A stretch of 64,000 nucleotides of DNA. Source: Sinomicrobium soli. Lineage in GTDB: Bacteria > Bacteroidota > Bacteroidia > Flavobacteriales > Flavobacteriaceae. Shown piece after piece: positions 1-64,000 of this stretch. The DNA lies in assembly GCF_003285545.1 (NCBI RefSeq), contig NZ_QLNV01000002.1:248001-312000 (forward strand). Direction: 5' to 3'. The translations under genes were made by a program, and so were the position numbers. The stretch's first letter is position 1, and each line of letters starts with the position of its first letter. Below the pieces are notes generated by a model. It was not told where the DNA came from. It saw only the letters and a program-made list of their open reading frames with translations, and searched no databases.

Positions 1-524
1 ACCGGCCTTTCAGCGGTGTACTGCAGGAAGCTATCGACAACGGGTTTACCGAACCCGACCCGAGGGAGGACCTTTCCGGTAATGATGTGGGAAGAAAACT
101 GCTCATCCTGGCACGGGAACTGGACCTGCATAACGAATTCGGTGATATTAAAATCCAGAACCTTATCCCGGAAGCTTCCGGACTTCGCGAGGGCGAGCCT
201 TCCGATTTCCTGTCGCGCCTGGGTGAACTCGATGCGCCTTACGCAGAAATCAAAGCCAGGCAGGAACCCGGGCATGTTTTGCGGTATATCGGAGAACTTT
301 CCGGAGACCTGCAACAGGATAAAGGCATCCTCGAGGTAAAACTCGTTTCCGTACCCGAACAGAGTGCCCTTGGCCAGGTCAAAGGTTCCGACTCCATATT
401 CGAGATCTATACGGAGTCCTACGGTACACGGCCGTTAGTAATCCAGGGTGCCGGCGCAGGGGCCCAGGTAACGGCACGCGGGGTCTTCGGGGACATTCTG
501 AGACTGGCGGATAAAGGGGAATAA
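1..524 (+). CDS. thrA: Bifunctional aspartate kinase / homoserine dehydrogenase, C-terminal part (5' end outside window)
   Basis: Only the last ~174 codons are present; the reading frame is open from the window edge (codons start at position 3) to the TAA at 522-524. The visible part is the C-terminal end of the homoserine dehydrogenase module, which reduces aspartate semialdehyde to homoserine for threonine and methionine synthesis. Diagnostic stretches are the TEPDPREDLSG segment followed by GRKLLILARE, and the C-terminal GAGAGAQVTARGVFGDIL, both typical of the ThrA-type fused enzyme. The kinase half is not visible, so bifunctionality is inferred from the close match to the ThrA type. The next gene, a MetZ-like sulfhydrylase 57 bp downstream, uses an acylated form of the product, so the two probably form a methionine operon. 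Confidence 0.9.
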   Translation, partial: RPFSGVLQEAIDNGFTEPDPREDLSGNDVGRKLLILARELDLHNEFGDIKIQNLIPEASGLREGEPSDFLSRLGELDAPYAEIKARQEPGHVLRYIGELSGDLQQDKGILEVKLVSVPEQSALGQVKGSDSIFEIYTESYGTRPLVIQGAGAGAQVTARGVFGDILRLADKGE

Positions 525-581
525 GGATCAGTCCCGGGAGGTCAAATCCTCGGGAATAACATAATAACACAATAACGGGCA

Positions 582-1751
582 ATGAAAAAACAACATTTTG
601 AAACCGATGCCATACGGACACAGACAGAGCGGACAGAGTTCCTGGAACACACCAGCCCGCTGTACCTGACGTCGAGCTTTATATTTGAAGATGCAGAAGA
701 CATGAGGGCTTCTTTTGCAGAAGAGAAAGAACGGAACATCTATAGTCGCTTCACCAATCCGAACACCTCGGAGTTCGTAGAGAAAATATGCCACATGGAA
801 GGAGCCGAAAGCGGGTATGCCTTTGCTACGGGAATGGCTGCGGTGTTTTCCACCTTTGCGGCCCTGCTGAACAGCGGCGACCACATTGTGGCGGCAAGGT
901 CGGTGTTCGGCTCTACCCATACCCTGTTTACCAAATTTTTACCGAAATGGAATATCAACACTTCCTATTTCAAGGTAAACGAAACGGAAAAGATAACATC
1001 GCTGATCACACCGCAGACAAAAATACTTTTTGCAGAAACCCCGACCAACCCGGCCGTAGACATTCTCGACCTGGAACTATTGGGGGATATCGCAAAAAAG
1101 CACAACCTCATCCTGGTCATCGACAACTGTTTTGCTACCCCTTACCTGCAACAGCCCATAAAATTCGGTGCCGATCTGGTCATCCATTCCGCCACCAAAC
1201 TGATAGACGGACAGGGACGTGTACTGGGAGGGATTACCGTAGGAAAAAAAGAACTTATCAGGGAAATTTACCTGTTCTCGCGCAATACGGGCCCCGCGCT
1301 GTCCCCTTTTAACGCATGGATATTGTCCAAAAGCCTGGAAACCCTGGCGGTAAGGGTAGACAGACATTGTGAAAACGCATTAAAGGTCGCCGGGTTCCTG
1401 GAAGACCATCCGCAGGTCAACTGGGTAAAATACCCCTTCCTGAAATCACACCCGCAGTATGAAGTGGCCAGAAAGCAGATGAATGCGGGAGGAAGTATAG
1501 TGGCCTTCGAAATAAAGGGCGGTGTGGAAGCCGGGCGCAAATTCCTGGATACCATTAAGATGTGCTCCCTTTCTGCCAATCTTGGGGATACCCGGACCAT
1601 AGTGACCCACCCGGCCTCAACCACACACAGCAAACTCAGCGAAGAGGATCGGCTGCAGGTAAGCATTACGGACGGACTGGTAAGGGTTTCCGTGGGACTG
1701 GAAAATGTCGCGGATATTATTGCCGATCTGGACCAGGCTCTCCGGGCTTAA
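582..1751 (+). CDS. metZ: O-succinylhomoserine sulfhydrylase-type PLP enzyme (Cys/Met metabolism family)
   Basis: A 389-residue PLP-dependent enzyme of the cystathionine gamma-synthase family. Visible hallmarks: the YSRFTNPNT substrate loop near residues 54-62, the VIDNCFATPYLQ strand with the PLP-contacting Asp near 181, and the Schiff-base lysine K206 in HSATKLIDGQG. The usual role is to replace the acyl group of an O-acylhomoserine with sulfide to give homocysteine. Overall form is closest to MetZ, but the acyl donor (succinyl or acetyl) cannot be read from sequence. The ATG at 582 lies 57 bp after the ThrA stop, suggesting co-transcription. A second, clearly different member (MetY) lies at 14615-15895. 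Confidence 0.85.
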   Translation: MKKQHFETDAIRTQTERTEFLEHTSPLYLTSSFIFEDAEDMRASFAEEKERNIYSRFTNPNTSEFVEKICHMEGAESGYAFATGMAAVFSTFAALLNSGDHIVAARSVFGSTHTLFTKFLPKWNINTSYFKVNETEKITSLITPQTKILFAETPTNPAVDILDLELLGDIAKKHNLILVIDNCFATPYLQQPIKFGADLVIHSATKLIDGQGRVLGGITVGKKELIREIYLFSRNTGPALSPFNAWILSKSLETLAVRVDRHCENALKVAGFLEDHPQVNWVKYPFLKSHPQYEVARKQMNAGGSIVAFEIKGGVEAGRKFLDTIKMCSLSANLGDTRTIVTHPASTTHSKLSEEDRLQVSITDGLVRVSVGLENVADIIADLDQALRA

Positions 1752-1814
1752 GACACCGGAATAAAAGTTACGTATGATATGCTCCCGGATTTAAAAGTTT
1801 TTTCTAATTTAGAG

Positions 1815-1836
1815 CAGACAATATAGAAGCTGTCTG
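1815..1836 (+). other. Small hairpin in the metZ - DUF2911 spacer
   Basis: The 135-bp spacer contains the inverted repeat cagaca/tgtctg (1815-1820 and 1831-1836) with a 10-nt loop. It has no real T tract, so it is a weak terminator or a 5'-UTR structure for the next gene. No convincing promoter was found in the spacer. Confidence 0.3.
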
Positions 1837-1886
1837 AAATTTGTTTAAGGATAAAATTCAGACCGTTTCATAAACCTTTTCTCGTT

Positions 1887-2429
1887 ATGAAAAATTATTT
1901 CGGTGTATTCATACTGGCCATTACCTTTGGTATTGTGGCCGAAAGTAAAGCCCAGAACTTCAGCGGACTCGACAAGAGCCCTGCCGACATTGCCTATTAC
2001 CGTACCGACCGCAAGGCTCCCCCGATAGCCAAGGTGGTCTACGGCAGGCCGCAGAAAAAGGGAAGGCCCGTATTCGGTACCCTGGTCCCTTTTGACAAGG
2101 TGTGGCGTACAGGGGCCAACGAAGCTACGGAGATCACATTCTTCAAGGATGTGGTTTTCGGGGATGTTGAAGTCGCTGCAGGCACCTACACCCTCTACTC
2201 CATTCCCGGGGTAAAGGAATGGACTGTGATACTCAATAAGGCTACTGACGTATGGGGAGCATTTGACTATAAGGAAGCAAACGATGTGGCCCGTACCACG
2301 GTACCGGTAAGCTCCGGAAAGGAAGATCTCGAAGCGTTTTCCATAACCTTCGAGCCCGGTGAGAACGGGGCCGACCTCTACCTCGGGTGGGCTACCACAA
2401 GGATAAAAGTACCGATAGGTTTAAAATAG
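1887..2429 (+). CDS. DUF2911 domain-containing exported protein
   Basis: A 180-residue protein with a cleavable signal peptide (hydrophobic residues 6-16, SKAQ near 20-23). The body matches the DUF2911 family of Bacteroidota: the YGRPQKKGRPVFG segment near 50-62, the VWRTGANEATEI motif near 72-83 and the AGTYTLYSIP motif near 98-107. The family's biochemical function is unknown; members are predicted small beta-rich periplasmic or secreted proteins. It appears monocistronic, with its own strong terminator downstream. No functional link to the preceding methionine genes is evident. Confidence 0.85.
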   Translation: MKNYFGVFILAITFGIVAESKAQNFSGLDKSPADIAYYRTDRKAPPIAKVVYGRPQKKGRPVFGTLVPFDKVWRTGANEATEITFFKDVVFGDVEVAAGTYTLYSIPGVKEWTVILNKATDVWGAFDYKEANDVARTTVPVSSGKEDLEAFSITFEPGENGADLYLGWATTRIKVPIGLK

Positions 2430-2465
2430 GCTTAATTGTGAACCCGCTACGGGTTCCGTACCCGG

Positions 2466-2510
2466 AAGCCCGGAAATTTCAGGCATGGTGTATGTTATTT
2501 CCGGGCTTTT
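2466..2510 (+). terminator. Rho-independent terminator after the DUF2911 gene
   Basis: A perfect 12-bp stem (2466-2477 with 2497-2508, aagcccggaaat/atttccgggctt), a 19-nt loop and a short T run. A smaller hairpin (gaaccc/gggttc, 2440-2456) precedes it. It also lies downstream of the convergent amidohydrolase gene and may serve both strands. Confidence 0.75.
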
Positions 2511-2532
2511 ATATTTTCCCGGACGGGAATGG

Positions 2533-4158
2533 TCAGTATACTTTTTCACCTCCGAGAAAGGTTCCCTCTACTTCTGTTCCGGGCAGTCCCTCTTCCGGAA
2601 CTTCCATAATATCCCTGTCGAGAATAACAAAATCTGCCAGTTTACCCGGTTCTATACTTCCCTTTTCTTCATCTTCAAAATTGGAATATGCCGCCCATAT
2701 GGTCATTCCTTTCAGGGCCTCTTCCCGGCTTAAGGCATTTTCAGGCTGAAATCCCCCTTCCGGGTATCCCTCCGTATCCTTCCGGGCCACGGCAGCATAA
2801 AAAGTGAGAAAGGGATTTACCTGTTCTACCGGAAAATCGGTACCGAGTGCTATAACCCCGGCTTCGTCCAACAGGTTTTTATAGGCATAGGCCTCCCTGC
2901 TGCGCTTTTCGCCCAGCCGGTCTTTTACCCAGTACATATCGCTGGTGGCATGGGTGGGTTGCACCGAAGGAATGATCCCCTGCCGGAAAAAGCCGATATC
3001 TTCCGGGCTTACCACCTGTGCGTGCTCTATTTTCCAGCGACGGTCCTTTTTCCCCTTCAGCACCCTGGCATAGGCCTTCAGGACAACGGCATTTGCCGAA
3101 TCGCCTATGGCATGGGTATTCATCTGATAGTCGGAAGCAGCAATACGGCGGGCCAGTTTCCCGATCTCATCCACCGGCGTCACCATGGTGCCATAATGTC
3201 CCGGCCTGTCGGAATAAGGCTCCTTCAGTACGGCCCCTCCTGACCCCAGGGCACCGTCAGCAAATACTTTTACCGACCTCACATGCAGCTTATCGCTCTT
3301 CTGCACTCCCCTGGACAAAAAATAGATGATATCCTTTTTATGGTTACCTACCATCGCATAGATCCTTATATCCAGCTTTTTCATCCGTTGCAGGCTATCT
3401 ATGAGCTCTATGACATCGCGGGACAGGCCCGCATCGTTCACCGTGGTAAGTCCGTACGAAAAACATATCTGCTGGGCATCGGTAAGTGCCCTGATCTGCC
3501 GGTTTCTTTCCGGGTCGGGAAATACGGCATTCACCAGTTCTACGGCACGGTCTATCAATATTCCCGTGAGCTTCCCGTTACGGACCACGATCTCCCCGTT
3601 TTCCACGGGAGTACCTGCAGTGATACCCGCCATGTCCAGCAATTTCTGGTTTACCAGCCAGGCGTGCCCGTCAATCCGCTGCAGTATCACGGGGGTATCC
3701 GGAAAAAGCCGGTCGAGCGCTGTCTTATCAGGAAATTCCTTTGTCTCCCAGTTGTTCTGGTCCCATCCCCTGCCGTAAATGAATTTGCTGCCCTTGTTTT
3801 TCCCGAAAGCCTGTACCCTCTCGAGCACTTCTTCAAAACTCCCTGTACCTTCGAGGTCTATTTGCTGGCGGTTGAGCCCTAATCCGTAAAAATGACAGTG
3901 TGCATCGATAAGCCCCGGTACTATGGTCTTGCTATTGGCATCGATAATCTCTCTTGCCGAGTAGCGATCTTCTATATGGGCCGTACTGCCCACATCCACA
4001 AACCTGCCATCCCTGATGGCGAAAGCCTGTGCCATACCAAAACCCGCATCTACGGTATACACTTTGGCATTGGTGACTATAATATCGACAGGTTCTTTTT
4101 GTTTACAGGCAGCGACAAGTAACAACCCGAAACACAGGACAGAAAGGTTATTTTTCAT
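2533..4158 (-). CDS. Amidohydrolase family lipoprotein (YtcJ/NfdA-like, Amidohydro_3)
   Basis: A 541-residue metal-dependent hydrolase of the Amidohydro_3 (YtcJ-like) group. A lipoprotein signal is clear: hydrophobic stretch and lipobox VAAC with Cys18. The metal-binding HxH is in PGLIDAHCHF (H87, H89). Further family motifs are the NTHAIGDSAN segment (third His), KIEHAQ (fourth His region) and the C-terminal ALGTDFPV with the catalytic Asp. Members hydrolyse amides or N-acyl and formyl compounds; the substrate here is not predictable. The lipid anchor places it in the periplasm or at the outer membrane. It is separated from the RluD gene by 71 bp and may have its own promoter. Confidence 0.85.
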   Translation of the reverse strand: MKNNLSVLCFGLLLVAACKQKEPVDIIVTNAKVYTVDAGFGMAQAFAIRDGRFVDVGSTAHIEDRYSAREIIDANSKTIVPGLIDAHCHFYGLGLNRQQIDLEGTGSFEEVLERVQAFGKNKGSKFIYGRGWDQNNWETKEFPDKTALDRLFPDTPVILQRIDGHAWLVNQKLLDMAGITAGTPVENGEIVVRNGKLTGILIDRAVELVNAVFPDPERNRQIRALTDAQQICFSYGLTTVNDAGLSRDVIELIDSLQRMKKLDIRIYAMVGNHKKDIIYFLSRGVQKSDKLHVRSVKVFADGALGSGGAVLKEPYSDRPGHYGTMVTPVDEIGKLARRIAASDYQMNTHAIGDSANAVVLKAYARVLKGKKDRRWKIEHAQVVSPEDIGFFRQGIIPSVQPTHATSDMYWVKDRLGEKRSREAYAYKNLLDEAGVIALGTDFPVEQVNPFLTFYAAVARKDTEGYPEGGFQPENALSREEALKGMTIWAAYSNFEDEEKGSIEPGKLADFVILDRDIMEVPEEGLPGTEVEGTFLGGEKVY

Positions 4159-4229
4159 GAAAAGCAGATTATCTGGGTGGGTATAAAGTTAAGAAACGGG
4201 GCGCAAAAATTAAAATACAATTGCAGATT

Positions 4230-5258
4230 TCACGATCCGGAATGCCTGGCATAATTTCTCCACTTCTCTATACAGGAAACCATGTCTTCGGGAATTTCCG
4301 AATCGAAGCTGAGCATTTTTCCGCTGACCGGGTGTTCGAATCCCAGGGTTTTGGCATGCAGGGCCTGCCTGGGCAATACCTTAAAACAGTTCTCCACAAA
4401 CTGCCTGTACTTGGTAAAAGTGGTCCCTTTGAGGATCTTGTCTCCCCCATAGCGTTCATCATTAAAAAGCGGATGCCCGATATGTTTCATATGTACCCGT
4501 ATCTGGTGGGTCCTTCCCGTCTCCAGGCGACACGATACCAGGGTCACATATCCCAGGCGTTCGAGCACCTTATAATGGGTAACGGCTTCCTTTCCATGTG
4601 CCCCATCCTCAAAAACAGCCATTTGTAACCGGTTTTTGGGATGGCGCCCTATATGCCCCCTTATCGTACCTTCGTCTTCCTCCACATTTCCCCATACCAG
4701 GGCTACATATTCCCGTTCACTGGTCTTTTCGAAAAACTGCCGTGCCAGGCGGGTCATGGCCTGTTCCGTTTTGGCTATGACCAGTAATCCGCTGGTATCC
4801 TTGTCGATACGGTGTACCAGCCCGGGCCTTTCATTGCTGTTTTTAGGGAGGTGTTCGAAATGGTATACCAGGGCATTGATCAATGTTCCGCTGTAATTGC
4901 CGTGTCCGGGATGCACGACCATTCCCGCCGGCTTGTTTACCACCAGCAGTTCATCGTCTTCATATACGATATCCAGCGGGATATTTTCCGGGGTGAGCAG
5001 GTATTCGTAGGGAGGATGTTCAAACAATACCTTTACCTCATCTTCTGCCTTCACCCTGTAATTGGCCTTGACCACCACATCATTGACCCGGATATTCCCG
5101 TTTCTGGCCGCCTGCTGTATTTTATTTCTCGTGGCGTTTTCTATGAAATTCATCAGGTATTTGTCTACCCTCAGGGGTTCCTGCCCTTTTCCCGCCTTAA
5201 AACTATAGTGTTCGTATAATTCGTCGTCCTGTTCGTCCAACCCGTTATGCTCCGTCAT
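4230..5258 (-). CDS. rluD: RluD-family 23S rRNA pseudouridine synthase
   Basis: A 342-residue RluA/RluD-family synthase: N-terminal S4-like RNA-binding region (about residues 27-85, with RVDKYLMNFI) followed by the catalytic domain with HRIDKDTSGL, catalytic Asp152. The closest match by form is RluD, which makes pseudouridines in helix 69 of 23S rRNA. I chose the ATG at 5258: the frame stays open upstream to 5351, but those 31 codons are basic, overlap the PASTA gene and do not resemble the family. With this start the gene overlaps the upstream PASTA gene by 14 bp, suggesting translational coupling. Confidence 0.88.
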   Translation of the reverse strand: MTEHNGLDEQDDELYEHYSFKAGKGQEPLRVDKYLMNFIENATRNKIQQAARNGNIRVNDVVVKANYRVKAEDEVKVLFEHPPYEYLLTPENIPLDIVYEDDELLVVNKPAGMVVHPGHGNYSGTLINALVYHFEHLPKNSNERPGLVHRIDKDTSGLLVIAKTEQAMTRLARQFFEKTSEREYVALVWGNVEEDEGTIRGHIGRHPKNRLQMAVFEDGAHGKEAVTHYKVLERLGYVTLVSCRLETGRTHQIRVHMKHIGHPLFNDERYGGDKILKGTTFTKYRQFVENCFKVLPRQALHAKTLGFEHPVSGKMLSFDSEIPEDMVSCIEKWRNYARHSGS

Positions 5259-5877
5259 TCTCCCCCGTATTAGTATCTTCGTTCTCCTCCACCTCCGCCT
5301 CGGCTTCGGCCTCTTTCTTTCGTTCTTCCGGTCCTCCGTCACCACAGACAAGATCTATTTTCGTCGTCTTCGGATACTGGTCGCCGGGAGCTATTTTTTT
5401 TCCCTGGTATTCGATGTAATACACCATATCCTTACCGATCTCATCGATATACTCTATACGCCCCACATCGAGCCCTACCGCTCTTAACATGGATTCGGCA
5501 TTCCTTCGGGTCACCTGGATGATATTCGGCACGCTGACCTCCCGGTAGCCCGAGGGATTAATAGTCAGGTAAATTTTCCTGTTCCGCTTTACCGTACTTC
5601 CCCCCATCGGTTCCTGTTCTATAACGGAGTACCTGGGATATGACGGGTTAAAATTGGCCGAATCCAGTACTTCAAAACGAAGGTCTGCCTCCTCCAGGGT
5701 CTGCCTGACTTCATTAAGAGTTTTCTTTGACAGGTCGGGCACCGTGACGAACTCTCCGTGATTGGTCGTTATCTTGAGCCATTGCAATGCCAGCAACACC
5801 AGGGCAATCACCAGGGCAACAGCAACGGCGATCTGTATTAAAAACGTCTTACTGGCCAGGAATCTAAAAATACTCAT
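5245..5877 (-). CDS. PASTA domain-containing membrane protein
   Basis: A 210-residue protein with one N-terminal transmembrane segment (about residues 13-34), then two PASTA repeats (about 43-109 and 113-179; each opens with a V-P-[DN]-[LI] motif) and an acidic Glu-rich tail (185-210). PASTA domains usually bind muropeptides or beta-lactam-like ligands; no kinase or transpeptidase domain is attached here. It is divergent from ddl (D-Ala-D-Ala ligase), which is consistent with a cell-envelope role. It is probably co-transcribed with RluD (14-bp overlap). Confidence 0.85.
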   Translation of the reverse strand: MSIFRFLASKTFLIQIAVAVALVIALVLLALQWLKITTNHGEFVTVPDLSKKTLNEVRQTLEEADLRFEVLDSANFNPSYPRYSVIEQEPMGGSTVKRNRKIYLTINPSGYREVSVPNIIQVTRRNAESMLRAVGLDVGRIEYIDEIGKDMVYYIEYQGKKIAPGDQYPKTTKIDLVCGDGGPEERKKEAEAEAEVEENEDTNTGENDGA

Positions 5878-6293
5878 ATCCTTTATTTAGATGACAAAGA
5901 TATAAAACTGTTTCCTTTCGGAAGCGGCGGCAAAGGCCGCAGATAAATTTTTGACAGGCAGAACGATTCATTCCTTCGCCAATGCCTGAAATATCCGAAA
6001 AGATTTTTTATCTTCTGATTTATTAATGATACTTTTGATTTAATGAACTCGTCTTGAGTTATTATAATTTGCTGCAAAACCCTCTTTTGCACCCATATTT
6101 TGTCTTTTTCTCCCCCCATAGCTAAGGCTATGTGGCTCGAAAAAGCCTTCATCTGGGCACAGGGCGGAGCGTTACGAAACAGCCCACTGGGCTGTTTTAG
6201 CGAACGAGCCAGCTGGCGCAAGGGCAGGTTAGCCTAAATGAAACAACCCAAGACAAGTTCAAAACGAATTTAAACAACTGTTTCGTGTAGCCG
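5878..6293. other. 416-bp gene-free region rich in hairpins (possible dispersed repeat or structured RNA)
   Basis: No credible gene. Several perfect inverted repeats are visible: gcggc/gccgc (5927-5940), aactc/gagtt (6046-6060), tgcaaaa/ttttgca (6073-6091), aacagccc/gggctgtt with a 3-nt loop (6178-6196), and an enclosing tggctcg/cgagcca pair (6133-6139 with 6205-6211). A minus-strand ORF (5883-6221, 112 codons) crosses these structures and has no domain character. The region must contain the divergent promoters of the PASTA and ddl genes, but no good TAnnTTTG box was found. A mobile or repeated intergenic element, or a structured RNA, would fit. Confidence 0.4.
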
Positions 6294-7301
6294 ATGAAAA
6301 AAAATATCGCAATACTGATGGGAGGTTATTCGAGTGAGTCTGCCATCTCCCTGAAAAGCGGCAACGTGGTTTACCATCACCTGGACCGCAATGCCTACAA
6401 CCTGTTCCGCATCCACATTTTCAGGGACAGGTGGGTTTATGTAGACGACAACGACCGGGAATCGCCGGTAGACCGGCACGATTTCAGCATAGCGCCGCAG
6501 GGAGAAAAAATATGTTTTGACGCGGCTTTTATCGCCATTCACGGTTCGCCCGGGGAAGACGGTTACATACAGGCCTATCTCGACCTTCTGGGAATACCCC
6601 ATACCGCCTGCAATTTTTACCAGGCCGCACTCACCTATAACAAAAGGGACTGCCTTTCCGTTCTGAAAGCCTACGGCATCCCCTGTGCCACTTCGTATTA
6701 CCTCAACAAGGGGGACGAAATAAGAACGGGGGAGATCACGGAAAAAGTGGGCATGCCCTGTTTCGTAAAGGCCAACAAGGCAGGCTCGAGTTTCGGTATT
6801 TCCAAGGTATACCGGGAAGAAGATCTCGGCCGGGCCATTGCGCATTCCTTTGAAGAAGACGACGAGATCATTATAGAATCTTTCCTCGACGGGACGGAAG
6901 TATCGGTAGGGGTCATACCATACGAAGGAACGGTCAGGGTACTCCCCATCACGGAAATCGTCACCGAAAACGATTTTTTTGATTACAAGGCGAAATACGA
7001 AGGGCAGTCACAGGAAATCACCCCGGCCCGGATCAGCGGGGAAATGACGGAAATAATTTCGGAAACGGCACTGCGGATATACCATATCTTAAAACTCAGG
7101 GGATTTACCCGGAGCGAATTTATTATTGTAAACGGTATCCCCCACCTGCTCGAGATCAATACCGTTCCCGGGCTTACGGCAGAGAGCATTCTGCCCAGCC
7201 AGGCTGCGGTAGCCGGGATTTCGGCAGAAGCGCTTTTCAACAATGCCGTTCAAGAGATCTTAAAGGAGCCGGCAGGCCCGGGACAAACCTATAAGGTATG
7301 A
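6294..7301 (+). CDS. ddl: D-alanine--D-alanine ligase
   Basis: A 335-residue ATP-grasp ligase that joins two D-alanines for the peptidoglycan stem peptide. Motifs in order: N-terminal LMGGYSSE loop (8-15), HGSPGEDG (83-90), the ATP-binding FVKANKAGSSFGISK stretch, IIESFLDGTEVSVG, and the C-terminal FTRSEFI...LLEINTVPGLT with the Mg-binding Glu and Asn. Length and motif order are normal. It starts a short plus-strand group with coaD 51 bp downstream. Confidence 0.93.
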   Translation: MKKNIAILMGGYSSESAISLKSGNVVYHHLDRNAYNLFRIHIFRDRWVYVDDNDRESPVDRHDFSIAPQGEKICFDAAFIAIHGSPGEDGYIQAYLDLLGIPHTACNFYQAALTYNKRDCLSVLKAYGIPCATSYYLNKGDEIRTGEITEKVGMPCFVKANKAGSSFGISKVYREEDLGRAIAHSFEEDDEIIIESFLDGTEVSVGVIPYEGTVRVLPITEIVTENDFFDYKAKYEGQSQEITPARISGEMTEIISETALRIYHILKLRGFTRSEFIIVNGIPHLLEINTVPGLTAESILPSQAAVAGISAEALFNNAVQEILKEPAGPGQTYKV

Positions 7302-7321
7302 GAGGGGAATGACTGACAATG

Positions 7322-7345
7322 TGCAACTAAGAACTACAAACTAAT
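7322..7345 (+). repeat. AACTAAGAACTA-type low-complexity repeat (copy 1)
   Basis: A short run of AACTA/AGAACTA units in the ddl - coaD spacer. Related runs occur at 33178-33213, 41795-41824 and 52332-52369, and a looser variant at 36747-36792. All lie at or just after gene 3' ends. Confidence 0.45.
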
Positions 7346-7352
7346 AAACTAA

Positions 7353-7808
7353 ATGAAACGAGCCATTTTCCCCGGGTCCTTTGATCCCATTACCCTCGGT
7401 CACTACGATATCATTTCCCGCGGGCTGACCCTGTTCGACGAGCTGATCATAGCCATAGGGATCAACGCGGAAAAAAAATACATGTTTTCCCTGGAGGAAC
7501 GCAAACATTTTATTGAAGAAGCTTTTCGTGAAGTCCCCAATATCAGGGTCATGACTTACGAGGGCCTTACCGTGGATTTCTGTAAAAAAACCGGTTCGCA
7601 GTTTATCCTGAGGGGCCTGCGCAACCCGGCTGATTTCGAATTTGAAAAAGCCATAGCCCACACCAACAGGAAACTCTCCGAAATAGAAACCGTGTTCCTG
7701 CTCACTTCATCCGGAAAATCCTATATCAGTTCTTCCATAGTGAGGGATGTGATCCGCAACGGCGGGGATTATACGGAACTGGTGCCGGATACCGTGAGGG
7801 TAAAATAA
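7353..7808 (+). CDS. coaD: Pantetheine-phosphate adenylyltransferase
   Basis: A 151-residue nucleotidyltransferase that transfers AMP from ATP to 4'-phosphopantetheine, the penultimate step of CoA synthesis. It shows the N-terminal GSFDPITLGHYDII signature with the T/HxGH nucleotide-binding motif (TLGH), the RGLRNPADFEFE substrate-binding segment near the middle and ISSSIVRDV at the C-terminal end. Length is typical for CoaD. It follows ddl by 51 bp and is likely co-transcribed. Confidence 0.95.
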   Translation: MKRAIFPGSFDPITLGHYDIISRGLTLFDELIIAIGINAEKKYMFSLEERKHFIEEAFREVPNIRVMTYEGLTVDFCKKTGSQFILRGLRNPADFEFEKAIAHTNRKLSEIETVFLLTSSGKSYISSSIVRDVIRNGGDYTELVPDTVRVK

Positions 7809-7825
7809 CGATGCGACAAAAACAA

Positions 7826-7865
7826 TAAAAAAACGGGACCTGTCCCTGGACTCGGACAGATCCCG
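7826..7865 (-). terminator. Terminator of the siderophore-receptor gene (minus strand)
   Basis: A 12-bp stem with one mismatch (7834-7845 with 7854-7865) and an 8-nt loop; read on the minus strand it is followed by a seven-T run. It lies 34 bp after the receptor stop and also sits behind coaD, so it may act on both strands. Confidence 0.75.
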
Positions 7866-7898
7866 TACAAACAAATACCCCATAGCACACAGGACCGG

Positions 7899-10631
7899 TT
7901 AAAACCGGAATGTTATATTTGCCGCATAATTTCTTCGCAGCTGTGGCGTAATGACTCCCTGACCATAGAAATAGCGTTCGTTTAAAAGATTATCGGCTTT
8001 GACTCCTATACGGAACCGGGACATCTCATAAAAGACCGTAGCATTGAGCAATGTAAATGCCGGTAAGCGGAATATGCCCGTAGCTGAAGTATTGGCCGCA
8101 AAATTCTCACTCATATAATTCCCGCCGAAACCGGCACCCAGTCCCTTAAGCCTGCCCACGGGCTGTACATAGCTTATCCAGGCATTAACCATATTTTTAG
8201 GACCGGAATAATTCGGTCTCCTGTGAAGTAAAGCGGGAATACTCTGCACATATTTACTGTCGTTATAACTGTATCCCGCCACGATATTCAGCCCGTCTAC
8301 CGGGTTGGCTATAATTTCCAGGTCAACCCCGCTGCTTCGCTGGGTACCGTCCTGAACCGTTATGTTATAACTCTGCCCTTCCCGCTCTATGGTTTCCTTA
8401 TAAGTCATATTATCCACTTCTATATAGTAATAGCTGGCAGTAAGTGAAAGCCTGCGGTCAAACAGGTCCATCTTCACCCCTCCCTCTGCCTGGTTGGCTC
8501 TTTGAGGTTTGAAACTCCCCGATATATCGGGAAGGGGCTGCGTCACCGGGCTTACATTGGCAAAGCCATTCATATAGTTCCCGAAAAGGGATACCTTGTC
8601 CTTGACAACATTATAAACCAGCCCGAACTTGGGAGAAACCGCAGTCTGGGAAAATTTGCTGTTGGCTACCAGCGTATCTGTGATCTTGTTATATGTGCCC
8701 CCGTTGTCAAAATGGTCTACTCTCAGGCTTAACATTGCCATAAGATCGTCAGTGATATTCAGCACATCCGAAGCATAAGCACTGTAAATATTATTATTGC
8801 TGTGGTTTACAGTCCTGTATTCCGGGCCTACTGCGCCGATCATGTCTTCCAGGGCAGAAGCACGAATATTGTAATAGCCTTCCCCGGGCTGTTTCCCGGC
8901 CATAATGGCATTTACGGTATCCAATACCAGGTAGGGAGAATTATTATTATCTATGGTCTGGTTCAGATAGTCCAGTCCGGCCACTATACGGTTGCGGAGT
9001 CCGGCAACCTTAAAATCACCGGTAAAATTCTGCTGAACCTCGAAAGATTTATTGGATGTGTTCTGTTTTGAAAAATTGCGTTCCAGAAGATCATCCGTAT
9101 CGCCCCTCATAAACTGGTACTGATACAACCCGTCAGACTGACGGTCGTTATAGGCTATAATGGTTTGTGATTTCCATTCGTCCGAAATACGGTAATCAAC
9201 CCTTCCCCTCACGTTAACAGTGGGGTTTTTAATATATATATCATCATTGGTATAGGATCTGGTCCAGTCAAAACCAAGTTCATCGGGAGTGGTGGCGATA
9301 AATGGCCGGTTACGGGGAAGATAGGTTACCGGAGGGCTGGTACTTTTCGAATTATAGAAACTGGCGTCCAGTTTTATATCAAGGCGTTCGTCAGGACGGT
9401 ATTGCAGGACGGGGGCAATGAAAAACGAACGTCTGAAACCCGCATCCTGGAAGGTATTCTGGTCCTGGAATGCCGTATTGAGCCGGAACAGGAGATCCTT
9501 TTTCTTATTCAAGGGTCCGTAAAGATCTGCTGTAACCCGGTTCAGGTTATAGCTTCCGGCCGTATAGGAGACCTCTCCCCCAAGCGTATCCAGGGGTTTC
9601 TTGGTCACTATATTGATAAGTCCCCCGAAAGACACGCCCCCGAGCGTTTGTCCGCCACCTCCGTAGAGTGTTCCGGAAGGTCCCTTCATCACTTCCACCT
9701 TTTCCACATTGGCTGTTTCGAATTCAGCATTGGTCTGTCCCAGCATTCCGTCCACTACGGTTGCCGTAGTAAGAAACCCGCGTATGGTATAGAACGTTCC
9801 TCCGCCGGTATTGATCCCCCTGTGTTCGCTTATCTTGTATACACCTGGGCTGTTTTTAAGGATGTCGCTGAATTGCGTATTGATCTGTTCCGTAAACAAT
9901 TCGACGGGGATCGAGGAGTAAACCTGCGGGTTTTCAAGGTTGCGCAATGGCATTTTGGCCACATTCTCACTTTGCTTTACGGCAAATTTGTTCTGTCGCT
10001 GTCCCTGTACGATCACTTCCTTGAGTTCCTCTGCATTCTCCTCCAGGGTGAAGACTACTTCCACCGGCCGGTCCACACTGAGGGCCACCTGCTGTTGCTG
10101 TTGTTTCAACCCGATAAAATGGGTAGTCAATACCCGTGTGCCCTCAGGCGCTTTTAAGGAAAAATTCCCGGCTTCATCCGTAACAGCCCCGAACCCGCTT
10201 TTTTCAATCACTACGGAAACATACGGTACAGGGCTTCCGTCACGGGTAAGGACCTGTCCCCTTACAATCCCTTTCCCCCTGCTCAACCGGAGTGTTACGT
10301 TTTTATCCCGGACCGAAATATCCGCAAGCCGGTCTCCCAGCAACTGTTGCAACACCTCACCGAGGGGCACCCTGTCAAAATCCGGGGCTACCTTCCTGCC
10401 GGTATTGATCAGGGAACTGTTGTACGATATATGCACACCAGCCCTTTCTCCTATTGTTTTCAATGCTTCGGGAAGGGTCATGGCTTTTTCCTGAAGGGTT
10501 ACGGGAGTGAGCAACACCCCTTGTTCCTGGGCTTGCATGGCATTGAAGGAGAGAAATACCATGGTCAGAAAAACAATTCCTCTTTTTACATAATTTAAGT
10601 GGCTGAAAAGCACAGATAGTTTTATATCCAT
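7899..10631 (-). CDS. TonB-dependent siderophore receptor with STN signalling domain (FecA-like)
   Basis: About 910 residues with the ATG at 10631 (an in-frame ATG at 10670 gives 13 more residues, but the signal peptide is better placed from 10631). Order: signal peptide (to about 35), STN domain (about 50-115), carboxypeptidase-regulatory-like beta-sandwich (about 122-198), TonB-box-like ELKEVIVQG (202-210), plug with DGMLGQTNAE and VEVMKGPSGTLYG, and a 22-strand-type barrel ending in NITFRF. The VEVMKGPSGTLYG/GGLINIVTKKP pattern is that of siderophore receptors rather than SusC. The STN domain and the FecR and ECF sigma genes just upstream indicate FecIRA-type cell-surface signalling: ligand binding outside would activate the sigma factor. 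The ligand is unknown, presumably a ferric siderophore. Confidence 0.88.
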   Translation of the reverse strand: MDIKLSVLFSHLNYVKRGIVFLTMVFLSFNAMQAQEQGVLLTPVTLQEKAMTLPEALKTIGERAGVHISYNSSLINTGRKVAPDFDRVPLGEVLQQLLGDRLADISVRDKNVTLRLSRGKGIVRGQVLTRDGSPVPYVSVVIEKSGFGAVTDEAGNFSLKAPEGTRVLTTHFIGLKQQQQQVALSVDRPVEVVFTLEENAEELKEVIVQGQRQNKFAVKQSENVAKMPLRNLENPQVYSSIPVELFTEQINTQFSDILKNSPGVYKISEHRGINTGGGTFYTIRGFLTTATVVDGMLGQTNAEFETANVEKVEVMKGPSGTLYGGGGQTLGGVSFGGLINIVTKKPLDTLGGEVSYTAGSYNLNRVTADLYGPLNKKKDLLFRLNTAFQDQNTFQDAGFRRSFFIAPVLQYRPDERLDIKLDASFYNSKSTSPPVTYLPRNRPFIATTPDELGFDWTRSYTNDDIYIKNPTVNVRGRVDYRISDEWKSQTIIAYNDRQSDGLYQYQFMRGDTDDLLERNFSKQNTSNKSFEVQQNFTGDFKVAGLRNRIVAGLDYLNQTIDNNNSPYLVLDTVNAIMAGKQPGEGYYNIRASALEDMIGAVGPEYRTVNHSNNNIYSAYASDVLNITDDLMAMLSLRVDHFDNGGTYNKITDTLVANSKFSQTAVSPKFGLVYNVVKDKVSLFGNYMNGFANVSPVTQPLPDISGSFKPQRANQAEGGVKMDLFDRRLSLTASYYYIEVDNMTYKETIEREGQSYNITVQDGTQRSSGVDLEIIANPVDGLNIVAGYSYNDSKYVQSIPALLHRRPNYSGPKNMVNAWISYVQPVGRLKGLGAGFGGNYMSENFAANTSATGIFRLPAFTLLNATVFYEMSRFRIGVKADNLLNERYFYGQGVITPQLRRNYAANITFRF

Positions 10632-10696
10632 ATCTTTGTTATGATTTATGGTTCTGGCCCTAATCCGCATTAAGGCCGGTTGATAAATTACTTTTA

Positions 10697-10738
10697 TAAA
10701 ACCCGGGTTGAAGTTTGATCGCTGAAAACCGGGTTTTA
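10697..10738 (-). terminator. Hairpin between the FecR and receptor genes
   Basis: A 10-bp perfect stem (10697-10706 with 10729-10738, core aaaacccgg/ccgggtttt) with a 22-nt loop. On the minus strand a short T run ends the stem. It could partly terminate the sigma/anti-sigma transcript before the receptor gene, which presumably has its own sigma-dependent promoter in the 191-bp gap. Confidence 0.5.
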
Positions 10739-10767
10739 CTCTTTTAGTGAGATTAAAAATGTTAACG

Positions 10768-10788
10768 CCTGTCTGCCGGGCAGGCAGG
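10768..10788. repeat. GC-rich palindrome of CCTGCCTGCCGGCAGGCAGG type
   Basis: A near-perfect 21-nt palindrome with one G-T pair (10768-10777 with 10779-10788). A shorter relative, tgcctg/caggca around ccgga, lies at 11868-11884 on the other side of the FecR gene. Confidence 0.5.
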
Positions 10789-10822
10789 TTTGCATCGATA
10801 TATAGTATGGGTCAGGTTATTC

Positions 10823-11767
10823 TCATTCCGGTCTGTTTTTGTATAAGGTTAGTACTCTATTGTTGTAAGTGTATGTCAACTCCATGGCAAAACAGAGACT
10901 GTGCACCACCTCTTGCAGCCTGGGCTGTTCGAACTCCCCGGTATAGCGCAGCCCCATCAGTCCGTCGCCTTCAATATCTACACGTATGCCGTACCATCGC
11001 TTCAGAATTGCCGACAACTCGCCCAGGGTGGTATCGTCAAAGACCAGTATGTTATCTTTCCATCTGCCATACCGGTCGCCCCGAACCGTTTCTTTTTCAG
11101 GAGCTATGGCATTTCTGTCCAGTATCCCTCTTTCATTCTGTTCCAGGACTACCGACTTCCCGTTCCTCTTATCCGAAAAACGCACTTTCCCACGGGATAC
11201 CACCACACTTTCAAAAGCCTCCTCCTTATATGCCTTAAGGTTAAACTCGGTTCCCAGGACTTCTACCGTACTCCTTTCGGAAGATATATTAAATGGTTTT
11301 TTCCTGTTGTGTGCTACCCTGAAGTAGGCTTCTCCTTCCAGGAAAACGTTCCGTTTATCTTCTCCGAAATGCTCCGGATACTTCAGGGTGCTTCCCGAAT
11401 TCAGCCAAACCTCAGTACCGTCTTCCAGGGTGAGTTGTTTTCGTTCCCCGTCCGGACTTTGTACTATTTTCCATTCGGGGTTACTTTGCGGGAACCATAG
11501 GAACAATGTAATAGCCATAATGGCAGTCATCCCCGCCACCAGGAAGTTCCTCCTTTTTCTCCTTTTCTCAACCAGCACCTGTTCATAGGATATCCGGGAT
11601 TTCATCATTATCCACGACCTGCGTTGCAGGGCATCCATATCCCCGTGCGCCGGATACGTACAACCGGCATCACTGCTCTCCAGCCATCGCTTTACGGCAT
11701 GGGCCTCAGCCTCATTGCATTTCCCCTGATGGTAACGTTCCAGTAATTTTTTGTCAACCGGTATCAT
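10823..11767 (-). CDS. FecR-family anti-sigma factor
   Basis: A 314-residue single-pass membrane protein: cytoplasmic N-terminus (about 1-72) that should bind the sigma factor, a transmembrane segment (about 75-92), then a periplasmic FecR domain with the family signature TLEDGTEVWLNSGSTLKYP and GEAYFRVAHNRKKPF, and a C-terminal part resembling the STN-interacting region. It is the expected link between the STN domain of the receptor and the ECF sigma encoded upstream. There is a 167-bp gap to the sigma gene containing a 14-bp palindrome. Confidence 0.88.
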   Translation of the reverse strand: MIPVDKKLLERYHQGKCNEAEAHAVKRWLESSDAGCTYPAHGDMDALQRRSWIMMKSRISYEQVLVEKRRKRRNFLVAGMTAIMAITLFLWFPQSNPEWKIVQSPDGERKQLTLEDGTEVWLNSGSTLKYPEHFGEDKRNVFLEGEAYFRVAHNRKKPFNISSERSTVEVLGTEFNLKAYKEEAFESVVVSRGKVRFSDKRNGKSVVLEQNERGILDRNAIAPEKETVRGDRYGRWKDNILVFDDTTLGELSAILKRWYGIRVDIEGDGLMGLRYTGEFEQPRLQEVVHSLCFAMELTYTYNNRVLTLYKNRPE

Positions 11768-11898
11768 AAATCAGTTCCTGTTAGAAATATATATCACCTA
11801 AACAGTTGCACAAACTGCAATTATCCCTAAACACCATGACACTTTTTATCAAAGGAATGGAAAAACATGCCTGCCGGACAGGCACGGAGTCTTTTAAC

Positions 11899-11912
11899 CT
11901 CCCTTAAGGGAG
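11899..11912. repeat. 14-bp perfect palindrome in the sigma - FecR spacer
   Basis: ctcccttaagggag is fully self-complementary. It lies 22 bp downstream of the sigma stop on the minus strand. It may be an operator, a processing hairpin or a small intergenic repeat; nothing decides between these. Confidence 0.35.
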
Positions 11913-11934
11913 CAAATGGCAGGAATCATAAGAT

Positions 11935-12465
11935 TTACCGGAAATCTACCAGGTGTAATCTCAAAAACCGGGTTGCCTTGTGCAAGTGATATTCTACAGC
12001 TTTCTCACTGATATCCATCGACTTGGCTATTTCCTTCTGGGGAGCTCCCTGTTCGTATTTGAGATTGTATATCTCCTGGGTTTTCTCAGGCATTCGGGCA
12101 AGGAGCTGTTCTATTTCTTCTGTCAGCTGATCGTAGTGCACTTTTTCCTCCGTATCATTGATATCGGCAGGAACCGTTTCCAGGGCCTTCAGGTGCTCCT
12201 GGTGAAGATATTTATTCCGGAAATATTCATTTACCGCAAGTTTTGCAGCCTTGAAGAGGTATTTTTTTACTTCTCCCATGATTTGCAATGTCCTGCGGCG
12301 TTTCCACAATGACTCAAAAATATTCTGGGTAAGTTCCTGGGCTACGGCCGTATCCCCGGTATAGTGATAACATATACCGAAAACCTGCTTCCAGTAGTTT
12401 TCATACAACTGACTGAAAGACCTGGCTGTTATGGTGAAATAATCCTGTTCTGATCCGGTACTCAC
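11935..12465 (-). CDS. ECF RNA polymerase sigma factor (FecI/SigW-like)
   Basis: A 176-residue group 4 sigma-70 factor. Region 2 occupies about residues 15-80 (QLYENYWKQVFGICYHYTGD and the AQELTQNIFESLWKRR core-binding helix); region 4 occupies about 112-165, with the LKYEQGAPQKEIAKSMDISEKAVEYHL helix-turn-helix. The order sigma - FecR - STN receptor on one strand defines a cell-surface signalling cassette, so it should drive the receptor gene, and possibly its own. A TATATTTG box lies 25 bp upstream of its start. Confidence 0.9.
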   Translation of the reverse strand: MSTGSEQDYFTITARSFSQLYENYWKQVFGICYHYTGDTAVAQELTQNIFESLWKRRRTLQIMGEVKKYLFKAAKLAVNEYFRNKYLHQEHLKALETVPADINDTEEKVHYDQLTEEIEQLLARMPEKTQEIYNLKYEQGAPQKEIAKSMDISEKAVEYHLHKATRFLRLHLVDFR

Positions 12466-12489
12466 GGTTTCTCTGATAAATGGAGGTCA

Positions 12490-12497
12490 CAAATATA
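12490..12497 (-). promoter_or_regulatory. -7 promoter element (TATATTTG) upstream of the ECF sigma gene
   Basis: This matches the Bacteroidota TAnnTTTG box exactly and is suitably placed for a short leader before the ATG at 12465. No TTG was found at the usual -33 distance, so support is partial. Confidence 0.45.
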
Positions 12498-12525
12498 GGT
12501 ATTTAATTTAGAATGATTAAAAATA

Positions 12526-12559
12526 AAAAGGAATGAAAAATGAAATTTTCACTCCTTTT
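12526..12559 (-). terminator. Terminator of the AIM24-family gene
   Basis: An 11-bp stem with one mismatch (12526-12536 with 12549-12559); on the minus strand the second arm ends in a T-rich run. It sits 24 bp after the stop of the gene at 12583-13383. Confidence 0.6.
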
Positions 12560-12582
12560 ACGTTTAGGTGTTTTTTCTTATT

Positions 12583-13383
12583 TCAGAAACGGTTATCCCC
12601 GCCCAGCAGGTCGCCGAGACCTCCCAGTACGCTGCCTTCTCCCTTGTCCTTTCCACCTCCCCGGGGTGCGGCTGCCCATACTCTTCCCGCCAGGCGACTG
12701 AATGGCAATGACTGGATATAGACCACTCCCGGCCCGCGGAGGGTAGCAAAAAACACGCCCTCTCCCCCGAACAGGGTATTTTTTATGCCCCCTATAAATT
12801 CAATATTGTAATCGACATCTTTGGTAAACCCTACAATACACCCGGTATCCACTTTCAACACCTCCCCGGGCGCCAATACCTTCCTGGCCATGGTTCCACC
12901 CGCATGTACGAAAGCCATACCGTCTCCTTCCAGTTTCTGCATGATAAAGCCTTCTCCCCCGAAAAAACCTCTTCCCAGTCTCCTGGAAAATTCAATACCG
13001 ACGCTTACCCCTTTTGCCGCACAGAGGAAGGCATCCTTCTGGCATACAAATTTTCCGCCGTATTCGGTCAGGTCTATCGGAACTATCTTTCCGGGATAGG
13101 GAGAGGCAAAGCTCACTTTTTTCTTCCCTGACTCTACGTTCAGAAATGCCGTCATAAAGAGGCTTTCTCCCGTCAGCATACGTTTTCCCGCCGAAAAGAG
13201 TTTGCCCAGCACCCCTTTGTCCTGGTTAGAACCATCCCCGAAAATGGTATCCATCTTAATCCCGCTGTCCATCATCATAAAACTCCCCGCTTCCGCAACC
13301 ACGGCCTCCTGCGGGTCCAGTTCTATTTCCACATACTGCATTTCCTCACCGTAAATGTCGTAGTCTATTTCATGTGCTGTCAT
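12583..13383 (-). CDS. TIGR00266 / AIM24 family protein
   Basis: A 266-residue member of the AIM24 (TIGR00266) family, beta-helical proteins of unknown biochemical role in bacteria. Features are a Gly-rich core with GRGFFGGEGFIMQKLEGDG near 137-155, KVDTGCIVGFT near 177-187 and GGEGVFFATLRGPG near 206-219, plus a Gly-rich C-terminal tail that ends with GGDNRF. No signal peptide or membrane segment is seen. It lies 57 bp downstream of the MscS gene on the same strand and may share its transcript. Function cannot be inferred further. Confidence 0.85.
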   Translation of the reverse strand: MTAHEIDYDIYGEEMQYVEIELDPQEAVVAEAGSFMMMDSGIKMDTIFGDGSNQDKGVLGKLFSAGKRMLTGESLFMTAFLNVESGKKKVSFASPYPGKIVPIDLTEYGGKFVCQKDAFLCAAKGVSVGIEFSRRLGRGFFGGEGFIMQKLEGDGMAFVHAGGTMARKVLAPGEVLKVDTGCIVGFTKDVDYNIEFIGGIKNTLFGGEGVFFATLRGPGVVYIQSLPFSRLAGRVWAAAPRGGGKDKGEGSVLGGLGDLLGGDNRF

Positions 13384-13440
13384 TCCAAAGTAGTTTAAAG
13401 GTTAATCCTATTCCAATATGTATCACGGTTTAAAAATACG

Positions 13441-14409
13441 TTACATTTTTTCAGGATCAAATCTTGTTTCCCCCCGGTTGCCATCGTCACTGTTCTCCAT
13501 ATAAACCCTTATTTTGGGCATGCTTCCCGGAAATTCCCGCTGCATAAACAGCAACAGCTGTTCCCTGACATACACACGGAGGTCCCAGGCATCGGACGAG
13601 TTCCTCGCGCTCATCAGCGCACGCAGTTCTACCCTGTTCTCCTTTGCATCGGTAACCTGTAATACATTGACCCTGCCGTCCCAAAGGCGTGAATTCTCAA
13701 GCAAACGGGTAAGCTCTTTCCTCATACGGTCCATATCAACATCGTAATCGACATAAATAAAAACGGTTCCCATAATCTCCGAGCTGGTACGCGTCCAGTT
13801 CTGAAAGGGCTTTTCTATAAAATAGGTACTCGGCACCACCAGCCTTCTCTGGTCCCAGATCTGTATCACCACATAGGTAAGGGTGATCTCTTCTATCCGC
13901 CCCCACTCCCCTTCCACAATAACCACATCATCAAGCCGTATGGGTTGTGTTATGGCGATCTGCAAACCTGCCAGTATGGAACCGAATACTTTCTGGGCGG
14001 CAAGACCGAGAATGATCCCCGCCACCCCGGCCGAAGCAAAAATACTGATACCGATACGCCGGATATTTTCAAAAGACATGAGTATGAGCCCTATGGCGAT
14101 CAATACGATAATAAAAACGACAACGCGTTCAATAATGGTATACTGCGTATACAGTTTCCTGGAGTGAAGGTTATTGGCCGCCTTGAGATCGGCATGCCTC
14201 AGGGCGAGCCTCTTTGCCAGGCGGACCGCAAGAATAGCCGCCCATGCAAAACTGACCATAATCAGGATCACCCCGGCCTTTTCCATAAAATAGCCCAGGC
14301 TTACACTCACCCCGTAAAAAACACTATTGAGTACGGAAATTACAAGTGCACAGATAAAAAGAAGGATGGGAGGTATAAAAGGTTTGATCTTCTTCAGATA
14401 TCTTATCAT
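13441..14409 (-). CDS. Small-conductance mechanosensitive channel (MscS family)
   Basis: A 322-residue MscS-type channel: three hydrophobic segments (about 12-32, 37-63 and 88-112), then the pore-lining TM3 motif with Gly/Ala repeats (ASAGVAGIILGLAAQKVFGS, about 126-145), and the cytoplasmic beta domain beginning near RLDDVVIVEGEWGRIEEITL. It should open under hypo-osmotic membrane tension and release solutes. It is followed 57 bp later by the AIM24-family gene. Confidence 0.9.
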   Translation of the reverse strand: MIRYLKKIKPFIPPILLFICALVISVLNSVFYGVSVSLGYFMEKAGVILIMVSFAWAAILAVRLAKRLALRHADLKAANNLHSRKLYTQYTIIERVVVFIIVLIAIGLILMSFENIRRIGISIFASAGVAGIILGLAAQKVFGSILAGLQIAITQPIRLDDVVIVEGEWGRIEEITLTYVVIQIWDQRRLVVPSTYFIEKPFQNWTRTSSEIMGTVFIYVDYDVDMDRMRKELTRLLENSRLWDGRVNVLQVTDAKENRVELRALMSARNSSDAWDLRVYVREQLLLFMQREFPGSMPKIRVYMENSDDGNRGETRFDPEKM

Positions 14410-14491
14410 GGTAAAAGTATTTGTATACCAGTAAAATACAAAAAAACAGCTACATCAGAAAATACAAAAACCACTTTTCGCTTCCATACCC

Positions 14492-14533
14492 CATAAAAAA
14501 TGCCCGAGGCCGTATTTATAGCTTCGGGCATTT
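14492..14533 (-). terminator. Terminator of metY
   Basis: A perfect 10-bp stem (14498-14507 with 14524-14533, aaatgcccga/tcgggcattt), extended by three inner pairs. On the minus strand the stem ends in six Ts. It lies 81 bp past the metY stop. Confidence 0.8.
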
Positions 14534-14614
14534 GAGCCGGATAGTTAAAAACCGGTTGAATTTTATCCCTCCGGCATATCAGGGACATGGTTTTCGGTTG
14601 CCCGGAATAAAATA

Positions 14615-15895
14615 CTATTTACCGATTTTTGAAAATGCCTGTTTCAGGTCGGCTTTAAGATCGTCAAGATCTTCAAGTCCTACCGATAAACGGATGAGAT
14701 CGGCCGTAACGCCCGCAGTTTTCTGCTGTTCTTCCGAAAGCTGCTGGTGTGTAGTGCTCGCCGGGTGAATGATAAGGGATTTGGTATCTCCTATATTGGC
14801 CAGCAGGGAAAACAGTTTGGTGTGGTCTGCTATCACCTTTGCCGCTTCAAACCCTCCTACGGCCCCGAAAGTCAGCAACCCGCTCTGCCCCTTGGGAAGG
14901 TATTTCCTGGCGAGCCCGTGATACGGACTGCTTTCGAGTCCGGGATAATTGACCCAGGCCACCTCTTCCTGTTCCGACAGCCAACGGGCCAGTTCCAGTG
15001 CACTCTCGCTGTGTTTTTTCATCCTGATCTCCAGGGTTTCCAGTCCCTGCAGGATCTGGAAGGCATTGAACGGGCTCAGGGCCGACCCCAGGTCGCGCAA
15101 TCCCTCTACCCTCACCCTGGCTATAAAGGCCGCGGGCCCCAGCGCATCGTGATATACCAACCCGTGATATCCCGGGGAAGGTTCCGTAAATTCAGGGAAT
15201 TTCCCGCTGCTCCAGTCAAAAGTACCGGCATCTATTATGGCCCCGCCCAGGGAGGTCCCGTTACCGTTGATATACTTGGTCAACGAATGAACCACTATAT
15301 TGGCCCCGTGTGCAATAGGATTGATCAATGCCGGAGAAGCCACCGTATTGTCTACGATAAGCGGTATTTCAAACTCTTTTGCCCGTTGTGAAACAGCCTC
15401 GATATCTACGACATCGAGTTTGGGGTTCCCGAGGGATTCCAGGAAGTAAGCCCTGGTGTTCTCTTTTGTGGCCTTGCTGAAAGCGGACGGGTCGGACGGA
15501 TCTACAAAGGTAGTGGTAATGCCCAGCCTCGGGAGTGTCACATTCAGAAGGTTATAGGTCCCCCCGTATAAACTGCTGGAAGCCACAATATGATCTCCGG
15601 CCTTCAGCAGGATCAACAGGGCCGTACTCAAGGCCGCCGTTCCCGAAGAAGTCACGACCGCACCTATCCCCCCTTCAAGAGCCGCCAGCCGCTGTTCGAG
15701 AATATCGTTGGTCGGGTTGTTCAGCCTCGTATAAATATATCCCGGCTCGGCCAGGCTAAACAGGTTGGCCGCATGATCGGCATTCTTGAAAACATAGGAG
15801 GTAGACTGGTATATCGGTACCGCCCGGGTGCCCCCGTGAGCCTGGAAATCATGTCCGGCATGCAATGCATTTGTCGCAAATTTTGATTCACTCAT
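14615..15895 (-). CDS. metY: O-acetylhomoserine sulfhydrylase / aminocarboxypropyltransferase
   Basis: A 426-residue PLP enzyme of the MetY type: N-terminal ALHAGHDF and PIYQSTSYVF, YTRLNNPTND substrate loop (55-64), the long MetY-specific insertion with TFDWSSGKFPEF near 226-237, and the PLP lysine K207 in HSLTKYINGNGT. It makes homocysteine (and can make cysteine) from O-acetylhomoserine and sulfide. It is longer than, and clearly distinct from, the MetZ-like enzyme at 582-1751. It is divergent from a TauE/SafE-family permease, which suggests shared sulfur-responsive control. It has its own terminator, so it appears monocistronic. Confidence 0.92.
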   Translation of the reverse strand: MSESKFATNALHAGHDFQAHGGTRAVPIYQSTSYVFKNADHAANLFSLAEPGYIYTRLNNPTNDILEQRLAALEGGIGAVVTSSGTAALSTALLILLKAGDHIVASSSLYGGTYNLLNVTLPRLGITTTFVDPSDPSAFSKATKENTRAYFLESLGNPKLDVVDIEAVSQRAKEFEIPLIVDNTVASPALINPIAHGANIVVHSLTKYINGNGTSLGGAIIDAGTFDWSSGKFPEFTEPSPGYHGLVYHDALGPAAFIARVRVEGLRDLGSALSPFNAFQILQGLETLEIRMKKHSESALELARWLSEQEEVAWVNYPGLESSPYHGLARKYLPKGQSGLLTFGAVGGFEAAKVIADHTKLFSLLANIGDTKSLIIHPASTTHQQLSEEQQKTAGVTADLIRLSVGLEDLDDLKADLKQAFSKIGK

Positions 15896-16254
15896 AATTC
15901 TGTTCTTTTTGGTATATATTCAGTTTATAAATGTATAATTCCCCATCGTAAAATGCCCGTCTTTCATACACCGCTCCTTCCAGACGTTCTTTACAAGACA
16001 ATATATCCCATATTTCCCGCATACCGGGGGTATCCGACCGTTTTTAACAATCTCCCGCAAAAGTCTTAATCCCCTAACATCTCATGGATCACCACCCGAA
16101 AGTAAAAAAAATATTCCTACTAAATCTATAGAATTAATTATTTATATATATCTTCGCTCCCTGATTATCTCCCGATCCCGGTTTCCGGGCCGGGCAGAAG
16201 AAAATTCCCGGGAAGAAACCATCTCCCGGGCCATTCCAAACAAGAACGATAAAC
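15896..16254. promoter_or_regulatory. 359-bp divergent regulatory region between metY and a TauE/SafE-family gene
   Basis: No gene is visible. The region holds an AT-rich block cctactaaatctatagaatt (16116-16135) about midway between two sulfur-associated genes, then a GC-rich leader before the permease with two hairpins: cccgg/ccggg with a 3-nt loop (16177-16189) and cccggga/tcccggg (16207-16213 with 16224-16230). A SAM-I riboswitch was looked for on both strands and not found. The AT block is a candidate activator site or core promoter; this is inference from position and composition. Confidence 0.4.
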
Positions 16255-17175
16255 ATGACTGCAATCCGGGCACTAAAAAACAGATTATTCAAGATCAGCT
16301 TTAAGCAGATAGGCATTGCCATCCTGGTACTAAAACTGTTACTTATCGGCTATTTTATCTACATTATAGCCGGAAGCGAGGGCGATGTATTTTCTTTCGA
16401 CAGCACCTTTTTTACTTTCGTGGCCATAGGTTTTTTTGCCCAGCTGATAGACGGTGCCCTGGGTATGGCTTACGGTGCGAGCAGTAATGCGCTGCTATTA
16501 CATTTCGGGGTTCCTCCCAGAATTGCCTCTGCCAGCGTTCATACCGCAGAAGTATTTACCACCGGGGTTTCGGGACTGTCCCATCTCCGGTTTAAGAATA
16601 TCGACAAAAACCTGCTGATCCGCCTGGTAATTCCCGGGGTCGTAGGCGCGGTGGCCGGGGCGTACTTTCTGTCCGACCTGTTGCACGGAGATTTCATAAA
16701 GCCCTATATTTCTGCCTATCTCATCGTATTGGGGAGTATTATCCTCTACAAGGGGATCAGGAACAAGCCCAAGGAAAAAAAGGAGGTAAAAAGGGCGGGG
16801 CTTCTCGCTTTTTTCGGCGGACTGCTCGACGCCATAGGCGGGGGCGGCTGGGGGCCCATTGTGACCTCGAATATCATCAACCAGGGCAAAAGTCCGAGAG
16901 AGACCATCGGAACCGTGAATACCGCCGAATTTTTTATCACTTTCTTTGCCACAGGAGTTTTTCTCTATTATGTAGGCATAGACAGCTGGCAGGTAGTACT
17001 CGGGCTGATCATAGGTGGTGTTTTTGCCGCTCCCATAGGAGCATTCCTCGCTTCGCGGATCAACAGGAGGGTCCTGTTTATTGTGGTGGGCCTGGTCGTT
17101 ATACTCACCGCCTCGCTGACCATATACAAAACCGTCAGCGACTACGCCCATACCCTTGCCGTTCTTTTCCGGTAA
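16255..17175 (+). CDS. TauE/SafE (TSUP) family permease
   Basis: A 306-residue integral membrane protein of the TSUP family, with about eight hydrophobic segments. Family hallmarks: the first conserved loop FFAQLIDGALGMAYGASSN (about 61-79) and the repeat-two counterpart GGGGWGPIVTSNII (about 200-213). TSUP members export or import sulfite, sulfoacetate, taurine-derived or other organosulfur anions. The direction and substrate are not readable from sequence, but divergence from metY suggests sulfite or sulfide-related transport. The long hydrophilic start (1-17) precedes an extra N-terminal helix. Confidence 0.87.
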   Translation: MTAIRALKNRLFKISFKQIGIAILVLKLLLIGYFIYIIAGSEGDVFSFDSTFFTFVAIGFFAQLIDGALGMAYGASSNALLLHFGVPPRIASASVHTAEVFTTGVSGLSHLRFKNIDKNLLIRLVIPGVVGAVAGAYFLSDLLHGDFIKPYISAYLIVLGSIILYKGIRNKPKEKKEVKRAGLLAFFGGLLDAIGGGGWGPIVTSNIINQGKSPRETIGTVNTAEFFITFFATGVFLYYVGIDSWQVVLGLIIGGVFAAPIGAFLASRINRRVLFIVVGLVVILTASLTIYKTVSDYAHTLAVLFR

Positions 17176-17240
17176 GCAAGATACTAATTTTAAATACCCA
17201 TATGTTCCCGCATACTTATCAATGATCCCGGTATCTCCTT

Positions 17241-19205
17241 TCAGAAACGGGGAACTTTGCTATCAAACAGCAATCCGTCCGTACTGAGTTTCCGGTCATC
17301 ACTCCGAAAGGGTGCTGCAGGCAAGCCGTTTTCACCGGTAAGATCCAGCGGGCCGGGGTTATCGCTCCAGGCATACCGTACAGCTACCGGATTGCGGAGT
17401 CCGGGGGCATACACCACTACGGTATTTTTACGTAAGAAAGCCCTGGCCCATCGGAATTCCCCATCCTCTCCGGCAAGCTGAAAACCACGTATATACCCGT
17501 ATTTGTCTTTGGTCTTCAGAACAGGCGTGGCCGCGGTAAAACGGACAAGAAGGCTATCTCCTTTCCGTTCCATATCCTTAAATTGGGGGAATTGTGCAGA
17601 ATAGGTTCCGCCGTAGCACAGGTTCATGGCCAATGCCCCGAGACGTTTGCCCACATCCAGCTTATTCCGGGGGTGTATATCTCCGGCCTCCCCGATATCA
17701 ATCGTTACCGCCATAGCCGTATTCGGCAGGTTCAGGGCCATGTCCTGGGCCTCCCGGAGTTCGGCCCAGGCCGATGGCCCGGGCATTTCCGGTTCCTGTC
17801 CGTAATTGGCCAGCTGTACCCATAGAAAGGGAATATCCTTTCCGAAATGATCACGCCAGTCGCGGATAAGGGCCGGAAACAGCTCCCTGTATTCTGCTGC
17901 CCTTGCCGCATTAGACTCTCCCTGGTACCAGATCACTCCTTTTATCTTCAGGGCGGTAAGCGGTGCCACGTTGGCGTTGTACAACACCCCGGGAGAAGAG
18001 AACGGCGTAACATTTACCAGCTCCTGCTCCGGGAATTTCCCGGCATCGATATGCAATCCCTTCCTGTAATGCCACCTGCCCCGCAAAATATCATTCCCCC
18101 AGAAAGCTGGGGTTGTAAACCCACCTGTGCCACCGGTATCAAAAACGCGTACGGTAAGTATATTGCCCTTCTTTTTGAGTATACCGGCAGGTATGGTATA
18201 ATTTCTGTGATTATGCCGGCCAAAAGTCTCTCCGATACGATGTCCGTTTACCCAGGTTATATCATAATCGTCTATCTGTAACAGTTGCAGGGGCAGGGAG
18301 TCTCCTTCAAATCCTTCAGGAAGGTCAAAACTCCTCCGAAACCATACGGCCCCGTCAAAATCTTTCAGGGTTTCCTCTTCTTCCCAGGTATTGCCGGCAA
18401 CTTCCAAAGTGTCCCAGGAAGTGATATCCGTTTCCGGCAGGTACCATTTTCCGGATATTCCCGGACCGGTATAGTAATACTTGCCGTACCAGCTCTTTTT
18501 GTTCTTTTCAAATGCCTTTTTTACATCTGCAAAACTTCCCGTATGTTTCAGTTCTTCCCTGAACTGCGGGAATGCTTCCAGGGCTTCGTTACTCATCCAG
18601 GTCTCTACGGCAGTAGCCCCCAGGTTTACACTGACCAGCCCAATGGGAACTCCGCTTTCCTGCTGAATAAATTTGCCGAAATGATACCCCACGGCAGAAA
18701 ACTCCGCAATCTTGTCCGGCTCCGGAACCATCCAGCCGGAAGCATGTATATCTTCTCCCGGCCTGTAATCCATCTCCGGGATTACCTTTAAAAGCCTTAC
18801 CTGCTGTCCCTGCAGCCATACGGTATCTTCTTCCCGGTAGGGAGTCTGTTTTAACGGCCATTCCATATTGGACTGTCCGCCACAGAGCCATACATCCCCC
18901 ATCAAAACATTATCCAGCTCCACCACCGAGGTCCCGGCACTTATTTTTACAGTATGGGGCCCTCCTGCCGGAAAAGCGGGCAATCGTACTTTCCATATCC
19001 CGTCTTTACCGGTTTTGCCCTGCTGCGAGCTACCGTCCATTTCCACTTTGACCTCCTGTCCGGGGGCACTCCACCCCCACAAGCTTACGGGAGCATCCCG
19101 CTGTAGCACCATGTTATCGGTAAAACAGGCCGGCAAACGGAGTTCCTGGGCATGGGCCATAAAAACAATGCCCAGGACAAACTGCCAAAACAATACAGGT
19201 CTCAT
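17241..19205 (-). CDS. Sialate O-acetylesterase (SGNH/SASA family), last gene of the mannose PUL
   Basis: A 654-residue exported esterase: signal peptide ending near AHAQ (17-20), an N-terminal Ig-like segment, the SGNH block-I motif CGGQSNMEW with catalytic Ser112, an inserted galactose-binding/GH2-lectin-like module (about 255-365, with GAVWFRRSFDLPEGF and DYDITWVNG), and the second half of the esterase with VIWYQGESNA and the C-terminal Asp/His region (DIGEAGDIHPRNK). It removes O-acetyl groups from sialic acids or other glycans. Placed 28 bp after the mannose-6-phosphate isomerase gene, it probably trims acetylated N-glycans. Confidence 0.88.
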   Translation of the reverse strand: MRPVLFWQFVLGIVFMAHAQELRLPACFTDNMVLQRDAPVSLWGWSAPGQEVKVEMDGSSQQGKTGKDGIWKVRLPAFPAGGPHTVKISAGTSVVELDNVLMGDVWLCGGQSNMEWPLKQTPYREEDTVWLQGQQVRLLKVIPEMDYRPGEDIHASGWMVPEPDKIAEFSAVGYHFGKFIQQESGVPIGLVSVNLGATAVETWMSNEALEAFPQFREELKHTGSFADVKKAFEKNKKSWYGKYYYTGPGISGKWYLPETDITSWDTLEVAGNTWEEEETLKDFDGAVWFRRSFDLPEGFEGDSLPLQLLQIDDYDITWVNGHRIGETFGRHNHRNYTIPAGILKKKGNILTVRVFDTGGTGGFTTPAFWGNDILRGRWHYRKGLHIDAGKFPEQELVNVTPFSSPGVLYNANVAPLTALKIKGVIWYQGESNAARAAEYRELFPALIRDWRDHFGKDIPFLWVQLANYGQEPEMPGPSAWAELREAQDMALNLPNTAMAVTIDIGEAGDIHPRNKLDVGKRLGALAMNLCYGGTYSAQFPQFKDMERKGDSLLVRFTAATPVLKTKDKYGYIRGFQLAGEDGEFRWARAFLRKNTVVVYAPGLRNPVAVRYAWSDNPGPLDLTGENGLPAAPFRSDDRKLSTDGLLFDSKVPRF

Positions 19206-19233
19206 TATAGGTCTTTTAAAGTTTGTTTATACA

Positions 19234-20988
19234 TTATTCCCTTACAAATGCTTTCAGGGTAGCACATTCTTTTCCTTCCGACGCTCCGCCCGGACGTATG
19301 GTATAATCGCCCACTTCTGCCGGGATTATAAAAGTTTCCGCATAGTGCACCACAAAAGGTTCGAACCTGCCATCCGGGCTTTCCACGACAGCTTCCCGTC
19401 CTTCCACCAGGTTGATCACATTAACGCTGCCACCGGTATTGTGCGGCACCTTTCCGGTAAACCAGTGCCTCCGTGTTTCGATAAAGTCGGAAACATACAG
19501 CCCGGTTTTTTCCTCTCTCCATCCGTCTCCCCGTGCAATCTCCCCGATCCGGTTGATGAGATGATCCCTGGTCCACTGTTTTCTCCGGTTCCAGTCTATG
19601 ACCTTTTCCCCGTGCGACAAATGTATAGGTCTCGGTTTTCCGTCCAGCCCAAGCCGGCCCCAGTCCCACAACTTGAACGTAAATATATAGGGTGTAGCGC
19701 TGATCTCCAGTACTACACTGTTAGTTCCTGAACAATGCACCGTTCCCGACGGGATCAGGTAGTGATCGTGTTTCTTTACCGGCCATTTATTGATATAGGC
19801 ATCGGCATCAAAATTACCGCCGTTTTCCTGGGCTTCTTTCAGTGCGGTGATCATTTCTTCCGGATCGGTATCGTCCCTGATGCCCAGGTATACTTCGGCA
19901 TCCTCCCCCGTATCGAGGATATAATAACTTTCATCCTGGGTATACGGCATCCCGAACTGCTCTTTGATATATTCCCTGGTGGGATGTACCTGTAAACTGA
20001 GGTTGCCCCCGTCCATCGTGTCCAGAAAGTCAAAACGTATCGGAAACTCCGCTCCGAATTTTTTATAGACCCGTGGTCCGAGCAACGGTTCAGGGCGGGT
20101 AAGCACCAGGTTGATGGAAGGTGTTTCAAAGGTTGTTCCCTCAAAATCAAAAAGAAGGCTGTTCTCTTCCGGAACACAATCGAACCCCCAGGCAAAATTG
20201 ATACGGTTCCTGTCCAGATCGACAACTTCCTTAAGCCACTGCCCCCCCCAGGGCCCGGGATCAAAAAACGGCACTACACGGAAAGGTTGCCTGCCGGCGG
20301 TATCCAGCATATGTTTCATGGCCGCCCCGGAAACCATCCTGGGGTCTGAAGGCCGTACCGTATCGACAAAAAAGTCTACCTGTCCGAACAGCGATACCTT
20401 ATGCCTGTCCAGTACCCGCCAGTCTACAAAAAAAGATTGTTTGACCCGGAGGGCAAATTCCATATCCTTATTAGACACCCCGAGATTACTCACCTCGTGC
20501 CTGCGCATACGGAGCTGCAATTCCCAGCGGGGCATGTCCATATAAACGAGAAGATCACTTTTCTCACAGCAAAACCCGGCCCCCGGCCCCAGAACGATAC
20601 GGAGCTCTTTATCGTGCTCCTCTATGTCTTTCCGCAATTTTTCGCAACGTTCCGGATCGAAAAAATCCCGGAGGTTAAGATCGGTCATATATCCGAAAAC
20701 CCGGTCGTCCGTAACATAGGGATATACCATTTTCCCGATCTCTTCTTCAGGTTTCATCGCATCGGTACTGTCGTATATCCTGCAGGGACCGACGTTTTTT
20801 TCAAGGACCGCCTTTACCGCTGCGGTATCGACGCCCTGGTAGGTCTCGATGACAATCTTTCCGCGATCTCCCGATTTCTCCCTTATGGTCCGGCATACTG
20901 CTTCCCAACCTCGTATACATTCGAATTCACTTCCCCTGACCCTTATTTTCGGGTACTTGTCGTAATTAGATACCATTTTTTCTTTCAT
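19234..20988 (-). CDS. manA: Class I mannose-6-phosphate isomerase with extra N-terminal domain
   Basis: A 584-residue protein. The C-terminal ~350 residues are a type I phosphomannose isomerase; zinc-site motifs are Q333/H335 in LQVHP, E353 in DESYYIL and H418 in GTVHCSGTN. It interconverts mannose-6-phosphate and fructose-6-phosphate. The N-terminal ~230 residues are not part of the classical enzyme; they carry KIVIETYQGVD and alternate strands and helices like a P-loop fold, but lack a Walker A lysine motif. The ATG at 20988 overlaps the ROK kinase gene by 23 bp; an in-frame ATG at 20976 is also possible. In the operon it follows the sugar kinase, giving mannose to Man6P to Fru6P. Confidence 0.85.
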   Translation of the reverse strand: MKEKMVSNYDKYPKIRVRGSEFECIRGWEAVCRTIREKSGDRGKIVIETYQGVDTAAVKAVLEKNVGPCRIYDSTDAMKPEEEIGKMVYPYVTDDRVFGYMTDLNLRDFFDPERCEKLRKDIEEHDKELRIVLGPGAGFCCEKSDLLVYMDMPRWELQLRMRRHEVSNLGVSNKDMEFALRVKQSFFVDWRVLDRHKVSLFGQVDFFVDTVRPSDPRMVSGAAMKHMLDTAGRQPFRVVPFFDPGPWGGQWLKEVVDLDRNRINFAWGFDCVPEENSLLFDFEGTTFETPSINLVLTRPEPLLGPRVYKKFGAEFPIRFDFLDTMDGGNLSLQVHPTREYIKEQFGMPYTQDESYYILDTGEDAEVYLGIRDDTDPEEMITALKEAQENGGNFDADAYINKWPVKKHDHYLIPSGTVHCSGTNSVVLEISATPYIFTFKLWDWGRLGLDGKPRPIHLSHGEKVIDWNRRKQWTRDHLINRIGEIARGDGWREEKTGLYVSDFIETRRHWFTGKVPHNTGGSVNVINLVEGREAVVESPDGRFEPFVVHYAETFIIPAEVGDYTIRPGGASEGKECATLKAFVRE

Positions 20989-21916
20989 TGTTCAAAATAT
21001 AACTTGTTCCTAAAATACCTGCGGTCTCCTTTCTGTCAGCCACCACAACGGGCAGGCTGCCCGGGGGCACCCAACTGTACTTTTCTACTATTTTTTCTAT
21101 CCCGGGGAGTATATCGTCCTTGCTTTTCATAATTCCCCCACCCATGATTATTTTATCCGGGTCATAGGCATGAACGAGGTTTACAACACCTGTGCCCCAT
21201 GCTTTTACACTATTGTCCCTGACTTCAATGGCAAGGCTGTCACCGGCACGTGCACAGCGGAAAACACTTTCATAATCCGGGTTTTTCTCAAAGCCCAGGG
21301 AACTTCCCGCAAGGTCTTTCCTTTTTTCCAGATGATGTTTCAGAGCCCAGGTAGACGCCAGGCTTTCCACACATCCGGTATTGCCGCAATTACACTGCGG
21401 GCCATTGTAATTTATACTCATATGCCCGCCGAGATTCCCGGCAAGAAAATTTTTCCCCCTGAGCAGTTTCCCTTCCATAAGTACTGCTGTTCCCACTCCC
21501 GTGCCCAGGGTAATCATCACGAGGTTGTCGCATCCTTTTCCCGCTCCGTATTGCCATTCCCCCAATAGGGCTGCACGGGCATCGTTCTCCACAGCTACAC
21601 GCAATCCCCAGTTTTGCCGGGCCCATCCCTCAAAATCCGTTTGCGCTGCACCGGGGTATTTCACATAATCCGAAAGCACCCTGTTCTTCCCGGCATCCAC
21701 TATCCCCGGAAAAGCTATGCCTATACCGGTTACCCGATAAGATTTATCCGCACACAGTCCATCTATCATTACCGACATCTCTTTCAGCACATCATCCATA
21801 CCGCGTCCCGATTTTGCTTCGAGAACTCCGGTTTTACGGATATTCCCGTCTTCATCGACCAACCCGGTCTTTATGCGGGTACCTCCCATATCGATACCGA
21901 TATTCACATTTTTCAT
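20966..21916 (-). CDS. ROK family sugar kinase (probable manno/glucokinase)
   Basis: A 316-residue ROK kinase: N-terminal ATP-binding GIDMGGTRIKTGL (7-19), the central ITLGTGVGTAVLMEGKLLRG segment, GNLGGHMSI with the catalytic-region His, and the zinc-binding CNCGNTGCVES cluster. It phosphorylates a hexose at C6. The operon setting between a sugar-porter MFS gene and a phosphomannose isomerase strongly suggests mannose as substrate, though ROK kinases are often relaxed toward glucose, fructose or N-acetylmannosamine. It overlaps the isomerase gene and lies only 3 bp after the transporter gene. Confidence 0.87.
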   Translation of the reverse strand: MKNVNIGIDMGGTRIKTGLVDEDGNIRKTGVLEAKSGRGMDDVLKEMSVMIDGLCADKSYRVTGIGIAFPGIVDAGKNRVLSDYVKYPGAAQTDFEGWARQNWGLRVAVENDARAALLGEWQYGAGKGCDNLVMITLGTGVGTAVLMEGKLLRGKNFLAGNLGGHMSINYNGPQCNCGNTGCVESLASTWALKHHLEKRKDLAGSSLGFEKNPDYESVFRCARAGDSLAIEVRDNSVKAWGTGVVNLVHAYDPDKIIMGGGIMKSKDDILPGIEKIVEKYSWVPPGSLPVVVADRKETAGILGTSYILNNERKNGI

Positions 21917-21919
21917 ATA

Positions 21920-23296
21920 CTACGCCTCATCGGGTTTGATCCAGTCCTTTTCTATCTGTTCCAGGCTTTTCCCCCTGGTTTCGGGGACAAACTTCCAGGT
22001 GAAGAGCAAGAGTATTACCGAGTTGATCATAAATATCCAGAAGGTAAAGGCCCCTCCGAACCCATCCAGCATTACCGGGGTGAGCTGTGTGATAAGAATG
22101 ACCCCTATCCACAGTATAAAGGTGCAGAGCGACATGGCGATCCCCCGGATCCTGGTCGGGAATATCTCCGCGATCATCACCCAGGGAATGGGCCCGAGGG
22201 AAGACGCAAAACACGCTATAAAACCCAGAACGAAAAGAATAAGCCAGGGGCCCTTTGTTATTTCAAAATAAAAGCAGAACCCTATGGCACACAGGCAAAG
22301 TATCATGCCGGACACTCCCCATAACAACAATTTTTTACGCCCCGCCCTGTCGATAAGCCAGAGCGCGACAAAAGTGAATATCGTATTGATAATCCCGATA
22401 AAAATGGTCTGATAGAAAGCCGATTCCACGGCAAAACCTATACTCTTGAAGATCTCCGGGGCAAAGTAGATCACGGCATTGATCCCGGTAATCTGTGAGA
22501 ACAGGGCGAGAACCACCCCGACAACGAGTGCCAGCCGTAAGCCTTTGCCAAAAAGATCATTCCATTTTCCCGACTCCATTTCCAGGGTGCTCCGGATCTC
22601 TTCACTTATAGCCCCGGCCTTGTCCCCGTTTATCCTGTAAAGGATCGCCCCGGCTTTTTTCTCCATTCCTTTTTTCATCAGCCACCTGGGACTTTCCGGT
22701 ACGGTGAACAACAACGCAAAAAAGAGTATGGATGGTATGACCTCGGAACCTATCATATAGCGCCAGCCGTATTCCACGTTCCAGTGATTGCTTCCGGAGA
22801 CAGAGATCAGGTAATTGACGATATAAATGATATTGATACCAAATACGATAGCGAGCTGATATACACTCACCAGGCGCCCCCTGAATGCTGCCGGGGCCAC
22901 TTCCGAGATATATAACGGGGACAACATCGAAGCCGCCCCCACTCCTATTCCTCCCACGAGCCTCGCGATGACAAAGGTGGTCAGGTCTGTTGCCAGGGCA
23001 GAACCGAGTGCGGAGACAAAGAACAGTACCCCGGTGATGATCAGTATCCTTTTTCGTCCGAAACGGTCGCTGGCATATCCCGCAACAGCAGCCCCCAGGA
23101 TACACCCCCAGATGGCACTACTTGCCGCCCAGCCCACAAGTGCGGGGGTGAGGGCGAATTTCTCCTGCAGATAACCGATAGCCCCGGCTATAACCGCCGT
23201 ATCATAGCCAAATAACAAGCCGCCAAGAGCGGCCACTGCGGTGATATGGATAATGTATCCCCTGAACATTCCCCCCCTATTATTCTGATGCTTCAT
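21920..23296 (-). CDS. Sugar porter family MFS transporter
   Basis: A 458-residue twelve-helix transporter of the sugar porter subfamily. Signatures: GYDTAVIAGAI near TM1, DRFGRKR between TM2 and TM3, PESPRWLMKKG before the central loop, GRKKLLLWG and the C-terminal PETRGKSLEQIE. It should carry a free hexose across the inner membrane with protons. Within this operon the expected cargo is mannose released by the GH92 enzyme. It overlaps the upstream lipoprotein gene by 17 bp. Confidence 0.9.
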   Translation of the reverse strand: MKHQNNRGGMFRGYIIHITAVAALGGLLFGYDTAVIAGAIGYLQEKFALTPALVGWAASSAIWGCILGAAVAGYASDRFGRKRILIITGVLFFVSALGSALATDLTTFVIARLVGGIGVGAASMLSPLYISEVAPAAFRGRLVSVYQLAIVFGINIIYIVNYLISVSGSNHWNVEYGWRYMIGSEVIPSILFFALLFTVPESPRWLMKKGMEKKAGAILYRINGDKAGAISEEIRSTLEMESGKWNDLFGKGLRLALVVGVVLALFSQITGINAVIYFAPEIFKSIGFAVESAFYQTIFIGIINTIFTFVALWLIDRAGRKKLLLWGVSGMILCLCAIGFCFYFEITKGPWLILFVLGFIACFASSLGPIPWVMIAEIFPTRIRGIAMSLCTFILWIGVILITQLTPVMLDGFGGAFTFWIFMINSVILLLFTWKFVPETRGKSLEQIEKDWIKPDEA

Positions 23297-24491
23297 CAGC
23301 TGTTTTTTTATGTTCCGACCCGAATTTTATCCGGATGAATCTCGGTCTGTACAAATGAGGCATGTTCTCTATGACATCGAAAAACTTAAAACTGTTTACA
23401 TTATAGCTCACCAGCAGCTCCCCCTCACCGGAAATGGCGGGATGGGCCTTGGCATTATAGGTAAACAGGTCGGGGTCATTGACATCCTCTGTAGTATTCC
23501 ATATTTCCTTTCTGTCCCCGAAAGGCCCATACGGCGTTTCCCCGATCTGCATATATATATTCGGATATATGCCCCCGTACTGGTAGATCAGGGCATAACG
23601 GCCATCGGGCAACCGGGACATACTGAGTTCATTGGACACACTGTCTGTAAGCGCAGTCATTTGCTCCCGGTCTCTGGTCCATCCATCGGCCTTGCGGAAT
23701 TCCCAGGCATCAAAATCTTCTATTTTATCATAGTTCACCCTGGCACAGACCAGCTCCTTATCCTGTCCGCGAACCCCGTATATATACACATGCTCCTCTT
23801 CCCGGTCGTCATGGATACCTACTCCAAAAGAAATTTTGTCCGGGCTCTCCCCGGAACCGAAGAAAGGGATGTGCAGGGTACGGGGCCCGTGAAGGGGAAC
23901 TTTATTTTTATCTATAACCAGGAGATCGTTACCCGTTTCTTCAAAAGGCAGGAGATCATCTGTCCCCGTATTACGTATGCGGTAGGCAAACACGTATAAT
24001 TTCCCTCCCGGTTTACGGTCAGCAAAACCGTCACCCAGCCAGTAATACTCTCCTTGTTCCGTATCCGGCACCAGCATGGCAGCAGCCTTTCCTTCACTAT
24101 CCTCTGCCAGGAAGAACTCCGTTGTTCCGGGCTTTTCTCCCTTTTGATACAGTGCCATCGAATTGTTGACCATACTGTATCCCGGTACCAGGGAATCCCC
24201 GATGATCTCTCCCACCATGGTATCGCTGAACAGGAAGATAATACTGTCTGCTTCCTTCCGGCTGTCCTCGCCCGAATAAGGTATGGCAAAAATGCCATCT
24301 CCCCCGAACCATCCCGAATCTCTCCTGAATACTGCCGTCCATTCCGGGGCACGTTCCACACTAAAGGTCATTTCTTCCGATAGCGGATCTTTTTCCGTAT
24401 TCTTATCGCGTACATCATCCTTGCACGACAGGACAAGGACAGTACACATCGATCCCAGAATGCCTGTATATATACTTTTTCTTAAATTCAT
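23280..24491 (-). CDS. Putative beta-propeller lipoprotein (DUF4185/DUF5005-like)
   Basis: A 403-residue lipoprotein (lipobox ending in VLSC, Cys23). The body contains repeated strands with GWFGGDGIFAIP, IIFLFSDTMVGEI, LHIPFFGSG and NTTEDVNDPDLFTYNAKAHPAISGEGELLVSYNVNS, a layout like five-bladed glycoside-hydrolase propellers (GH43/GH32-like folds) and of the DUF4185/DUF5005 proteins. I cannot assign a catalytic triad with confidence, so it could be an uncharacterized glycosidase or a glycan-binding protein. It lies inside the mannose PUL between the SusE-position lipoprotein and the MFS transporter. Confidence 0.6.
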   Translation of the reverse strand: MNLRKSIYTGILGSMCTVLVLSCKDDVRDKNTEKDPLSEEMTFSVERAPEWTAVFRRDSGWFGGDGIFAIPYSGEDSRKEADSIIFLFSDTMVGEIIGDSLVPGYSMVNNSMALYQKGEKPGTTEFFLAEDSEGKAAAMLVPDTEQGEYYWLGDGFADRKPGGKLYVFAYRIRNTGTDDLLPFEETGNDLLVIDKNKVPLHGPRTLHIPFFGSGESPDKISFGVGIHDDREEEHVYIYGVRGQDKELVCARVNYDKIEDFDAWEFRKADGWTRDREQMTALTDSVSNELSMSRLPDGRYALIYQYGGIYPNIYMQIGETPYGPFGDRKEIWNTTEDVNDPDLFTYNAKAHPAISGEGELLVSYNVNSFKFFDVIENMPHLYRPRFIRIKFGSEHKKTADEASE

Positions 24492-24524
24492 CTCATACTC
24501 TTTTTTAATGGCCGGTTTTTCAGT

Positions 24525-25379
24525 TTAATCATTTCTTTGGGCAGCTTCGAAAACATAGAGAAAAATCTCCTCTTCCCGAAGCCCCAGTTCTGAGAGGTCT
24601 ACCGTGAGCTGCAGTTCCAGCCTGTCTACCGCAAGCGTCTTTATTTCAAACGTATCGGCTACAATAATGCCGGGGGTGAACACATTGTACTTTTCCATGA
24701 CAAACTGCTGTTCGTCTTCGGTAATATGCCAGCCGCTGAAAACATTCAGTCCGTCAAGCGCACATGCTCCGGCCCCTGTGTCTGATCCGTATTCCAGGCT
24801 CATGGTACCATCGGAATTAAAGAGATAGGCATTGTCTTTTTCACAATCCTCTATCGCCTCTGAGTTGGGATCATCTTCATTGTTGACATGCAGGACAGAT
24901 TTCCATTCCCATCTCCTGCGCGGAAGATTGTCCCTGGGGCTCAGGGTTATACCGGCCGTGAGATCACTGGTCTTTTCCTGCCCTCCCAAGGTGATGGCCT
25001 TAAAACTGAACCCTACCAGTTTATCTACATCTTCTACCGTAGGAACATAGACAAAGTCATACCCGAATTCCCTGCCGGACGCAGCTACCTGCAACATTCC
25101 TTCCTGCCCGAATGACGTATCTTTTTGCAGGTTTACCGTTTTGGTTATTTCCAGCTTTTCCAGGTCTTCGGGAGCTTCCACCGATACGGTGAGATAGAGT
25201 GTATCCCCTGATTCCATACGGCTGCGGTACTGGCCGGATCCGGGAATTTTCTCTGCGTCCAGGCCGACGAGGAAATTGCCCTGGTCGTAATAATCTGCAG
25301 GTCCCTGCTCGTCTTCGTTACAAGCTGCCAGTAACCCCAGGACTACGGGAAAGATCAGGTAATATATTCTGGTTTTCAT
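24525..25379 (-). CDS. SusE-position surface lipoprotein (unknown fold)
   Basis: A 284-residue lipoprotein (LLAAC, Cys20) with a sequence that is mostly predicted beta strand. It sits directly after SusD, where PULs usually encode SusE/SusF-like surface glycan-binding lipoproteins. The first ~110 residues resemble an Ig-like or BACON-type domain with acidic EDEQGPADYYDQGNF near the anchor; the second half, with RRRWEWKSVLHV and CEKDNAYLFNSDGT, resembles the lipocalin-like domains found in such proteins. No family is recognised with certainty. A glycan-binding role is inferred from position only. Confidence 0.55.
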   Translation of the reverse strand: MKTRIYYLIFPVVLGLLAACNEDEQGPADYYDQGNFLVGLDAEKIPGSGQYRSRMESGDTLYLTVSVEAPEDLEKLEITKTVNLQKDTSFGQEGMLQVAASGREFGYDFVYVPTVEDVDKLVGFSFKAITLGGQEKTSDLTAGITLSPRDNLPRRRWEWKSVLHVNNEDDPNSEAIEDCEKDNAYLFNSDGTMSLEYGSDTGAGACALDGLNVFSGWHITEDEQQFVMEKYNVFTPGIIVADTFEIKTLAVDRLELQLTVDLSELGLREEEIFLYVFEAAQRND

Positions 25380-25423
25380 ATCGCGTATTTTTGGTTGAAC
25401 AATAAAAAGTGGCCCTATCGGTA

Positions 25424-26890
25424 TCAGAATCCGGTATTTTGCGGTAAATTGGGGTTTACCAGTCTCTCGCGCTGCGGAATGGGAAACAGTTCGTATTGTT
25501 CTGCCACCGAAATTCCCTTTATGGCTTCCACCCGTTGCCTGAGCCTGCCCAGCCTGGTCAGGTCGAACCAGCGCTGACCTTCTCCCACGAATTCCTTACC
25601 CCTTTCTTCCACCAGCAGGTCTATAAAATCTTCCATATTGCCGGCTTCCGCATCTCCCAGGTTTGCCCGTTGTCTTATTTTATTCAGATAATCGTTGGCA
25701 ATATCAAAATTTCCCAGCCTGGCCTGCGCTTCGGCATAGGTAAGCAGCACATCGGCATAACGGATAACCGGAAAATCGTTAAAAGACCCTCCTGCCGTCG
25801 GGTCCGCTTCCGCGTCCCAGTATTTGTCGATATAGACATGGTCCAGGTTTACGGTGGAATTATCGGAAGCGACAAAACTGGTCATAAACGTATCCTCGCG
25901 ACGCTCGTCTGCAGTGGCAAAAGTGCCGTACATATTATCGTTGGCTATCTGCCACCCCTGGGTATTGGATATACCGTCTACCTCAGCACTGAGAGCAGGC
26001 GGCAGTAGTCTTACGTTGAACTGCCCTACTTCCCAGAAGGAAATGGCCCCTCCGGCATCTCCGAATCCGACAGAAAAAACGGCTTCCTTACCGCCACGGT
26101 TCTCGATCCGGAAAGCATCTTTAAAGCGGTCCCAGAGCCCGTACAACTCTGACTCCATAACATCGGAAGCCTTGTCTGAAGCGAGCTCATACGCTCCCGT
26201 GCGCAGATATACCTTGGCCAGCAGAGCCTGTGCAGCTCCCCGTGTAGCCCGTCCTTCCTGTATTTCCCCATCCGGGGGAAGTGCTTCGGCATCGGTAAGG
26301 TCACTGATGATCTGGTCGTAAACTTCTTCCGCAGGGGCAGCCTCCGGATTCAGGGGTGCATCTTCGGTAATCACCAGCGGTATCTGCCCGAACATCCGGA
26401 CCAGGTTAAAGTAAAGCAATCCTCTCAGGAATTTGGCTTCGTTGACATAGCGGTCCCTAAGAGTTTCGTCCATTTCAATAGCCGGAATACGGGCTATGGC
26501 CACATTGGCCAGGTATATGGTCTTGTAATGCACCTCCCATATTTCCTGCAGGGCTACGTTCTCGGCATTATGTGTAAAGGTTCCCAGCTGATCGTACTGC
26601 GGCGTACCCAGCTGGTTGTTGTTCATCTCGTCGGAAGCAAGCCCCTGAGTTACCCAGAACGTACTGTGATACACCCCGGAGGTGTTTCCACGGGAAGCAT
26701 CGTAAGCCCCCAGGTTGGCATAAACGGAGTTTACTGCCGCCAGGGCATCCTGTGCCGTTGTGTAGTAATTGCTGGTGGCCACCTGGTTTTCAGGGTTTTC
26801 TTCCAGAAAGTCACTACAGGAGAACAACAGGAACACACACAGCAAACCGCTGTATGTCTTTATCGGAAAATTATATACTGATTTCATCAT
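25424..26890 (-). CDS. SusD/RagB family outer-membrane glycan-binding lipoprotein
   Basis: A 488-residue SusD homologue: lipobox LLFSC (Cys25), the SDFLEENPENQV opening, the TPR-like helices with the ALAAVNSVYANLG segment, YLNEAKFLRG-type motif (VNEAKFLRGLLYFNLVRMFG) and the C-terminal EERGKEFVGEGQRWFDLTRLGRL and FPIPQRERLVNPNLPQNTGF ends, all typical. It works with the SusC barrel encoded 14 bp upstream, closing over the extracellular side as a lid and binding the incoming oligosaccharide. Confidence 0.95.
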   Translation of the reverse strand: MMKSVYNFPIKTYSGLLCVFLLFSCSDFLEENPENQVATSNYYTTAQDALAAVNSVYANLGAYDASRGNTSGVYHSTFWVTQGLASDEMNNNQLGTPQYDQLGTFTHNAENVALQEIWEVHYKTIYLANVAIARIPAIEMDETLRDRYVNEAKFLRGLLYFNLVRMFGQIPLVITEDAPLNPEAAPAEEVYDQIISDLTDAEALPPDGEIQEGRATRGAAQALLAKVYLRTGAYELASDKASDVMESELYGLWDRFKDAFRIENRGGKEAVFSVGFGDAGGAISFWEVGQFNVRLLPPALSAEVDGISNTQGWQIANDNMYGTFATADERREDTFMTSFVASDNSTVNLDHVYIDKYWDAEADPTAGGSFNDFPVIRYADVLLTYAEAQARLGNFDIANDYLNKIRQRANLGDAEAGNMEDFIDLLVEERGKEFVGEGQRWFDLTRLGRLRQRVEAIKGISVAEQYELFPIPQRERLVNPNLPQNTGF

Positions 26891-26904
26891 GCTGTAGTTT
26901 TGTG

Positions 26905-29900
26905 TTAAAATCCGAGGTTAATTCCAAAAGTGTACATTCTCGTCTGGGGATAATTACCGTCGTCTACACCGACGATATTGGTAGTACCTCCATAAGCATT
27001 GCCTTCGGGATCATAACCACTGTAGCTGGTCCAGGTAAACAAATTGGTGGCACTGGCATAAATACGCAGGTTACTGATCCCGATCCGGTCTGTAAGCTTC
27101 TGAGGAAAATTATATCCCAGTGTCACGTTTTTTACCCTTACATAGGAGGCATCTTCCACAAATGCTGATGAAAAGGTGCTGTTAAAGGAATCATCTGCCG
27201 AAGCCCTGGGATAAATATTTCCAGGATTATCCGGCGTCCACCGGTTCCGGCCTGCCTTTGCCAGTACATTCTGTTGTCCGTTCATGTTTTCGAGGTTAAG
27301 CAGGTTCATATTGGCCAGATCGTTTCCCTGGCTTCCCTGGATAAAGACACTCAGGCTAAAATTATTATAGGAAAACTCGTTGTTTAACCCCCAGGTAAAA
27401 TCGGCTTGAGCAGTCCCGATGACGGTCAGGTCATACTCATCTATAAACCCGTCCGGTGTGCCTTCCGGACCACTTATATCCTTATACCTGCGATCCCCCG
27501 CAACAGGAGTTTGCCCGCGTAGCGCAGGACCTGCCGCTGCGTCCTCATCAGTCTGGTATATTCCGTCAAAAACATAACCTTCAAAGGTGCCTATGGGTTT
27601 TCCTTCTCTCAATATGCTGCCCGCTACCAGGAGGTTGATATCCTCTTCCCTGGCCAGGTTGGTCACCTTATTGCGGTTTACGGAAAAGTTCCCGGAAGCA
27701 TTCCAGGAGAATGGTCCGCTAAAAATATCGGCTCCCATTTCCAGTCCGATCCCCCGGTTCTGTACATTTCCCACATTCAGCAGGGTAGTTTGAAAACCGG
27801 AGGTAAAAGGAATGGGAGTTCCCAACAGGAGATCAGAAGTTTTTTTGTCATATACTTCTGCCGTAAATCGCAGTCTCCCGTTCCAGAAGGCCATATCAAG
27901 CCCCAGGTTGGCCTGCCGGGTAGTCTCCCATTTCAGGTCGCGGTTGGGGTAACTGCTGGGTTCCTGGCCGTAAAACACATCGGGACTTCCCGCTCCGTTG
28001 TTAAACACCCCTTCACCGAATGGAGCCACCAGGGCCAGCGAATTATACGGCCCTATGGACTGGTTTCCTATAACCCCATAGCTCAAGCGCAGTTTCAGAT
28101 CGCTGAAGAGCCGGGAATCCTCCATAAAATCCTCGTTGATCACACGCCATGCAAATGCACCGGAAGGAAAGAAACCGTATTGATTGCCTTTTGCAAACTT
28201 GGAAGAGCCGTCGACCCTGCCGGAAAGGGTGAACAGGTATTTGTCTTTCATCACGTAATTCACCCGGGCGAGATAAGATACCAGTGCCCATCTCGATTCG
28301 CTATTTACCGGCGGTTGCGGGTTCTCCGCCGCCGACAGGTTGTGATATCCCGTCCGCCCGTCGGGAAAACCAAAAGCTATACTGGTAAGGGATTCGTTCT
28401 GAAACTCCTGCAGCGTAAAACCCAGTAATGCCGTTAGATTATCCCCTCCGTCAAAAGTCCGGTTATAGGTCAGTGTGTTTTCATTCAGCCAGGTAAGTGC
28501 ATCAAGTGTGGCAATGGACGCTTCTCCGCGGCTGCTCTCCGTGCGCTTCAGGAAATTAGGCCCGAAAGCACTGTTTTTAGTGTGTAACAGGTCGATCCCG
28601 AAGCTGGTACGAAAATCCAGGTCTCCGGTGAGTGCATATTCGGCAAATACATTTCCGAGAAGCCTCGAAGTAACCGTTCTGGATTCGTATTCCCTGGCCT
28701 CTGCCACCGGATTGGCCACCGCATCCTTACGATCGTGCTCAAAGGTATACCCTCCCGGTTCGCCCGGGTTATACACAGGGAGTACAGGATTGATCTGCAA
28801 TGCATTGGCCACCACTCCCGGGACGATCTGCCCGGGTCCGGTGAGCACCCCGTTGGATATAATTCTCGCGTAGGAAAGATTGTTTCCTATTTTCAGTTTA
28901 TCACTCACGTTGCGTTCGAGATTCACCCGGAAAGAATATCTTCGGAAGTCGGAGCCTGTGACGATACCGTCCTGGGTAAACAATCCGCCGGAAACAGCAT
29001 ACTTTGTCTTCGCATCGCCCCCGGAAAAGGTGAGCTGGTAATCGGAAACCTGTGCAGTCCTGAAAAGCTCATCCTGCCAGTCGGTACCCTTGCCCAACGA
29101 GGAAGGGTTTACGTAAACAGGGTTCCGCCCGGCATTCATTTCTGCTTCATTCACAAGCACTGCATATTCCTGTGCATTGAGAAGGTGTAATTTATTTGCT
29201 ACCTGCTGCACCCCGTGATAGGCATTAAAACTTATAGTCTCTCTTCCTTCCCTTCCCTTTTTCGTGGTGATCAGGACCACTCCGTTGGCTCCCCTGGAGC
29301 CGTAAATAGCAGTTGCGGAAGCATCTTTAAGTATTTCGATGGATTCTATATCATTCGGATTGATAGTCGAAAGCGGGCTTACCCCGGGGCCCCTGCTGCC
29401 GGCAGAGGTTTCACCTGCATCGCTGTTTACAAGCATCCCGTCTATAACATACAGAGGTTCACTACTTGCATTGACCGAGCTCGTACCCCGGATACGTATA
29501 TTGGTCCCGCCGCCGGGTACTCCCGATGCCTGTGTAACCTGCACGCCCGAGGCCCTGCCTTGCAGTGCCTGTTCGAAACTCGAGGCCGGGACTGCCTGTA
29601 GTTCTTCGGCACTCACGGAAGACACCGAGCCGGTAACATCCGATTTCCGCTGGCTGCCGTACCCGATAACGATAACTTCCGAAAGCTTTCCCATATAAGG
29701 TTCCAGCTCCACCTGTATCACAGTCTGTGTTCCCACCTGCACTTCTTTAGGGGTAAACCCGACATAACTGAATACCAGTACCGCATTGCTGTCAGGGACT
29801 TCTATCTCGAAATTCCCGTCAAAATCCGCAATAGTTCCCGTATTCGTCCCCTTTACCACAATGTTACTCCCTGCAAGGACCTCCCCGTCGGCAGACCGGA

Positions 29901-30018
29901 CCGTTCCGGTAATCACGATCTTTTCCTGTTGCGGAAAAGCGTGAAGCTGTACGGACATCCCTAAGCAGGGAAAAGCCAGGTACAGGACAAATGCCCTTAT
30001 TAATTGGTATATTTTCAT
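26905..30018 (-). CDS. SusC/RagA family TonB-linked outer-membrane transporter
   Basis: A 1037-residue SusC homologue: signal peptide (to about 28), carboxypeptidase-regulatory-like domain (about 34-112, VITGTVRSADGEVLAGSNIVVKG), TonB-box region SEVIVIGYGSQRKSDVTG, plug with IRGTSSVNASSEPLYVIDG and IEILKDASATAIYGSRGANG, and a barrel ending NLGF. No STN domain is present, unlike the second SusC in this window, so it is not expected to signal through a FecR. It imports oligosaccharides, probably mannose-containing, together with the SusD lipoprotein. Confidence 0.95.
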   Translation of the reverse strand: MKIYQLIRAFVLYLAFPCLGMSVQLHAFPQQEKIVITGTVRSADGEVLAGSNIVVKGTNTGTIADFDGNFEIEVPDSNAVLVFSYVGFTPKEVQVGTQTVIQVELEPYMGKLSEVIVIGYGSQRKSDVTGSVSSVSAEELQAVPASSFEQALQGRASGVQVTQASGVPGGGTNIRIRGTSSVNASSEPLYVIDGMLVNSDAGETSAGSRGPGVSPLSTINPNDIESIEILKDASATAIYGSRGANGVVLITTKKGREGRETISFNAYHGVQQVANKLHLLNAQEYAVLVNEAEMNAGRNPVYVNPSSLGKGTDWQDELFRTAQVSDYQLTFSGGDAKTKYAVSGGLFTQDGIVTGSDFRRYSFRVNLERNVSDKLKIGNNLSYARIISNGVLTGPGQIVPGVVANALQINPVLPVYNPGEPGGYTFEHDRKDAVANPVAEAREYESRTVTSRLLGNVFAEYALTGDLDFRTSFGIDLLHTKNSAFGPNFLKRTESSRGEASIATLDALTWLNENTLTYNRTFDGGDNLTALLGFTLQEFQNESLTSIAFGFPDGRTGYHNLSAAENPQPPVNSESRWALVSYLARVNYVMKDKYLFTLSGRVDGSSKFAKGNQYGFFPSGAFAWRVINEDFMEDSRLFSDLKLRLSYGVIGNQSIGPYNSLALVAPFGEGVFNNGAGSPDVFYGQEPSSYPNRDLKWETTRQANLGLDMAFWNGRLRFTAEVYDKKTSDLLLGTPIPFTSGFQTTLLNVGNVQNRGIGLEMGADIFSGPFSWNASGNFSVNRNKVTNLAREEDINLLVAGSILREGKPIGTFEGYVFDGIYQTDEDAAAGPALRGQTPVAGDRRYKDISGPEGTPDGFIDEYDLTVIGTAQADFTWGLNNEFSYNNFSLSVFIQGSQGNDLANMNLLNLENMNGQQNVLAKAGRNRWTPDNPGNIYPRASADDSFNSTFSSAFVEDASYVRVKNVTLGYNFPQKLTDRIGISNLRIYASATNLFTWTSYSGYDPEGNAYGGTTNIVGVDDGNYPQTRMYTFGINLGF

Positions 30019-30055
30019 AAGAAACAGATTTTTTGGTTGATACTAATTTCGAATC

Positions 30056-32745
30056 TCAATTCCTGGTTCCCCATTGCATATCAGGTTCAGTACCGAGGTA
30101 GAGTTCGAGGCTTCCCCCCTTTTGGAACACATCGTGAGAAAACCAGAATTTCCGGTATTCCTTACCATTCAGAAGGGCTTTCCGGATGTACATATGATCG
30201 GGGCTGTTATTACGGGTAATGATCTTAAATTCCTTTCCGCTGTAGTATTCCGGATCGAGTTTGATGGTCACTTCGTCAAAAACCGGGCTGGTAATATCAT
30301 ATACCGGGTTTTGGGAAACGTTGCCGTCAAGGCTGAACAATCCTATCGCCATCAGGGCACTGACCCCTCCCATCTGCCCCTGGTCTTCATCGTGTCCTCC
30401 ATAACCCAGATCAGGGGTAGTACCGCCGTATGCCTGTTTCCCGACTTTACGCACCCAATACTGGGTAAGCCAGGGTTTTCCGGCATGATTGAAGACATGA
30501 GCATTGGAACAGCCGGGCTGGTTGGCATAACTCACGTATCCATCGTTATAGGCAAAAACAAAATCGTCGTCTTCTGCCATCTCAAAAGCGTGATTGAGCT
30601 TGTCGCACAATATGTCTTCTCCCCCCATCAGGGAAGCCAGCTTATCAATCTGGTGCGACACCGACCAGGTAGCCTGCCAGGCATTGGCCTCTACCCAGCC
30701 TTCTCCGGAAAGCGGATCATCATGCATGAAATTTCCGTTCCGGTCTTTGGGAAATACCAGGTTCTGCTCCGGGTTAAAAAGCGTTTTCCACCCGCTTGCC
30801 CTTTTGCTGAAAAAGCGGTAATCCCGGTTCTTTCCCATTGCTTTTGCCATCTGTGACAGGGCGTAATCCTGAAAGGCCGCTTCAAGGGTGATCCCTGCAT
30901 TCCCGGGCCAGTACCCGTTATCGGTATAAAACCGGATATCGTCGGCATCTCCGAGCATACCGCCCGGCAACAGGTTTTTTTTCAACACCTTATAAGCGGT
31001 ATCCCTGTCTGTTTTGGTGAGCAGTCCTTTCTGGAAAGCGGAAACTACCAGGTTAGTCGCCGGAGATCCTGTCATGATATAGGAGTAACCACCACCGGAA
31101 GGGCCGCGGGGTAAAAGCCCCCCGTTGACAGCGTATTGTACCATAGAGGCAGACATCTCGTCCATAACTTCCGGCCATGCAAGCCCCCACAACACATTCA
31201 GGTTCCACTGCGTAAGCCACCAGGCATCTGAGTTATACATATTGAATTTCAGGGTACCGTTTTTATCTTTAGGCAAGGTCCCTATCTTAAAATCGGCATC
31301 CGTAAAAGTACCCTCGCGGGTTCCGGAAGTACGATCGGGATAATCCCCGGAAACATCATTGATTTTCTGCCTTCCGAGAAGCACATGCCACAGATCGGTA
31401 TAGAATTTCACTTTCTGTTCCCGGCTTCCCCCTTTTACCTCTATTTTTCCCAGCCAGTCGTTCCATACACTTACCGATTCGCGATGCACCCTGTCGAAAT
31501 CCCAGTGCGGGCATTCCTTATTCAGGTTATTTCTCGCATTTTCCACACTGGTATAGGAAATGGCTATTTTCATCTGTAATGCATCTCCCGGAAGAACATC
31601 ATAGATTGCCGTGACCCCGGTGCTGTCCCCTTCGATCTCCGGAATGTCCCGGAAGCGCTCTTTACCGGTCCACCCGTCCAGCCTCTTGAACGGCCGGTCA
31701 AATTCCGCAGAAAAAAAGACCTTCACATCTTTCGGCCCGCCCCAAAAACGTTCCGTGGTACTGAAATACCCTTCGATTGCCCGGTCTCCCTTCCGTTCCA
31801 CATATGCGTTTTCCATCCGTACATTACTGACATATCCGCCAAGATTGGCCAGCACCTGGGCTTCCATATTCCGGGAGAAGGTAAAACGGTAAAAGCTCAC
31901 CCTTTCCGTAGCAGTGAATTCAGTCCGGATATGATGATCCTTCAGGTAGACCCTTTGATAACCGGGCTGTACTATTTCATCTTCATGGCTAAAAGCCGAT
32001 TTCCATCCCTCCTGCCCCTGTGTAGGGTCTATGACTGCCGGCGCCGGCATGATCTCCAGGCCACCCAGCATCCAGCTGTGAATTTGCTCAAACCCGAGAA
32101 TATGTCCGTCATTGTAGTTATAGCCCCCTCCGTTCTGGTTCTTGTTCCGGGTAAGAGGAGCGCCCCCACCATTCCGAATGGCCTGGACCCCGTGATAAAA
32201 AACAGATAACGCCCCCGGTTAGTCTCGATATAAGGATCTACCCATAAAACAGGCTCCTCTTTGTCTTCGGGAGCCGCAAATACCTCCATTTCAGATAATC
32301 CCAGGTCCCTGCCGTTACCATCGGTGACCTGAAATTTCACCCATTCCACTGTTTTCGTATCAAACCTGATCTCCTTACCTTCCCCGTTGTCCGGTATACG
32401 GTTTACCCATACCAGGCTTCCGTCACTGAAGATGAGCTTCCCCCCGGCGGTGAATTCTTTTCCGGAGGGACGGTCGTATAAAACGATACGATTGATTTTC
32501 CGGGGCATGTCCCAGCGGAGTTCTATCCAGGGAAAACGAATGTACCCCCAATCCGTAGTCACCCCTTCACAGGCCCATTCCCCCTTTCCGGAAATCCCGA
32601 TAACACCGTCCGCGATATTGTCAGGGGAAAATGCTTCGGACAAAACGGTAGATGCTGATATTTTTGCCTCGCCGGCTATGTTTCCCGTCTGCCCGCTCAT
32701 AGTATAAACCAGGCAGAAAAAAACAACAGTGCTCCAGAATTTCAT
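30056..32745 (-). pseudogene. GH92 family alpha-mannosidase with N-terminal discoidin-like domain, apparent frameshift
   Basis: Two overlapping ORFs together encode one ~900-residue protein. The first (32745 down to 32029) gives a signal peptide, an F5/8 type C-like domain (about 30-165) and the start of GH92 (VDPYIETNRGRYLFF). The second (ending at 30056) begins with MLGGLEIMP but its frame continues upstream as PLTRNKNQNGGGYNYNDG and GHILGFEQIHSW, the expected next part. The frames join if one G is added to the five-G run at 32163-32167. The rest is normal, including GWVEANAWQATW and GGHDEDQGQMGGVSALM. GH92 enzymes remove alpha-mannose exo-wise, calcium-dependently. A sequencing error in the homopolymer is as likely as a real lesion; the intact remainder argues for recent change. 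Confidence 0.85.
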
Positions 32746-32776
32746 ATTATACCTTATTGACATGGGTTTATTTTAA

Positions 32777-32798
32777 AATGTTCATACATATGAACATT
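32777..32798. promoter_or_regulatory. Operator-like inverted repeat at the head of the mannose PUL
   Basis: aatgttcat (32777-32785) and atgaacatt (32790-32798) are perfect 9-bp arms around a 4-nt spacer. The site lies just downstream of a TAnnTTTG box and 32-53 bp upstream of the GH92 start, where a repressor would block initiation. No regulator gene lies in or next to the operon, so the cognate protein is unknown. Confidence 0.6.
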
Positions 32799-32801
32799 AT
32801 A

Positions 32802-32809
32802 CAAATGTA
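32802..32809 (-). promoter_or_regulatory. -7 promoter element (TACATTTG) of the mannose PUL operon
   Basis: An exact match to TAnnTTTG on the minus strand, immediately upstream of the inverted repeat. The upstream sequence is AT-rich but has no TTG at the normal -33 spacing. Confidence 0.5.
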
Positions 32810-33019
32810 AACAAAAAACGATATAATAGATGAGAATTATATATTTTTTCAGATGTTATTTTGAATTATTGTGTTTTTATAGGAATTTATTTTCATTAAT
32901 CTTATATAAACTTTATGCATTTACAGGAAAATACGGCAATCCTGTCATCCCGTCTTGGACCATCTCCGCAAAAGCAGTATTTTTACCCGGTAAACAACTT
33001 TTCTTCCACAAAACTCCGT

Positions 33020-33160
33020 ATGTTCAAAAACAAAAAGACATCGCAGATCATCATGCTTATCGCTGCCGCCATTACCATTATCGGGGTGGTCACGGGCAGG
33101 TTTTTCTTTCTCTTTTTAATCCTGCCCCTGGGATTCCTTTTTAACAAGAAAAAGGACTGA
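33020..33160 (+). CDS. Small hydrophobic membrane protein, unknown
   Basis: A 46-residue peptide starting at the ATG at 33020 (the frame is open to 32915, but the upstream residues are not protein-like). Sequence: short basic start (MFKNKKTSQ), one long hydrophobic stretch (about residues 10-41) that may form one or two helices, and a KKKD tail. Such small proteins are common in Flavobacteriia and usually annotated hypothetical. It is flanked by the PUL promoter region and the TrmH gene, convergent with the latter. It may not be expressed. Confidence 0.45.
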   Translation: MFKNKKTSQIIMLIAAAITIIGVVTGRFFFLFLILPLGFLFNKKKD

Positions 33161-33177
33161 GTTTCGGGTTGCAGGGG

Positions 33178-33213
33178 TATAGTTCTTAGTTATTAGTTCT
33201 TAGTTCGTAGTTG
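33178..33213. repeat. AACTAAGAACTA-type low-complexity repeat (copy 2)
   Basis: On the minus strand this reads as consecutive AACTACGAACTAAGAACTA-like units, abutting the stop codon of the TrmH gene (33218). Same family as copies at 7322, 41795 and 52332. Confidence 0.5.
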
Positions 33214-33217
33214 TCAC

Positions 33218-33955
33218 TTATAACTGATCAATCCTCCTTCGGAATTCGCTTAAAAGAATAGCCGTGGCCGTGGCCACATTGAGGCTCTCCGTTTCCTGTA
33301 TACGGCCGAAGCGCGGGACAGACAGGGTTCTGTGGGCCGTGGAACGTATTCTCTCCGACACCCCGTTGGCTTCGTTGCCCATAACCAGGATGCCTTGTTG
33401 CGGCAGGGTAGTTTTATAGACATTTTCCCCGTTCATATCGGCTATGATGACGGGAAGTCCGGATTCCCGGATGTAGGTTTCCGGGTCGGTATAAATGATA
33501 TTCACCCGTGCGAGGGACCCCATAGTAGCCTGTACCACTTTGGTATTGTAACAGTCTACCGTGGTTGTACTGCACACCAGGTTTTCTATCCCGAACCAGT
33601 CGCACAACCGGATAATGGTACCCAGGTTGCCGGGGTCGCGTATATCGTCGAGAACAAGTACAAGACCGGAATTCCCGGCTTCTTTCACCTCCGGGATCTC
33701 AAAAAGGGCCAGGGCCTTATTCGGGCTTTTTAACCGGCTGATCTTTTTCAGTTCCCGGTCAGAAATTTCCCGGAGGTGATCACCGGCAAAGGAAAAACAG
33801 GTGGTATCCGTGGTGTACAGCTCTCTCAGTGTCATCCCGGCATTAATGAGTTCCGTGATGACCTTTACCCCTTCCGCCACAAATATTCCGTGCCGGTTAC
33901 GGTACTTTTTTTGGTCTAAACCCGTTATTAGCTTAATTTCGCCTTTACTAACCAT
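33218..33955 (-). CDS. TrmH/SpoU family RNA 2'-O-methyltransferase
   Basis: A 245-residue SPOUT methyltransferase: N-terminal substrate-binding domain (about 1-85, KYRNRHGIFVAEG), then the knotted catalytic domain with motif 1 RDPGNLGTIIRLCDWFG (about 105-121), motif 2 GILVMGNEANGVS and motif 3 LSVPRFGRIQETESLNVATATAILLSEF. It methylates the 2'-OH of a ribose in rRNA or tRNA using SAM. The exact target is not readable. It is divergent from the TamL gene across 184 bp. Confidence 0.92.
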   Translation of the reverse strand: MVSKGEIKLITGLDQKKYRNRHGIFVAEGVKVITELINAGMTLRELYTTDTTCFSFAGDHLREISDRELKKISRLKSPNKALALFEIPEVKEAGNSGLVLVLDDIRDPGNLGTIIRLCDWFGIENLVCSTTTVDCYNTKVVQATMGSLARVNIIYTDPETYIRESGLPVIIADMNGENVYKTTLPQQGILVMGNEANGVSERIRSTAHRTLSVPRFGRIQETESLNVATATAILLSEFRRRIDQL

Positions 33956-34139
33956 CCGTCATAGTGTATTTTCCGGCCCGGGCAAAGTCGCCGGTTCCGG
34001 TATCCGGTAAAAAATCAGGGGCCAACCTGTATTACCGGGAGGATTTCACACATTTTTTTTTCATCTTTGTCTGGCCGAAGACCGAGGAGACCCTGACCGT
34101 GCATCGAACCTGAAACCTGTTAAAACCTGTTGTTTTCCA

Positions 34140-36701
34140 TTGAAAACCCGAACCACAAAAATAGCGGTAATCTTTTTAATACTGTCTATAGTATCCTGTA
34201 ATACGGTAAAAAGAGTAGGCGAAGACGAGCTGCTCCTTACCCGGAACAACATATATGTTAACGGGGAGAAGGAAAAAGAGGAGACCCTTCGCAACCTCAT
34301 GTCACAGCAACCCAACAGTGCGTTGCTGGGATTCAACCTGAAATTACACATTTACAATATGGCTACACCGAAATCCGATTCGGCTTTCACAGACTGGCTG
34401 TACCGTAAGGAAAACAGGAAAAAGAGGCTCACCGGGCTGTTGTCTGAAAAACAGGTGATAGAACTCGGAAGGTCGGTAGCGGGCTTTAACAGGTGGCTTA
34501 TGGAAACCGGGGAGCCACCGGTGGTCATCAAAGCGTCCGGAAACCTGAAATCCAGGGACCGCCTCAATCTTTATTACAACAGCAAGGGATATTTCAACAA
34601 CAGGGTCACATTTTCCGTCGACTCCGTGCCCAACAAGAAAAAACGCGGAGAGGTAAATTATCACATCACCACGGGCAAACCGTATTTTCTGGACAGCATC
34701 ACCAAAAAGATCGCCTCCCCCGACATAGATTCCATCTATAACCGGTACGATTCCAGGAACCTGATAAAGGAAGGTGAACAGTTCGATCTCACGCACTTCG
34801 AAGCCGAGCGGGAACGCATTAATTCCATTCTCATCAATTCGGGTATCTACCAGTTCCAGCCCAATTCTTCGGTTCATTTCAATGTGCTGCGCGATACCCT
34901 TGCTTCCAGCGAGGATTACAAAATGCCCGTGGAAATAGAGATCAACAACAGGTACGAACGCGTGGGAGACACGGTCAGGGAGATCCCTTATAAGATCCAT
35001 CACATCAAAAATGTGAATATCTATGCCGATTATACCTTTGGCATGGAGCAGGATTCACTTGATTCCATTGCCTATGACCGTTTTACCATTTATTTCCGCG
35101 ATAAACTGCGGTACAAGCCCAAAGCCCTGGCCGACGCCGTGGCCATTATGCCGGGCAGTCTTTACCGCGAAATAGACCGTACCCGCACCTACAGGCAGAT
35201 CAGCAATCTCAAGACATTCAAATACCCCAACATAGAATACCGCTATGCCCGCGGTACCGACGACAGTCTCAACACCAATATATACCTCACCCACCGCCCG
35301 AAATTTTCGCTGGGGCTGAATACCGATATATCCCATTCCAACATCCAGGATATTGGGATCTCGTTCAGCACCTCGCTGATAAGCCGGAATGTTTTCAGGG
35401 GGACAGAAACACTGGAAGTATCGGCAAGGGGAACCGTAGGATCGTCCAGGGAAGCCAGCAACCCCCATGACAGGTTCTTTAATATTTCCGAATTCGGCGG
35501 CGACATCAGGCTCAATTTTCCCCGGATATTCTTTCCGGTCGGCACCGAGCGGATCATTCCCAAATACATGCTGCCCGAAACGCGTATCTCCGTAGGTAGT
35601 TCCTTTCAGAGAAACATAGGCCTGGACAAACAGAGTTTCAATACGATACTGCGTTATAACTGGACGCCATCATACCGGAAAAAACACACTTTCGAACTGA
35701 TGAACATCGAGTTTATCCGGAACCTCAACATCGACCGCTACTTCCAGGTCTACCAGAACAGCTATGAGCGGCTCAACCGTATTGCCGGGAATAACACCAC
35801 CGACCCTGCCTATTTCGACGACAGGGGCAACCTTCTCATCCCTTCGGGAGCCCGGCAGTTTACAAACGACGCCCTTTCGGGCGGCATAGACGGTATAACG
35901 GAAGGCTCCGAAGACTACCGCACCATATCGAGTATAGAAGAACGACGCAGGAGGCTCAGTGCCAACAACCTCATATTTGCCTCCAATTTCACTTACACCC
36001 ACAACACCCGCCGCGGGGCCGGCGACAATACCTTTTCCCAGTTCAAGGCCAAACTGGAAACTGCGGGCAACTTCCTGTCGGCCGCTTCACAGCTCATCGA
36101 GTTCAACAAGAACGACCAGGGAAAAAAGCTGGTCTTTGACGTACAGTATTCCCAGTACGTAAAAACGGAACTGGACTTTATAAAGCACGTACAGGTATCC
36201 AGGGACGGCATCCTGGCCTTCAGGAGCTTTTTCGGTTTTGCCATTCCCTACGGCAACGCTACCAATATTCCCTTTTCGAGAAGTTACTTCGCCGGGGGAA
36301 CAAATGATAACAGGGCCTGGCAGGCGTATTCCCTGGGCCCCGGACGAACAAATGCCAGAAATGACTTTAACGAGGCCAACCTGAAAATAGCCCTGAACCT
36401 GGAGTACAGGTTCAATATCATGGGGAGCCTGAACGGAGCATTTTTTGCCGATGCCGGGAATATATGGAACGCCCTGGACGACGTTACCGACCAGGATGCC
36501 GTTTTTACCGGTATCTCCTCCCTAAAGGATACCGCCCTGGGTACCGGTTTCGGTTTCAGGTACGATTTCGGCTTTTTTGTCATCCGCCTGGATACCGGGT
36601 TTAAGACCTATAACCCGGCCGAGCAGATGTCAAGGCGGTGGTTCCGGGACTACAACTTCGGCAATGCGGTATACAATATAGGGATCAATTATCCTTTCTG
36701 A
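34140..36701 (+). CDS. BamA/TamA-family outer-membrane lipoprotein (TamL-like)
   Basis: An 853-residue Omp85-family protein with a lipoprotein signal (SIVSC, Cys20), which fits the TamL form in Bacteroidota rather than BamA. POTRA-like segments fill about residues 25-400 (for example YYNSKGYFNN near 140 and YRYARGTDDSLNTNIYLT near 370-390); the 16-strand barrel follows, with the FSRSYFAGGTNDNRAW loop near 712-727, equivalent to the conserved VRGY/F loop, and the C-terminal YNIGINYPF. It likely helps insert outer-membrane proteins. The only start that gives a full signal peptide is TTG at 34140; no in-frame ATG lies upstream. Confidence 0.88.
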   Translation: MKTRTTKIAVIFLILSIVSCNTVKRVGEDELLLTRNNIYVNGEKEKEETLRNLMSQQPNSALLGFNLKLHIYNMATPKSDSAFTDWLYRKENRKKRLTGLLSEKQVIELGRSVAGFNRWLMETGEPPVVIKASGNLKSRDRLNLYYNSKGYFNNRVTFSVDSVPNKKKRGEVNYHITTGKPYFLDSITKKIASPDIDSIYNRYDSRNLIKEGEQFDLTHFEAERERINSILINSGIYQFQPNSSVHFNVLRDTLASSEDYKMPVEIEINNRYERVGDTVREIPYKIHHIKNVNIYADYTFGMEQDSLDSIAYDRFTIYFRDKLRYKPKALADAVAIMPGSLYREIDRTRTYRQISNLKTFKYPNIEYRYARGTDDSLNTNIYLTHRPKFSLGLNTDISHSNIQDIGISFSTSLISRNVFRGTETLEVSARGTVGSSREASNPHDRFFNISEFGGDIRLNFPRIFFPVGTERIIPKYMLPETRISVGSSFQRNIGLDKQSFNTILRYNWTPSYRKKHTFELMNIEFIRNLNIDRYFQVYQNSYERLNRIAGNNTTDPAYFDDRGNLLIPSGARQFTNDALSGGIDGITEGSEDYRTISSIEERRRRLSANNLIFASNFTYTHNTRRGAGDNTFSQFKAKLETAGNFLSAASQLIEFNKNDQGKKLVFDVQYSQYVKTELDFIKHVQVSRDGILAFRSFFGFAIPYGNATNIPFSRSYFAGGTNDNRAWQAYSLGPGRTNARNDFNEANLKIALNLEYRFNIMGSLNGAFFADAGNIWNALDDVTDQDAVFTGISSLKDTALGTGFGFRYDFGFFVIRLDTGFKTYNPAEQMSRRWFRDYNFGNAVYNIGINYPF

Positions 36702-36746
36702 TCCGGGGTGCTGGTTGAAGGTTGCAGGTTTACAGGTTTGCAGGTT

Positions 36747-36792
36747 TGAATCATAACTCATAACTCATAACTCTGAATTCTGAACTCATAAC
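36747..36792 (+). repeat. CATAACTC/TGAACTC-type low-complexity repeat
   Basis: Repeated CATAACT and CTGAA(T/C)T units between the TamL and fbaA genes, preceded by three GCAGGTTT/ACAGGTTT units (36721-36748). Related in style to the AACTAAGAACTA repeats elsewhere in the window. Confidence 0.4.
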
Positions 36793-36838
36793 CGGTTGCA
36801 GTTTACAGGCTGCACGTTTCTAATTTACCCTTTCATTT

Positions 36839-36871
36839 TTGATATTTAGACTTCTAATTTTATTACTTTTG
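36839..36871 (+). promoter_or_regulatory. Promoter of fbaA
   Basis: TTG at 36839-36841 and TACTTTTG at 36864-36871 with 22 bp between, fitting the Bacteroidota TTG-N(17-23)-TAnnTTTG pattern. The start codon is 41 bp downstream of the box. Confidence 0.6.
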
Positions 36872-36912
36872 CTTTTTAATAACTATACAAATTCAGGAAA
36901 ACCTTAAAAACT

Positions 36913-37980
36913 ATGAGTCACAACATTAAGCCCGGGGTAGCCACCGGAGATGAAGTACAGGAAATATTTGCCTATGCGAAAAGCAAGGGGTTTGCACTGC
37001 CGGCAGTAAACGTAATCGGATCTGACAGCATCAATGGCGTACTGGAAACCGCAGCCAGCCTGAACGCTCCGGTGATCTTACAGTTTTCGAACGGAGGGGC
37101 CCAGTTCAATGCGGGAAAAGGACTTTCCAATGACGGACAGAGAGCGGCCATCTTAGGAGCTGTTGCCGGGGCAAAGCATGTTCATGAACTCGCCGGGGCT
37201 TATGGTGCTACCGTAATACTCCACACCGATCACTGTGCCAAAAAACTGTTGCCCTGGATAGACGGGCTGCTGGATGCCAGTGAAAAGCACTATGCCCAGA
37301 CCGGGAAACCGCTGTTCAGCTCCCATATGATAGACCTTTCCGAAGAGCCTATCGAAGAAAATATCGAGATCTGCAAAAAATATCTCGCCCGGATGAGCAA
37401 GATCGGAATGACGCTCGAGATCGAGCTCGGAGTTACCGGTGGTGAGGAAGACGGTGTGGACAACACGGATGTGGATGCTTCAAAACTCTACACCCAGCCC
37501 GAAGAAGTGGCATTCGCTTACGAAGAGCTGATGAAAGTAAGCCCCAAATTCACTATTGCAGCGGCCTTTGGTAATGTTCACGGGGTATACAAGCCCGGAA
37601 ATGTAAAGCTGACTCCCAAGATCCTGAAAAACTCGCAGGAATTCGTATCCGAAAAATACAACGTACCGGCCAACAGTATAGACTTCGTATTCCACGGAGG
37701 CTCAGGATCTACCCTTGAGGAGATCAGGGAAGCCATCGGGTACGGTGTGATAAAAATGAATATAGATACCGATCTTCAATACGCCTTCCTCGAAGGGGTA
37801 AGGGATTATATCCAGGACAAAAAGGACTATCTCCAGGCCCAGATCGGCAACCCCGAAGGTGCCGACCAGCCCAACAAGAAATTCTACGATCCGAGAGTGT
37901 GGCTGCGCGAAGGGGAAAAAACATTCATAGCCCGTTTAAAAAAGGCTTTTGAGGACCTCAACAACGTAAACACCTTATAA
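36913..37980 (+). CDS. fbaA: Fructose-bisphosphate aldolase, class II
   Basis: A 355-residue zinc-dependent aldolase that splits fructose-1,6-bisphosphate into glyceraldehyde-3-phosphate and dihydroxyacetone phosphate. Hallmarks: VILHTDHCAKKLLPWIDG with Asp106 and zinc ligand His107, the ELGVTGGEEDGVDN loop (about 174-187) and the phosphate-binding VFHGGSGS. Length and motifs match the E. coli FbaA / yeast group. It appears monocistronic, with its own promoter. Confidence 0.95.
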   Translation: MSHNIKPGVATGDEVQEIFAYAKSKGFALPAVNVIGSDSINGVLETAASLNAPVILQFSNGGAQFNAGKGLSNDGQRAAILGAVAGAKHVHELAGAYGATVILHTDHCAKKLLPWIDGLLDASEKHYAQTGKPLFSSHMIDLSEEPIEENIEICKKYLARMSKIGMTLEIELGVTGGEEDGVDNTDVDASKLYTQPEEVAFAYEELMKVSPKFTIAAAFGNVHGVYKPGNVKLTPKILKNSQEFVSEKYNVPANSIDFVFHGGSGSTLEEIREAIGYGVIKMNIDTDLQYAFLEGVRDYIQDKKDYLQAQIGNPEGADQPNKKFYDPRVWLREGEKTFIARLKKAFEDLNNVNTL

Positions 37981-37992
37981 ACAGGCTACAGG

Positions 37993-38065
37993 GTTTTCCG
38001 GGTTTCGGCCGGTATACGGGTTTAATGCATATTTTTTTAACTTGCGCCCCCAAAACCCGGAAAAC
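37993..38065. repeat. 13-bp perfect inverted repeat flanking the accD leader
   Basis: gttttccgggttt (37993-38005) and aaacccggaaaac (38053-38065) are exact reverse complements 47 nt apart, between fbaA and accD. The long loop contains a T run and the likely accD promoter region. It may form a leader stem or mark a small inserted element. Confidence 0.5.
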
Positions 38066-38094
38066 TCAAACATTCAATAACGAAAAAGAAACAT

Positions 38095-38952
38095 ATGGCT
38101 TGGTTCAAACGAAAAGAAAAAGGGATCCAGACCTCTACGGAAGAAAAAAAAGACACTCCCAAAGGGCTTTGGTATAAGTCGCCCACCGGGAAGATCGTCG
38201 GAGCCGAAGAACTGGAAAAAAACTTCTACGTGAGCCCGGAAGACGATTATCACGTACGCATCGGAAGCAAGGAATATTTTTCCATACTCTTTGACGACAA
38301 CCATTACGAAGAACTGAACCCCGGTCTCACTTCCAAGGATCCGTTAAAGTTCGTAGACACCAAAAAATACACAGACCGCCTCAAGGAGGCCCGCGAGAAG
38401 ACTAATCTCAAAGATGCCGTACGCACCGCTGTCGGAAAATCAATGGGAGAAGACCTGGTAATCGCCTGTATGGATTTTGCCTTTATCGGGGGCTCCATGG
38501 GAAGCGTTGTCGGTGAAAAGATCGCCAGGGCCATCGACCACTCCATCAAAAACAATATCCCCTTTCTCATGATCTCCAAATCGGGAGGGGCACGTATGAT
38601 GGAAGCCGCCCTTTCCCTGATGCAGCTGGCCAAGACATCGGCCAAGCTCGCCCAGCTGGCCGAAGCGCGTATTCCCTATATCTCACTCTGTACCGACCCC
38701 ACTACCGGGGGTACTACGGCCTCATATGCCATGCTGGGAGATATCAATATCGCCGAGCCCGGCGCCCTGATAGGTTTTGCAGGGCCGAGAGTGGTCAAGG
38801 AAGCCACGGGACAGGACCTTCCCGAAGGTTTCCAGACTTCCGAATTCCTCCAGGAACACGGATTCCTCGATTTTATTTCCCACAGGAGAGACCTCAAGAA
38901 AAAGGTCAATCTCTATCTCGATCTTATCCTCAACCGGGAGCTGCGGTCGTGA
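38095..38952 (+). CDS. accD: Acetyl-CoA carboxylase carboxyltransferase subunit beta
   Basis: A 285-residue AccD, half of the carboxyltransferase that moves CO2 from biotin carrier protein to acetyl-CoA in fatty-acid synthesis. The crotonase core is normal, with [21 protein letters not shown] (about 126-146), [12 protein letters not shown] and [15 protein letters not shown]. The N-terminal region that usually carries a four-cysteine zinc ribbon is present and alignable ([12 protein letters not shown]...[16 protein letters not shown]) but has no cysteine; the first Cys is residue 125. From memory of related proteins, this loss seems general in Flavobacteriaceae. Confidence 0.92.
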
Positions 38953-38990
38953 AATCTGTATAAAAACAAAAATATTACAACTATTTGCCT

Positions 38991-38998
38991 TATATTTG
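38991..38998 (+). promoter_or_regulatory. -7 promoter element (TATATTTG) upstream of rpsO
   Basis: An exact TAnnTTTG match followed by a GC-rich start (cgccc), 55 bp before the rpsO ATG. There is no clear TTG at -33. Confidence 0.5.
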
Positions 38999-39052
38999 CG
39001 CCCTGCCAGAAAACCTGGCACAATACATAAGAATCATTTAAACAATATTGGC

Positions 39053-39322
39053 ATGTATTTATCAAAAGAAGTCAAAGAAGACATTTTTAAGAAGCACGGA
39101 GGTTCCGAAAAGAACACGGGATCTGCCGAAGGACAGATTGCCCTGTTCACTTACAGGATTTCCCACCTTACGGAGCACCTGAAGAAAAACCGCAAGGATT
39201 TCAACACGGAGCGTTCACTGGTAAGCCTGGTAGGTAAAAGGAGAAGCCTTCTCGATTACCTCAAGAAAAAGGATATCGAAAGATACCGTGCTATTGTAAA
39301 AGAATTAGGACTTAGAAAATAA
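39053..39322 (+). CDS. rpsO: 30S ribosomal protein S15
   Basis: An 89-residue S15, same length as in E. coli, with the family stretch FTYRISHLTEHLKKNRKD and SLVGKRRSLLDYLKKKD. S15 binds the central domain of 16S rRNA early in 30S assembly. The ATG at 39053 is chosen by family length; the frame is open to 38777 but that part overlaps accD. It is followed by a strong terminator and then pnp, the same order as in many bacteria. Confidence 0.97.
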   Translation: MYLSKEVKEDIFKKHGGSEKNTGSAEGQIALFTYRISHLTEHLKKNRKDFNTERSLVSLVGKRRSLLDYLKKKDIERYRAIVKELGLRK

Positions 39323-39327
39323 TTCCG

Positions 39328-39352
39328 AAAGAGGCCCGAGTGCCTCTTTTTT
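39328..39352 (+). terminator. Terminator after rpsO
   Basis: A perfect 8-bp stem aaagaggc/gcctcttt (39328-39335 with 39342-39349), 6-nt loop and T run. As an attenuator it would separate rpsO from pnp expression. Confidence 0.8.
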
Positions 39353-39401
39353 GTTTTAGGGCAAAGTGATTTTCATTGGGTTAACTACAACAACACAACA
39401 C

Positions 39402-39415
39402 CCGTCTGCAGACGG
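39402..39415 (+). repeat. 14-bp perfect palindrome in the pnp leader
   Basis: ccgtctgcagacgg lies 32 bp upstream of the pnp ATG. In E. coli a leader stem is the RNase III/PNPase autoregulation site; whether this shorter stem has such a role is unknown. Confidence 0.4.
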
Positions 39416-39446
39416 AACCCTTTGTATAATTAATTAAAAAGCATTT

Positions 39447-41603
39447 ATGATTCCTGAAGTAAAAAAAGAAATTATCGATCTGGGGGATGGCAGGACCATC
39501 TCTATAGAAACGGGGAAGCTGGCAAAACAAGCCCACGGATCTGTTGTTGTGCAAATGGGCGATGCAATGTTACTTTGCACCGTAGTATCGTCTTACAATG
39601 AAAGTACAATGGATTTCTTTCCGTTAACAGTAGATTACCGGGAGAAATTTGCGGCCGCAGGCCGTTATCCGGGTGGTTTCTTCAAAAGAGAAGCGAGACC
39701 CAGCGACAAGGAGATTCTGACAATGCGGATCGTGGATCGCGTATTACGCCCCCTGTTCCCGTCTGATTACAAAACTGAAACGCAGGTGATGATCCAGCTA
39801 ATGTCACATGACGAAGAAGTAATGCCCGATGCGTTGGCCGGTTTGGCCGCTTCAGCGGCAATTCAACTCTCTGACATCCCCTTTGAATGTGCCATCTCTG
39901 AAGTGCGTGTGGGCCGGATAAACGGTGAGTTCATCATTAACCCAAGCCGCGAGCAATTAGCTGAATCGGACATCGATATGATTATTGGTGCGTCTGAAGA
40001 TTCTGTGATGATGGTGGAAGGGGAAATGAAAGAGATATCCGAAGAAGAAATGGCCGAAGCCATTCAGTTTGCTCACGAGGCAATCAAGGTACAATGTGCC
40101 GCACAACTTCGACTGGCAGAAGCCTTCGGTAAAAAACCCGTCAGGGAATACGCTCCTGCCAAAACGGATGATGACATCGCTGCCAAAGTCCGTGAAACAG
40201 CCTATCAAAAAATATATGATATCGCAAAAGGCGGTCATAGCAAAAGAGAGCGTGGAGAAGCATTTTCTGCAGTAAAAGACGAAGTCCTCGCTCTTTTCAG
40301 CGAAGAAGAACTGGAAGAAAATGAAGGCCTGATCAAAACCTATTTTAACAAAGTAGAAAAAGAAGCGGTAAGGGAACTTACTCTTTCCGAAGGGATTCGT
40401 TTAGACGGAAGAAAGACCAATGAGATCCGTCCCATCTGGTGTGAAGTGGATTATTTACCTTCTGTTCACGGCTCAGCCATCTTTACCCGTGGAGAAACAC
40501 AAGCGCTCGCAACAGTGACCCTCGGAACTTCGAGGGAAGCGAATATTATTGATCTGCCAACACATCAGGGAGAAGAAAACTTTTATTTGCACTACAATTT
40601 TCCCCCGTTCTGTACCGGTGAGGCTTACCCGATAAGAGGTACTTCCCGTCGTGAGATCGGCCACGGAAACCTCGCACAACGCGCATTAAAAGGAATGATC
40701 CCGGAAGAGAACCCCTATACGGTTCGGATAGTTTCCGAAGTACTGGAATCCAACGGTTCTTCTTCCATGGCAACCGTATGTGCCGGAACCATGGCACTCA
40801 TGGACGCAGGTATCCAAATGAAAAAACCGGTATCCGGTATTGCTATGGGACTGATTTCCGATGGTGAACGCCATGCAGTATTGTCTGATATTCTCGGAGA
40901 TGAAGATCACCTCGGAGATATGGACTTTAAAGTAACCGGAACTTCCGATGGGATTACCGCGTGCCAGATGGACATTAAAGTAAAAGGATTGCCTTACGAA
41001 ATTTTGGTAAAGGCATTAAAACAAGCCCGCGAAGGACGTTTGCATATCCTGGAAAAACTTACGGATGCCATAGCTCAGCCTAATGTAGAGGTAAAACCTC
41101 ATGCCCCGAAAATCATTACCAGAACAATTCCCGGAGAGTATATCGGTGCTTTGATCGGCCCTGGCGGAAAAGTAATTCAGGAATTACAGAAAGCTACAGA
41201 TACGACTATCGTTATCAACGAAGTGGATGAGCAAGGCATTGTTGAGATCCTCGGAACCAACGGGGAAGGTATTGATGCTGTTTTGGCAAAAATAGATTCT
41301 TTGCTGTTCAAGCCGGAAGTAGGTTCGGTTTACGAAGTAAAAGTGATTAAAATGCTTGATTTTGGCGCTGTTGTAGAATTTACTCAAGCTCCCGGAAATG
41401 AAGTATTGTTACACGTATCTGAACTGGCTTGGGAACGTACGGAAAAGGTATCTGATGTAGTTAACATGGGAGATGTTTTTGAAGTGAAATACTTTGGCCT
41501 CGACCCGAGAACCAAAAAACCGAAAGTATCCCGTAAAGCACTGCTTCCCAGACCTCCGAGAAATGAGAACAGGGAAAGGCGCGAACACAGGGAGCGCTCA
41601 TAA
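39447..41603 (+). CDS. pnp: Polyribonucleotide nucleotidyltransferase (PNPase)
   Basis: A 718-residue 3'-5' phosphorolytic exoribonuclease: two RNase PH domains (about 10-145 and 320-465) joined by the helical linker, then a KH domain with [16 protein letters not shown] (about 571-586) and an S1 domain (about 625-695, with [17 protein letters not shown]), ending in a basic Arg/Glu tail. Key motifs include [34 protein letters not shown] and [18 protein letters not shown]. By eye it is more AT-rich, with more TTA/TTG leucine codons, than its neighbours. It follows rpsO by 124 bp. Confidence 0.97.
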
Positions 41604-41641
41604 CCAGCAGGTCAGGTGTTACTGATATTTTAAATTTTTAT

Positions 41642-41672
41642 AAAAATGCCCGGTGTTTGCCGGGCATTTTTT
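41642..41672 (+). terminator. Terminator of pnp
   Basis: A perfect 12-bp stem (41642-41653 with 41660-41671, aaaaatgcccgg/ccgggcattttt), a 6-nt loop and a T run. Confidence 0.88.
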
Positions 41673-41794
41673 GTGGGTAACATATATTTCTAAACCCGCT
41701 GTTTCCTGTTTTTTGAAATGCTTCCGGCTCTTAACCGTTTCGCCTGGTTTCGGCTTCCCCCACGGCAACCATATTCAGGCATGCCCAATGCCCA

Positions 41795-41824
41795 AACTAC
41801 GAACTAACAACTAAGAACTACAAC
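41795..41824. repeat. AACTAAGAACTA-type low-complexity repeat (copy 3)
   Basis: Reads AACTACGAACTAACAACTAAG and so on. Its right end overlaps the 3' end of the aspartyl protease gene, supplying the stop codon at 41818-41820 (minus strand). Confidence 0.5.
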
Positions 41825-43170
41825 ACCTCTTTCAGGCGGAACATAAACCGCATTTGCCTTCCTTCACGTTCCACTAACAGCCGTATTTTTTTACCTGCCC
41901 TGACATTCATCAGTTCCATCATTTCCTGTATCGAATGCCCGGATGCCCGTTTTCCATTGACCGACAGCACCACGTCACCTTTTTTCAGGCCGGCATCACA
42001 GGCGGGGCTCCCGTTTCGTACTTCGGCAATCTCAAAGGCAGGATAGAGGCTGTACTTCAGCAATCTCCCCGGTAATATCCGGTATGTTTTACGCGCTTCC
42101 GCATGCTCCGACAGGGCCTGGTTACTATTTGTACCTACCTGCTCAATCCGCATCCCGTTATGCTGAAGTTCTATACCGCTCATGTTGTACTTGAACGGCT
42201 GCCTGAAATACCTGTTTCGCTTCATGGTCATTTTTTTTCCTGCATAATCTACAACCACATCAAAGCGCCTCAATATCTCTCCTCCAATACTGCCGTCCCT
42301 TTCGCTCAGGTTCTGGAGGTGCTGCAGGGAAACAGCATCGGGAAAGGCCACTTTGGCATCCTTAAATTCAAAATCTCCGAGATGAAGTTCTTCTACCCTG
42401 GCACGACTGCCGTATACACTTCCGCTAAGCCCCCTGCCCAGAAAATCGTCAAAATGCTCCTGCGGCACCGACAAACCGTTATCTTCCCTGTCGAATAACC
42501 AAAGGGCGTCACTGCTTCCGGAATCTACCAGCAACTTCACCTCTTCCCTACGTCCGTCCACTGCGACCTCCGCTTTCAGGTAAGGTTTGTTATGTATCAT
42601 GTCGAGCCCGAAGGTATGGCACTTTCTGCATGTCCTGTGGCGATAGGTCCCGGGCCTGTAAAAACGGATTCTCTTTCTGGTATAACTTATATCCACGACC
42701 AGGTCCCTGAAAACCTCAAAGCCGATAATCCCGTGAATCGGAATTCCGAGCCGGGGAGCAAAATTAATTCCCTGGTCCAGTATAAGGTAAAAGTCACTAC
42801 TCCTGTTGACCACCTTTTCATTGATCCTTATAACATTATCCCTGGAACGGTAAGCCTTTATGGCCTCCCCCTGCCCCAGTCCGCGAATATAGATGGCTTC
42901 AAAATGTGAAAATTCCGGGTGATCGCCGGAACCGAGATCAAACAGGATAGGTTTGTTCACCCCGCTGTCCAGGATAAACGACAGCTCTACTCCATTAACT
43001 TCCACCGGAATAATGACCAGGTTATTGACCAGGCTGAATTTTACGGTGTGATAATCCCCGCCCGATACCAGCTCAAATCCCGACTGTGCCCTTATCCCTG
43101 CCCCGCCCAAAAGAAGCAGCAAGCCCACCGGAATGATATTTCTAATATTTTTTAACACAAAAAATAACAT
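41818..43170 (-). CDS. Two-domain retropepsin-like aspartyl protease with C-terminal PDZ domain
   Basis: A 450-residue exported protein: signal peptide (to about 29), then two aspartyl-protease-like domains, each with a catalytic D-S-G motif (D68-S69-G70 in SFILDSGVNKP and D216-S217-G218 in KLLVDSGSSDA), and a PDZ domain (about 375-445, with SPACDAGLKKGDVVLSVNGK). The pair of DSG motifs suggests a pepsin-like active site formed within one chain. Such PDZ-linked aspartyl proteases occur widely in Bacteroidota, with unknown substrates, presumably periplasmic. The stop codon lies inside a low-complexity repeat. Confidence 0.8.
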   Translation of the reverse strand: MLFFVLKNIRNIIPVGLLLLLGGAGIRAQSGFELVSGGDYHTVKFSLVNNLVIIPVEVNGVELSFILDSGVNKPILFDLGSGDHPEFSHFEAIYIRGLGQGEAIKAYRSRDNVIRINEKVVNRSSDFYLILDQGINFAPRLGIPIHGIIGFEVFRDLVVDISYTRKRIRFYRPGTYRHRTCRKCHTFGLDMIHNKPYLKAEVAVDGRREEVKLLVDSGSSDALWLFDREDNGLSVPQEHFDDFLGRGLSGSVYGSRARVEELHLGDFEFKDAKVAFPDAVSLQHLQNLSERDGSIGGEILRRFDVVVDYAGKKMTMKRNRYFRQPFKYNMSGIELQHNGMRIEQVGTNSNQALSEHAEARKTYRILPGRLLKYSLYPAFEIAEVRNGSPACDAGLKKGDVVLSVNGKRASGHSIQEMMELMNVRAGKKIRLLVEREGRQMRFMFRLKEVL

Positions 43171-43394
43171 ATTACTAATATAAACATAAGTTTACTTCGT
43201 AAAGACCCTTGTCAAAAACTTTAACGCATGCATTAGTCACAATATTCACATCCGGCATTTACCACTTAGGAATTATTTTGCAAATTTGCAGGGCTACACG
43301 CCAGGCAGCAGTTCATTTCGGGGAACCCAGCATCCTGAAATAACATGTCACTGCTGTAGTACACTAACATTAATTAACCACAGAAACAGCTATT

Positions 43395-44591
43395 ATGCCA
43401 TCAATTTCACACAAAGGCCGGTCAATGCCGGAATCCCCCATCCGGAAACTCGTTCCTTTTGCTGAAAACGCAAAGAAAAAAGGGCGCAAGGTATATCACC
43501 TCAACATCGGCCAGCCGGATATCAAAACACCTCAGGTAGCCCTCGATGCGGTCAAGAACAACCACCTGGAGATCCTCGAATACGGCAGAAGCGAAGGCTC
43601 TGAGCAGTACCGTGAAAAACTGGCCGCATATTACGCAAAAAAGGATATTCACATTTCAGCGGATGATATCGTCGTGACCACCGGTGGTTCCGAAGCTTTG
43701 ATGTTCGCCATGGGAGCCGTTGCCGATTACGGTGACGAGATCATCATTCCCGAACCTTTCTATGCCAATTACAACGGTTTTGCCACTGCTTCCGGAGTAC
43801 GGGTTGTTCCTGTGGTATCGTCCATAGACCACAATTTTGCCCTCCCTCCCATAGAAGCCTTTGAAGAACTTATCACTCCTGAAACACGTGCGATACTGAT
43901 CTGCAATCCGGGCAACCCTACAGGATACCTGTATTCCAGGGAAGAGATCAAAAAGCTTGCTGAAATCGTAAAAAAACACGACCTGTTCCTCATCACGGAC
44001 GAAGTGTACAGGGAATTTACCTACGACGGTGCCGAACATTATTCCGTAATGCAGGAACAGGGACTGGAGGCCCATGCCATTATGATAGATTCGGTTTCCA
44101 AGCGCTACAGCATGTGCGGGGCGAGAATAGGATGCCTGGTATCGAAAAACAGGGAAGTGATCACTACTGCGCTCAAATACGCACAGGCCAGGCTATCATC
44201 GCCTACCTATGCCCAAATTGCCAGTGAGGCAGCCCTGCAAACCCCACAAAGCTATTTTGACGAGGTATTGCAGGAATACTCCGAGCGAAGGGACCTGCTG
44301 ATCAGTGAACTCGAAACCATCGAAGGGGTGAAGGTGGCCAGGCCGAGGGGGGCGTTTTACTGTATTGCGGAACTGCCCGTCAGAAATACCGATGATTTTG
44401 CACGATGGCTGCTGGAAAGTTACCAGTACAACAACCAGACGGTAATGGTGGCCCCTGCGGCCGGTTTCTACTCCACTCCCGGGATGGGCACCTGCGAAGT
44501 ACGCATCGCTTACGTCCTTAAGAAAGAAGACCTTAAGGCTGCTGTAAACATACTTCGGGAAGCCCTTAAAGTATATCCGGATAAAGAATAG
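43395..44591 (+). CDS. Class I/II pyridoxal-phosphate aminotransferase
   Basis: A 398-residue fold-type I aminotransferase: substrate-binding LNIGQPDIKTP (36-46), phosphate-binding TTGGSEAL (95-102), CNPGNPTG (170-177), DEVYREF (202-208) and the Schiff-base lysine K236 in DSVSKRYSMCGARIG, with a C-terminal Arg region. It resembles broad aspartate/aromatic aminotransferases (AspC/PatA-like); the substrate pair cannot be fixed from sequence. It is followed by murB 30 bp downstream on the same strand, which may be simple operon linkage. Confidence 0.88.
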   Translation: MPSISHKGRSMPESPIRKLVPFAENAKKKGRKVYHLNIGQPDIKTPQVALDAVKNNHLEILEYGRSEGSEQYREKLAAYYAKKDIHISADDIVVTTGGSEALMFAMGAVADYGDEIIIPEPFYANYNGFATASGVRVVPVVSSIDHNFALPPIEAFEELITPETRAILICNPGNPTGYLYSREEIKKLAEIVKKHDLFLITDEVYREFTYDGAEHYSVMQEQGLEAHAIMIDSVSKRYSMCGARIGCLVSKNREVITTALKYAQARLSSPTYAQIASEAALQTPQSYFDEVLQEYSERRDLLISELETIEGVKVARPRGAFYCIAELPVRNTDDFARWLLESYQYNNQTVMVAPAAGFYSTPGMGTCEVRIAYVLKKEDLKAAVNILREALKVYPDKE

Positions 44592-44621
44592 ACAAGAGCC
44601 GAACCCGTTAATTCTCCTGCT

Positions 44622-45635
44622 GTGCATATAAAGGAAAACATATCACTCAAAAACTATAACACCTTCGGGATTGACGTCCGTGCGAGATATTTCACCGAGG
44701 TTTCCAGAAAGGAAGAACTCCTGGAGGTACTCTCCATGCCGGATTATCCCGAAAAACTGATTCTCGGAGGTGGCAGCAACATCCTGCTTACGGGTGATGT
44801 GGAAAAACTTGTTGTCCATATCAGGATCAGGGGAATTTCAGTGACAGGCCGGGAAGGAAATGAAGTACTGGTAAAAGCCGGGGCCGGTGAAAACTGGCAC
44901 AGTTTCGTGCTCTGGACCCTGGAAAAGGGGTACGGCGGCCTGGAAAACCTGTCGCTCATTCCCGGAAATGTGGGTACGGCCCCCATCCAGAATATCGGGG
45001 CATACGGGGTAGAGCTCAAGGATGTCTTCGAATCGTGTGAGGCCGTGGAGATCGGCTCGGGAAAAACGCGTATCTTTTCCCGGGAGGAATGCCGGTTCGG
45101 TTACCGGGACTCTATTTTCAAACGCGAAGCCAGGGGCAGATATATCATAACCGGGGTTACCTTCCGCCTCCGCAGCAAGGAGCACCGTCTTCACATTCAT
45201 TACGGGGCCATATCGCAGGTACTTGCCGAAAGGGGAATATCGTCGCCGGGGATAAAAGATGTTTCCGACGCCGTGATCTCCATACGGCAGAGTAAGCTCC
45301 CGGACCCCCGGGAAACGGGAAATTCGGGCAGTTTTTTCAAAAACCCCGTAGTCCCTGCAAATACGTTCAGAAAGATATCGGAACACTATCCCGAAGTTCC
45401 TTCCTACCCCCTGCCGGGAGACCAGGTAAAAATTCCGGCCGGGTGGCTCATCGAGCAATGCGGTTTTAAGGGCAAACGCTTCGGAGCAGCCGGGGTGCAC
45501 CACAGGCAGGCCCTCGTACTGGTCAATTACGGCGGGGCGACAGGACAGGAAATATGGCAGCTGGCAACACATATCCGGGAAAAGGTAAACGAAAAGTTCG
45601 GCATTCTCCTGGAGCCCGAGGTAAACATACTGTGA
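44622..45635 (+). CDS. murB: UDP-N-acetylmuramate dehydrogenase
   Basis: A 337-residue FAD enzyme that reduces UDP-GlcNAc enolpyruvate to UDP-MurNAc. It shows LGGGSNILLTGD (FAD pyrophosphate binding), NLSLIPGNVGTAPIQNIGAYGVEL, CRFGYRDSIFK and the catalytic Ser in GNSGSFFKNP. The length and C-terminal part fit the E. coli-type (type I) enzyme. The start is GTG at 44622, which gives the normal N-terminus HIKENISLKNYNTFG. Confidence 0.94.
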   Translation: MHIKENISLKNYNTFGIDVRARYFTEVSRKEELLEVLSMPDYPEKLILGGGSNILLTGDVEKLVVHIRIRGISVTGREGNEVLVKAGAGENWHSFVLWTLEKGYGGLENLSLIPGNVGTAPIQNIGAYGVELKDVFESCEAVEIGSGKTRIFSREECRFGYRDSIFKREARGRYIITGVTFRLRSKEHRLHIHYGAISQVLAERGISSPGIKDVSDAVISIRQSKLPDPRETGNSGSFFKNPVVPANTFRKISEHYPEVPSYPLPGDQVKIPAGWLIEQCGFKGKRFGAAGVHHRQALVLVNYGGATGQEIWQLATHIREKVNEKFGILLEPEVNIL

Positions 45636-45681
45636 TCAGGGGGAGAAAACAAAAAACCTTTCCCGTACAGGCATTATTTGA

Positions 45682-45689
45682 TATCTTTG
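45682..45689 (+). promoter_or_regulatory. -7 promoter element (TATCTTTG) upstream of the ECF sigma gene
   Basis: An exact TAnnTTTG match, 45 bp before the start at 45735. No properly spaced TTG at -33. Confidence 0.45.
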
Positions 45690-45734
45690 GGATGTCCCCT
45701 TATTGACATATAGTTTCATCCAATTTCCGACACC

Positions 45735-46268
45735 ATGTCTTCACTACTGGAAATAAACATCATGAACCTGCTCATCGAAAAAGATGAGAAAGGGATGACC
45801 ATGCTCTATGATTACTACGGTGATGCCCTTTACGGCATCGCCTTTAAAATAACGTCGGACGAAGAACTGGCCAGGGATGCCCTTCAGGAAGGATTGATGA
45901 AAATCTGGAAAAAGGCCCATACCTACGATGCCGGAAAAGCCAGGCTTTTTACGTGGATGTACCGGATTATCAGAAATACGGCCATTGATAAAGTCAGAAA
46001 TTGCAGTATTAAAGAAGAAAAGAAAATCCAACTGGATATTTCCAACGTATATAATATAGGTATCGACGCGATAAAACCCGAGCACCTGGACATCGGGAAG
46101 CATCTCGCCTCCCTGGACATCAAGTACCAGGTCATCCTTGAAGCCCTGTTCTTTAAGGGGATGACACAACAGGAAGCCAGTGAAATGCTCGATGTTCCGC
46201 TGGGAACAGTCAAATCCCGCCTGAAGATAGGGCTCCGCGAATTGCGGAAAATTTTTGACACCGAATAA
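45735..46268 (+). CDS. ECF RNA polymerase sigma factor
   Basis: A 177-residue group 4 sigma factor. Region 2 (about 20-88) contains MLYDYYGDALYGIAFKITSDEE and DALQEGLMKIWKK; region 4 (about 118-170) contains EALFFKGMTQQEASEMLDVPLGTVKSRL. It is followed after 49 bp by an RskA-like anti-sigma, the usual pairing, so its activity is probably held back by membrane sequestration. The signal and target genes are unknown. Confidence 0.92.
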   Translation: MSSLLEINIMNLLIEKDEKGMTMLYDYYGDALYGIAFKITSDEELARDALQEGLMKIWKKAHTYDAGKARLFTWMYRIIRNTAIDKVRNCSIKEEKKIQLDISNVYNIGIDAIKPEHLDIGKHLASLDIKYQVILEALFFKGMTQQEASEMLDVPLGTVKSRLKIGLRELRKIFDTE

Positions 46269-46317
46269 TTAGCGATGAATATAACGGAAAGGAATGCCGG
46301 GGCAAAAAAAATAAGAT

Positions 46318-47076
46318 ATGAAAAGTGACATGGAAAAGATATTGGAGAGCGATCTGCTGGAGCGATATCTCATAGGGACCACTTCACCGGAAGAAAACAT
46401 TTATACGGAAGACTGTATTTCCAGGTACCCGGAAGTGAAACGAAAGTATACAGAACTGGAGGAAGACCTGGAAAACTACACCCGTTCTTTTGCCAAACCT
46501 GCCCCTGAAAAGGTGAAAAGGAATGTGATACATGCCATCCGCAGAAAAAAAAGATCAGTTCCCCGTTTTGCCAATATGGCAGCGGTCATAGCCGCCGTCT
46601 TCTGTACCTCTACCATTGTTTTACTATACCAGAACAAGTTGCTGTTGCAGAAAAACGGGTCGGTCAACGAAGAGATCGCAGCCTTGAAAAGCGATATCCT
46701 GAACACCAATTCCAAGCTCGACGATGTGAAAAACCAGTTTCTCATCCTCAACAACCCCAAAACGCGGAAATATATACTCCAGGGAAACCGCCGGGCCAAG
46801 AACCTCAAAACGGTGGCTTATATAGATCCCGTGGAAAAATTATCCATGATCAATGTGGTATCACTACCGGAACTTCCGGAAGAACAGGTATTCCAGATGT
46901 GGGCCGAAGTCAACGGTGAAATGATAAGCCTGGGCATACTGGAAAACACCCAGAACAAATTACTCTCTATTCCCTTCAAGGAAGAGGCCAAAAGCTACAA
47001 CATTACCATAGAACCGAAAGGGGGAAATATCAATGCCACCGAAGAAAACACCGTGGCCAGCATATACCTTCGTTAG
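46318..47076 (+). CDS. RskA-family anti-sigma factor
   Basis: A 252-residue membrane protein: cytoplasmic N-terminus (1-80) with the LLERYLIGTTSPEE helix typical of zinc-less anti-sigma domains, a transmembrane segment (about 85-105), a short coiled-coil-like stretch (about 113-135), then the extracytoplasmic RskA C-terminal domain, recognisable by AYIDPVEKLSMINVVSLPELPEEQVFQMWAEV and the closing ASIYLR. It should bind and inhibit the sigma factor encoded just upstream. An alternative in-frame start at residue 5 (MEKILES) is possible. Confidence 0.85.
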   Translation: MKSDMEKILESDLLERYLIGTTSPEENIYTEDCISRYPEVKRKYTELEEDLENYTRSFAKPAPEKVKRNVIHAIRRKKRSVPRFANMAAVIAAVFCTSTIVLLYQNKLLLQKNGSVNEEIAALKSDILNTNSKLDDVKNQFLILNNPKTRKYILQGNRRAKNLKTVAYIDPVEKLSMINVVSLPELPEEQVFQMWAEVNGEMISLGILENTQNKLLSIPFKEEAKSYNITIEPKGGNINATEENTVASIYLR

Positions 47077-47122
47077 CTTTTGGAAAAAAGCTGATAATTA
47101 TGGTAAAACGTATTTTGTTTTG

Positions 47123-47130
47123 TATCTTTG
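47123..47130 (+). promoter_or_regulatory. -7 promoter element (TATCTTTG) upstream of the small Cys-rich protein gene
   Basis: An exact TAnnTTTG match 24 bp before the ATG at 47155; likely start of the transcript covering the small protein, GT2, sigma and Nramp-like genes. No TTG at proper -33 spacing. Confidence 0.5.
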
Positions 47131-47154
47131 TAATCCGTTAGAAAGATTGTTGCG

Positions 47155-47361
47155 ATGAAGTTAGTTTTGCTTACCATAGGATTGTTAGCCCTTGCTTTTG
47201 CAGGCATTGCCATTAAGATCTGGACAAAAAAGGATGGTAGATTTGCCGGTACCTGTGCCAGTCAGAGTCCTTTTCTGAACAAATCGGGGGAGCCGTGTAG
47301 CTTTTGCGGGAAAATGCCGGACGAACAGGAATGCAGAGACCCCAGGGCACAACAAAATTAG
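47155..47361 (+). CDS. Small membrane-anchored cysteine-rich protein
   Basis: A 68-residue protein with an N-terminal hydrophobic helix (about 2-23, no lipobox) and a hydrophilic tail with four cysteines: Cys34, Cys48, Cys51 and Cys60, including a CSFC pair of CxxC form. The four cysteines could bind a metal or form disulfides. Comparable small proteins appear conserved in Flavobacteriia as I recall, but I do not know a function. It is 18 bp upstream of the glycosyltransferase gene and probably heads that operon. Confidence 0.7.
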   Translation: MKLVLLTIGLLALAFAGIAIKIWTKKDGRFAGTCASQSPFLNKSGEPCSFCGKMPDEQECRDPRAQQN

Positions 47362-47379
47362 GTTGGCAGATTATCACTT

Positions 47380-48492
47380 ATGCTGACCATACTACTATGC
47401 CTATTAACAGGAAGCACCGGAATTCTCATAGGTTACTACCTGCTGTCCGGAAAACTGGCTTACTCCGGCAAGGGGAATCTTCCTGACAAAACCATTCCCG
47501 TTTCTGTTATAATCCGTACAAAAAACAATGCCGGGATCCTCAGGCAGACTCTCCCGCACATACTCTCCCAGAAACATCCCGATTTCCAGGTGGTGATCAT
47601 AAACGACGCATCTTCAGATAACACTTCGGAGGTGATAGCGCACTTTGAAGCTTCATACCCCAATATCAGGGTTGTTCATGTGATCAACAACGAGGCGTTC
47701 TGGGGCAAGAAGAAATACGCACTGACCCTCGGAATAAAGGCCGCCAGGCATCCTTTCATGATCTTTACCGAAGACCGTTTTGTCCCGGCATCCGGATACT
47801 GGCTCCAGGAAATGAGCAGGCATTATCACAAAAACAAAAATATCGTTCTGGGGTATGCCTCACTTAAAAGGGTAAAGGGATCTTTTTCCAATGCCATTAT
47901 CAGGTACGACAACCTGGTGAAAGCCGTAAAATACCTTTCCTTTGCAAAGGCAGGACTTCCCTATACCGGCTCCGGGCGTAACATGGCCTATCACAAAAGC
48001 GTATTTTACCAGGTGAACGGTTTTATAAGCCATATGAACATGAGCAACGGGGAAGACGAACTCTTTATCAATGAAGTTGCCACGGCGGAAAACACTGCGA
48101 TCTGTATTACGCCCCGTGCACATACCAGATCTGTCAGCACCACCGGGTTCCGGACATGGGTATACCGGAAAAGAGAAGCATTCCTGGTTTTTCGCAATTT
48201 CAAACTCAGGGATCGTCTCCTGTCGGCCCTGCTCTACCTCGCAAAGGTCATGTTCTGGTTGCTGCCCGTTCCCATCCTGATATTAGCCGGAACACAGAGC
48301 AGACAAACAGCGGTACTGGCAGCTATACTTCTCATAAAATGGGTAGCCCAGTATATCTCTGCCGTGAAAATTTCGGGAAAACTGGGAGAAAAAGATCTCT
48401 TGTGGCTACTTCCCCTGTACGAAGCGATATTGATTATCGTACAATTTTATATCTTTATCACCGGTTTCAGAACACGAACACGTTGGAAATAA
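47380..48492 (+). CDS. Membrane-bound family 2 glycosyltransferase
   Basis: A 370-residue GT-A enzyme: N-terminal transmembrane helix (about 2-24), then the GT2 domain with PVSVIIRTKNNAGILRQTLP (about 40-59), INDASSDNTSEV (about 72-83), a FTEDRF acidic motif (about 128-133) replacing the usual DxD, and SNGEDELFINEV (about 224-235); two to three helices at the C-terminus (about 277-360). It transfers a sugar from a nucleotide sugar to an unknown acceptor at the inner membrane. The stop codon overlaps the start of the following sigma gene. Confidence 0.85.
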   Translation: MLTILLCLLTGSTGILIGYYLLSGKLAYSGKGNLPDKTIPVSVIIRTKNNAGILRQTLPHILSQKHPDFQVVIINDASSDNTSEVIAHFEASYPNIRVVHVINNEAFWGKKKYALTLGIKAARHPFMIFTEDRFVPASGYWLQEMSRHYHKNKNIVLGYASLKRVKGSFSNAIIRYDNLVKAVKYLSFAKAGLPYTGSGRNMAYHKSVFYQVNGFISHMNMSNGEDELFINEVATAENTAICITPRAHTRSVSTTGFRTWVYRKREAFLVFRNFKLRDRLLSALLYLAKVMFWLLPVPILILAGTQSRQTAVLAAILLIKWVAQYISAVKISGKLGEKDLLWLLPLYEAILIIVQFYIFITGFRTRTRWK

Positions 48493-49052
48493 CTGCCGAA
48501 TTCATTCAAAAAAATATAGACCGGGCACGCAAAGGCGATCAGAAAGCCTTTAATTTCCTCCTTGATCACTACTGGAACGACATTTACGGTTTTCAGCTTA
48601 TACGGACCAAGAATGAGAATGACGCCGAGGATATTACCATCCAGACATTCTCAAGGGCCTTCGACCGGATCGCTACTTTCGACAACAGCTATTCATTCAA
48701 GACCTGGCTGATCACCATCTCGAAAAATATTCACCTCGACCTGCTACGCAAAAGAAAATCGAGCCTTTTTCACAGTACGTCCCAGGAAGACGATACGGTA
48801 TATGATGTTCCTGACGATACCCCTTCGGCCGAAGACAATCTCATCTACGAACAGAACCTCGCACAGCTGAAGCGCTTTATAAAGAAACTGAAGCCACATT
48901 ACCAGGACGTGATCAATATGAGGTATTTCAGGGAACTGAGTTACCAGGAAATAGCTGCCGAACTCGACGAACCCCTTAACAACGTCAAGGTTAAGCTCCT
49001 GCGTGCCAAAAAACTACTGGCAGAAATTATCCACAAAAGCAAAAATGTATAG
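48483..49052 (+). CDS. ECF-type RNA polymerase sigma factor
   Basis: A 189-residue sigma factor: region 2 (about 10-85) with FLLDHYWNDIYGFQLIRTKNENDAEDITIQTFSRAFD and region 4 (about 125-180) with YFRELSYQEIAAELDEPLNNVKVKLLRAKKLL. The start is taken as TTG at 48483, which gives the family-like N-terminus EITAEFIQKN and overlaps the glycosyltransferase stop by 10 bp. No anti-sigma gene is adjacent. The position, between an envelope glycosyltransferase and a metal-transporter-like protein, suggests translational coupling. Confidence 0.88.
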   Translation: MEITAEFIQKNIDRARKGDQKAFNFLLDHYWNDIYGFQLIRTKNENDAEDITIQTFSRAFDRIATFDNSYSFKTWLITISKNIHLDLLRKRKSSLFHSTSQEDDTVYDVPDDTPSAEDNLIYEQNLAQLKRFIKKLKPHYQDVINMRYFRELSYQEIAAELDEPLNNVKVKLLRAKKLLAEIIHKSKNV

Positions 49053-50262
49053 ATTCCTGAAGAAACTGGGGCCAGGGATACTCTTTGCCGGTGCAGCCAT
49101 CGGCGTATCACACCTCGTACAGTCTACACGTGCAGGGGCCGAATTCGATTTCGGGCTGCTCTGGGCACTTTTACTCGTACATCTCTTCAAGTACCCGTTT
49201 TTCCAGTACGGCCCGAGGTACACCCTGGCCACCGGCGAAACCTTACTGGACGGGTATTACAAACTGGGACGCCCCGTACTCATCGCCTACTTCATACTCA
49301 CCTTTGCCACCATGTTTACCATACAGACCGCCCTTACCGTAGTGACCGCAGGACTTGCCGCCACCCTTTTCGGAATACCGCTGCACACGGTATGGTGGAG
49401 TTCCGTCATTACGGCCATATGCATGGTCATATTGCTTATCGGCAGATACAAGTTGCTGGACAGGGTGATGAAACTCATTGTCCTTACCCTCACCATAAGT
49501 ACATTTATAGCTGTCCTGCTGGCCGTACCGGATACTTCTGCAACACACACCCTGCAGCAGATATTACCGGAAAGCGATACGGGTATCGCCTTCCTGATCG
49601 CCTTTATGGGGTGGATGCCCGCGCCCCTGGATATTTCCATATGGCATTCCCTCTGGGCCATGGAAAAGAAAAAGAGTATCGGCAATTACGACCTCCGCAA
49701 TTCCATAACCGATTTTAACCTGGGCTACGCCAGCACCATCGTGCTCGGCATCCTCTTCATGGCACTCGGGGGCCTGGTCATGTTCGGCTCGGGAGAAACC
49801 TTCAGCAACAATGCCTCCTTGTTCTCCGAACAGTTGATCGCCCTGTATACCGGAAATCTCGGAGATGCCGCCTATATCCTTATCGCCGTTGCAGCCTTTA
49901 CCACCATGTTCAGCACCACCCTCACCACACTGGATGCTTCCCCAAGGGCCATGTCGTATACCACTTCCCTGTTTACCGGGAAATCAGGCTCCCGGTACTA
50001 CACCCCGTGGATGGTGGTACTGGCAGCCGGGACCATCGCCATATTACTGTTTTTTATGTCTGAAATGAAAACCCTGATCGATATAGCCACCATATTGTCT
50101 TTCGTTACCGCTCCCTTTTATGCCATCATAAACTTCAGGCTTATATGCTCAGGACACACGCCGGAACAATATCGTCCGGGCCCTTTTCTGAAAATCCTGA
50201 GCTGGGCGGGACTGTTATTCCTCACCGGTTTTAGCCTCTGGTATACCATCAGCCTGTTCTGA
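49045..50262 (+). CDS. Nramp-superfamily transporter with altered metal-site motifs
   Basis: A 405-residue polytopic membrane protein with the LeuT-type Nramp layout (about 11 helices). It starts [19 protein letters not shown]; canonical Nramps have a DPGN motif in TM1 at this point, replaced here by [13 protein letters not shown] (20-32). In TM6 the usual MPH metal-site motif is replaced by MPAPLD (191-196). It therefore belongs to the family but likely has a different substrate or ion coupling. The ATG at 49045 (8-bp overlap with the sigma gene) is preferred over an upstream in-frame ATG at 49003 that lies inside the sigma gene. Confidence 0.8.
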
Positions 50263-50299
50263 CCGTGTGGCAGACTTCTCGTATTTCGTACGATTTACC

Positions 50300-50361
50300 T
50301 GGTTGTTCTTTTGTGTCTTTGTACGTCAATTGGTTGTTCTTTTGTATCTTTGTACGTCAAA
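50300..50361 (+). promoter_or_regulatory. Tandemly duplicated promoter of lipA
   Basis: A 31-bp unit is repeated twice (50300-50330 and 50331-50361) with two differences. Copy 1 carries TGTCTTTG, copy 2 a consensus TATCTTTG (50345-50352). The TTG inside copy 1's box (50319-50321) sits 23 bp from copy 2's box and can serve as its -33 element. The ATG of lipA is 21 bp past the copy 2 box. Confidence 0.6.
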
Positions 50362-50372
50362 AGCAAACGTTT

Positions 50373-51248
50373 ATGAGTGTAGATACCGTGACCAAGGCAG
50401 CGCCGCCCAAAGGCAAGCCCAAATGGCTCCGTGTAAAACTGCCGACAGGCAGGAAATACACGGAATTAAGGGGACTGGTAGACAAATATAAACTCCACAC
50501 CATCTGTACGTCGGGCAGTTGCCCCAATATGGGCGAATGCTGGGGAGAAGGTACGGCCACTTTCATGATCCTCGGGAATATCTGTACGCGTTCCTGCGGC
50601 TTTTGCGGGGTTAAAACCGGAAGGCCCGAGACCATAGACTGGGAAGAACCGGAAAAGGTGGCCCGTTCGATCAGGCTGATGAACATAAAGCACGCCGTCC
50701 TTACTTCGGTAGACCGGGACGACCTCAAGGATATGGGCTCCATTATATGGGCTGAAACCGTTAATGCCGTAAGGCGCATGAGCCCGGGGACTACGCTTGA
50801 GACCCTTATTCCGGACTTTCAGGGCGTGGAGCGCAATATAGACCGCATTGTAGAAGTGGCTCCCGAAGTGATCTCCCACAATATGGAAACCGTAAAACGG
50901 CTTACCCGGGAGGTCCGGATACAGGCCAAATACGAACGTAGCCTCGAAGTCCTGCAGTACCTCAAGGAAAAGGGAGCCCGCCGTACCAAATCGGGGATCA
51001 TGCTCGGACTGGGAGAAACAGAAGAGGAAGTTGTGGACACCATGAGAGACCTCAGGAATGCCGATGTGGATGTCGTAACCATAGGGCAATACCTGCAACC
51101 CTCTAAAAAACACCTTCCGGTAAAGCAGTTTATCCTTCCGGAGCAGTTTGACCGCCTGAGAGAGATCGGCCTGGATATGGGATTCAGACACGTGGAGAGC
51201 GGGGCTTTGGTGAGATCGTCATACAAGGCACATAAACACGTCGATTAA
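50373..51248 (+). CDS. lipA: Lipoyl synthase
   Basis: A 291-residue radical-SAM enzyme that inserts two sulfurs into octanoyl groups on lipoyl domains. The auxiliary cluster cysteines are C45, C50 and C56 ([13 protein letters not shown]); the radical-SAM cluster is C71-x3-C75-x2-C78 (CTRSCGFC). The C-terminal [11 protein letters not shown] provides the unusual serine ligand. The ATG at 50373 follows the duplicated promoter and fits family length; the frame is open to 50265 but that part is non-coding. Confidence 0.95.
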
Positions 51249-51257
51249 ACCGTAGTA

Positions 51258-52310
51258 ATGAACAGTATCAAAATAGCCATAAACGGATTCGGCCGTATAG
51301 GGAGAACCGTTTTCCGACTGCTGCTGGACCACCCCGGTATTCATGTCGTGGCCATTAACGACCTTTCAGACAGCAGGACCCTGAGCCATCTCTTAAAATA
51401 CGACAGCATTCACGGCGTATGGCCGGGAGCGGTTTCATACGACTCCGACGGCATTATAGCGGGAAAAACACATTATCCGCTTCTCAACGAAAAGAGCCCG
51501 GAAGATATTGACTGGTCTCCCTGGCAACCCGATATCGTTATCGAGGCTTCCGGAAAATTCAAACGTCGGGAGCAACTGCAGCATCATATCCGTAACGGGG
51601 CCGGACAGGTCGTGCTTTCCGTTCCTCCCGAAGAAGACGATATAAAAATGGTGGTACCCGGGGTCAACCTCCATATCCTGGACGGTTCGGAAGATATCGT
51701 ATCCAACGCCTCCTGTACCACCAACAACGCCGCGCCCATGATCCGCGTGATCCACGACCTCTGCGGTATAGAACAGGCATATATTACCACGGTGCACTCC
51801 TATACCACCGACCAGAGCCTGCACGACCAGCCCCATCGCGACCTGCGAAGGGCAAGAGCGGCAGGACAATCGATAGTGCCCACCACTACGGGAGCCGCCA
51901 AGGCACTTACACGGATCTTCCCGGAACTCGGCAACGTCATAGGCGGATGCGGTATACGGGTCCCTGTCCCGGACGGGTCTCTTACCGACATCACTTTTAA
52001 CGTGGCCCGCGAAACCTCCATAACGGCGATAAATGCCGCCTTTAAAAATGCAGCGGAAAAAGACCTCAAGGGCATACTCTCCTATACCGAAGACCCCATC
52101 GTGTCTGTAGATGTTATCAACAATCCGTATTCCTGTGTATTTGATGCGCAGATGACTTCCGTGATCGGTAAAATGGTTAAGATCATAGGATGGTATGACA
52201 ATGAATTCGGATACAGCAACCGGATCGTAGACCTTATTTCATATATGACCACACTGCGACACCGCTATCCGGGGAATATTTCAGGAAAAAAAGCCATTAT
52301 CCCCTCATGA
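51258..52310 (+). CDS. gap: Type I glyceraldehyde-3-phosphate dehydrogenase
   Basis: A 350-residue GAPDH: NAD-binding INGFGRIGR (8-16), INDL (33-36), catalytic Cys153 in SNASCTTNN, catalytic-region His180 in HSYTTDQ, then HRDLRRARAAGQSIVPTTTGAAKA and WYDNEFGYSNR. The second cysteine commonly found at CTTNC is Asn here. The HSYT-DQ/PTTTGAAKA form is closer to the Gap2/GapB-like branch than to the glycolytic enterobacterial enzyme, so an anabolic or NADP-tolerant role is possible. It follows lipA by 9 bp. Confidence 0.92.
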   Translation: MNSIKIAINGFGRIGRTVFRLLLDHPGIHVVAINDLSDSRTLSHLLKYDSIHGVWPGAVSYDSDGIIAGKTHYPLLNEKSPEDIDWSPWQPDIVIEASGKFKRREQLQHHIRNGAGQVVLSVPPEEDDIKMVVPGVNLHILDGSEDIVSNASCTTNNAAPMIRVIHDLCGIEQAYITTVHSYTTDQSLHDQPHRDLRRARAAGQSIVPTTTGAAKALTRIFPELGNVIGGCGIRVPVPDGSLTDITFNVARETSITAINAAFKNAAEKDLKGILSYTEDPIVSVDVINNPYSCVFDAQMTSVIGKMVKIIGWYDNEFGYSNRIVDLISYMTTLRHRYPGNISGKKAIIPS

Positions 52311-52331
52311 ACTGAACAGAATTAAGAAAAC

Positions 52332-52369
52332 AAACTACGAACTAAGAACTACCAACTAAGAACTATAAC
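52332..52369 (+). repeat. AACTAAGAACTA-type low-complexity repeat (copy 4)
   Basis: Runs of AACTACGAACTAAGAACTACC and AACTAAGAACTATAA, just after gap and upstream of the histidine kinase gene. Confidence 0.5.
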
Positions 52370-52417
52370 GTTCCGCGTTTTAATTTTTGTTTTTATATTT
52401 ATGCGAATCTTTTTACC

Positions 52418-54655
52418 ATGAAAGGAATCGCTTATCGCTTTGTGCTTTTACTATTGTTGTTTCCCCTTATCGCATTCGGGGTACAGGGCAGCTATAGCAG
52501 TAAGGACACCGTGGAGGCCCGCCTGAAAAAAGCCTATGATTACAAAAACGGGCTTCAGTTCGGGATGGCGGTCAACGAATTGAATGTAGCTGTCAGGACA
52601 GCCGATACCTTAAGCCAAAGGGCCTTCTCCTACAAATATCTTTTTAAGGGATATTCCCTTTTCATAGAGCTCTACCTTGATTTTAACCTGGACAAGGACC
52701 TCGAAGTCTATGAGTTCCTGTGCGAAACCCACTTAAAACCCGGCCTGCTGGACGGGGGCGATGCCCGTTTTACAGCCTTAAAGGCCCTTTTGGCAGCACG
52801 CAAGGGAAATTTTGAAGCCGCTTCCGAAAATCTGAAAAAAGCAAAATCACTTTACGGAAAAGATGACGGAGATATCATTTTACATTACATCTGGTATTAC
52901 GAGGCAAGAATAGCCCTTCTGCAGAAAGAATACGACAAGGCCATCGACCTCTTTGCCCGTGCCTATCCGCTGGAAGACCCCTATGAAGAGGCCTACCTCA
53001 ATAGCGGAATATTGCTTTACCTGTCTGCCGCACACCTGAAAATGCAGCATTACGACCAGGCACTTTCATACGCAAGAAAAGCTGAAAAAACCCTGTCTGC
53101 CCATAACTTCCCGAGAATGGAACGGTGGAAAAACCAGCAAATAACTGCGGTTTTGCGGCACCGGGGGCTTCATCGCGAAGCAGAGCGCTACCAGCAGAAA
53201 ACCGATAGTCTGAAAGACAGGTATTTCAATCCGGCAACACTGAAATACATAGAGACCATCGGCAATCACAACACCTCGTTTTTCAAGGACAAGGTCATAG
53301 AAAAATACAAGGCCGAGACCCTGAAACAGGCCAGGCAGGTGAACACCTCCAAACTGATATCCATCTTTAGTTCGGTCCTGCTCATCATTATCGGGATACT
53401 CACCGTAAGCCTGTACCGGAACAGCAAGATAAAACTCAAGACCAACAGGCTCCTGCTCAAAAAAAACCAGGCACTACGAACCGCAAAAGACAAGGCCGAA
53501 AACGCCCTTAAGGTCAAGGCCCGTTTTTTGTCTACCGTAAGCCATGAGCTTCGGACCCCCCTGTATGCCGTAACGGGCCTTACTCACCTCTTACTCGAAG
53601 ACAACCCCAGGGAAAGCCAGAAAGAATACCTCAATTCACTCAAGTTTTCAGGAGAATACCTGCTGAATTTTATCAATGATATTCTGCAGATCAACAAATC
53701 CGAGGCCAACCGTTTAAAACTGAACAAGGCTCCCTTTAACCTGAAGCAGATGCTGGCCGAGGTAGCGGGATCACTGGAACACTCGGCAAGAGAAAACAAC
53801 AATGCAATTATCCTCAACATAGACGGGAATATTCCCGACAGTGTCACCGGTGATGCACTCAAACTCTCCCAGGTATTCATTAACCTTATCGGCAATGCAC
53901 TCAAATTTACCAGTAATGGTGAAGTCCGTATCACCGGACAACTGGTCTCACAGGAGAAGAATCATGTCAGGATACGTTTTGAGGTAAAAGACAACGGCAT
54001 GGGGATAACTGCCGAGACCATGCCCCATATTTTTGAGAGTTTCGCACAGGGCTCCACACAGATCAATCGCAAATACGGGGGCACAGGGCTTGGCCTTACC
54101 ATCGTAAAAAGCCTTTTGCACCTCATGGAAAGCGATATTGTAGTACAGAGTATCCCGGAAGAAGGCAGTACCTTCTCATTTGAACTCGACATGGAAACCT
54201 CCCGGGAACTCCCGCCCTCCTCCGGCCCTACAGAACAAGATACCGCGGTGCCCAGGGATGCAGTAACAGAAGAAACAGACTTTGAGAATATCCATATCCT
54301 CCTGGTGGAAGACAATAAGATAAACCAGATGGTCACCCAGAAAATGCTGTCTAAAAAAGATATTTCCTGCGATATTGCCAACGATGGGTACGAAGCCATA
54401 AAAATGGCAAAAAAGAAAAGCTATGACCTGATCCTGATGGACATACATATGCCCGGTATCAGCGGAATAAAAGCTACGGAGGAAATCCGCAGGTTCAACA
54501 AGACCGTACCTGTCGTTGCCCTGACGGCCATCTCCCTCGAAGACAATATGGACAACCTGTACCAGGCCGGATGTAATGACATTATTACCAAACCTTTTAA
54601 GCCCGAGGTCTTTTACAAAAAGATCCGGAACAATCTTCGTCTGAACAGGAAATAA
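52418..54655 (+). CDS. TPR-type hybrid sensor histidine kinase / response regulator
   Basis: A 745-residue protein: signal sequence (to about 22), periplasmic helical-repeat (TPR-like) sensor region (about 30-290), one transmembrane helix (about 313-332), coiled coil (about 340-368), HisKA with phospho-accepting His376 in STVSHELRTPL, HATPase with N-box IGNALKFTSNGEV and G-boxes DNGMGI and GGTGLGLTIV, and a C-terminal receiver with phospho-acceptor Asp675 (LILMDIHMP). There is no DNA-binding domain, so output goes through a partner protein or relay. It stands alone between gap and lpxK. Confidence 0.9.
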   Translation: MKGIAYRFVLLLLLFPLIAFGVQGSYSSKDTVEARLKKAYDYKNGLQFGMAVNELNVAVRTADTLSQRAFSYKYLFKGYSLFIELYLDFNLDKDLEVYEFLCETHLKPGLLDGGDARFTALKALLAARKGNFEAASENLKKAKSLYGKDDGDIILHYIWYYEARIALLQKEYDKAIDLFARAYPLEDPYEEAYLNSGILLYLSAAHLKMQHYDQALSYARKAEKTLSAHNFPRMERWKNQQITAVLRHRGLHREAERYQQKTDSLKDRYFNPATLKYIETIGNHNTSFFKDKVIEKYKAETLKQARQVNTSKLISIFSSVLLIIIGILTVSLYRNSKIKLKTNRLLLKKNQALRTAKDKAENALKVKARFLSTVSHELRTPLYAVTGLTHLLLEDNPRESQKEYLNSLKFSGEYLLNFINDILQINKSEANRLKLNKAPFNLKQMLAEVAGSLEHSARENNNAIILNIDGNIPDSVTGDALKLSQVFINLIGNALKFTSNGEVRITGQLVSQEKNHVRIRFEVKDNGMGITAETMPHIFESFAQGSTQINRKYGGTGLGLTIVKSLLHLMESDIVVQSIPEEGSTFSFELDMETSRELPPSSGPTEQDTAVPRDAVTEETDFENIHILLVEDNKINQMVTQKMLSKKDISCDIANDGYEAIKMAKKKSYDLILMDIHMPGISGIKATEEIRRFNKTVPVVALTAISLEDNMDNLYQAGCNDIITKPFKPEVFYKKIRNNLRLNRK

Positions 54656-54680
54656 CAGACCGTCAAAGAGGTCTACTGCA

Positions 54681-55694
54681 CTACCGCCCGCTTGTGTAAT
54701 CCGCAATAATCCTCTCAAATTCCCGCTGTCCGCCGAACAGGAACTCGGTCCTGATCCCCAGGTAGAAAAGGTTGTCCAGATGCCCTTCGAGCCGCGTAAA
54801 ATCTTTTTCAGTGGTCAATATCGGTTGTTTTCGGGCGAGGTTCCGAAGTTCACTTTCAGAAAAATCGTGATGGTCGGGATAATCCAGGTGCTCGAAATCA
54901 TACCCCTTTTCAGAGAGATAGCGGACCAGGGGGGCCGGATTCGCAATACCGGTTACCAGGGTAAACCGCTGCCCTCTCCATTGTTCCAGAGGGACTCTTG
55001 AATTCCCCGAACAGATCATACTGTCATAACCTATGGTGGTAAAAAACACCCGTTGCCGCTTAGCCCTCCCCCGTAACAAGCTGTCGGCTACGGCAAGACT
55101 CTCTTCCCTGCTCAGCGACGGCCGGCATTTGGTCACCACAATAAGATCTGCCCTCCGGACCTCCTTTACACTGTCCCGGAGATTCCCGGCAGGGAGAAAA
55201 AGATCATCGGTAAAAGGCTCGTCAAAAGTAGTCAGCAATATGTTAAAACCGGCCCTTACCCTTCGGTGCTGGAAAGCATCATCGAGAATGACAACCTCCG
55301 GGGACACCCCGGATTGCATGAGTTTCCTCACACCGTTTACCCGGTCCGCATCTACCGCTACAATGGCCCCCGGAAATTTGCGATGATACTGGAAAGGTTC
55401 ATCCCCGAGATCTCCCACCCGGGTATCCGCCTCAGCCAGTACAAATCCCCGGGACTTCCTTTTATATCCCCTGCTCAGCGTGGCAACGCGGTATTCGGGC
55501 AGCAATAACCGCAGCAGGTATTCCACCATAGGCGTTTTCCCGGTTCCCCCCACACTCAGGTTTCCCACACATATTACCGGTATTTCAAAAGAAACCGAAG
55601 GCAGTACCTGCCGGTCGTATAAAAAATTCCTAAGGTAAACAATACCCCCGTAGAGCAATGAAAAAGGCCATAATATTTTGCGAAGTATGCGCAT
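54681..55694 (-). CDS. lpxK: Tetraacyldisaccharide 4'-kinase
   Basis: A 337-residue kinase of lipid A synthesis that phosphorylates the 4' position of the tetraacyl disaccharide at the inner membrane. It shows a hydrophobic N-terminus (about 6-26), the Walker A-like CVGNLSVGGTGKTP, SRGYKRKSRGF, GDEPFQ and VVILDDAFQHRRVRAG with the catalytic Asp pair. It is convergent with the hybrid kinase gene, with only 25 bp between; no strong terminator was seen there. Confidence 0.94.
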   Translation of the reverse strand: MRILRKILWPFSLLYGGIVYLRNFLYDRQVLPSVSFEIPVICVGNLSVGGTGKTPMVEYLLRLLLPEYRVATLSRGYKRKSRGFVLAEADTRVGDLGDEPFQYHRKFPGAIVAVDADRVNGVRKLMQSGVSPEVVILDDAFQHRRVRAGFNILLTTFDEPFTDDLFLPAGNLRDSVKEVRRADLIVVTKCRPSLSREESLAVADSLLRGRAKRQRVFFTTIGYDSMICSGNSRVPLEQWRGQRFTLVTGIANPAPLVRYLSEKGYDFEHLDYPDHHDFSESELRNLARKQPILTTEKDFTRLEGHLDNLFYLGIRTEFLFGGQREFERIIADYTSGR

Positions 55695-55876
55695 GTATAT
55701 CAGATAAACCGGGTCTGTTCAATACTGCAAATTACGGTTAATTTTTTCACTTGTAAAGCACTTCCGGTTGTTCCGGACATTTACCGGTTACGAGGTCTCC
55801 CGGTTATCCGGTTAGTCCCGATACCCCGTATCCCATTAACTTAACAACAAATGTTATAAAATGGTAAATTTTATTA

Positions 55877-55884
55877 TAACTTTG
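55877..55884 (+). promoter_or_regulatory. -7 promoter element (TAACTTTG) upstream of the ECF sigma gene
   Basis: Exact TAnnTTTG match, 51 bp before the ATG at 55936; the upstream region is AT-rich but has no properly spaced TTG. Confidence 0.45.
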
Positions 55885-55935
55885 TGCAAAATCATATTCA
55901 CGATGTAAAAAGGGGGGATTTTGGGTTTAAAAATA

Positions 55936-56586
55936 ATGCGTTCGCCTTATAGTGTTCTCGATAACACCAATAAAACAGGGGCCGGAGAAAAAATTTTGGA
56001 ACCGACAGACATACAGCTATGGCAGGAGTTTCAGGCCGGTAGTGACACCGCCTTTGCCTTTATATACCGGAAATATGCATCGCCCCTGTACAGTTACGGG
56101 ATGAAACTGGTAAACAACCGTGAGCAGGTCATGGACGCCATACAGGATCTCTTTGTCGGATTGTGGGACCGGAAGGAAAAACTGGGCAAGGTAAGATCGA
56201 TAAGGTCTTATCTGTACAAGTCACTGCAGCGAAAACTGATTTCCGGGGCGTCGAAAAGGAGACTGTTACCACATTCCGAAGAAACCGAAATAGCCGAAAA
56301 CGGCAATGCTTCCTCCGTGGAAAGGAACCTGATCGAGAAGGAGACTTTTAACCGGGAGTTCAGGGCCCTGACCTCCGCACTGTCCAGGCTTGGCGGAAAA
56401 CAGCAGCAGGTCATCCACCTGAAATATTATGCCCAGCTGAATTATGAAGAAATTGCCGATGTGATGGGGATGGATAAAAAAGCGGTTTATAACCTTATGG
56501 CCTATACGCTTCAAACCCTCAGAAAATCTCTGGATATACTATATGTTCTCCTCCCCCCGCTTTATTTTCTTTATACCGGTTTCTGA
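55936..56586 (+). CDS. ECF RNA polymerase sigma factor with hydrophobic C-terminal tail
   Basis: A 216-residue group 4 sigma factor. Region 2 (about 30-95) carries FIYRKYASPLYSYGMKLV and DAIQDLFVGLWDRKEKLG; region 4 (about 135-195) carries LKYYAQLNYEEIADVMGMDKKAVYNLM. The last ~16 residues (ILYVLLPPLYFLYTGF) are strongly hydrophobic, which may tether the protein to the membrane near its FecR partner. The ATG at 55936 is preferred over the TTG at 55921. The order sigma - FecR - STN-SusC - SusD indicates cell-surface-signal control of the SusCD pair. Confidence 0.88.
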   Translation: MRSPYSVLDNTNKTGAGEKILEPTDIQLWQEFQAGSDTAFAFIYRKYASPLYSYGMKLVNNREQVMDAIQDLFVGLWDRKEKLGKVRSIRSYLYKSLQRKLISGASKRRLLPHSEETEIAENGNASSVERNLIEKETFNREFRALTSALSRLGGKQQQVIHLKYYAQLNYEEIADVMGMDKKAVYNLMAYTLQTLRKSLDILYVLLPPLYFLYTGF

Positions 56587-56844
56587 CCTGCACCCGGTTT
56601 CGTTCTCCCCAGCATATTTCCCCTTCTCTGCCATGCCGTACCAAAAACCGCTTATTTTCCTGTTGCCGAAAAATTCCACGAATAATCCAAGCCCCGTTCC
56701 GGGAAGAGATCTCTGTCCGGTCAATGGCAGATAGCCCCCCTTTTAAAAAAAATTCACTTTTTTTTCAGTAAAAATCCATTTTTCCTCTCTTAGTTATTAA
56801 AGGCCCCGAATATTGTCAATGATCTACAGCTACAGAAACAGTAA

Positions 56845-58080
56845 ATGAAGTACTCGGAATACACTACGACAGACTTTGTCAGGGATGAATATTTCCAGAA
56901 ATGGGTTTTGGACAGCGATGCCATGACCCGTAATTTCTGGGAACACTGGCTGCTTGAAAACCCGGAAAAGCGGAAAAGCGTTGAAGAGGCACAAAAATGG
57001 GTGCAGCTGATGGCCCGGAACGGGAAAGCACTTTCCCGGACTGATTTTAACAGCATGTGGCAATATGTTATCGAACACAGAAAAATGATGCCCCCAAAGG
57101 AACCGGAGAAAAGTATTTTCTTTTTACGGTCACGTCCCTTTCTGTTAAAGGTAGCCGTGGTCATAACGGTCTTTTTAGGGATTGCCGGCGGATTATATCT
57201 GGCAGGGATGTTCCCGGCCGAAGATCACGCTTCCGGGATACCGGCACAACAGATTACACTGGAGCTTCAGGACGGTACCCTGATGCCCATAGATGTAAAC
57301 AACAGCGGAGTGATCACTACCGGGACGGGAAAAAAGACGGTCAGTCAGCAGAAAAATGTTTTGGTGTACGACACCGGTGACAGTCTTTCCCATAAAGCGG
57401 AAAGCGAGACAGTATACAATACATTGACCGTTCCCTATGGAAAAAAGTTCGAACTGCAACTGTCTGACGGCACGCATGTTTTCCTGAACTCAGGGTCCGT
57501 ATTGCGCTATCCCGTAATGTTCTTAAGAGACAGCCCCAGGGATGTTTTTCTCGACGGGGAAGCCTTTTTTACCGTTGCCAGGGATAAAAAACGTCCGTTC
57601 ACCGTAGTGACCGACATTATGAAAACCAGGGTATACGGTACCCGGTTTAATGTGAACAGCTATAAGAATGAGAATAACACCTCTGCGGTACTGGTAGAAG
57701 GAAGTATAGGGATCTACAGAACCGGTAACGGGCAAGATGAGCCGGTGCTCATGGTGCCCGGACAACGGGCCGTACTTCAAAACGACACCATCAGTATCGC
57801 ACAGGTAAACCTGGACAAATACACGGGCTGGACCAGGGGAAAACTGATCTTCGTGGACGACCGCTTCGAACAGATATCAAGGGAACTGGAAAGACATTTT
57901 AACATCCGTATCGACAACCGGTATACCGCTTTAAACCACAAACAGTTTACCGGGACTTTTGAGAACGAATCACTGGAACAGATACTGGAAATTTTCAGGG
58001 AGCACACCCCCTTCAGGTATACCCTTGAAGACAATACGATAACCATAAAACCGGATAACCCGAAAAACGAGAGCCAATGA
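56845..58080 (+). CDS. FecR-family anti-sigma factor
   Basis: A 411-residue membrane protein: cytoplasmic region (1-95), transmembrane helix (about 100-122), a periplasmic FecR domain (about 195-285; PYGKKFELQLSDGTHVFLNSGSVLRYP and GEAFFTVARDKKRPFTV) and the C-terminal STN-interaction part (about 310-405; LIFVDDRFEQISRELERHFNI). It should relay ligand occupancy of the STN-type SusC to the ECF sigma encoded 258 bp upstream. It is longer than the FecR at 10823-11767. Confidence 0.9.
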   Translation: MKYSEYTTTDFVRDEYFQKWVLDSDAMTRNFWEHWLLENPEKRKSVEEAQKWVQLMARNGKALSRTDFNSMWQYVIEHRKMMPPKEPEKSIFFLRSRPFLLKVAVVITVFLGIAGGLYLAGMFPAEDHASGIPAQQITLELQDGTLMPIDVNNSGVITTGTGKKTVSQQKNVLVYDTGDSLSHKAESETVYNTLTVPYGKKFELQLSDGTHVFLNSGSVLRYPVMFLRDSPRDVFLDGEAFFTVARDKKRPFTVVTDIMKTRVYGTRFNVNSYKNENNTSAVLVEGSIGIYRTGNGQDEPVLMVPGQRAVLQNDTISIAQVNLDKYTGWTRGKLIFVDDRFEQISRELERHFNIRIDNRYTALNHKQFTGTFENESLEQILEIFREHTPFRYTLEDNTITIKPDNPKNESQ

Positions 58081-58109
58081 AACAGCATTGAAAAAATACC
58101 CTTGAAAAA

Positions 58110-58136
58110 GGGAACCCTTTGGCAAGTTGGGTTCCC
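58110..58136 (+). other. Hairpin between the FecR and SusC genes
   Basis: gggaaccc/gggttccc (58110-58117 with 58129-58136), perfect 8-bp stem with an 11-nt loop and no T tract on the plus strand. It may be a processing or attenuation structure separating regulator and transporter expression. Confidence 0.45.
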
Positions 58137-58183
58137 GTATCAAAGTGATTTAAGTACAAACAGACAAAAATCAATTCAAAGTT

Positions 58184-61100
58184 ATGAAAAAACCGACTAA
58201 CTCATGGGCGGATCGGTGTATTCCCATCCCCAAAATCGGCTTAAAGATGAAACTAACACTCTTACTCTTCCTGACGGTACTGTTCCAGCTGCAGGCCGGA
58301 CCGGGCTATGCCCAGAAGAACATTACATTAAACATGGAAAGAGCCACGCTCCTCCAGGTTATTGAAAAGATAGAGACGGTTTCCGATTTCAGGTTCTTTT
58401 ACAGCAGGAACGAACTGGATCTGAATACCAGGATCAACGTAAAACTGAAAGAGGAAAACATCATAAACACCTTAAAAGCAGTTTTTGCCAATACCCGGAT
58501 ACATTACAAGGTAATAGACACCCAGATTGTACTTACCAGGAACAGTGACAAGGACGATGTACCCGAAGTGAATGAAATACCCCGTACCGGGGTTCAGGAA
58601 CTCCAGGTGACGGGTACGGTAACCGATGCGGAAGGACAGCCCCTGCCCGGGGCCAGCGTACTGGAACAGGGCAGCTCACGGGGGACACAGACGGATTTTG
58701 ACGGGAATTTTGCCTTAACGGTTTCCGGGGAGGATGTTATCCTCGTGGTCTCCTATATGGGCTTTGTAACCTCCGAAGTTGAGCTGAACGGACAGGAAAC
58801 ACTGCATATCACCCTTCAGGAGGATGTGGCCAACCTGGAAGAAGTCATCGTTGTCGGGTACAGCGCTCAGAAAAGGGAAAGCCTGACCGGGGCCTTACAG
58901 ACCGTATCGGGTGACGATCTCAGAAATATTACCACACCTTCGGTTGAAAATATGCTGAACGGAAAGGCTCCCGGGGTATATGTTGCCCCCGGATCGGGAA
59001 AACCCGGGTCGAGAGGCGGGGTGGTTATCCGCGGACAGGCCACCTTAAGCGGAACAACGAGCCCCTTATGGGTGATTGACGGAGTGATCGTCGGTTCGGA
59101 TGCCGGCGACCTGAACCCGGACGATATCGAAAGTATGACCGTACTTAAAGATGCCGCATCTACAGCCATCTACGGTTCGCAGGGAGCTAACGGGGTGATC
59201 GTCGTAACAACAAAACGGGCCAAAACCGGAAAAACTTCTGTAAACGTTTCGTCCAGGATCGGGCTTAGCCAGCTTAATAACGGAAATCTCGAAATGATGA
59301 ACGGGGCAGAACTCTACCATTACTTTGCCTCATTTTCCAATGCTGACGAAATATCATTTCCGAGATGGAACCCCGATCTTCGAAACAGTAATTTTGACTG
59401 GTGGGACCTGGCGACAAAAACCGGTTTTACCCAGAATTACAATGTCTCCATTCAGGGAGGGACCGAAACCCTCCGTTCTTTTATGTCTGTCGGATTGTAC
59501 GATGAGGAAGGAGCCGTTAAGGGGTATGATTTCACCAGGTACAACTTCCGTTTTAAAACAGAGTATAAACCCTTTGAATGGCTGACGGTAAAACCTTCCC
59601 TGGTAGGTTCCCTACGGAAAGTGGAAGACCGGCAATACGATGTGACCGCCATGTACTCCAACCTGCCGTGGGACAGCCCTTATGACGACGAAGGAAACCT
59701 GGTACCCCACCGTTACGGCGGCTGGGTAAACAGTGCCAGCACCAATTACCTGTACGACCTGCAGTGGAATCATTCAGAGAACAGGAATTATGAGTTTATG
59801 GGAAACATGGACTTTGATATCCGGCTGACCGACTGGCTGACTTTCTCTTCTGTAAACAATTACCGCTACATTAATTATAAGGGAACAGGCTATATCGATC
59901 CGCGTTCCAACGGAGGTGAGAGTGTAAAAGGACGGTTAACAGATTACCGATTGGAACATACCCGACGGTATACCAACCAGATCCTGCGATTTAATAAAAC
60001 CTGGGGCAAGCATGATGTAAACGGACTGCTGGCCTATGAATTTAACGATTACCGGCGGGACATCCTGGATGTTTACGGTACCGGGCTTATTCCCGGTTTC
60101 GAAGTACTCGATGTGGTAGCCAAACCGGAACGTACCAAAGGCAGCAGAGATGAATGGGCCGTACAATCCTATCTTTTTAATGCCAATTATGCGTATGCCA
60201 ACAAATACCTGGCCCAGGTCTCTTTCCGCAGGGACGGGGCGTCCAACTTCGGGGACAATGCCAAATACGGGAATTTCTTCTCGATCAGCGGAGGATGGAA
60301 CATCAATAACGAAGACTGGTTTGAAGCAGACTGGGTAGATGCCCTGAAACTCCGTGCCTCCTATGGTTCCGTAGGGAATCGTCCGAGCGCCTTGTACCCC
60401 CAATACGACCTCTATTCCGTATCTAATGAGGAAAGCTACAACGAAGATCCGGGTGCACTGATCAGTCAAAAAGGGAATAATGACCTGACCTGGGAAAAAA
60501 CATACACTGCCGGTGTGGGTGTAGATGCCAGGTTATTCAATAATCGTGCACGGCTTACGTTCGATTACTATGTAAAGAACACCGATAATATCCTTTACAG
60601 GGTACCGGTCAGCGGTGTAACAGGGATTACCAGTATCTGGCAGAATATAGGCGAAATGGAGAACAAGGGGATAGAACTGTCTGTAGGCGGTGATATCATC
60701 CGCAATGAAGACCTGACCTGGAGCCTGGACGTGAATATGGGACATAACGTCAATAAATTGACAAAACTCTACAAGACAAAAGATGCCGGCGGAAATTATG
60801 TAGTGAGGCCCATTATCGTTGGAGATGACTCGGGTATTGCCGGCTCTGCACAGCGGATGCTGGAGCCCGGCCGCCCGGTAGATACCTATTACCTGAAAGA
60901 ATGGGCAGGGGTAAATACGGAAAACGGGATGCCCATGTGGTATGTGGTAGAACGGGACGATAACGGCAGGGAGATCTCCCGGACCACGACTTCGGATTAC
61001 GCGGAAGCTACCTTTGAAAAAACCGGGAAAGTTTCACCCGATCTCTTCGGGGGTATCTCCACGGCAGTGACCTATAAACAATTCGACCTGAGTGCAGTGT

Positions 61101-61543
61101 TCGGGTATTCCATAGGCGGAAAGATCTATAACTACTCCCGGCAGGAATACGATGCCGACGGTACCTATACCGACCGCAACCAGATGAAACTGCAACCGGG
61201 ATGGAGCCGCTGGGAAAAACCCGGAGATCATGCCACACATCCTGTGGCAAGGGAAAACAACCAGGACAAGGGGAATTCACCTTCTACACGTTACCTGGAA
61301 AAAAGCGATTTCTTTAAAATGCGGTCGCTCACGCTGGGATACAATTTTGATCTGAGCCAGTATAAGATCGATAATTTACGCATCTTCTTTACCGGGGAAA
61401 ACCTGTTTACCATTACTGATTACTCGGGGGTAGACCCCGAAATCCCGGTCAATGAAGACGACGGAACCATTCTGGGTACGGCAGGGCCTGCCGTATACCC
61501 GGCCACACGGAGATTTATGCTTGGATTTAATGTGACATTTTAA
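58184..61543 (+). CDS. SusC/RagA family TonB-linked transporter with STN domain
   Basis: A 1119-residue SusC homologue: long basic start then signal peptide (to about 44, PGYAQ), STN domain (about 47-112, NMERATLLQVIEKIETVSDF), carboxypeptidase-regulatory-like domain (about 140-215), TonB-box region LEEVIVVGYSAQKRESLTG, plug with IRGQATLSGTTSPLWVIDG and MTVLKDAASTAIYGSQGANG, and a barrel ending LGFNVTF. The STN domain is the signalling arm for the FecR encoded just upstream. The substrate is unknown because no enzyme gene is linked. Confidence 0.94.
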   Translation: MKKPTNSWADRCIPIPKIGLKMKLTLLLFLTVLFQLQAGPGYAQKNITLNMERATLLQVIEKIETVSDFRFFYSRNELDLNTRINVKLKEENIINTLKAVFANTRIHYKVIDTQIVLTRNSDKDDVPEVNEIPRTGVQELQVTGTVTDAEGQPLPGASVLEQGSSRGTQTDFDGNFALTVSGEDVILVVSYMGFVTSEVELNGQETLHITLQEDVANLEEVIVVGYSAQKRESLTGALQTVSGDDLRNITTPSVENMLNGKAPGVYVAPGSGKPGSRGGVVIRGQATLSGTTSPLWVIDGVIVGSDAGDLNPDDIESMTVLKDAASTAIYGSQGANGVIVVTTKRAKTGKTSVNVSSRIGLSQLNNGNLEMMNGAELYHYFASFSNADEISFPRWNPDLRNSNFDWWDLATKTGFTQNYNVSIQGGTETLRSFMSVGLYDEEGAVKGYDFTRYNFRFKTEYKPFEWLTVKPSLVGSLRKVEDRQYDVTAMYSNLPWDSPYDDEGNLVPHRYGGWVNSASTNYLYDLQWNHSENRNYEFMGNMDFDIRLTDWLTFSSVNNYRYINYKGTGYIDPRSNGGESVKGRLTDYRLEHTRRYTNQILRFNKTWGKHDVNGLLAYEFNDYRRDILDVYGTGLIPGFEVLDVVAKPERTKGSRDEWAVQSYLFNANYAYANKYLAQVSFRRDGASNFGDNAKYGNFFSISGGWNINNEDWFEADWVDALKLRASYGSVGNRPSALYPQYDLYSVSNEESYNEDPGALISQKGNNDLTWEKTYTAGVGVDARLFNNRARLTFDYYVKNTDNILYRVPVSGVTGITSIWQNIGEMENKGIELSVGGDIIRNEDLTWSLDVNMGHNVNKLTKLYKTKDAGGNYVVRPIIVGDDSGIAGSAQRMLEPGRPVDTYYLKEWAGVNTENGMPMWYVVERDDNGREISRTTTSDYAEATFEKTGKVSPDLFGGISTAVTYKQFDLSAVFGYSIGGKIYNYSRQEYDADGTYTDRNQMKLQPGWSRWEKPGDHATHPVARENNQDKGNSPSTRYLEKSDFFKMRSLTLGYNFDLSQYKIDNLRIFFTGENLFTITDYSGVDPEIPVNEDDGTILGTAGPAVYPATRRFMLGFNVTF

Positions 61544-61554
61544 ACGAAACAACG

Positions 61555-63261
61555 ATGAAAAAGATATTTATAGCCATATGGGTTGCAGCAGCATTCTCGG
61601 CCTGTGATATAGACCGCGAACCCTACGGGGATATGGATGCGGAGAATGTAGTTAACGACCCCGACGCCAATCTCGAATCCTTGATCAACGGGATGTATGC
61701 CCAATTGAAAGCATGGTCAGACCCCATGCACCGTTTGGGAGAATATGCGGGTGACAATATGATGATCCGCGGTTCGTCTACCGATGCCTTTTACGAATTT
61801 ATTTCCTATTCCCGTACGCCGAACAATTACCGGCTGACCCAGTTCTGGGACTCGGGGTACAAGGCTATTGCACAGGCATCCAACGTTATCAACATGATAG
61901 AAGAAGCGCAGAGTGAGGAGATTGACAATAATCTCGGAGAATGTTACTACATCCGGGGAATGATGTATTTCTACCTCTGCCGTGCCTTCGGGCGTCCGTA
62001 TTATCAAAACCCGGAAACCAACCTGGGCGTACCGATCGTCAACGGGACTCCCGAAGATGTCATCAACCTGGAACTTCCCGATCGTGCGACGGTTAAGGAA
62101 ACGTATGAGCAGGCTATCAGCGACCTGAAAAAAGCCGAAGAACTGCTTACCGTGAACAGGGGAAATATCTATGCTTCAAAAGAAGCGGCCCAGGCCATGT
62201 TATCGCGTATTTACCTTTATATGAGTGGTACGTATGCCGCTCCCAATACCGAATATGCACAACTCGCCGCAGATTATGCAGACGAAGTGATCAATTCTCC
62301 CGAACACAGCCTGCTCCCCCGGGAACAGTTTATGAGATATAACACCTACGTCCCGGAAGATAACCCGGAAACCATATTTGCCATTAAGCGGGTAGCCTCC
62401 GAATTCTCGGGAGACGATCATTATTACGGCGTAGGAGGTATGTATGCCAATATCGGCGGTATGGGCTGGGGAGAGATGTATGCCAGCGCAAAATACATAG
62501 ACCTGCTCAATGAAACCGGACGTAACGACTGGCGCCCGGACAGTTATGACATGGTAGATGCCCGTGCGGCCTTTATAGCGCCCACCTATTCGGAAAACCC
62601 GGACGGGGAGTATACCGAGGTATTCCGCTTTATCAAAAATGAAGATGGCCTGCAGAACTATGTACAGGACACCATCAGCCGGAGCGGGAGTACGATAACC
62701 TGCCGGGAAGATGGCGACACCTATACCCTGACCCCCGTAGATGCTTCACAGGAGGTTTATGCTATCCAATATAAGGACGGGAACACCTATACAGGGGTCA
62801 TAGACTACTATATCACCCTCAATCGTGCGTATCCGCAGTTCTATATCACAAAAGCCTCCCGTGAAGGTGAGGAATCCCACCTGCACTCCCCGGTGATCAG
62901 CCGGCTGGGCGAAATATACCTGAACCGTGCCGAGGCCTATGCCAAGCTCGGAAATTACGGCGCGGCACTGCAGGACCTGAATACCGTAAGAGAACGTTCC
63001 CTCCCGAACGGCGGATACGGATCGCTGGATGCCTCCAATGCCAGTGAACGTATCGACAAGGAACGCCAGCTGGAACTGGCCTACCAGGCAGAACGCAGTT
63101 TTGATGTATTCCGCAACGGAAAAGCACTGACGCGGCATTACCCCGGGCCTCACAGGCAGCCTGAAGATATACCCGCTACAGATTTCCGCGTGGTATACTA
63201 CATTCCCCAGGATGCCATTAACTCCTATCCGGGAACACTGACACAAAACCCGGTACAATAG
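61555..63261 (+). CDS. SusD/RagB family outer-membrane lipoprotein
   Basis: A 568-residue SusD homologue, lipobox FSAC (Cys17), with the family's YYIRGMMYFYLCRAFGRPYY segment, the TYEQAISDLKKAEELL helix, EAAQAMLSRIYLYM, and C-terminal LNRAEAYAKLGNYGAALQDLNTVRERS and ERQLELAYQAERSFDVFRNG. It starts 11 bp after SusC and should form the lid of that transporter. The locus ends here with a terminator. Confidence 0.94.
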   Translation: MKKIFIAIWVAAAFSACDIDREPYGDMDAENVVNDPDANLESLINGMYAQLKAWSDPMHRLGEYAGDNMMIRGSSTDAFYEFISYSRTPNNYRLTQFWDSGYKAIAQASNVINMIEEAQSEEIDNNLGECYYIRGMMYFYLCRAFGRPYYQNPETNLGVPIVNGTPEDVINLELPDRATVKETYEQAISDLKKAEELLTVNRGNIYASKEAAQAMLSRIYLYMSGTYAAPNTEYAQLAADYADEVINSPEHSLLPREQFMRYNTYVPEDNPETIFAIKRVASEFSGDDHYYGVGGMYANIGGMGWGEMYASAKYIDLLNETGRNDWRPDSYDMVDARAAFIAPTYSENPDGEYTEVFRFIKNEDGLQNYVQDTISRSGSTITCREDGDTYTLTPVDASQEVYAIQYKDGNTYTGVIDYYITLNRAYPQFYITKASREGEESHLHSPVISRLGEIYLNRAEAYAKLGNYGAALQDLNTVRERSLPNGGYGSLDASNASERIDKERQLELAYQAERSFDVFRNGKALTRHYPGPHRQPEDIPATDFRVVYYIPQDAINSYPGTLTQNPVQ

Positions 63262-63293
63262 AACGTTAAGGTACAATAACATCCCCGAAAGAG

Positions 63294-63334
63294 AACACCT
63301 CCCGCTTGCCCCGCACATGCAGGAGGTGTTTTTA
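63294..63334 (+). terminator. Terminator of the second SusCD operon
   Basis: A perfect 9-bp stem aacacctcc/ggaggtgtt (63294-63302 with 63322-63330), 19-nt loop and T run. Confidence 0.75.
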
Positions 63335-63372
63335 TATTGACCCATCGACACATTGACCCATTATCAAATTAT

Positions 63373-63460
63373 CACATTGGCAAATTGGCAAATTGGCACA
63401 TTGGCAAATTGGCACATTGGCACATTGGCACATTGGCACATTGACGAATTGACAAATTAA
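63373..63460. repeat. 8-bp tandem repeat, 11 units
   Basis: Eleven consecutive 8-mers of the form CA[C/A]ATTGG; the last three have drifted (CACATTGA, CGAATTGA, CAAATTAA). On the minus strand an ORF through it reads as alternating Cys-Gln/Ala-Asn-Leu-Pro-Met runs, which is not a real gene. Confidence 0.85.
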
Positions 63461-63537
63461 CATAACAACCATTTGTTTTTGGGATATTTATACTGTATTT
63501 TTTCACCCGTTTAACACCTATCCAAAAAAGAAATCTC

Positions 63538-64000
63538 ATGCTGATCAGCGATATCATACAGCTACTGGAAGAAGACTATCCCCGGGCTTATGCCGAAGAC
63601 TTCGACAATACCGGGCTGCTGGTGGGCGATCCGGATGCGGAGGTAAGCGGTATCCTCGTTACCCACGATACCCTCGAGGAAGTAGTGGACGAAGCGGTAC
63701 AAAAGCAGTGCAACCTTATTGTGAGCTTCCACCCCATTATCTTTTCCGGGCTAAAAAAGCTCAACGGAAGCTCCTATGTGGAACGCACCGTGATCAGGGC
63801 GGTCAAAAACGATGTGGCCATCTACGCCATCCATACCGCCCTCGACAATTCGTTCTACGGGCTCAATGCAGCGTTCTGCGATGTTCTGGGGCTTACGGAC
63901 CGCCATATCCTGGTACCTCAGAAAGGCACCGTAAAAAAACTGCTGACCTTTGTGCCCGAAAAGGATGCCGACAGGCTGAGGAATGCCCTCTTTGCCGCAG
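63538..64000 (+). CDS. Nif3-like dinuclear metal centre protein, N-terminal part (3' end outside window)
   Basis: The first 154 codons of a Nif3/YbgI-family protein. It begins MLISDIIQLLEEDYP and shows YAEDFDNTGLLVGDP (18-32), VTHDTLEEVVDEA and the metal-binding SFHPIIFSGLKKLNG with its conserved His, then AIHTALDNSFYGLN with a second His-Asp pair. Family members form hexameric rings with a two-metal site; function is unresolved (GTP cyclohydrolase-like or regulatory roles have been proposed). In Bacteroidota they are usually ~365 residues with an inserted PII-like domain, whose beginning may be seen at KLLTFVPEKDADRLRNAL near 134-151. Confidence 0.9.
   Translation, partial: MLISDIIQLLEEDYPRAYAEDFDNTGLLVGDPDAEVSGILVTHDTLEEVVDEAVQKQCNLIVSFHPIIFSGLKKLNGSSYVERTVIRAVKNDVAIYAIHTALDNSFYGLNAAFCDVLGLTDRHILVPQKGTVKKLLTFVPEKDADRLRNALFAA

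Follow-up and report, generated by a model that had tools for sequence, protein, structure and literature searches.

A probable ManR-type alpha-mannoside PUL in Sinomicrobium with a proposed route from mannose to fructose-6-phosphate

A run of nine genes in Sinomicrobium soli is best read, at a probability of roughly 70%, as a ManR-type alpha-mannoside PUL of Sinomicrobium species that is controlled by a GntR-family regulator in congeners and carries a proposed route for mannose. It occupies positions 17241-32763 of the window, the whole stretch of 64,000 nucleotides that was analysed. The genes, all on the minus strand, encode GH92, SusC, SusD, two lipoproteins, an MFS transporter, a ROK kinase, a phosphomannose isomerase (PMI) and a CE20 esterase. 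The gaps are 37 bp between GH92 and SusC, 14 bp between SusC and SusD, 44 bp (the maximum in the run) between SusD and the first lipoprotein, 33 bp between the two lipoproteins, 3 bp between MFS and ROK, and 28 bp between PMI and the esterase; the second lipoprotein and MFS genes overlap by 17 bp, and the ROK and PMI genes by 23 bp. The gene content, strand, order and spacing given in the original prediction were borne out by the coordinates and by profile searches. Internal promoters and terminators were considered and set aside, because the pattern counts are close to chance: 19 promoter-like patterns against 19.5 expected and 25 terminator-like patterns against 19.8, which is compatible with one transcript or several.

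The SusC/RagA TonB-dependent outer-membrane transporter (26905..30018) scored 938.3 bits against TIGR04056, for which the cut-off is 368.25, and the SusD-like lipoprotein (25424..26890) scored 117.6 bits against PF07980 and 88.5 bits against PF14322. This adjacent susC-susD pair with linked CAZymes is the gene content that identifies a PUL. The 284-aa lipoprotein that follows SusD (24525..25379; lipobox LAAC-NEDEQ) matched no Pfam family at E<=0.001 and is likely a surface glycan-binding protein; its homologues were found in 14 of the best 80 of 580 loci with a long PMI. The MFS protein (21920..23296) is a hexose transporter of the sugar porter family (TIGR00879, 411.8 bits, cut-off 237.8).

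The claim that the locus leads from mannose to fructose-6-phosphate is well supported by context, namely by long-PMI loci with alpha-mannosidases and by fusions of the kinase to the isomerase (895 and 897 aa) in two related genomes, and mannose is the likely product. The ROK sugar kinase (20966..21916; PF00480, 196.1 bits), which we propose to be a mannokinase, has NLGGH in place of ExGH, the ROK sugar-binding motif. Three solved ROK proteins have Glu at the position where the window kinase differs. ExGH was absent from all 40 ROK ORFs recovered from the best 80 of 580 loci, a count made on ORFs while tblastn finds ROK-like matches in 58 of the 80, and was likewise absent from 13 additional kinases that are closer to the fused type. 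The neighboring gene (19234..20988) encodes a class I PMI of 584 aa whose N terminus carries an additional domain (about residues 1-228). The assignment as PMI proved correct, but it is not obvious from family cut-offs: the protein reached no Pfam family above its cut-off and scored only 24.3 bits against TIGR00218, whose equivalog cut-off is 116.2. It is the AlphaFold2 model that matches solved PMIs, with residues 233-582 forming a double-cupin fold (1qwr_B, Z 32.1, rmsd 2.6, 308 residues aligned; the fold listing spans residues 227-584). His335, Glu353 and His418 align with the His, Glu and His of 1qwr, which we take to be the metal-binding residues, and are invariant in 42 rows.

Among the best 80 of 580 long-PMI loci, 26 contained GH92, 18 contained GH38, and 38 contained either or both. 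The fetched stretches of the other 42 held neither, although 25 of these 42 stretches are incomplete; a role of the long PMI beyond alpha-mannosides is therefore possible. A GPI-cupin occurred in 18 of these 80 loci, none of the 18 with GH92, and the partner proteins of 431 and 776 aa in related loci gave no match in a Pfam scan. Because the 80 loci were chosen as the best of 580, the sample leans to the PMI clade of the window. ORF labels came from a greedy script that overlooked some genes; two of the 80 loci showed no PMI ORF, and the SusD of one congener (G005) was recovered by tblastn.

The GH92 gene is present with both of its domains (PF07971, 402.7 bits; PF17678, 124.6 bits) but is split by a one-base frameshift into two ORFs that overlap in different frames and divide the N-domain between them. 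The first (32029..32763, with a start possible at 32763 or 32745; PF24135, 88.5 bits) comprises a signal peptide, a DUF7402/F5_F8 galactose-binding-like domain and the start of the GH92 N-domain. The second (30056..32071) continues with PF17678 from model position 64, thus holding the remaining N-domain, and contains the entire catalytic domain. In three congeners the two ORFs form a single one of 899-902 aa, and in the DNA alignment with these congeners the window is one base short near 32165, adjoining a run of five G. Given the one continuous frame in the congeners, a programmed frameshift was not adopted. The base missing at the G run may reflect an error in sequencing; with the frame broken as sequenced, either the central enzyme may be dead or the sequence may be wrong.

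The 403-aa lipoprotein (23280..24491) is a DUF5005/DUF4185-like beta-propeller and a predicted retaining glycoside hydrolase, with Asp65, Asp90 and Glu288 as its putative catalytic residues. It passed the cut-off for DUF5005 (31.3 bits against 29.6) and fell short of the gathering score for DUF4185, the GH183 family (35.3 bits against 39.5). Structure models were built from two alignments, A2 (the window protein and 22 of the 31 DUF5005-like ORFs of named loci) and A3 (the window and 41 of the 80 named loci). In A2, Asp65 and Asp90 occur in 23 of 23 rows and Glu288 in 19 of 23; members of this type without an insert have the two Asp 18 residues apart. Equivalents of the GH183 nucleophile, acid/base and third Glu (Asp33, Asp51 and Glu243 of EndoMA1) can be named, with Glu288 aligned to Glu243 by HMMER and the two Asp equated by motif and spacing only. 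Foldseek matched the protein to EndoMA1 (E 7.1e-14) and AraH2 (5.4e-7); among solved structures 4hbs (BACOVA_04882), a putative hydrolase, is nearest. Eight matches were found in 6 of 149 genomes (E<=1e-20, with scoring limited to 12 first-look candidates per genome); all six genomes have the long PMI, and each match lies about 20 kb or less from a GH92 gene. The earlier statement that the locus has no endo-enzyme is made doubtful by this GH183-like protein with its equivalents of catalytic residues. The strict GH183 substrate, D-arabinan, was considered and set aside, as genes for a D-arabinose pathway are lacking from the operon and the DUF4185 cut-off was not reached. A bolder reading, which we hold only tentatively and at well below even odds, makes the lipoprotein a member of an uncharacterised, GH183-related family of retaining beta-propeller glycosidases acting at the surface on mannose-capped polysaccharides, such as O-acetylated fungal mannans or arabinans with mannose caps from soil Actinomycetota. 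The protein would then make the first cut in a GntR-controlled type of mannoside PUL that extends across Bacteroidota and has a dedicated ROK-PMI pathway, whose operon in the present strain is repressor-less.

The statement that no regulator is linked to the operon holds for the Sinomicrobium soli strain, but not for its relatives. All three congeners with the PUL carry a GntR-UTRA gene after the esterase; in the window it is deleted, leaving a 65-bp scar (17176..17240) that retains part of the gntR upstream sequence. Upstream of GH92 lies a perfect 22-bp palindrome, AATGTTCATA-TG-TATGAACATT (32777..32798), which is predicted to be where the missing GntR would bind as its operator. A -7-like promoter box read from the sequence, TACATTTG (32802..32809, minus strand), lies shortly upstream of the palindrome and is conserved in all four Sinomicrobium sequences compared; it resembles the Bacteroidota -7 motif, TAnnTTTG. 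The palindrome has one match in the window at <=3 mismatches, against 0.05 expected, and one site in the whole genome at <=2 mismatches. Close variants of it are found repeatedly upstream of GntR-linked loci in Bacteroidota: in the best 80 of 580 loci, sites at <=3 mismatches occur in 20, whereas scrambled palindromes (up to 200) averaged 0.99 loci and never exceeded 7. These sites fall in 16 of the 34 loci with a GntR ORF (36 loci by tblastn) against 4 of the 46 without, so that 18 of the 34 GntR loci have no site at this threshold, and 26 of 28 sites are <=400 bp upstream of an ORF. One extra site, in genome G013 (2 mismatches), has no recognised link to GH92 or PMI and may be due to chance.

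The nine genes occur in the same order in all three Sinomicrobium congeners examined for this (G003, G004 and G005). The flanks are partly shared: the window has TauE and a Cys/Met PLP gene on the downstream side and SpoU on the upstream side in common with G004, and SpoU with G005 too, while in the G003 stretch, where the operon flanks differ, none of the three was found. Horizontal gain was considered, and G+C content gives no sign of it (0.47-0.52 over 16-34 kb, against 0.45-0.52 in the window). The two lesions, the regulator deletion and the GH92 frameshift, are both seen in the sequence and could together mean that the PUL is losing its function in this strain; two of five congeners (G001 and G002) also gave no match to either the 284-aa or the 403-aa lipoprotein. 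Such decay appears rather unlikely to us, given that the lost base may be an artefact and that pairwise dN/dS against two congeners was 0.03-0.11 for every gene, including both GH92 halves, a comparison that is near saturation (dS >1) and blind to recent relaxation in the lineage.

Bearing on the nature of the glycan is the last gene of the run (17241..19205), a CE20 carbohydrate esterase with an inserted ancillary domain, a GQSNM serine (Ser112), a DIH motif (Asp509/His511) and a beta-galactosidase-type domain matched at 253-358. It had been taken to point to acetylated N-glycans, where GH92 would trim high-mannose chains of glycoproteins and the SASA-domain enzyme would de-O-acetylate sialylated ones. 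The depositors of two of its three nearest solved relatives, 9ega and 7kmm, do name these sialate or sialic-acid esterases, but 7kmm is presumably XacXaeA and undeserving of that name. The end-to-end matches are to 9h4u (480.3 bits), 9ega (442) and 7kmm (377), all far above the solved sialic acid acetylesterases 8f9o-8f9r (<=131 bits; 8f9r, 130.9), and the inserted domain likewise separates the protein from the eukaryotic SIAE type. The CE20 gene is found in just 9 of the best 80 of 580 long-PMI loci, and neither a sialidase nor a NanA gene is in the operon. A separate sialic-acid-like cluster does exist elsewhere in the genome (contig C39), where two sialidase-like genes and two of the DHDPS family accompany a NanM-like epimerase/symporter, yet none of five matches in the genome passed the NanA cut-off. 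GH92-rich PULs are discussed as possibly targeting N-glycans in PMC6298971. With an esterase closest to the ancillary-domain CE20 enzymes, the N-glycan reading is nevertheless unsupported and we regard it as improbable. Within the alpha-mannoside reading, an O-acetylated or sulfated alpha-mannan of algal or fungal origin has a better claim, though one that we would still place clearly short of even; an example would be a backbone of alpha-1,3-mannan whose side groups the GH183-like protein cleaves. A GH92 relative with 59% identity (G029, L043) stands beside a sulfatase, an AXE1 acetylesterase and a ROK-PMI fusion, and a PUL with GH92 for diatom C6-sulfated alpha-1,3-mannan is described from marine Bacteroidota in PMC13063451. 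The operon itself contains no sulfatase, and its proteins have no GH76 or GH99 family match. Cooperation with another locus, as originally suggested, is plausible, since the same contig carries GH92, GH125 and GH76 genes together with SusC/D at a distance of 45-70 kb.

The alpha-mannoside PUL that we prefer would work as follows. SusC/SusD and the 284-aa lipoprotein would bind the glycan on the surface of the cell, where the GH183-like lipoprotein would cut or trim it, the CE20 esterase would take off acetyl groups and GH92 would free terminal alpha-mannose. The MFS transporter would carry mannose across the inner membrane, the ROK kinase would convert it to mannose-6-phosphate, and the long PMI would yield fructose-6-phosphate. 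In congeners, the GntR-UTRA protein encoded at the end of the operon is predicted to bind the palindrome over the transcription start and to repress, until mannose or a phosphate of mannose appears. Since the Sinomicrobium soli strain has lost this regulator, its operon is expected to be expressed constitutively or to be controlled by a GntR paralogue. In this scheme the genes, their conservation, the frameshift, the deletion, the palindrome and the catalytic residues are seen in the sequence, and the substrates, the localisation, the pairing of regulator with operator, the repression and the ligand are inferred.

Seen from Sinomicrobium to Chryseobacterium and Dyadobacter, this type of mannoside locus now has a candidate operator, a candidate regulator, a signature of its kinases and a possible new glycosidase, all easily testable. 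A natural strain in which the regulator is lost and the operator kept offers a ready comparison for repression. The label "sialate O-acetylesterase" should not be taken as evidence of sialic acid.

A literature search returned no title on PULs joining GH92, ROK and mannose-6-phosphate isomerase, and DUF5005 turned up in one paper. The esterase resembles 9h4u and 7kmm over its full length, in the inserted domain, the GQSNM serine and the DxH motif; these relatives are not known to be tied to a GH92 operon, and 7kmm is tied to xyloglucan. The tie of 9h4u is to xylan, as it is taken to be the xylan-induced Fl8CE20_II of PMC12313940. The 403-aa lipoprotein shares the beta-propeller fold, the paired Asp and the aligned Glu with EndoMA1 and AraH2, described in PMC10509167 and PMC10115798 as GH183 (DUF4185) endo-D-arabinanases, but differs from them in its low identity (~15%) and sub-threshold DUF4185 score. 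As described in PMC6298971 and PMC13063451, the GH92-rich PULs of North Sea Flavobacteriia and the diatom-mannan PUL of Polaribacter are likewise from Bacteroidota, combine SusC/SusD with GH92 and yield mannose; they have several GH92 genes with sulfatases, or GH76/GH125/GH38, whereas the window operon has one GH92, no known endo-mannanase, and its own kinase and isomerase. The closest known system is the predicted regulon of ManR (BT2103, GntR family) of Bacteroides thetaiotaomicron, with operon BT2107-13, which PMC3878776 describes as a complete pathway from alpha-mannosides to central metabolism. Both systems combine predicted genes for taking up mannose and turning it into fructose-6-phosphate with SusC/SusD, extracellular oligo-alpha-mannosidases and a GntR-family regulator (here, in the congeners), a likeness that is drawn from gene functions. 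They differ in that the window genes stand in one run, together with the GH183-like lipoprotein and the CE20 esterase, and in that the regulator is deleted in the strain.

The operon consists of ten ORFs on the minus strand, running from 32763 to 17241, in a genome of 4.61 Mb (43 contigs, completeness 99.7%). In order, their Pfam and NCBIfam labels are DUF7402/F5_F8, GH92, SusC, SusD, an unnamed lipoprotein (284 aa), a DUF5005/DUF4185-like lipoprotein (403 aa), a sugar-porter MFS, ROK, a weak PMI and SASA, and the gene spacing given in the original prediction agrees with the ORF coordinates. The first two ORFs are one GH92 gene, because the second picks up the Pfam GH92 N-domain model from position 64 and the gene is an unsplit ORF in the congeners G003 (901 aa), G004 (902 aa) and G005 (899 aa). 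DNA alignment placed a one-base difference near 32165, adjoining a run of five G. The low pairwise dN/dS of both GH92 halves (0.035–0.091 against G003 and G004, at dS values of 1.3–2.5, which are near saturation) suggests that the lesion is either a recent event or a sequencing error. Both lipoproteins are absent from two of the five congeners (G001 and G002), and thus the operon is variable within the genus.

The same contig carries, at ~325–350 kb and ~45–70 kb from the operon, GH92, GH125 and GH76 genes and two SusC/D pairs. The minus strand at 7899–12465 encodes a distinct transport system controlled by a sigma/anti-sigma pair; there, an ECF sigma factor (11935–12465) is followed by a FecR anti-sigma factor (10823–11767) and a TonB-dependent receptor (7899–10670).

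The absence of a linked regulator, as originally predicted, holds for this strain but not for G003, G004 and G005, in which a 248-aa gene trails the esterase gene on the same strand. Pfam assigns the G003 protein to GntR-UTRA, and its counterparts are 94% (G004) and 90% (G005) identical to it. In the window, only 65 bp separate the esterase gene from a convergent TauE gene, and alignment with G004 showed that gntR is missing while part of its upstream sequence is retained. Elsewhere in the genome, the sole GntR match is to a 52% paralogue, which is encoded next to a different GH92 gene on contig C39.

Upstream of GH92, at 32777–32798, is a perfect palindrome, AATGTTCATA-TG-TATGAACATT. Its core matched the window once at up to 3 mismatches, where 0.05 matches were expected, and the whole genome once at up to 2 mismatches. 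In a search of 31 genomes, likewise at up to 2 mismatches, G003 had two sites and G004 and G005 had one each, and each of these three congeners has one site no further than ~50 bp from the operon's GH92 ORF. The second G003 site precedes, by ~57 bp, an ORF that continues in frame into a GH92 match, and a site in G016 precedes PMI and GH92 by ~65 bp; the one in G013 has no evident link to GH92 or PMI and may have arisen by chance. The reversed pattern, used as a control, matched none of the 31 genomes. Among the best 80 of 580 loci with the long PMI (584 aa in the window), the palindrome at up to 3 mismatches was found in 20, compared with a mean of 0.99 and a maximum of 7 for scrambled palindromes. 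It occurred in 16 of the 34 of these loci with a GntR ORF as opposed to 4 of the 46 without one, and 26 of the 28 sites were no more than 400 bp upstream of an ORF. A TACATTTG box, common to all four Sinomicrobium sequences, sits just upstream of the palindrome; transcription would accordingly start within or close to the palindrome, the arrangement expected of a repressor. We infer that GntR binds the palindrome and represses the operon. At the C39 locus (L051, 6766–10977), the GntR paralogue precedes a GH92 of 1069 aa that has a palindrome copy (3 mismatches) ~80 bp upstream; the long PMI, which trails GntR in G002 (L045), is missing there.

The second lipoprotein, modelled at pLDDT 86.2, probably has enzymatic activity. 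The closest structure to the model is 4hbs (BACOVA_04882, a putative hydrolase; E 3.4e-19), followed by the endo-D-arabinanases EndoMA1 (E 7.1e-14) and AraH2 (E 5.4e-7), both of which it resembles in fold. Because many GH43, GH62 and sialidase propellers match more weakly, the fold alone names no substrate. EndoMA1 is reported to use D33, D51 and E243 (PMC10509167). In the lipoprotein, D65 and D90 are invariant in 23 aligned rows, and E288, which HMMER aligned to the E243 column, is present in 19 of them, with SEQFS in the other four; the correspondence to D33 and D51 rests on the motif and on the 18-residue spacing in insert-free members. Since the protein scores below the DUF4185 cut-off, we refer to it as GH183-like and not GH183. 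Eight matches (E≤1e-20) were found in 6 of 149 genomes, with at most 12 first-look candidates scored per genome, so that weaker matches may be missed. All six genomes also carry the long PMI, and every match is within ~20 kb of a GH92 gene, a family present in 70 of the 149 genomes. The lipobox continues as CKDD in this protein and as CNEDE in the first lipoprotein; both resemble acidic signals for surface export that are reported from Bacteroidota (PMC5080379), and by this analogy both proteins are predicted to be surface-exposed.

The C-terminal part of the 584-aa isomerase models as a class I PMI (Z 32.1 to 1qwr, pLDDT 91.3), and the extra N-terminal domain (residues 1–228; 20305–20988, minus strand) matches no Pfam family, although many of its residues, including Y50, G52, D151, R154, W155, Q158 and R160, are invariant over 42 sequences. 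The long PMI occurs in 13 of 149 genomes including this one (matches of at least 368 bits); 75 further genomes gave only shorter, weaker matches, as an ordinary PMI would. GH92 is near the long PMI in 10 of the 13, and none was found within the stretch read in G006, G054 and G090. ROK and PMI are fused into one ORF in G029 (895 aa) and G026 (897 aa). Among the best 80 of 580 loci, 26 hold GH92, 18 hold GH38 and 38 hold one or both; neither was found in 42 stretches, 25 of which are incomplete. ROK immediately precedes PMI in 36 of the 78 of these loci with a script-found PMI ORF. At the E-x-G-H site of the solved ROKs compared, all 40 ROK ORFs recovered from the 80 loci have a non-Glu residue and one extra residue, which marks them as a separate clade. 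The altered motif fits a changed sugar specificity, and we infer a preference for mannose.

A GPI-type cupin protein is present in 18 of the same 80 loci (L073, L076, L097, L107, L110 and others). None of the 18 has GH92, so the long PMI may form a second functional class in these loci, some of which have GH38 or GH2. FG-GAP/UnbV proteins of ~1150 aa lie within related GH92 loci (L043, 9821–13285, minus strand; L068, 15493–18915, plus strand).

The esterase had been read as a sialate O-acetylesterase acting on acetylated N-glycans. It matches CE20 enzymes over its full length (9h4u, 480 bits; 9ega, 442; 7kmm, 377), compared with at most 131 bits for the solved sialic acid acetylesterases 8f9o–8f9r, and it retains GQSNM and DIH. 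The PDB names of 9ega and 7kmm, sialate or sialic-acid esterase, count against our reading, but we take them to be annotation names. Fl8CE20_II, which we take to be 9h4u, is reported to be induced on xylan (PMC12313940). O-acetyl removal is thus likely, and sialic acid is not specially indicated. Since only 9 of the best 80 of 580 loci hold a CE20 gene, it is accessory within the locus type. A sialic-acid-like cluster is found on contig C39 (L156, 258001–273000), with a NanM-like epimerase fused to a sodium symporter, two sialidase-like proteins, two DHDPS-family proteins, GntR/FCD and a sulfatase.

Our literature searches found no report of the GH183-like partner, the palindrome, the ROK signature or fusion, or a strain without the regulator. 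Among known systems, the predicted ManR regulon of B. thetaiotaomicron comes closest, and the palindrome may match the ManR logo. As described in PMC3878776, that regulon joins a GntR regulator, mannose uptake, conversion to fructose-6-phosphate, alpha-mannosidases and SusC/D, so the main idea of our finding is of an already known kind.
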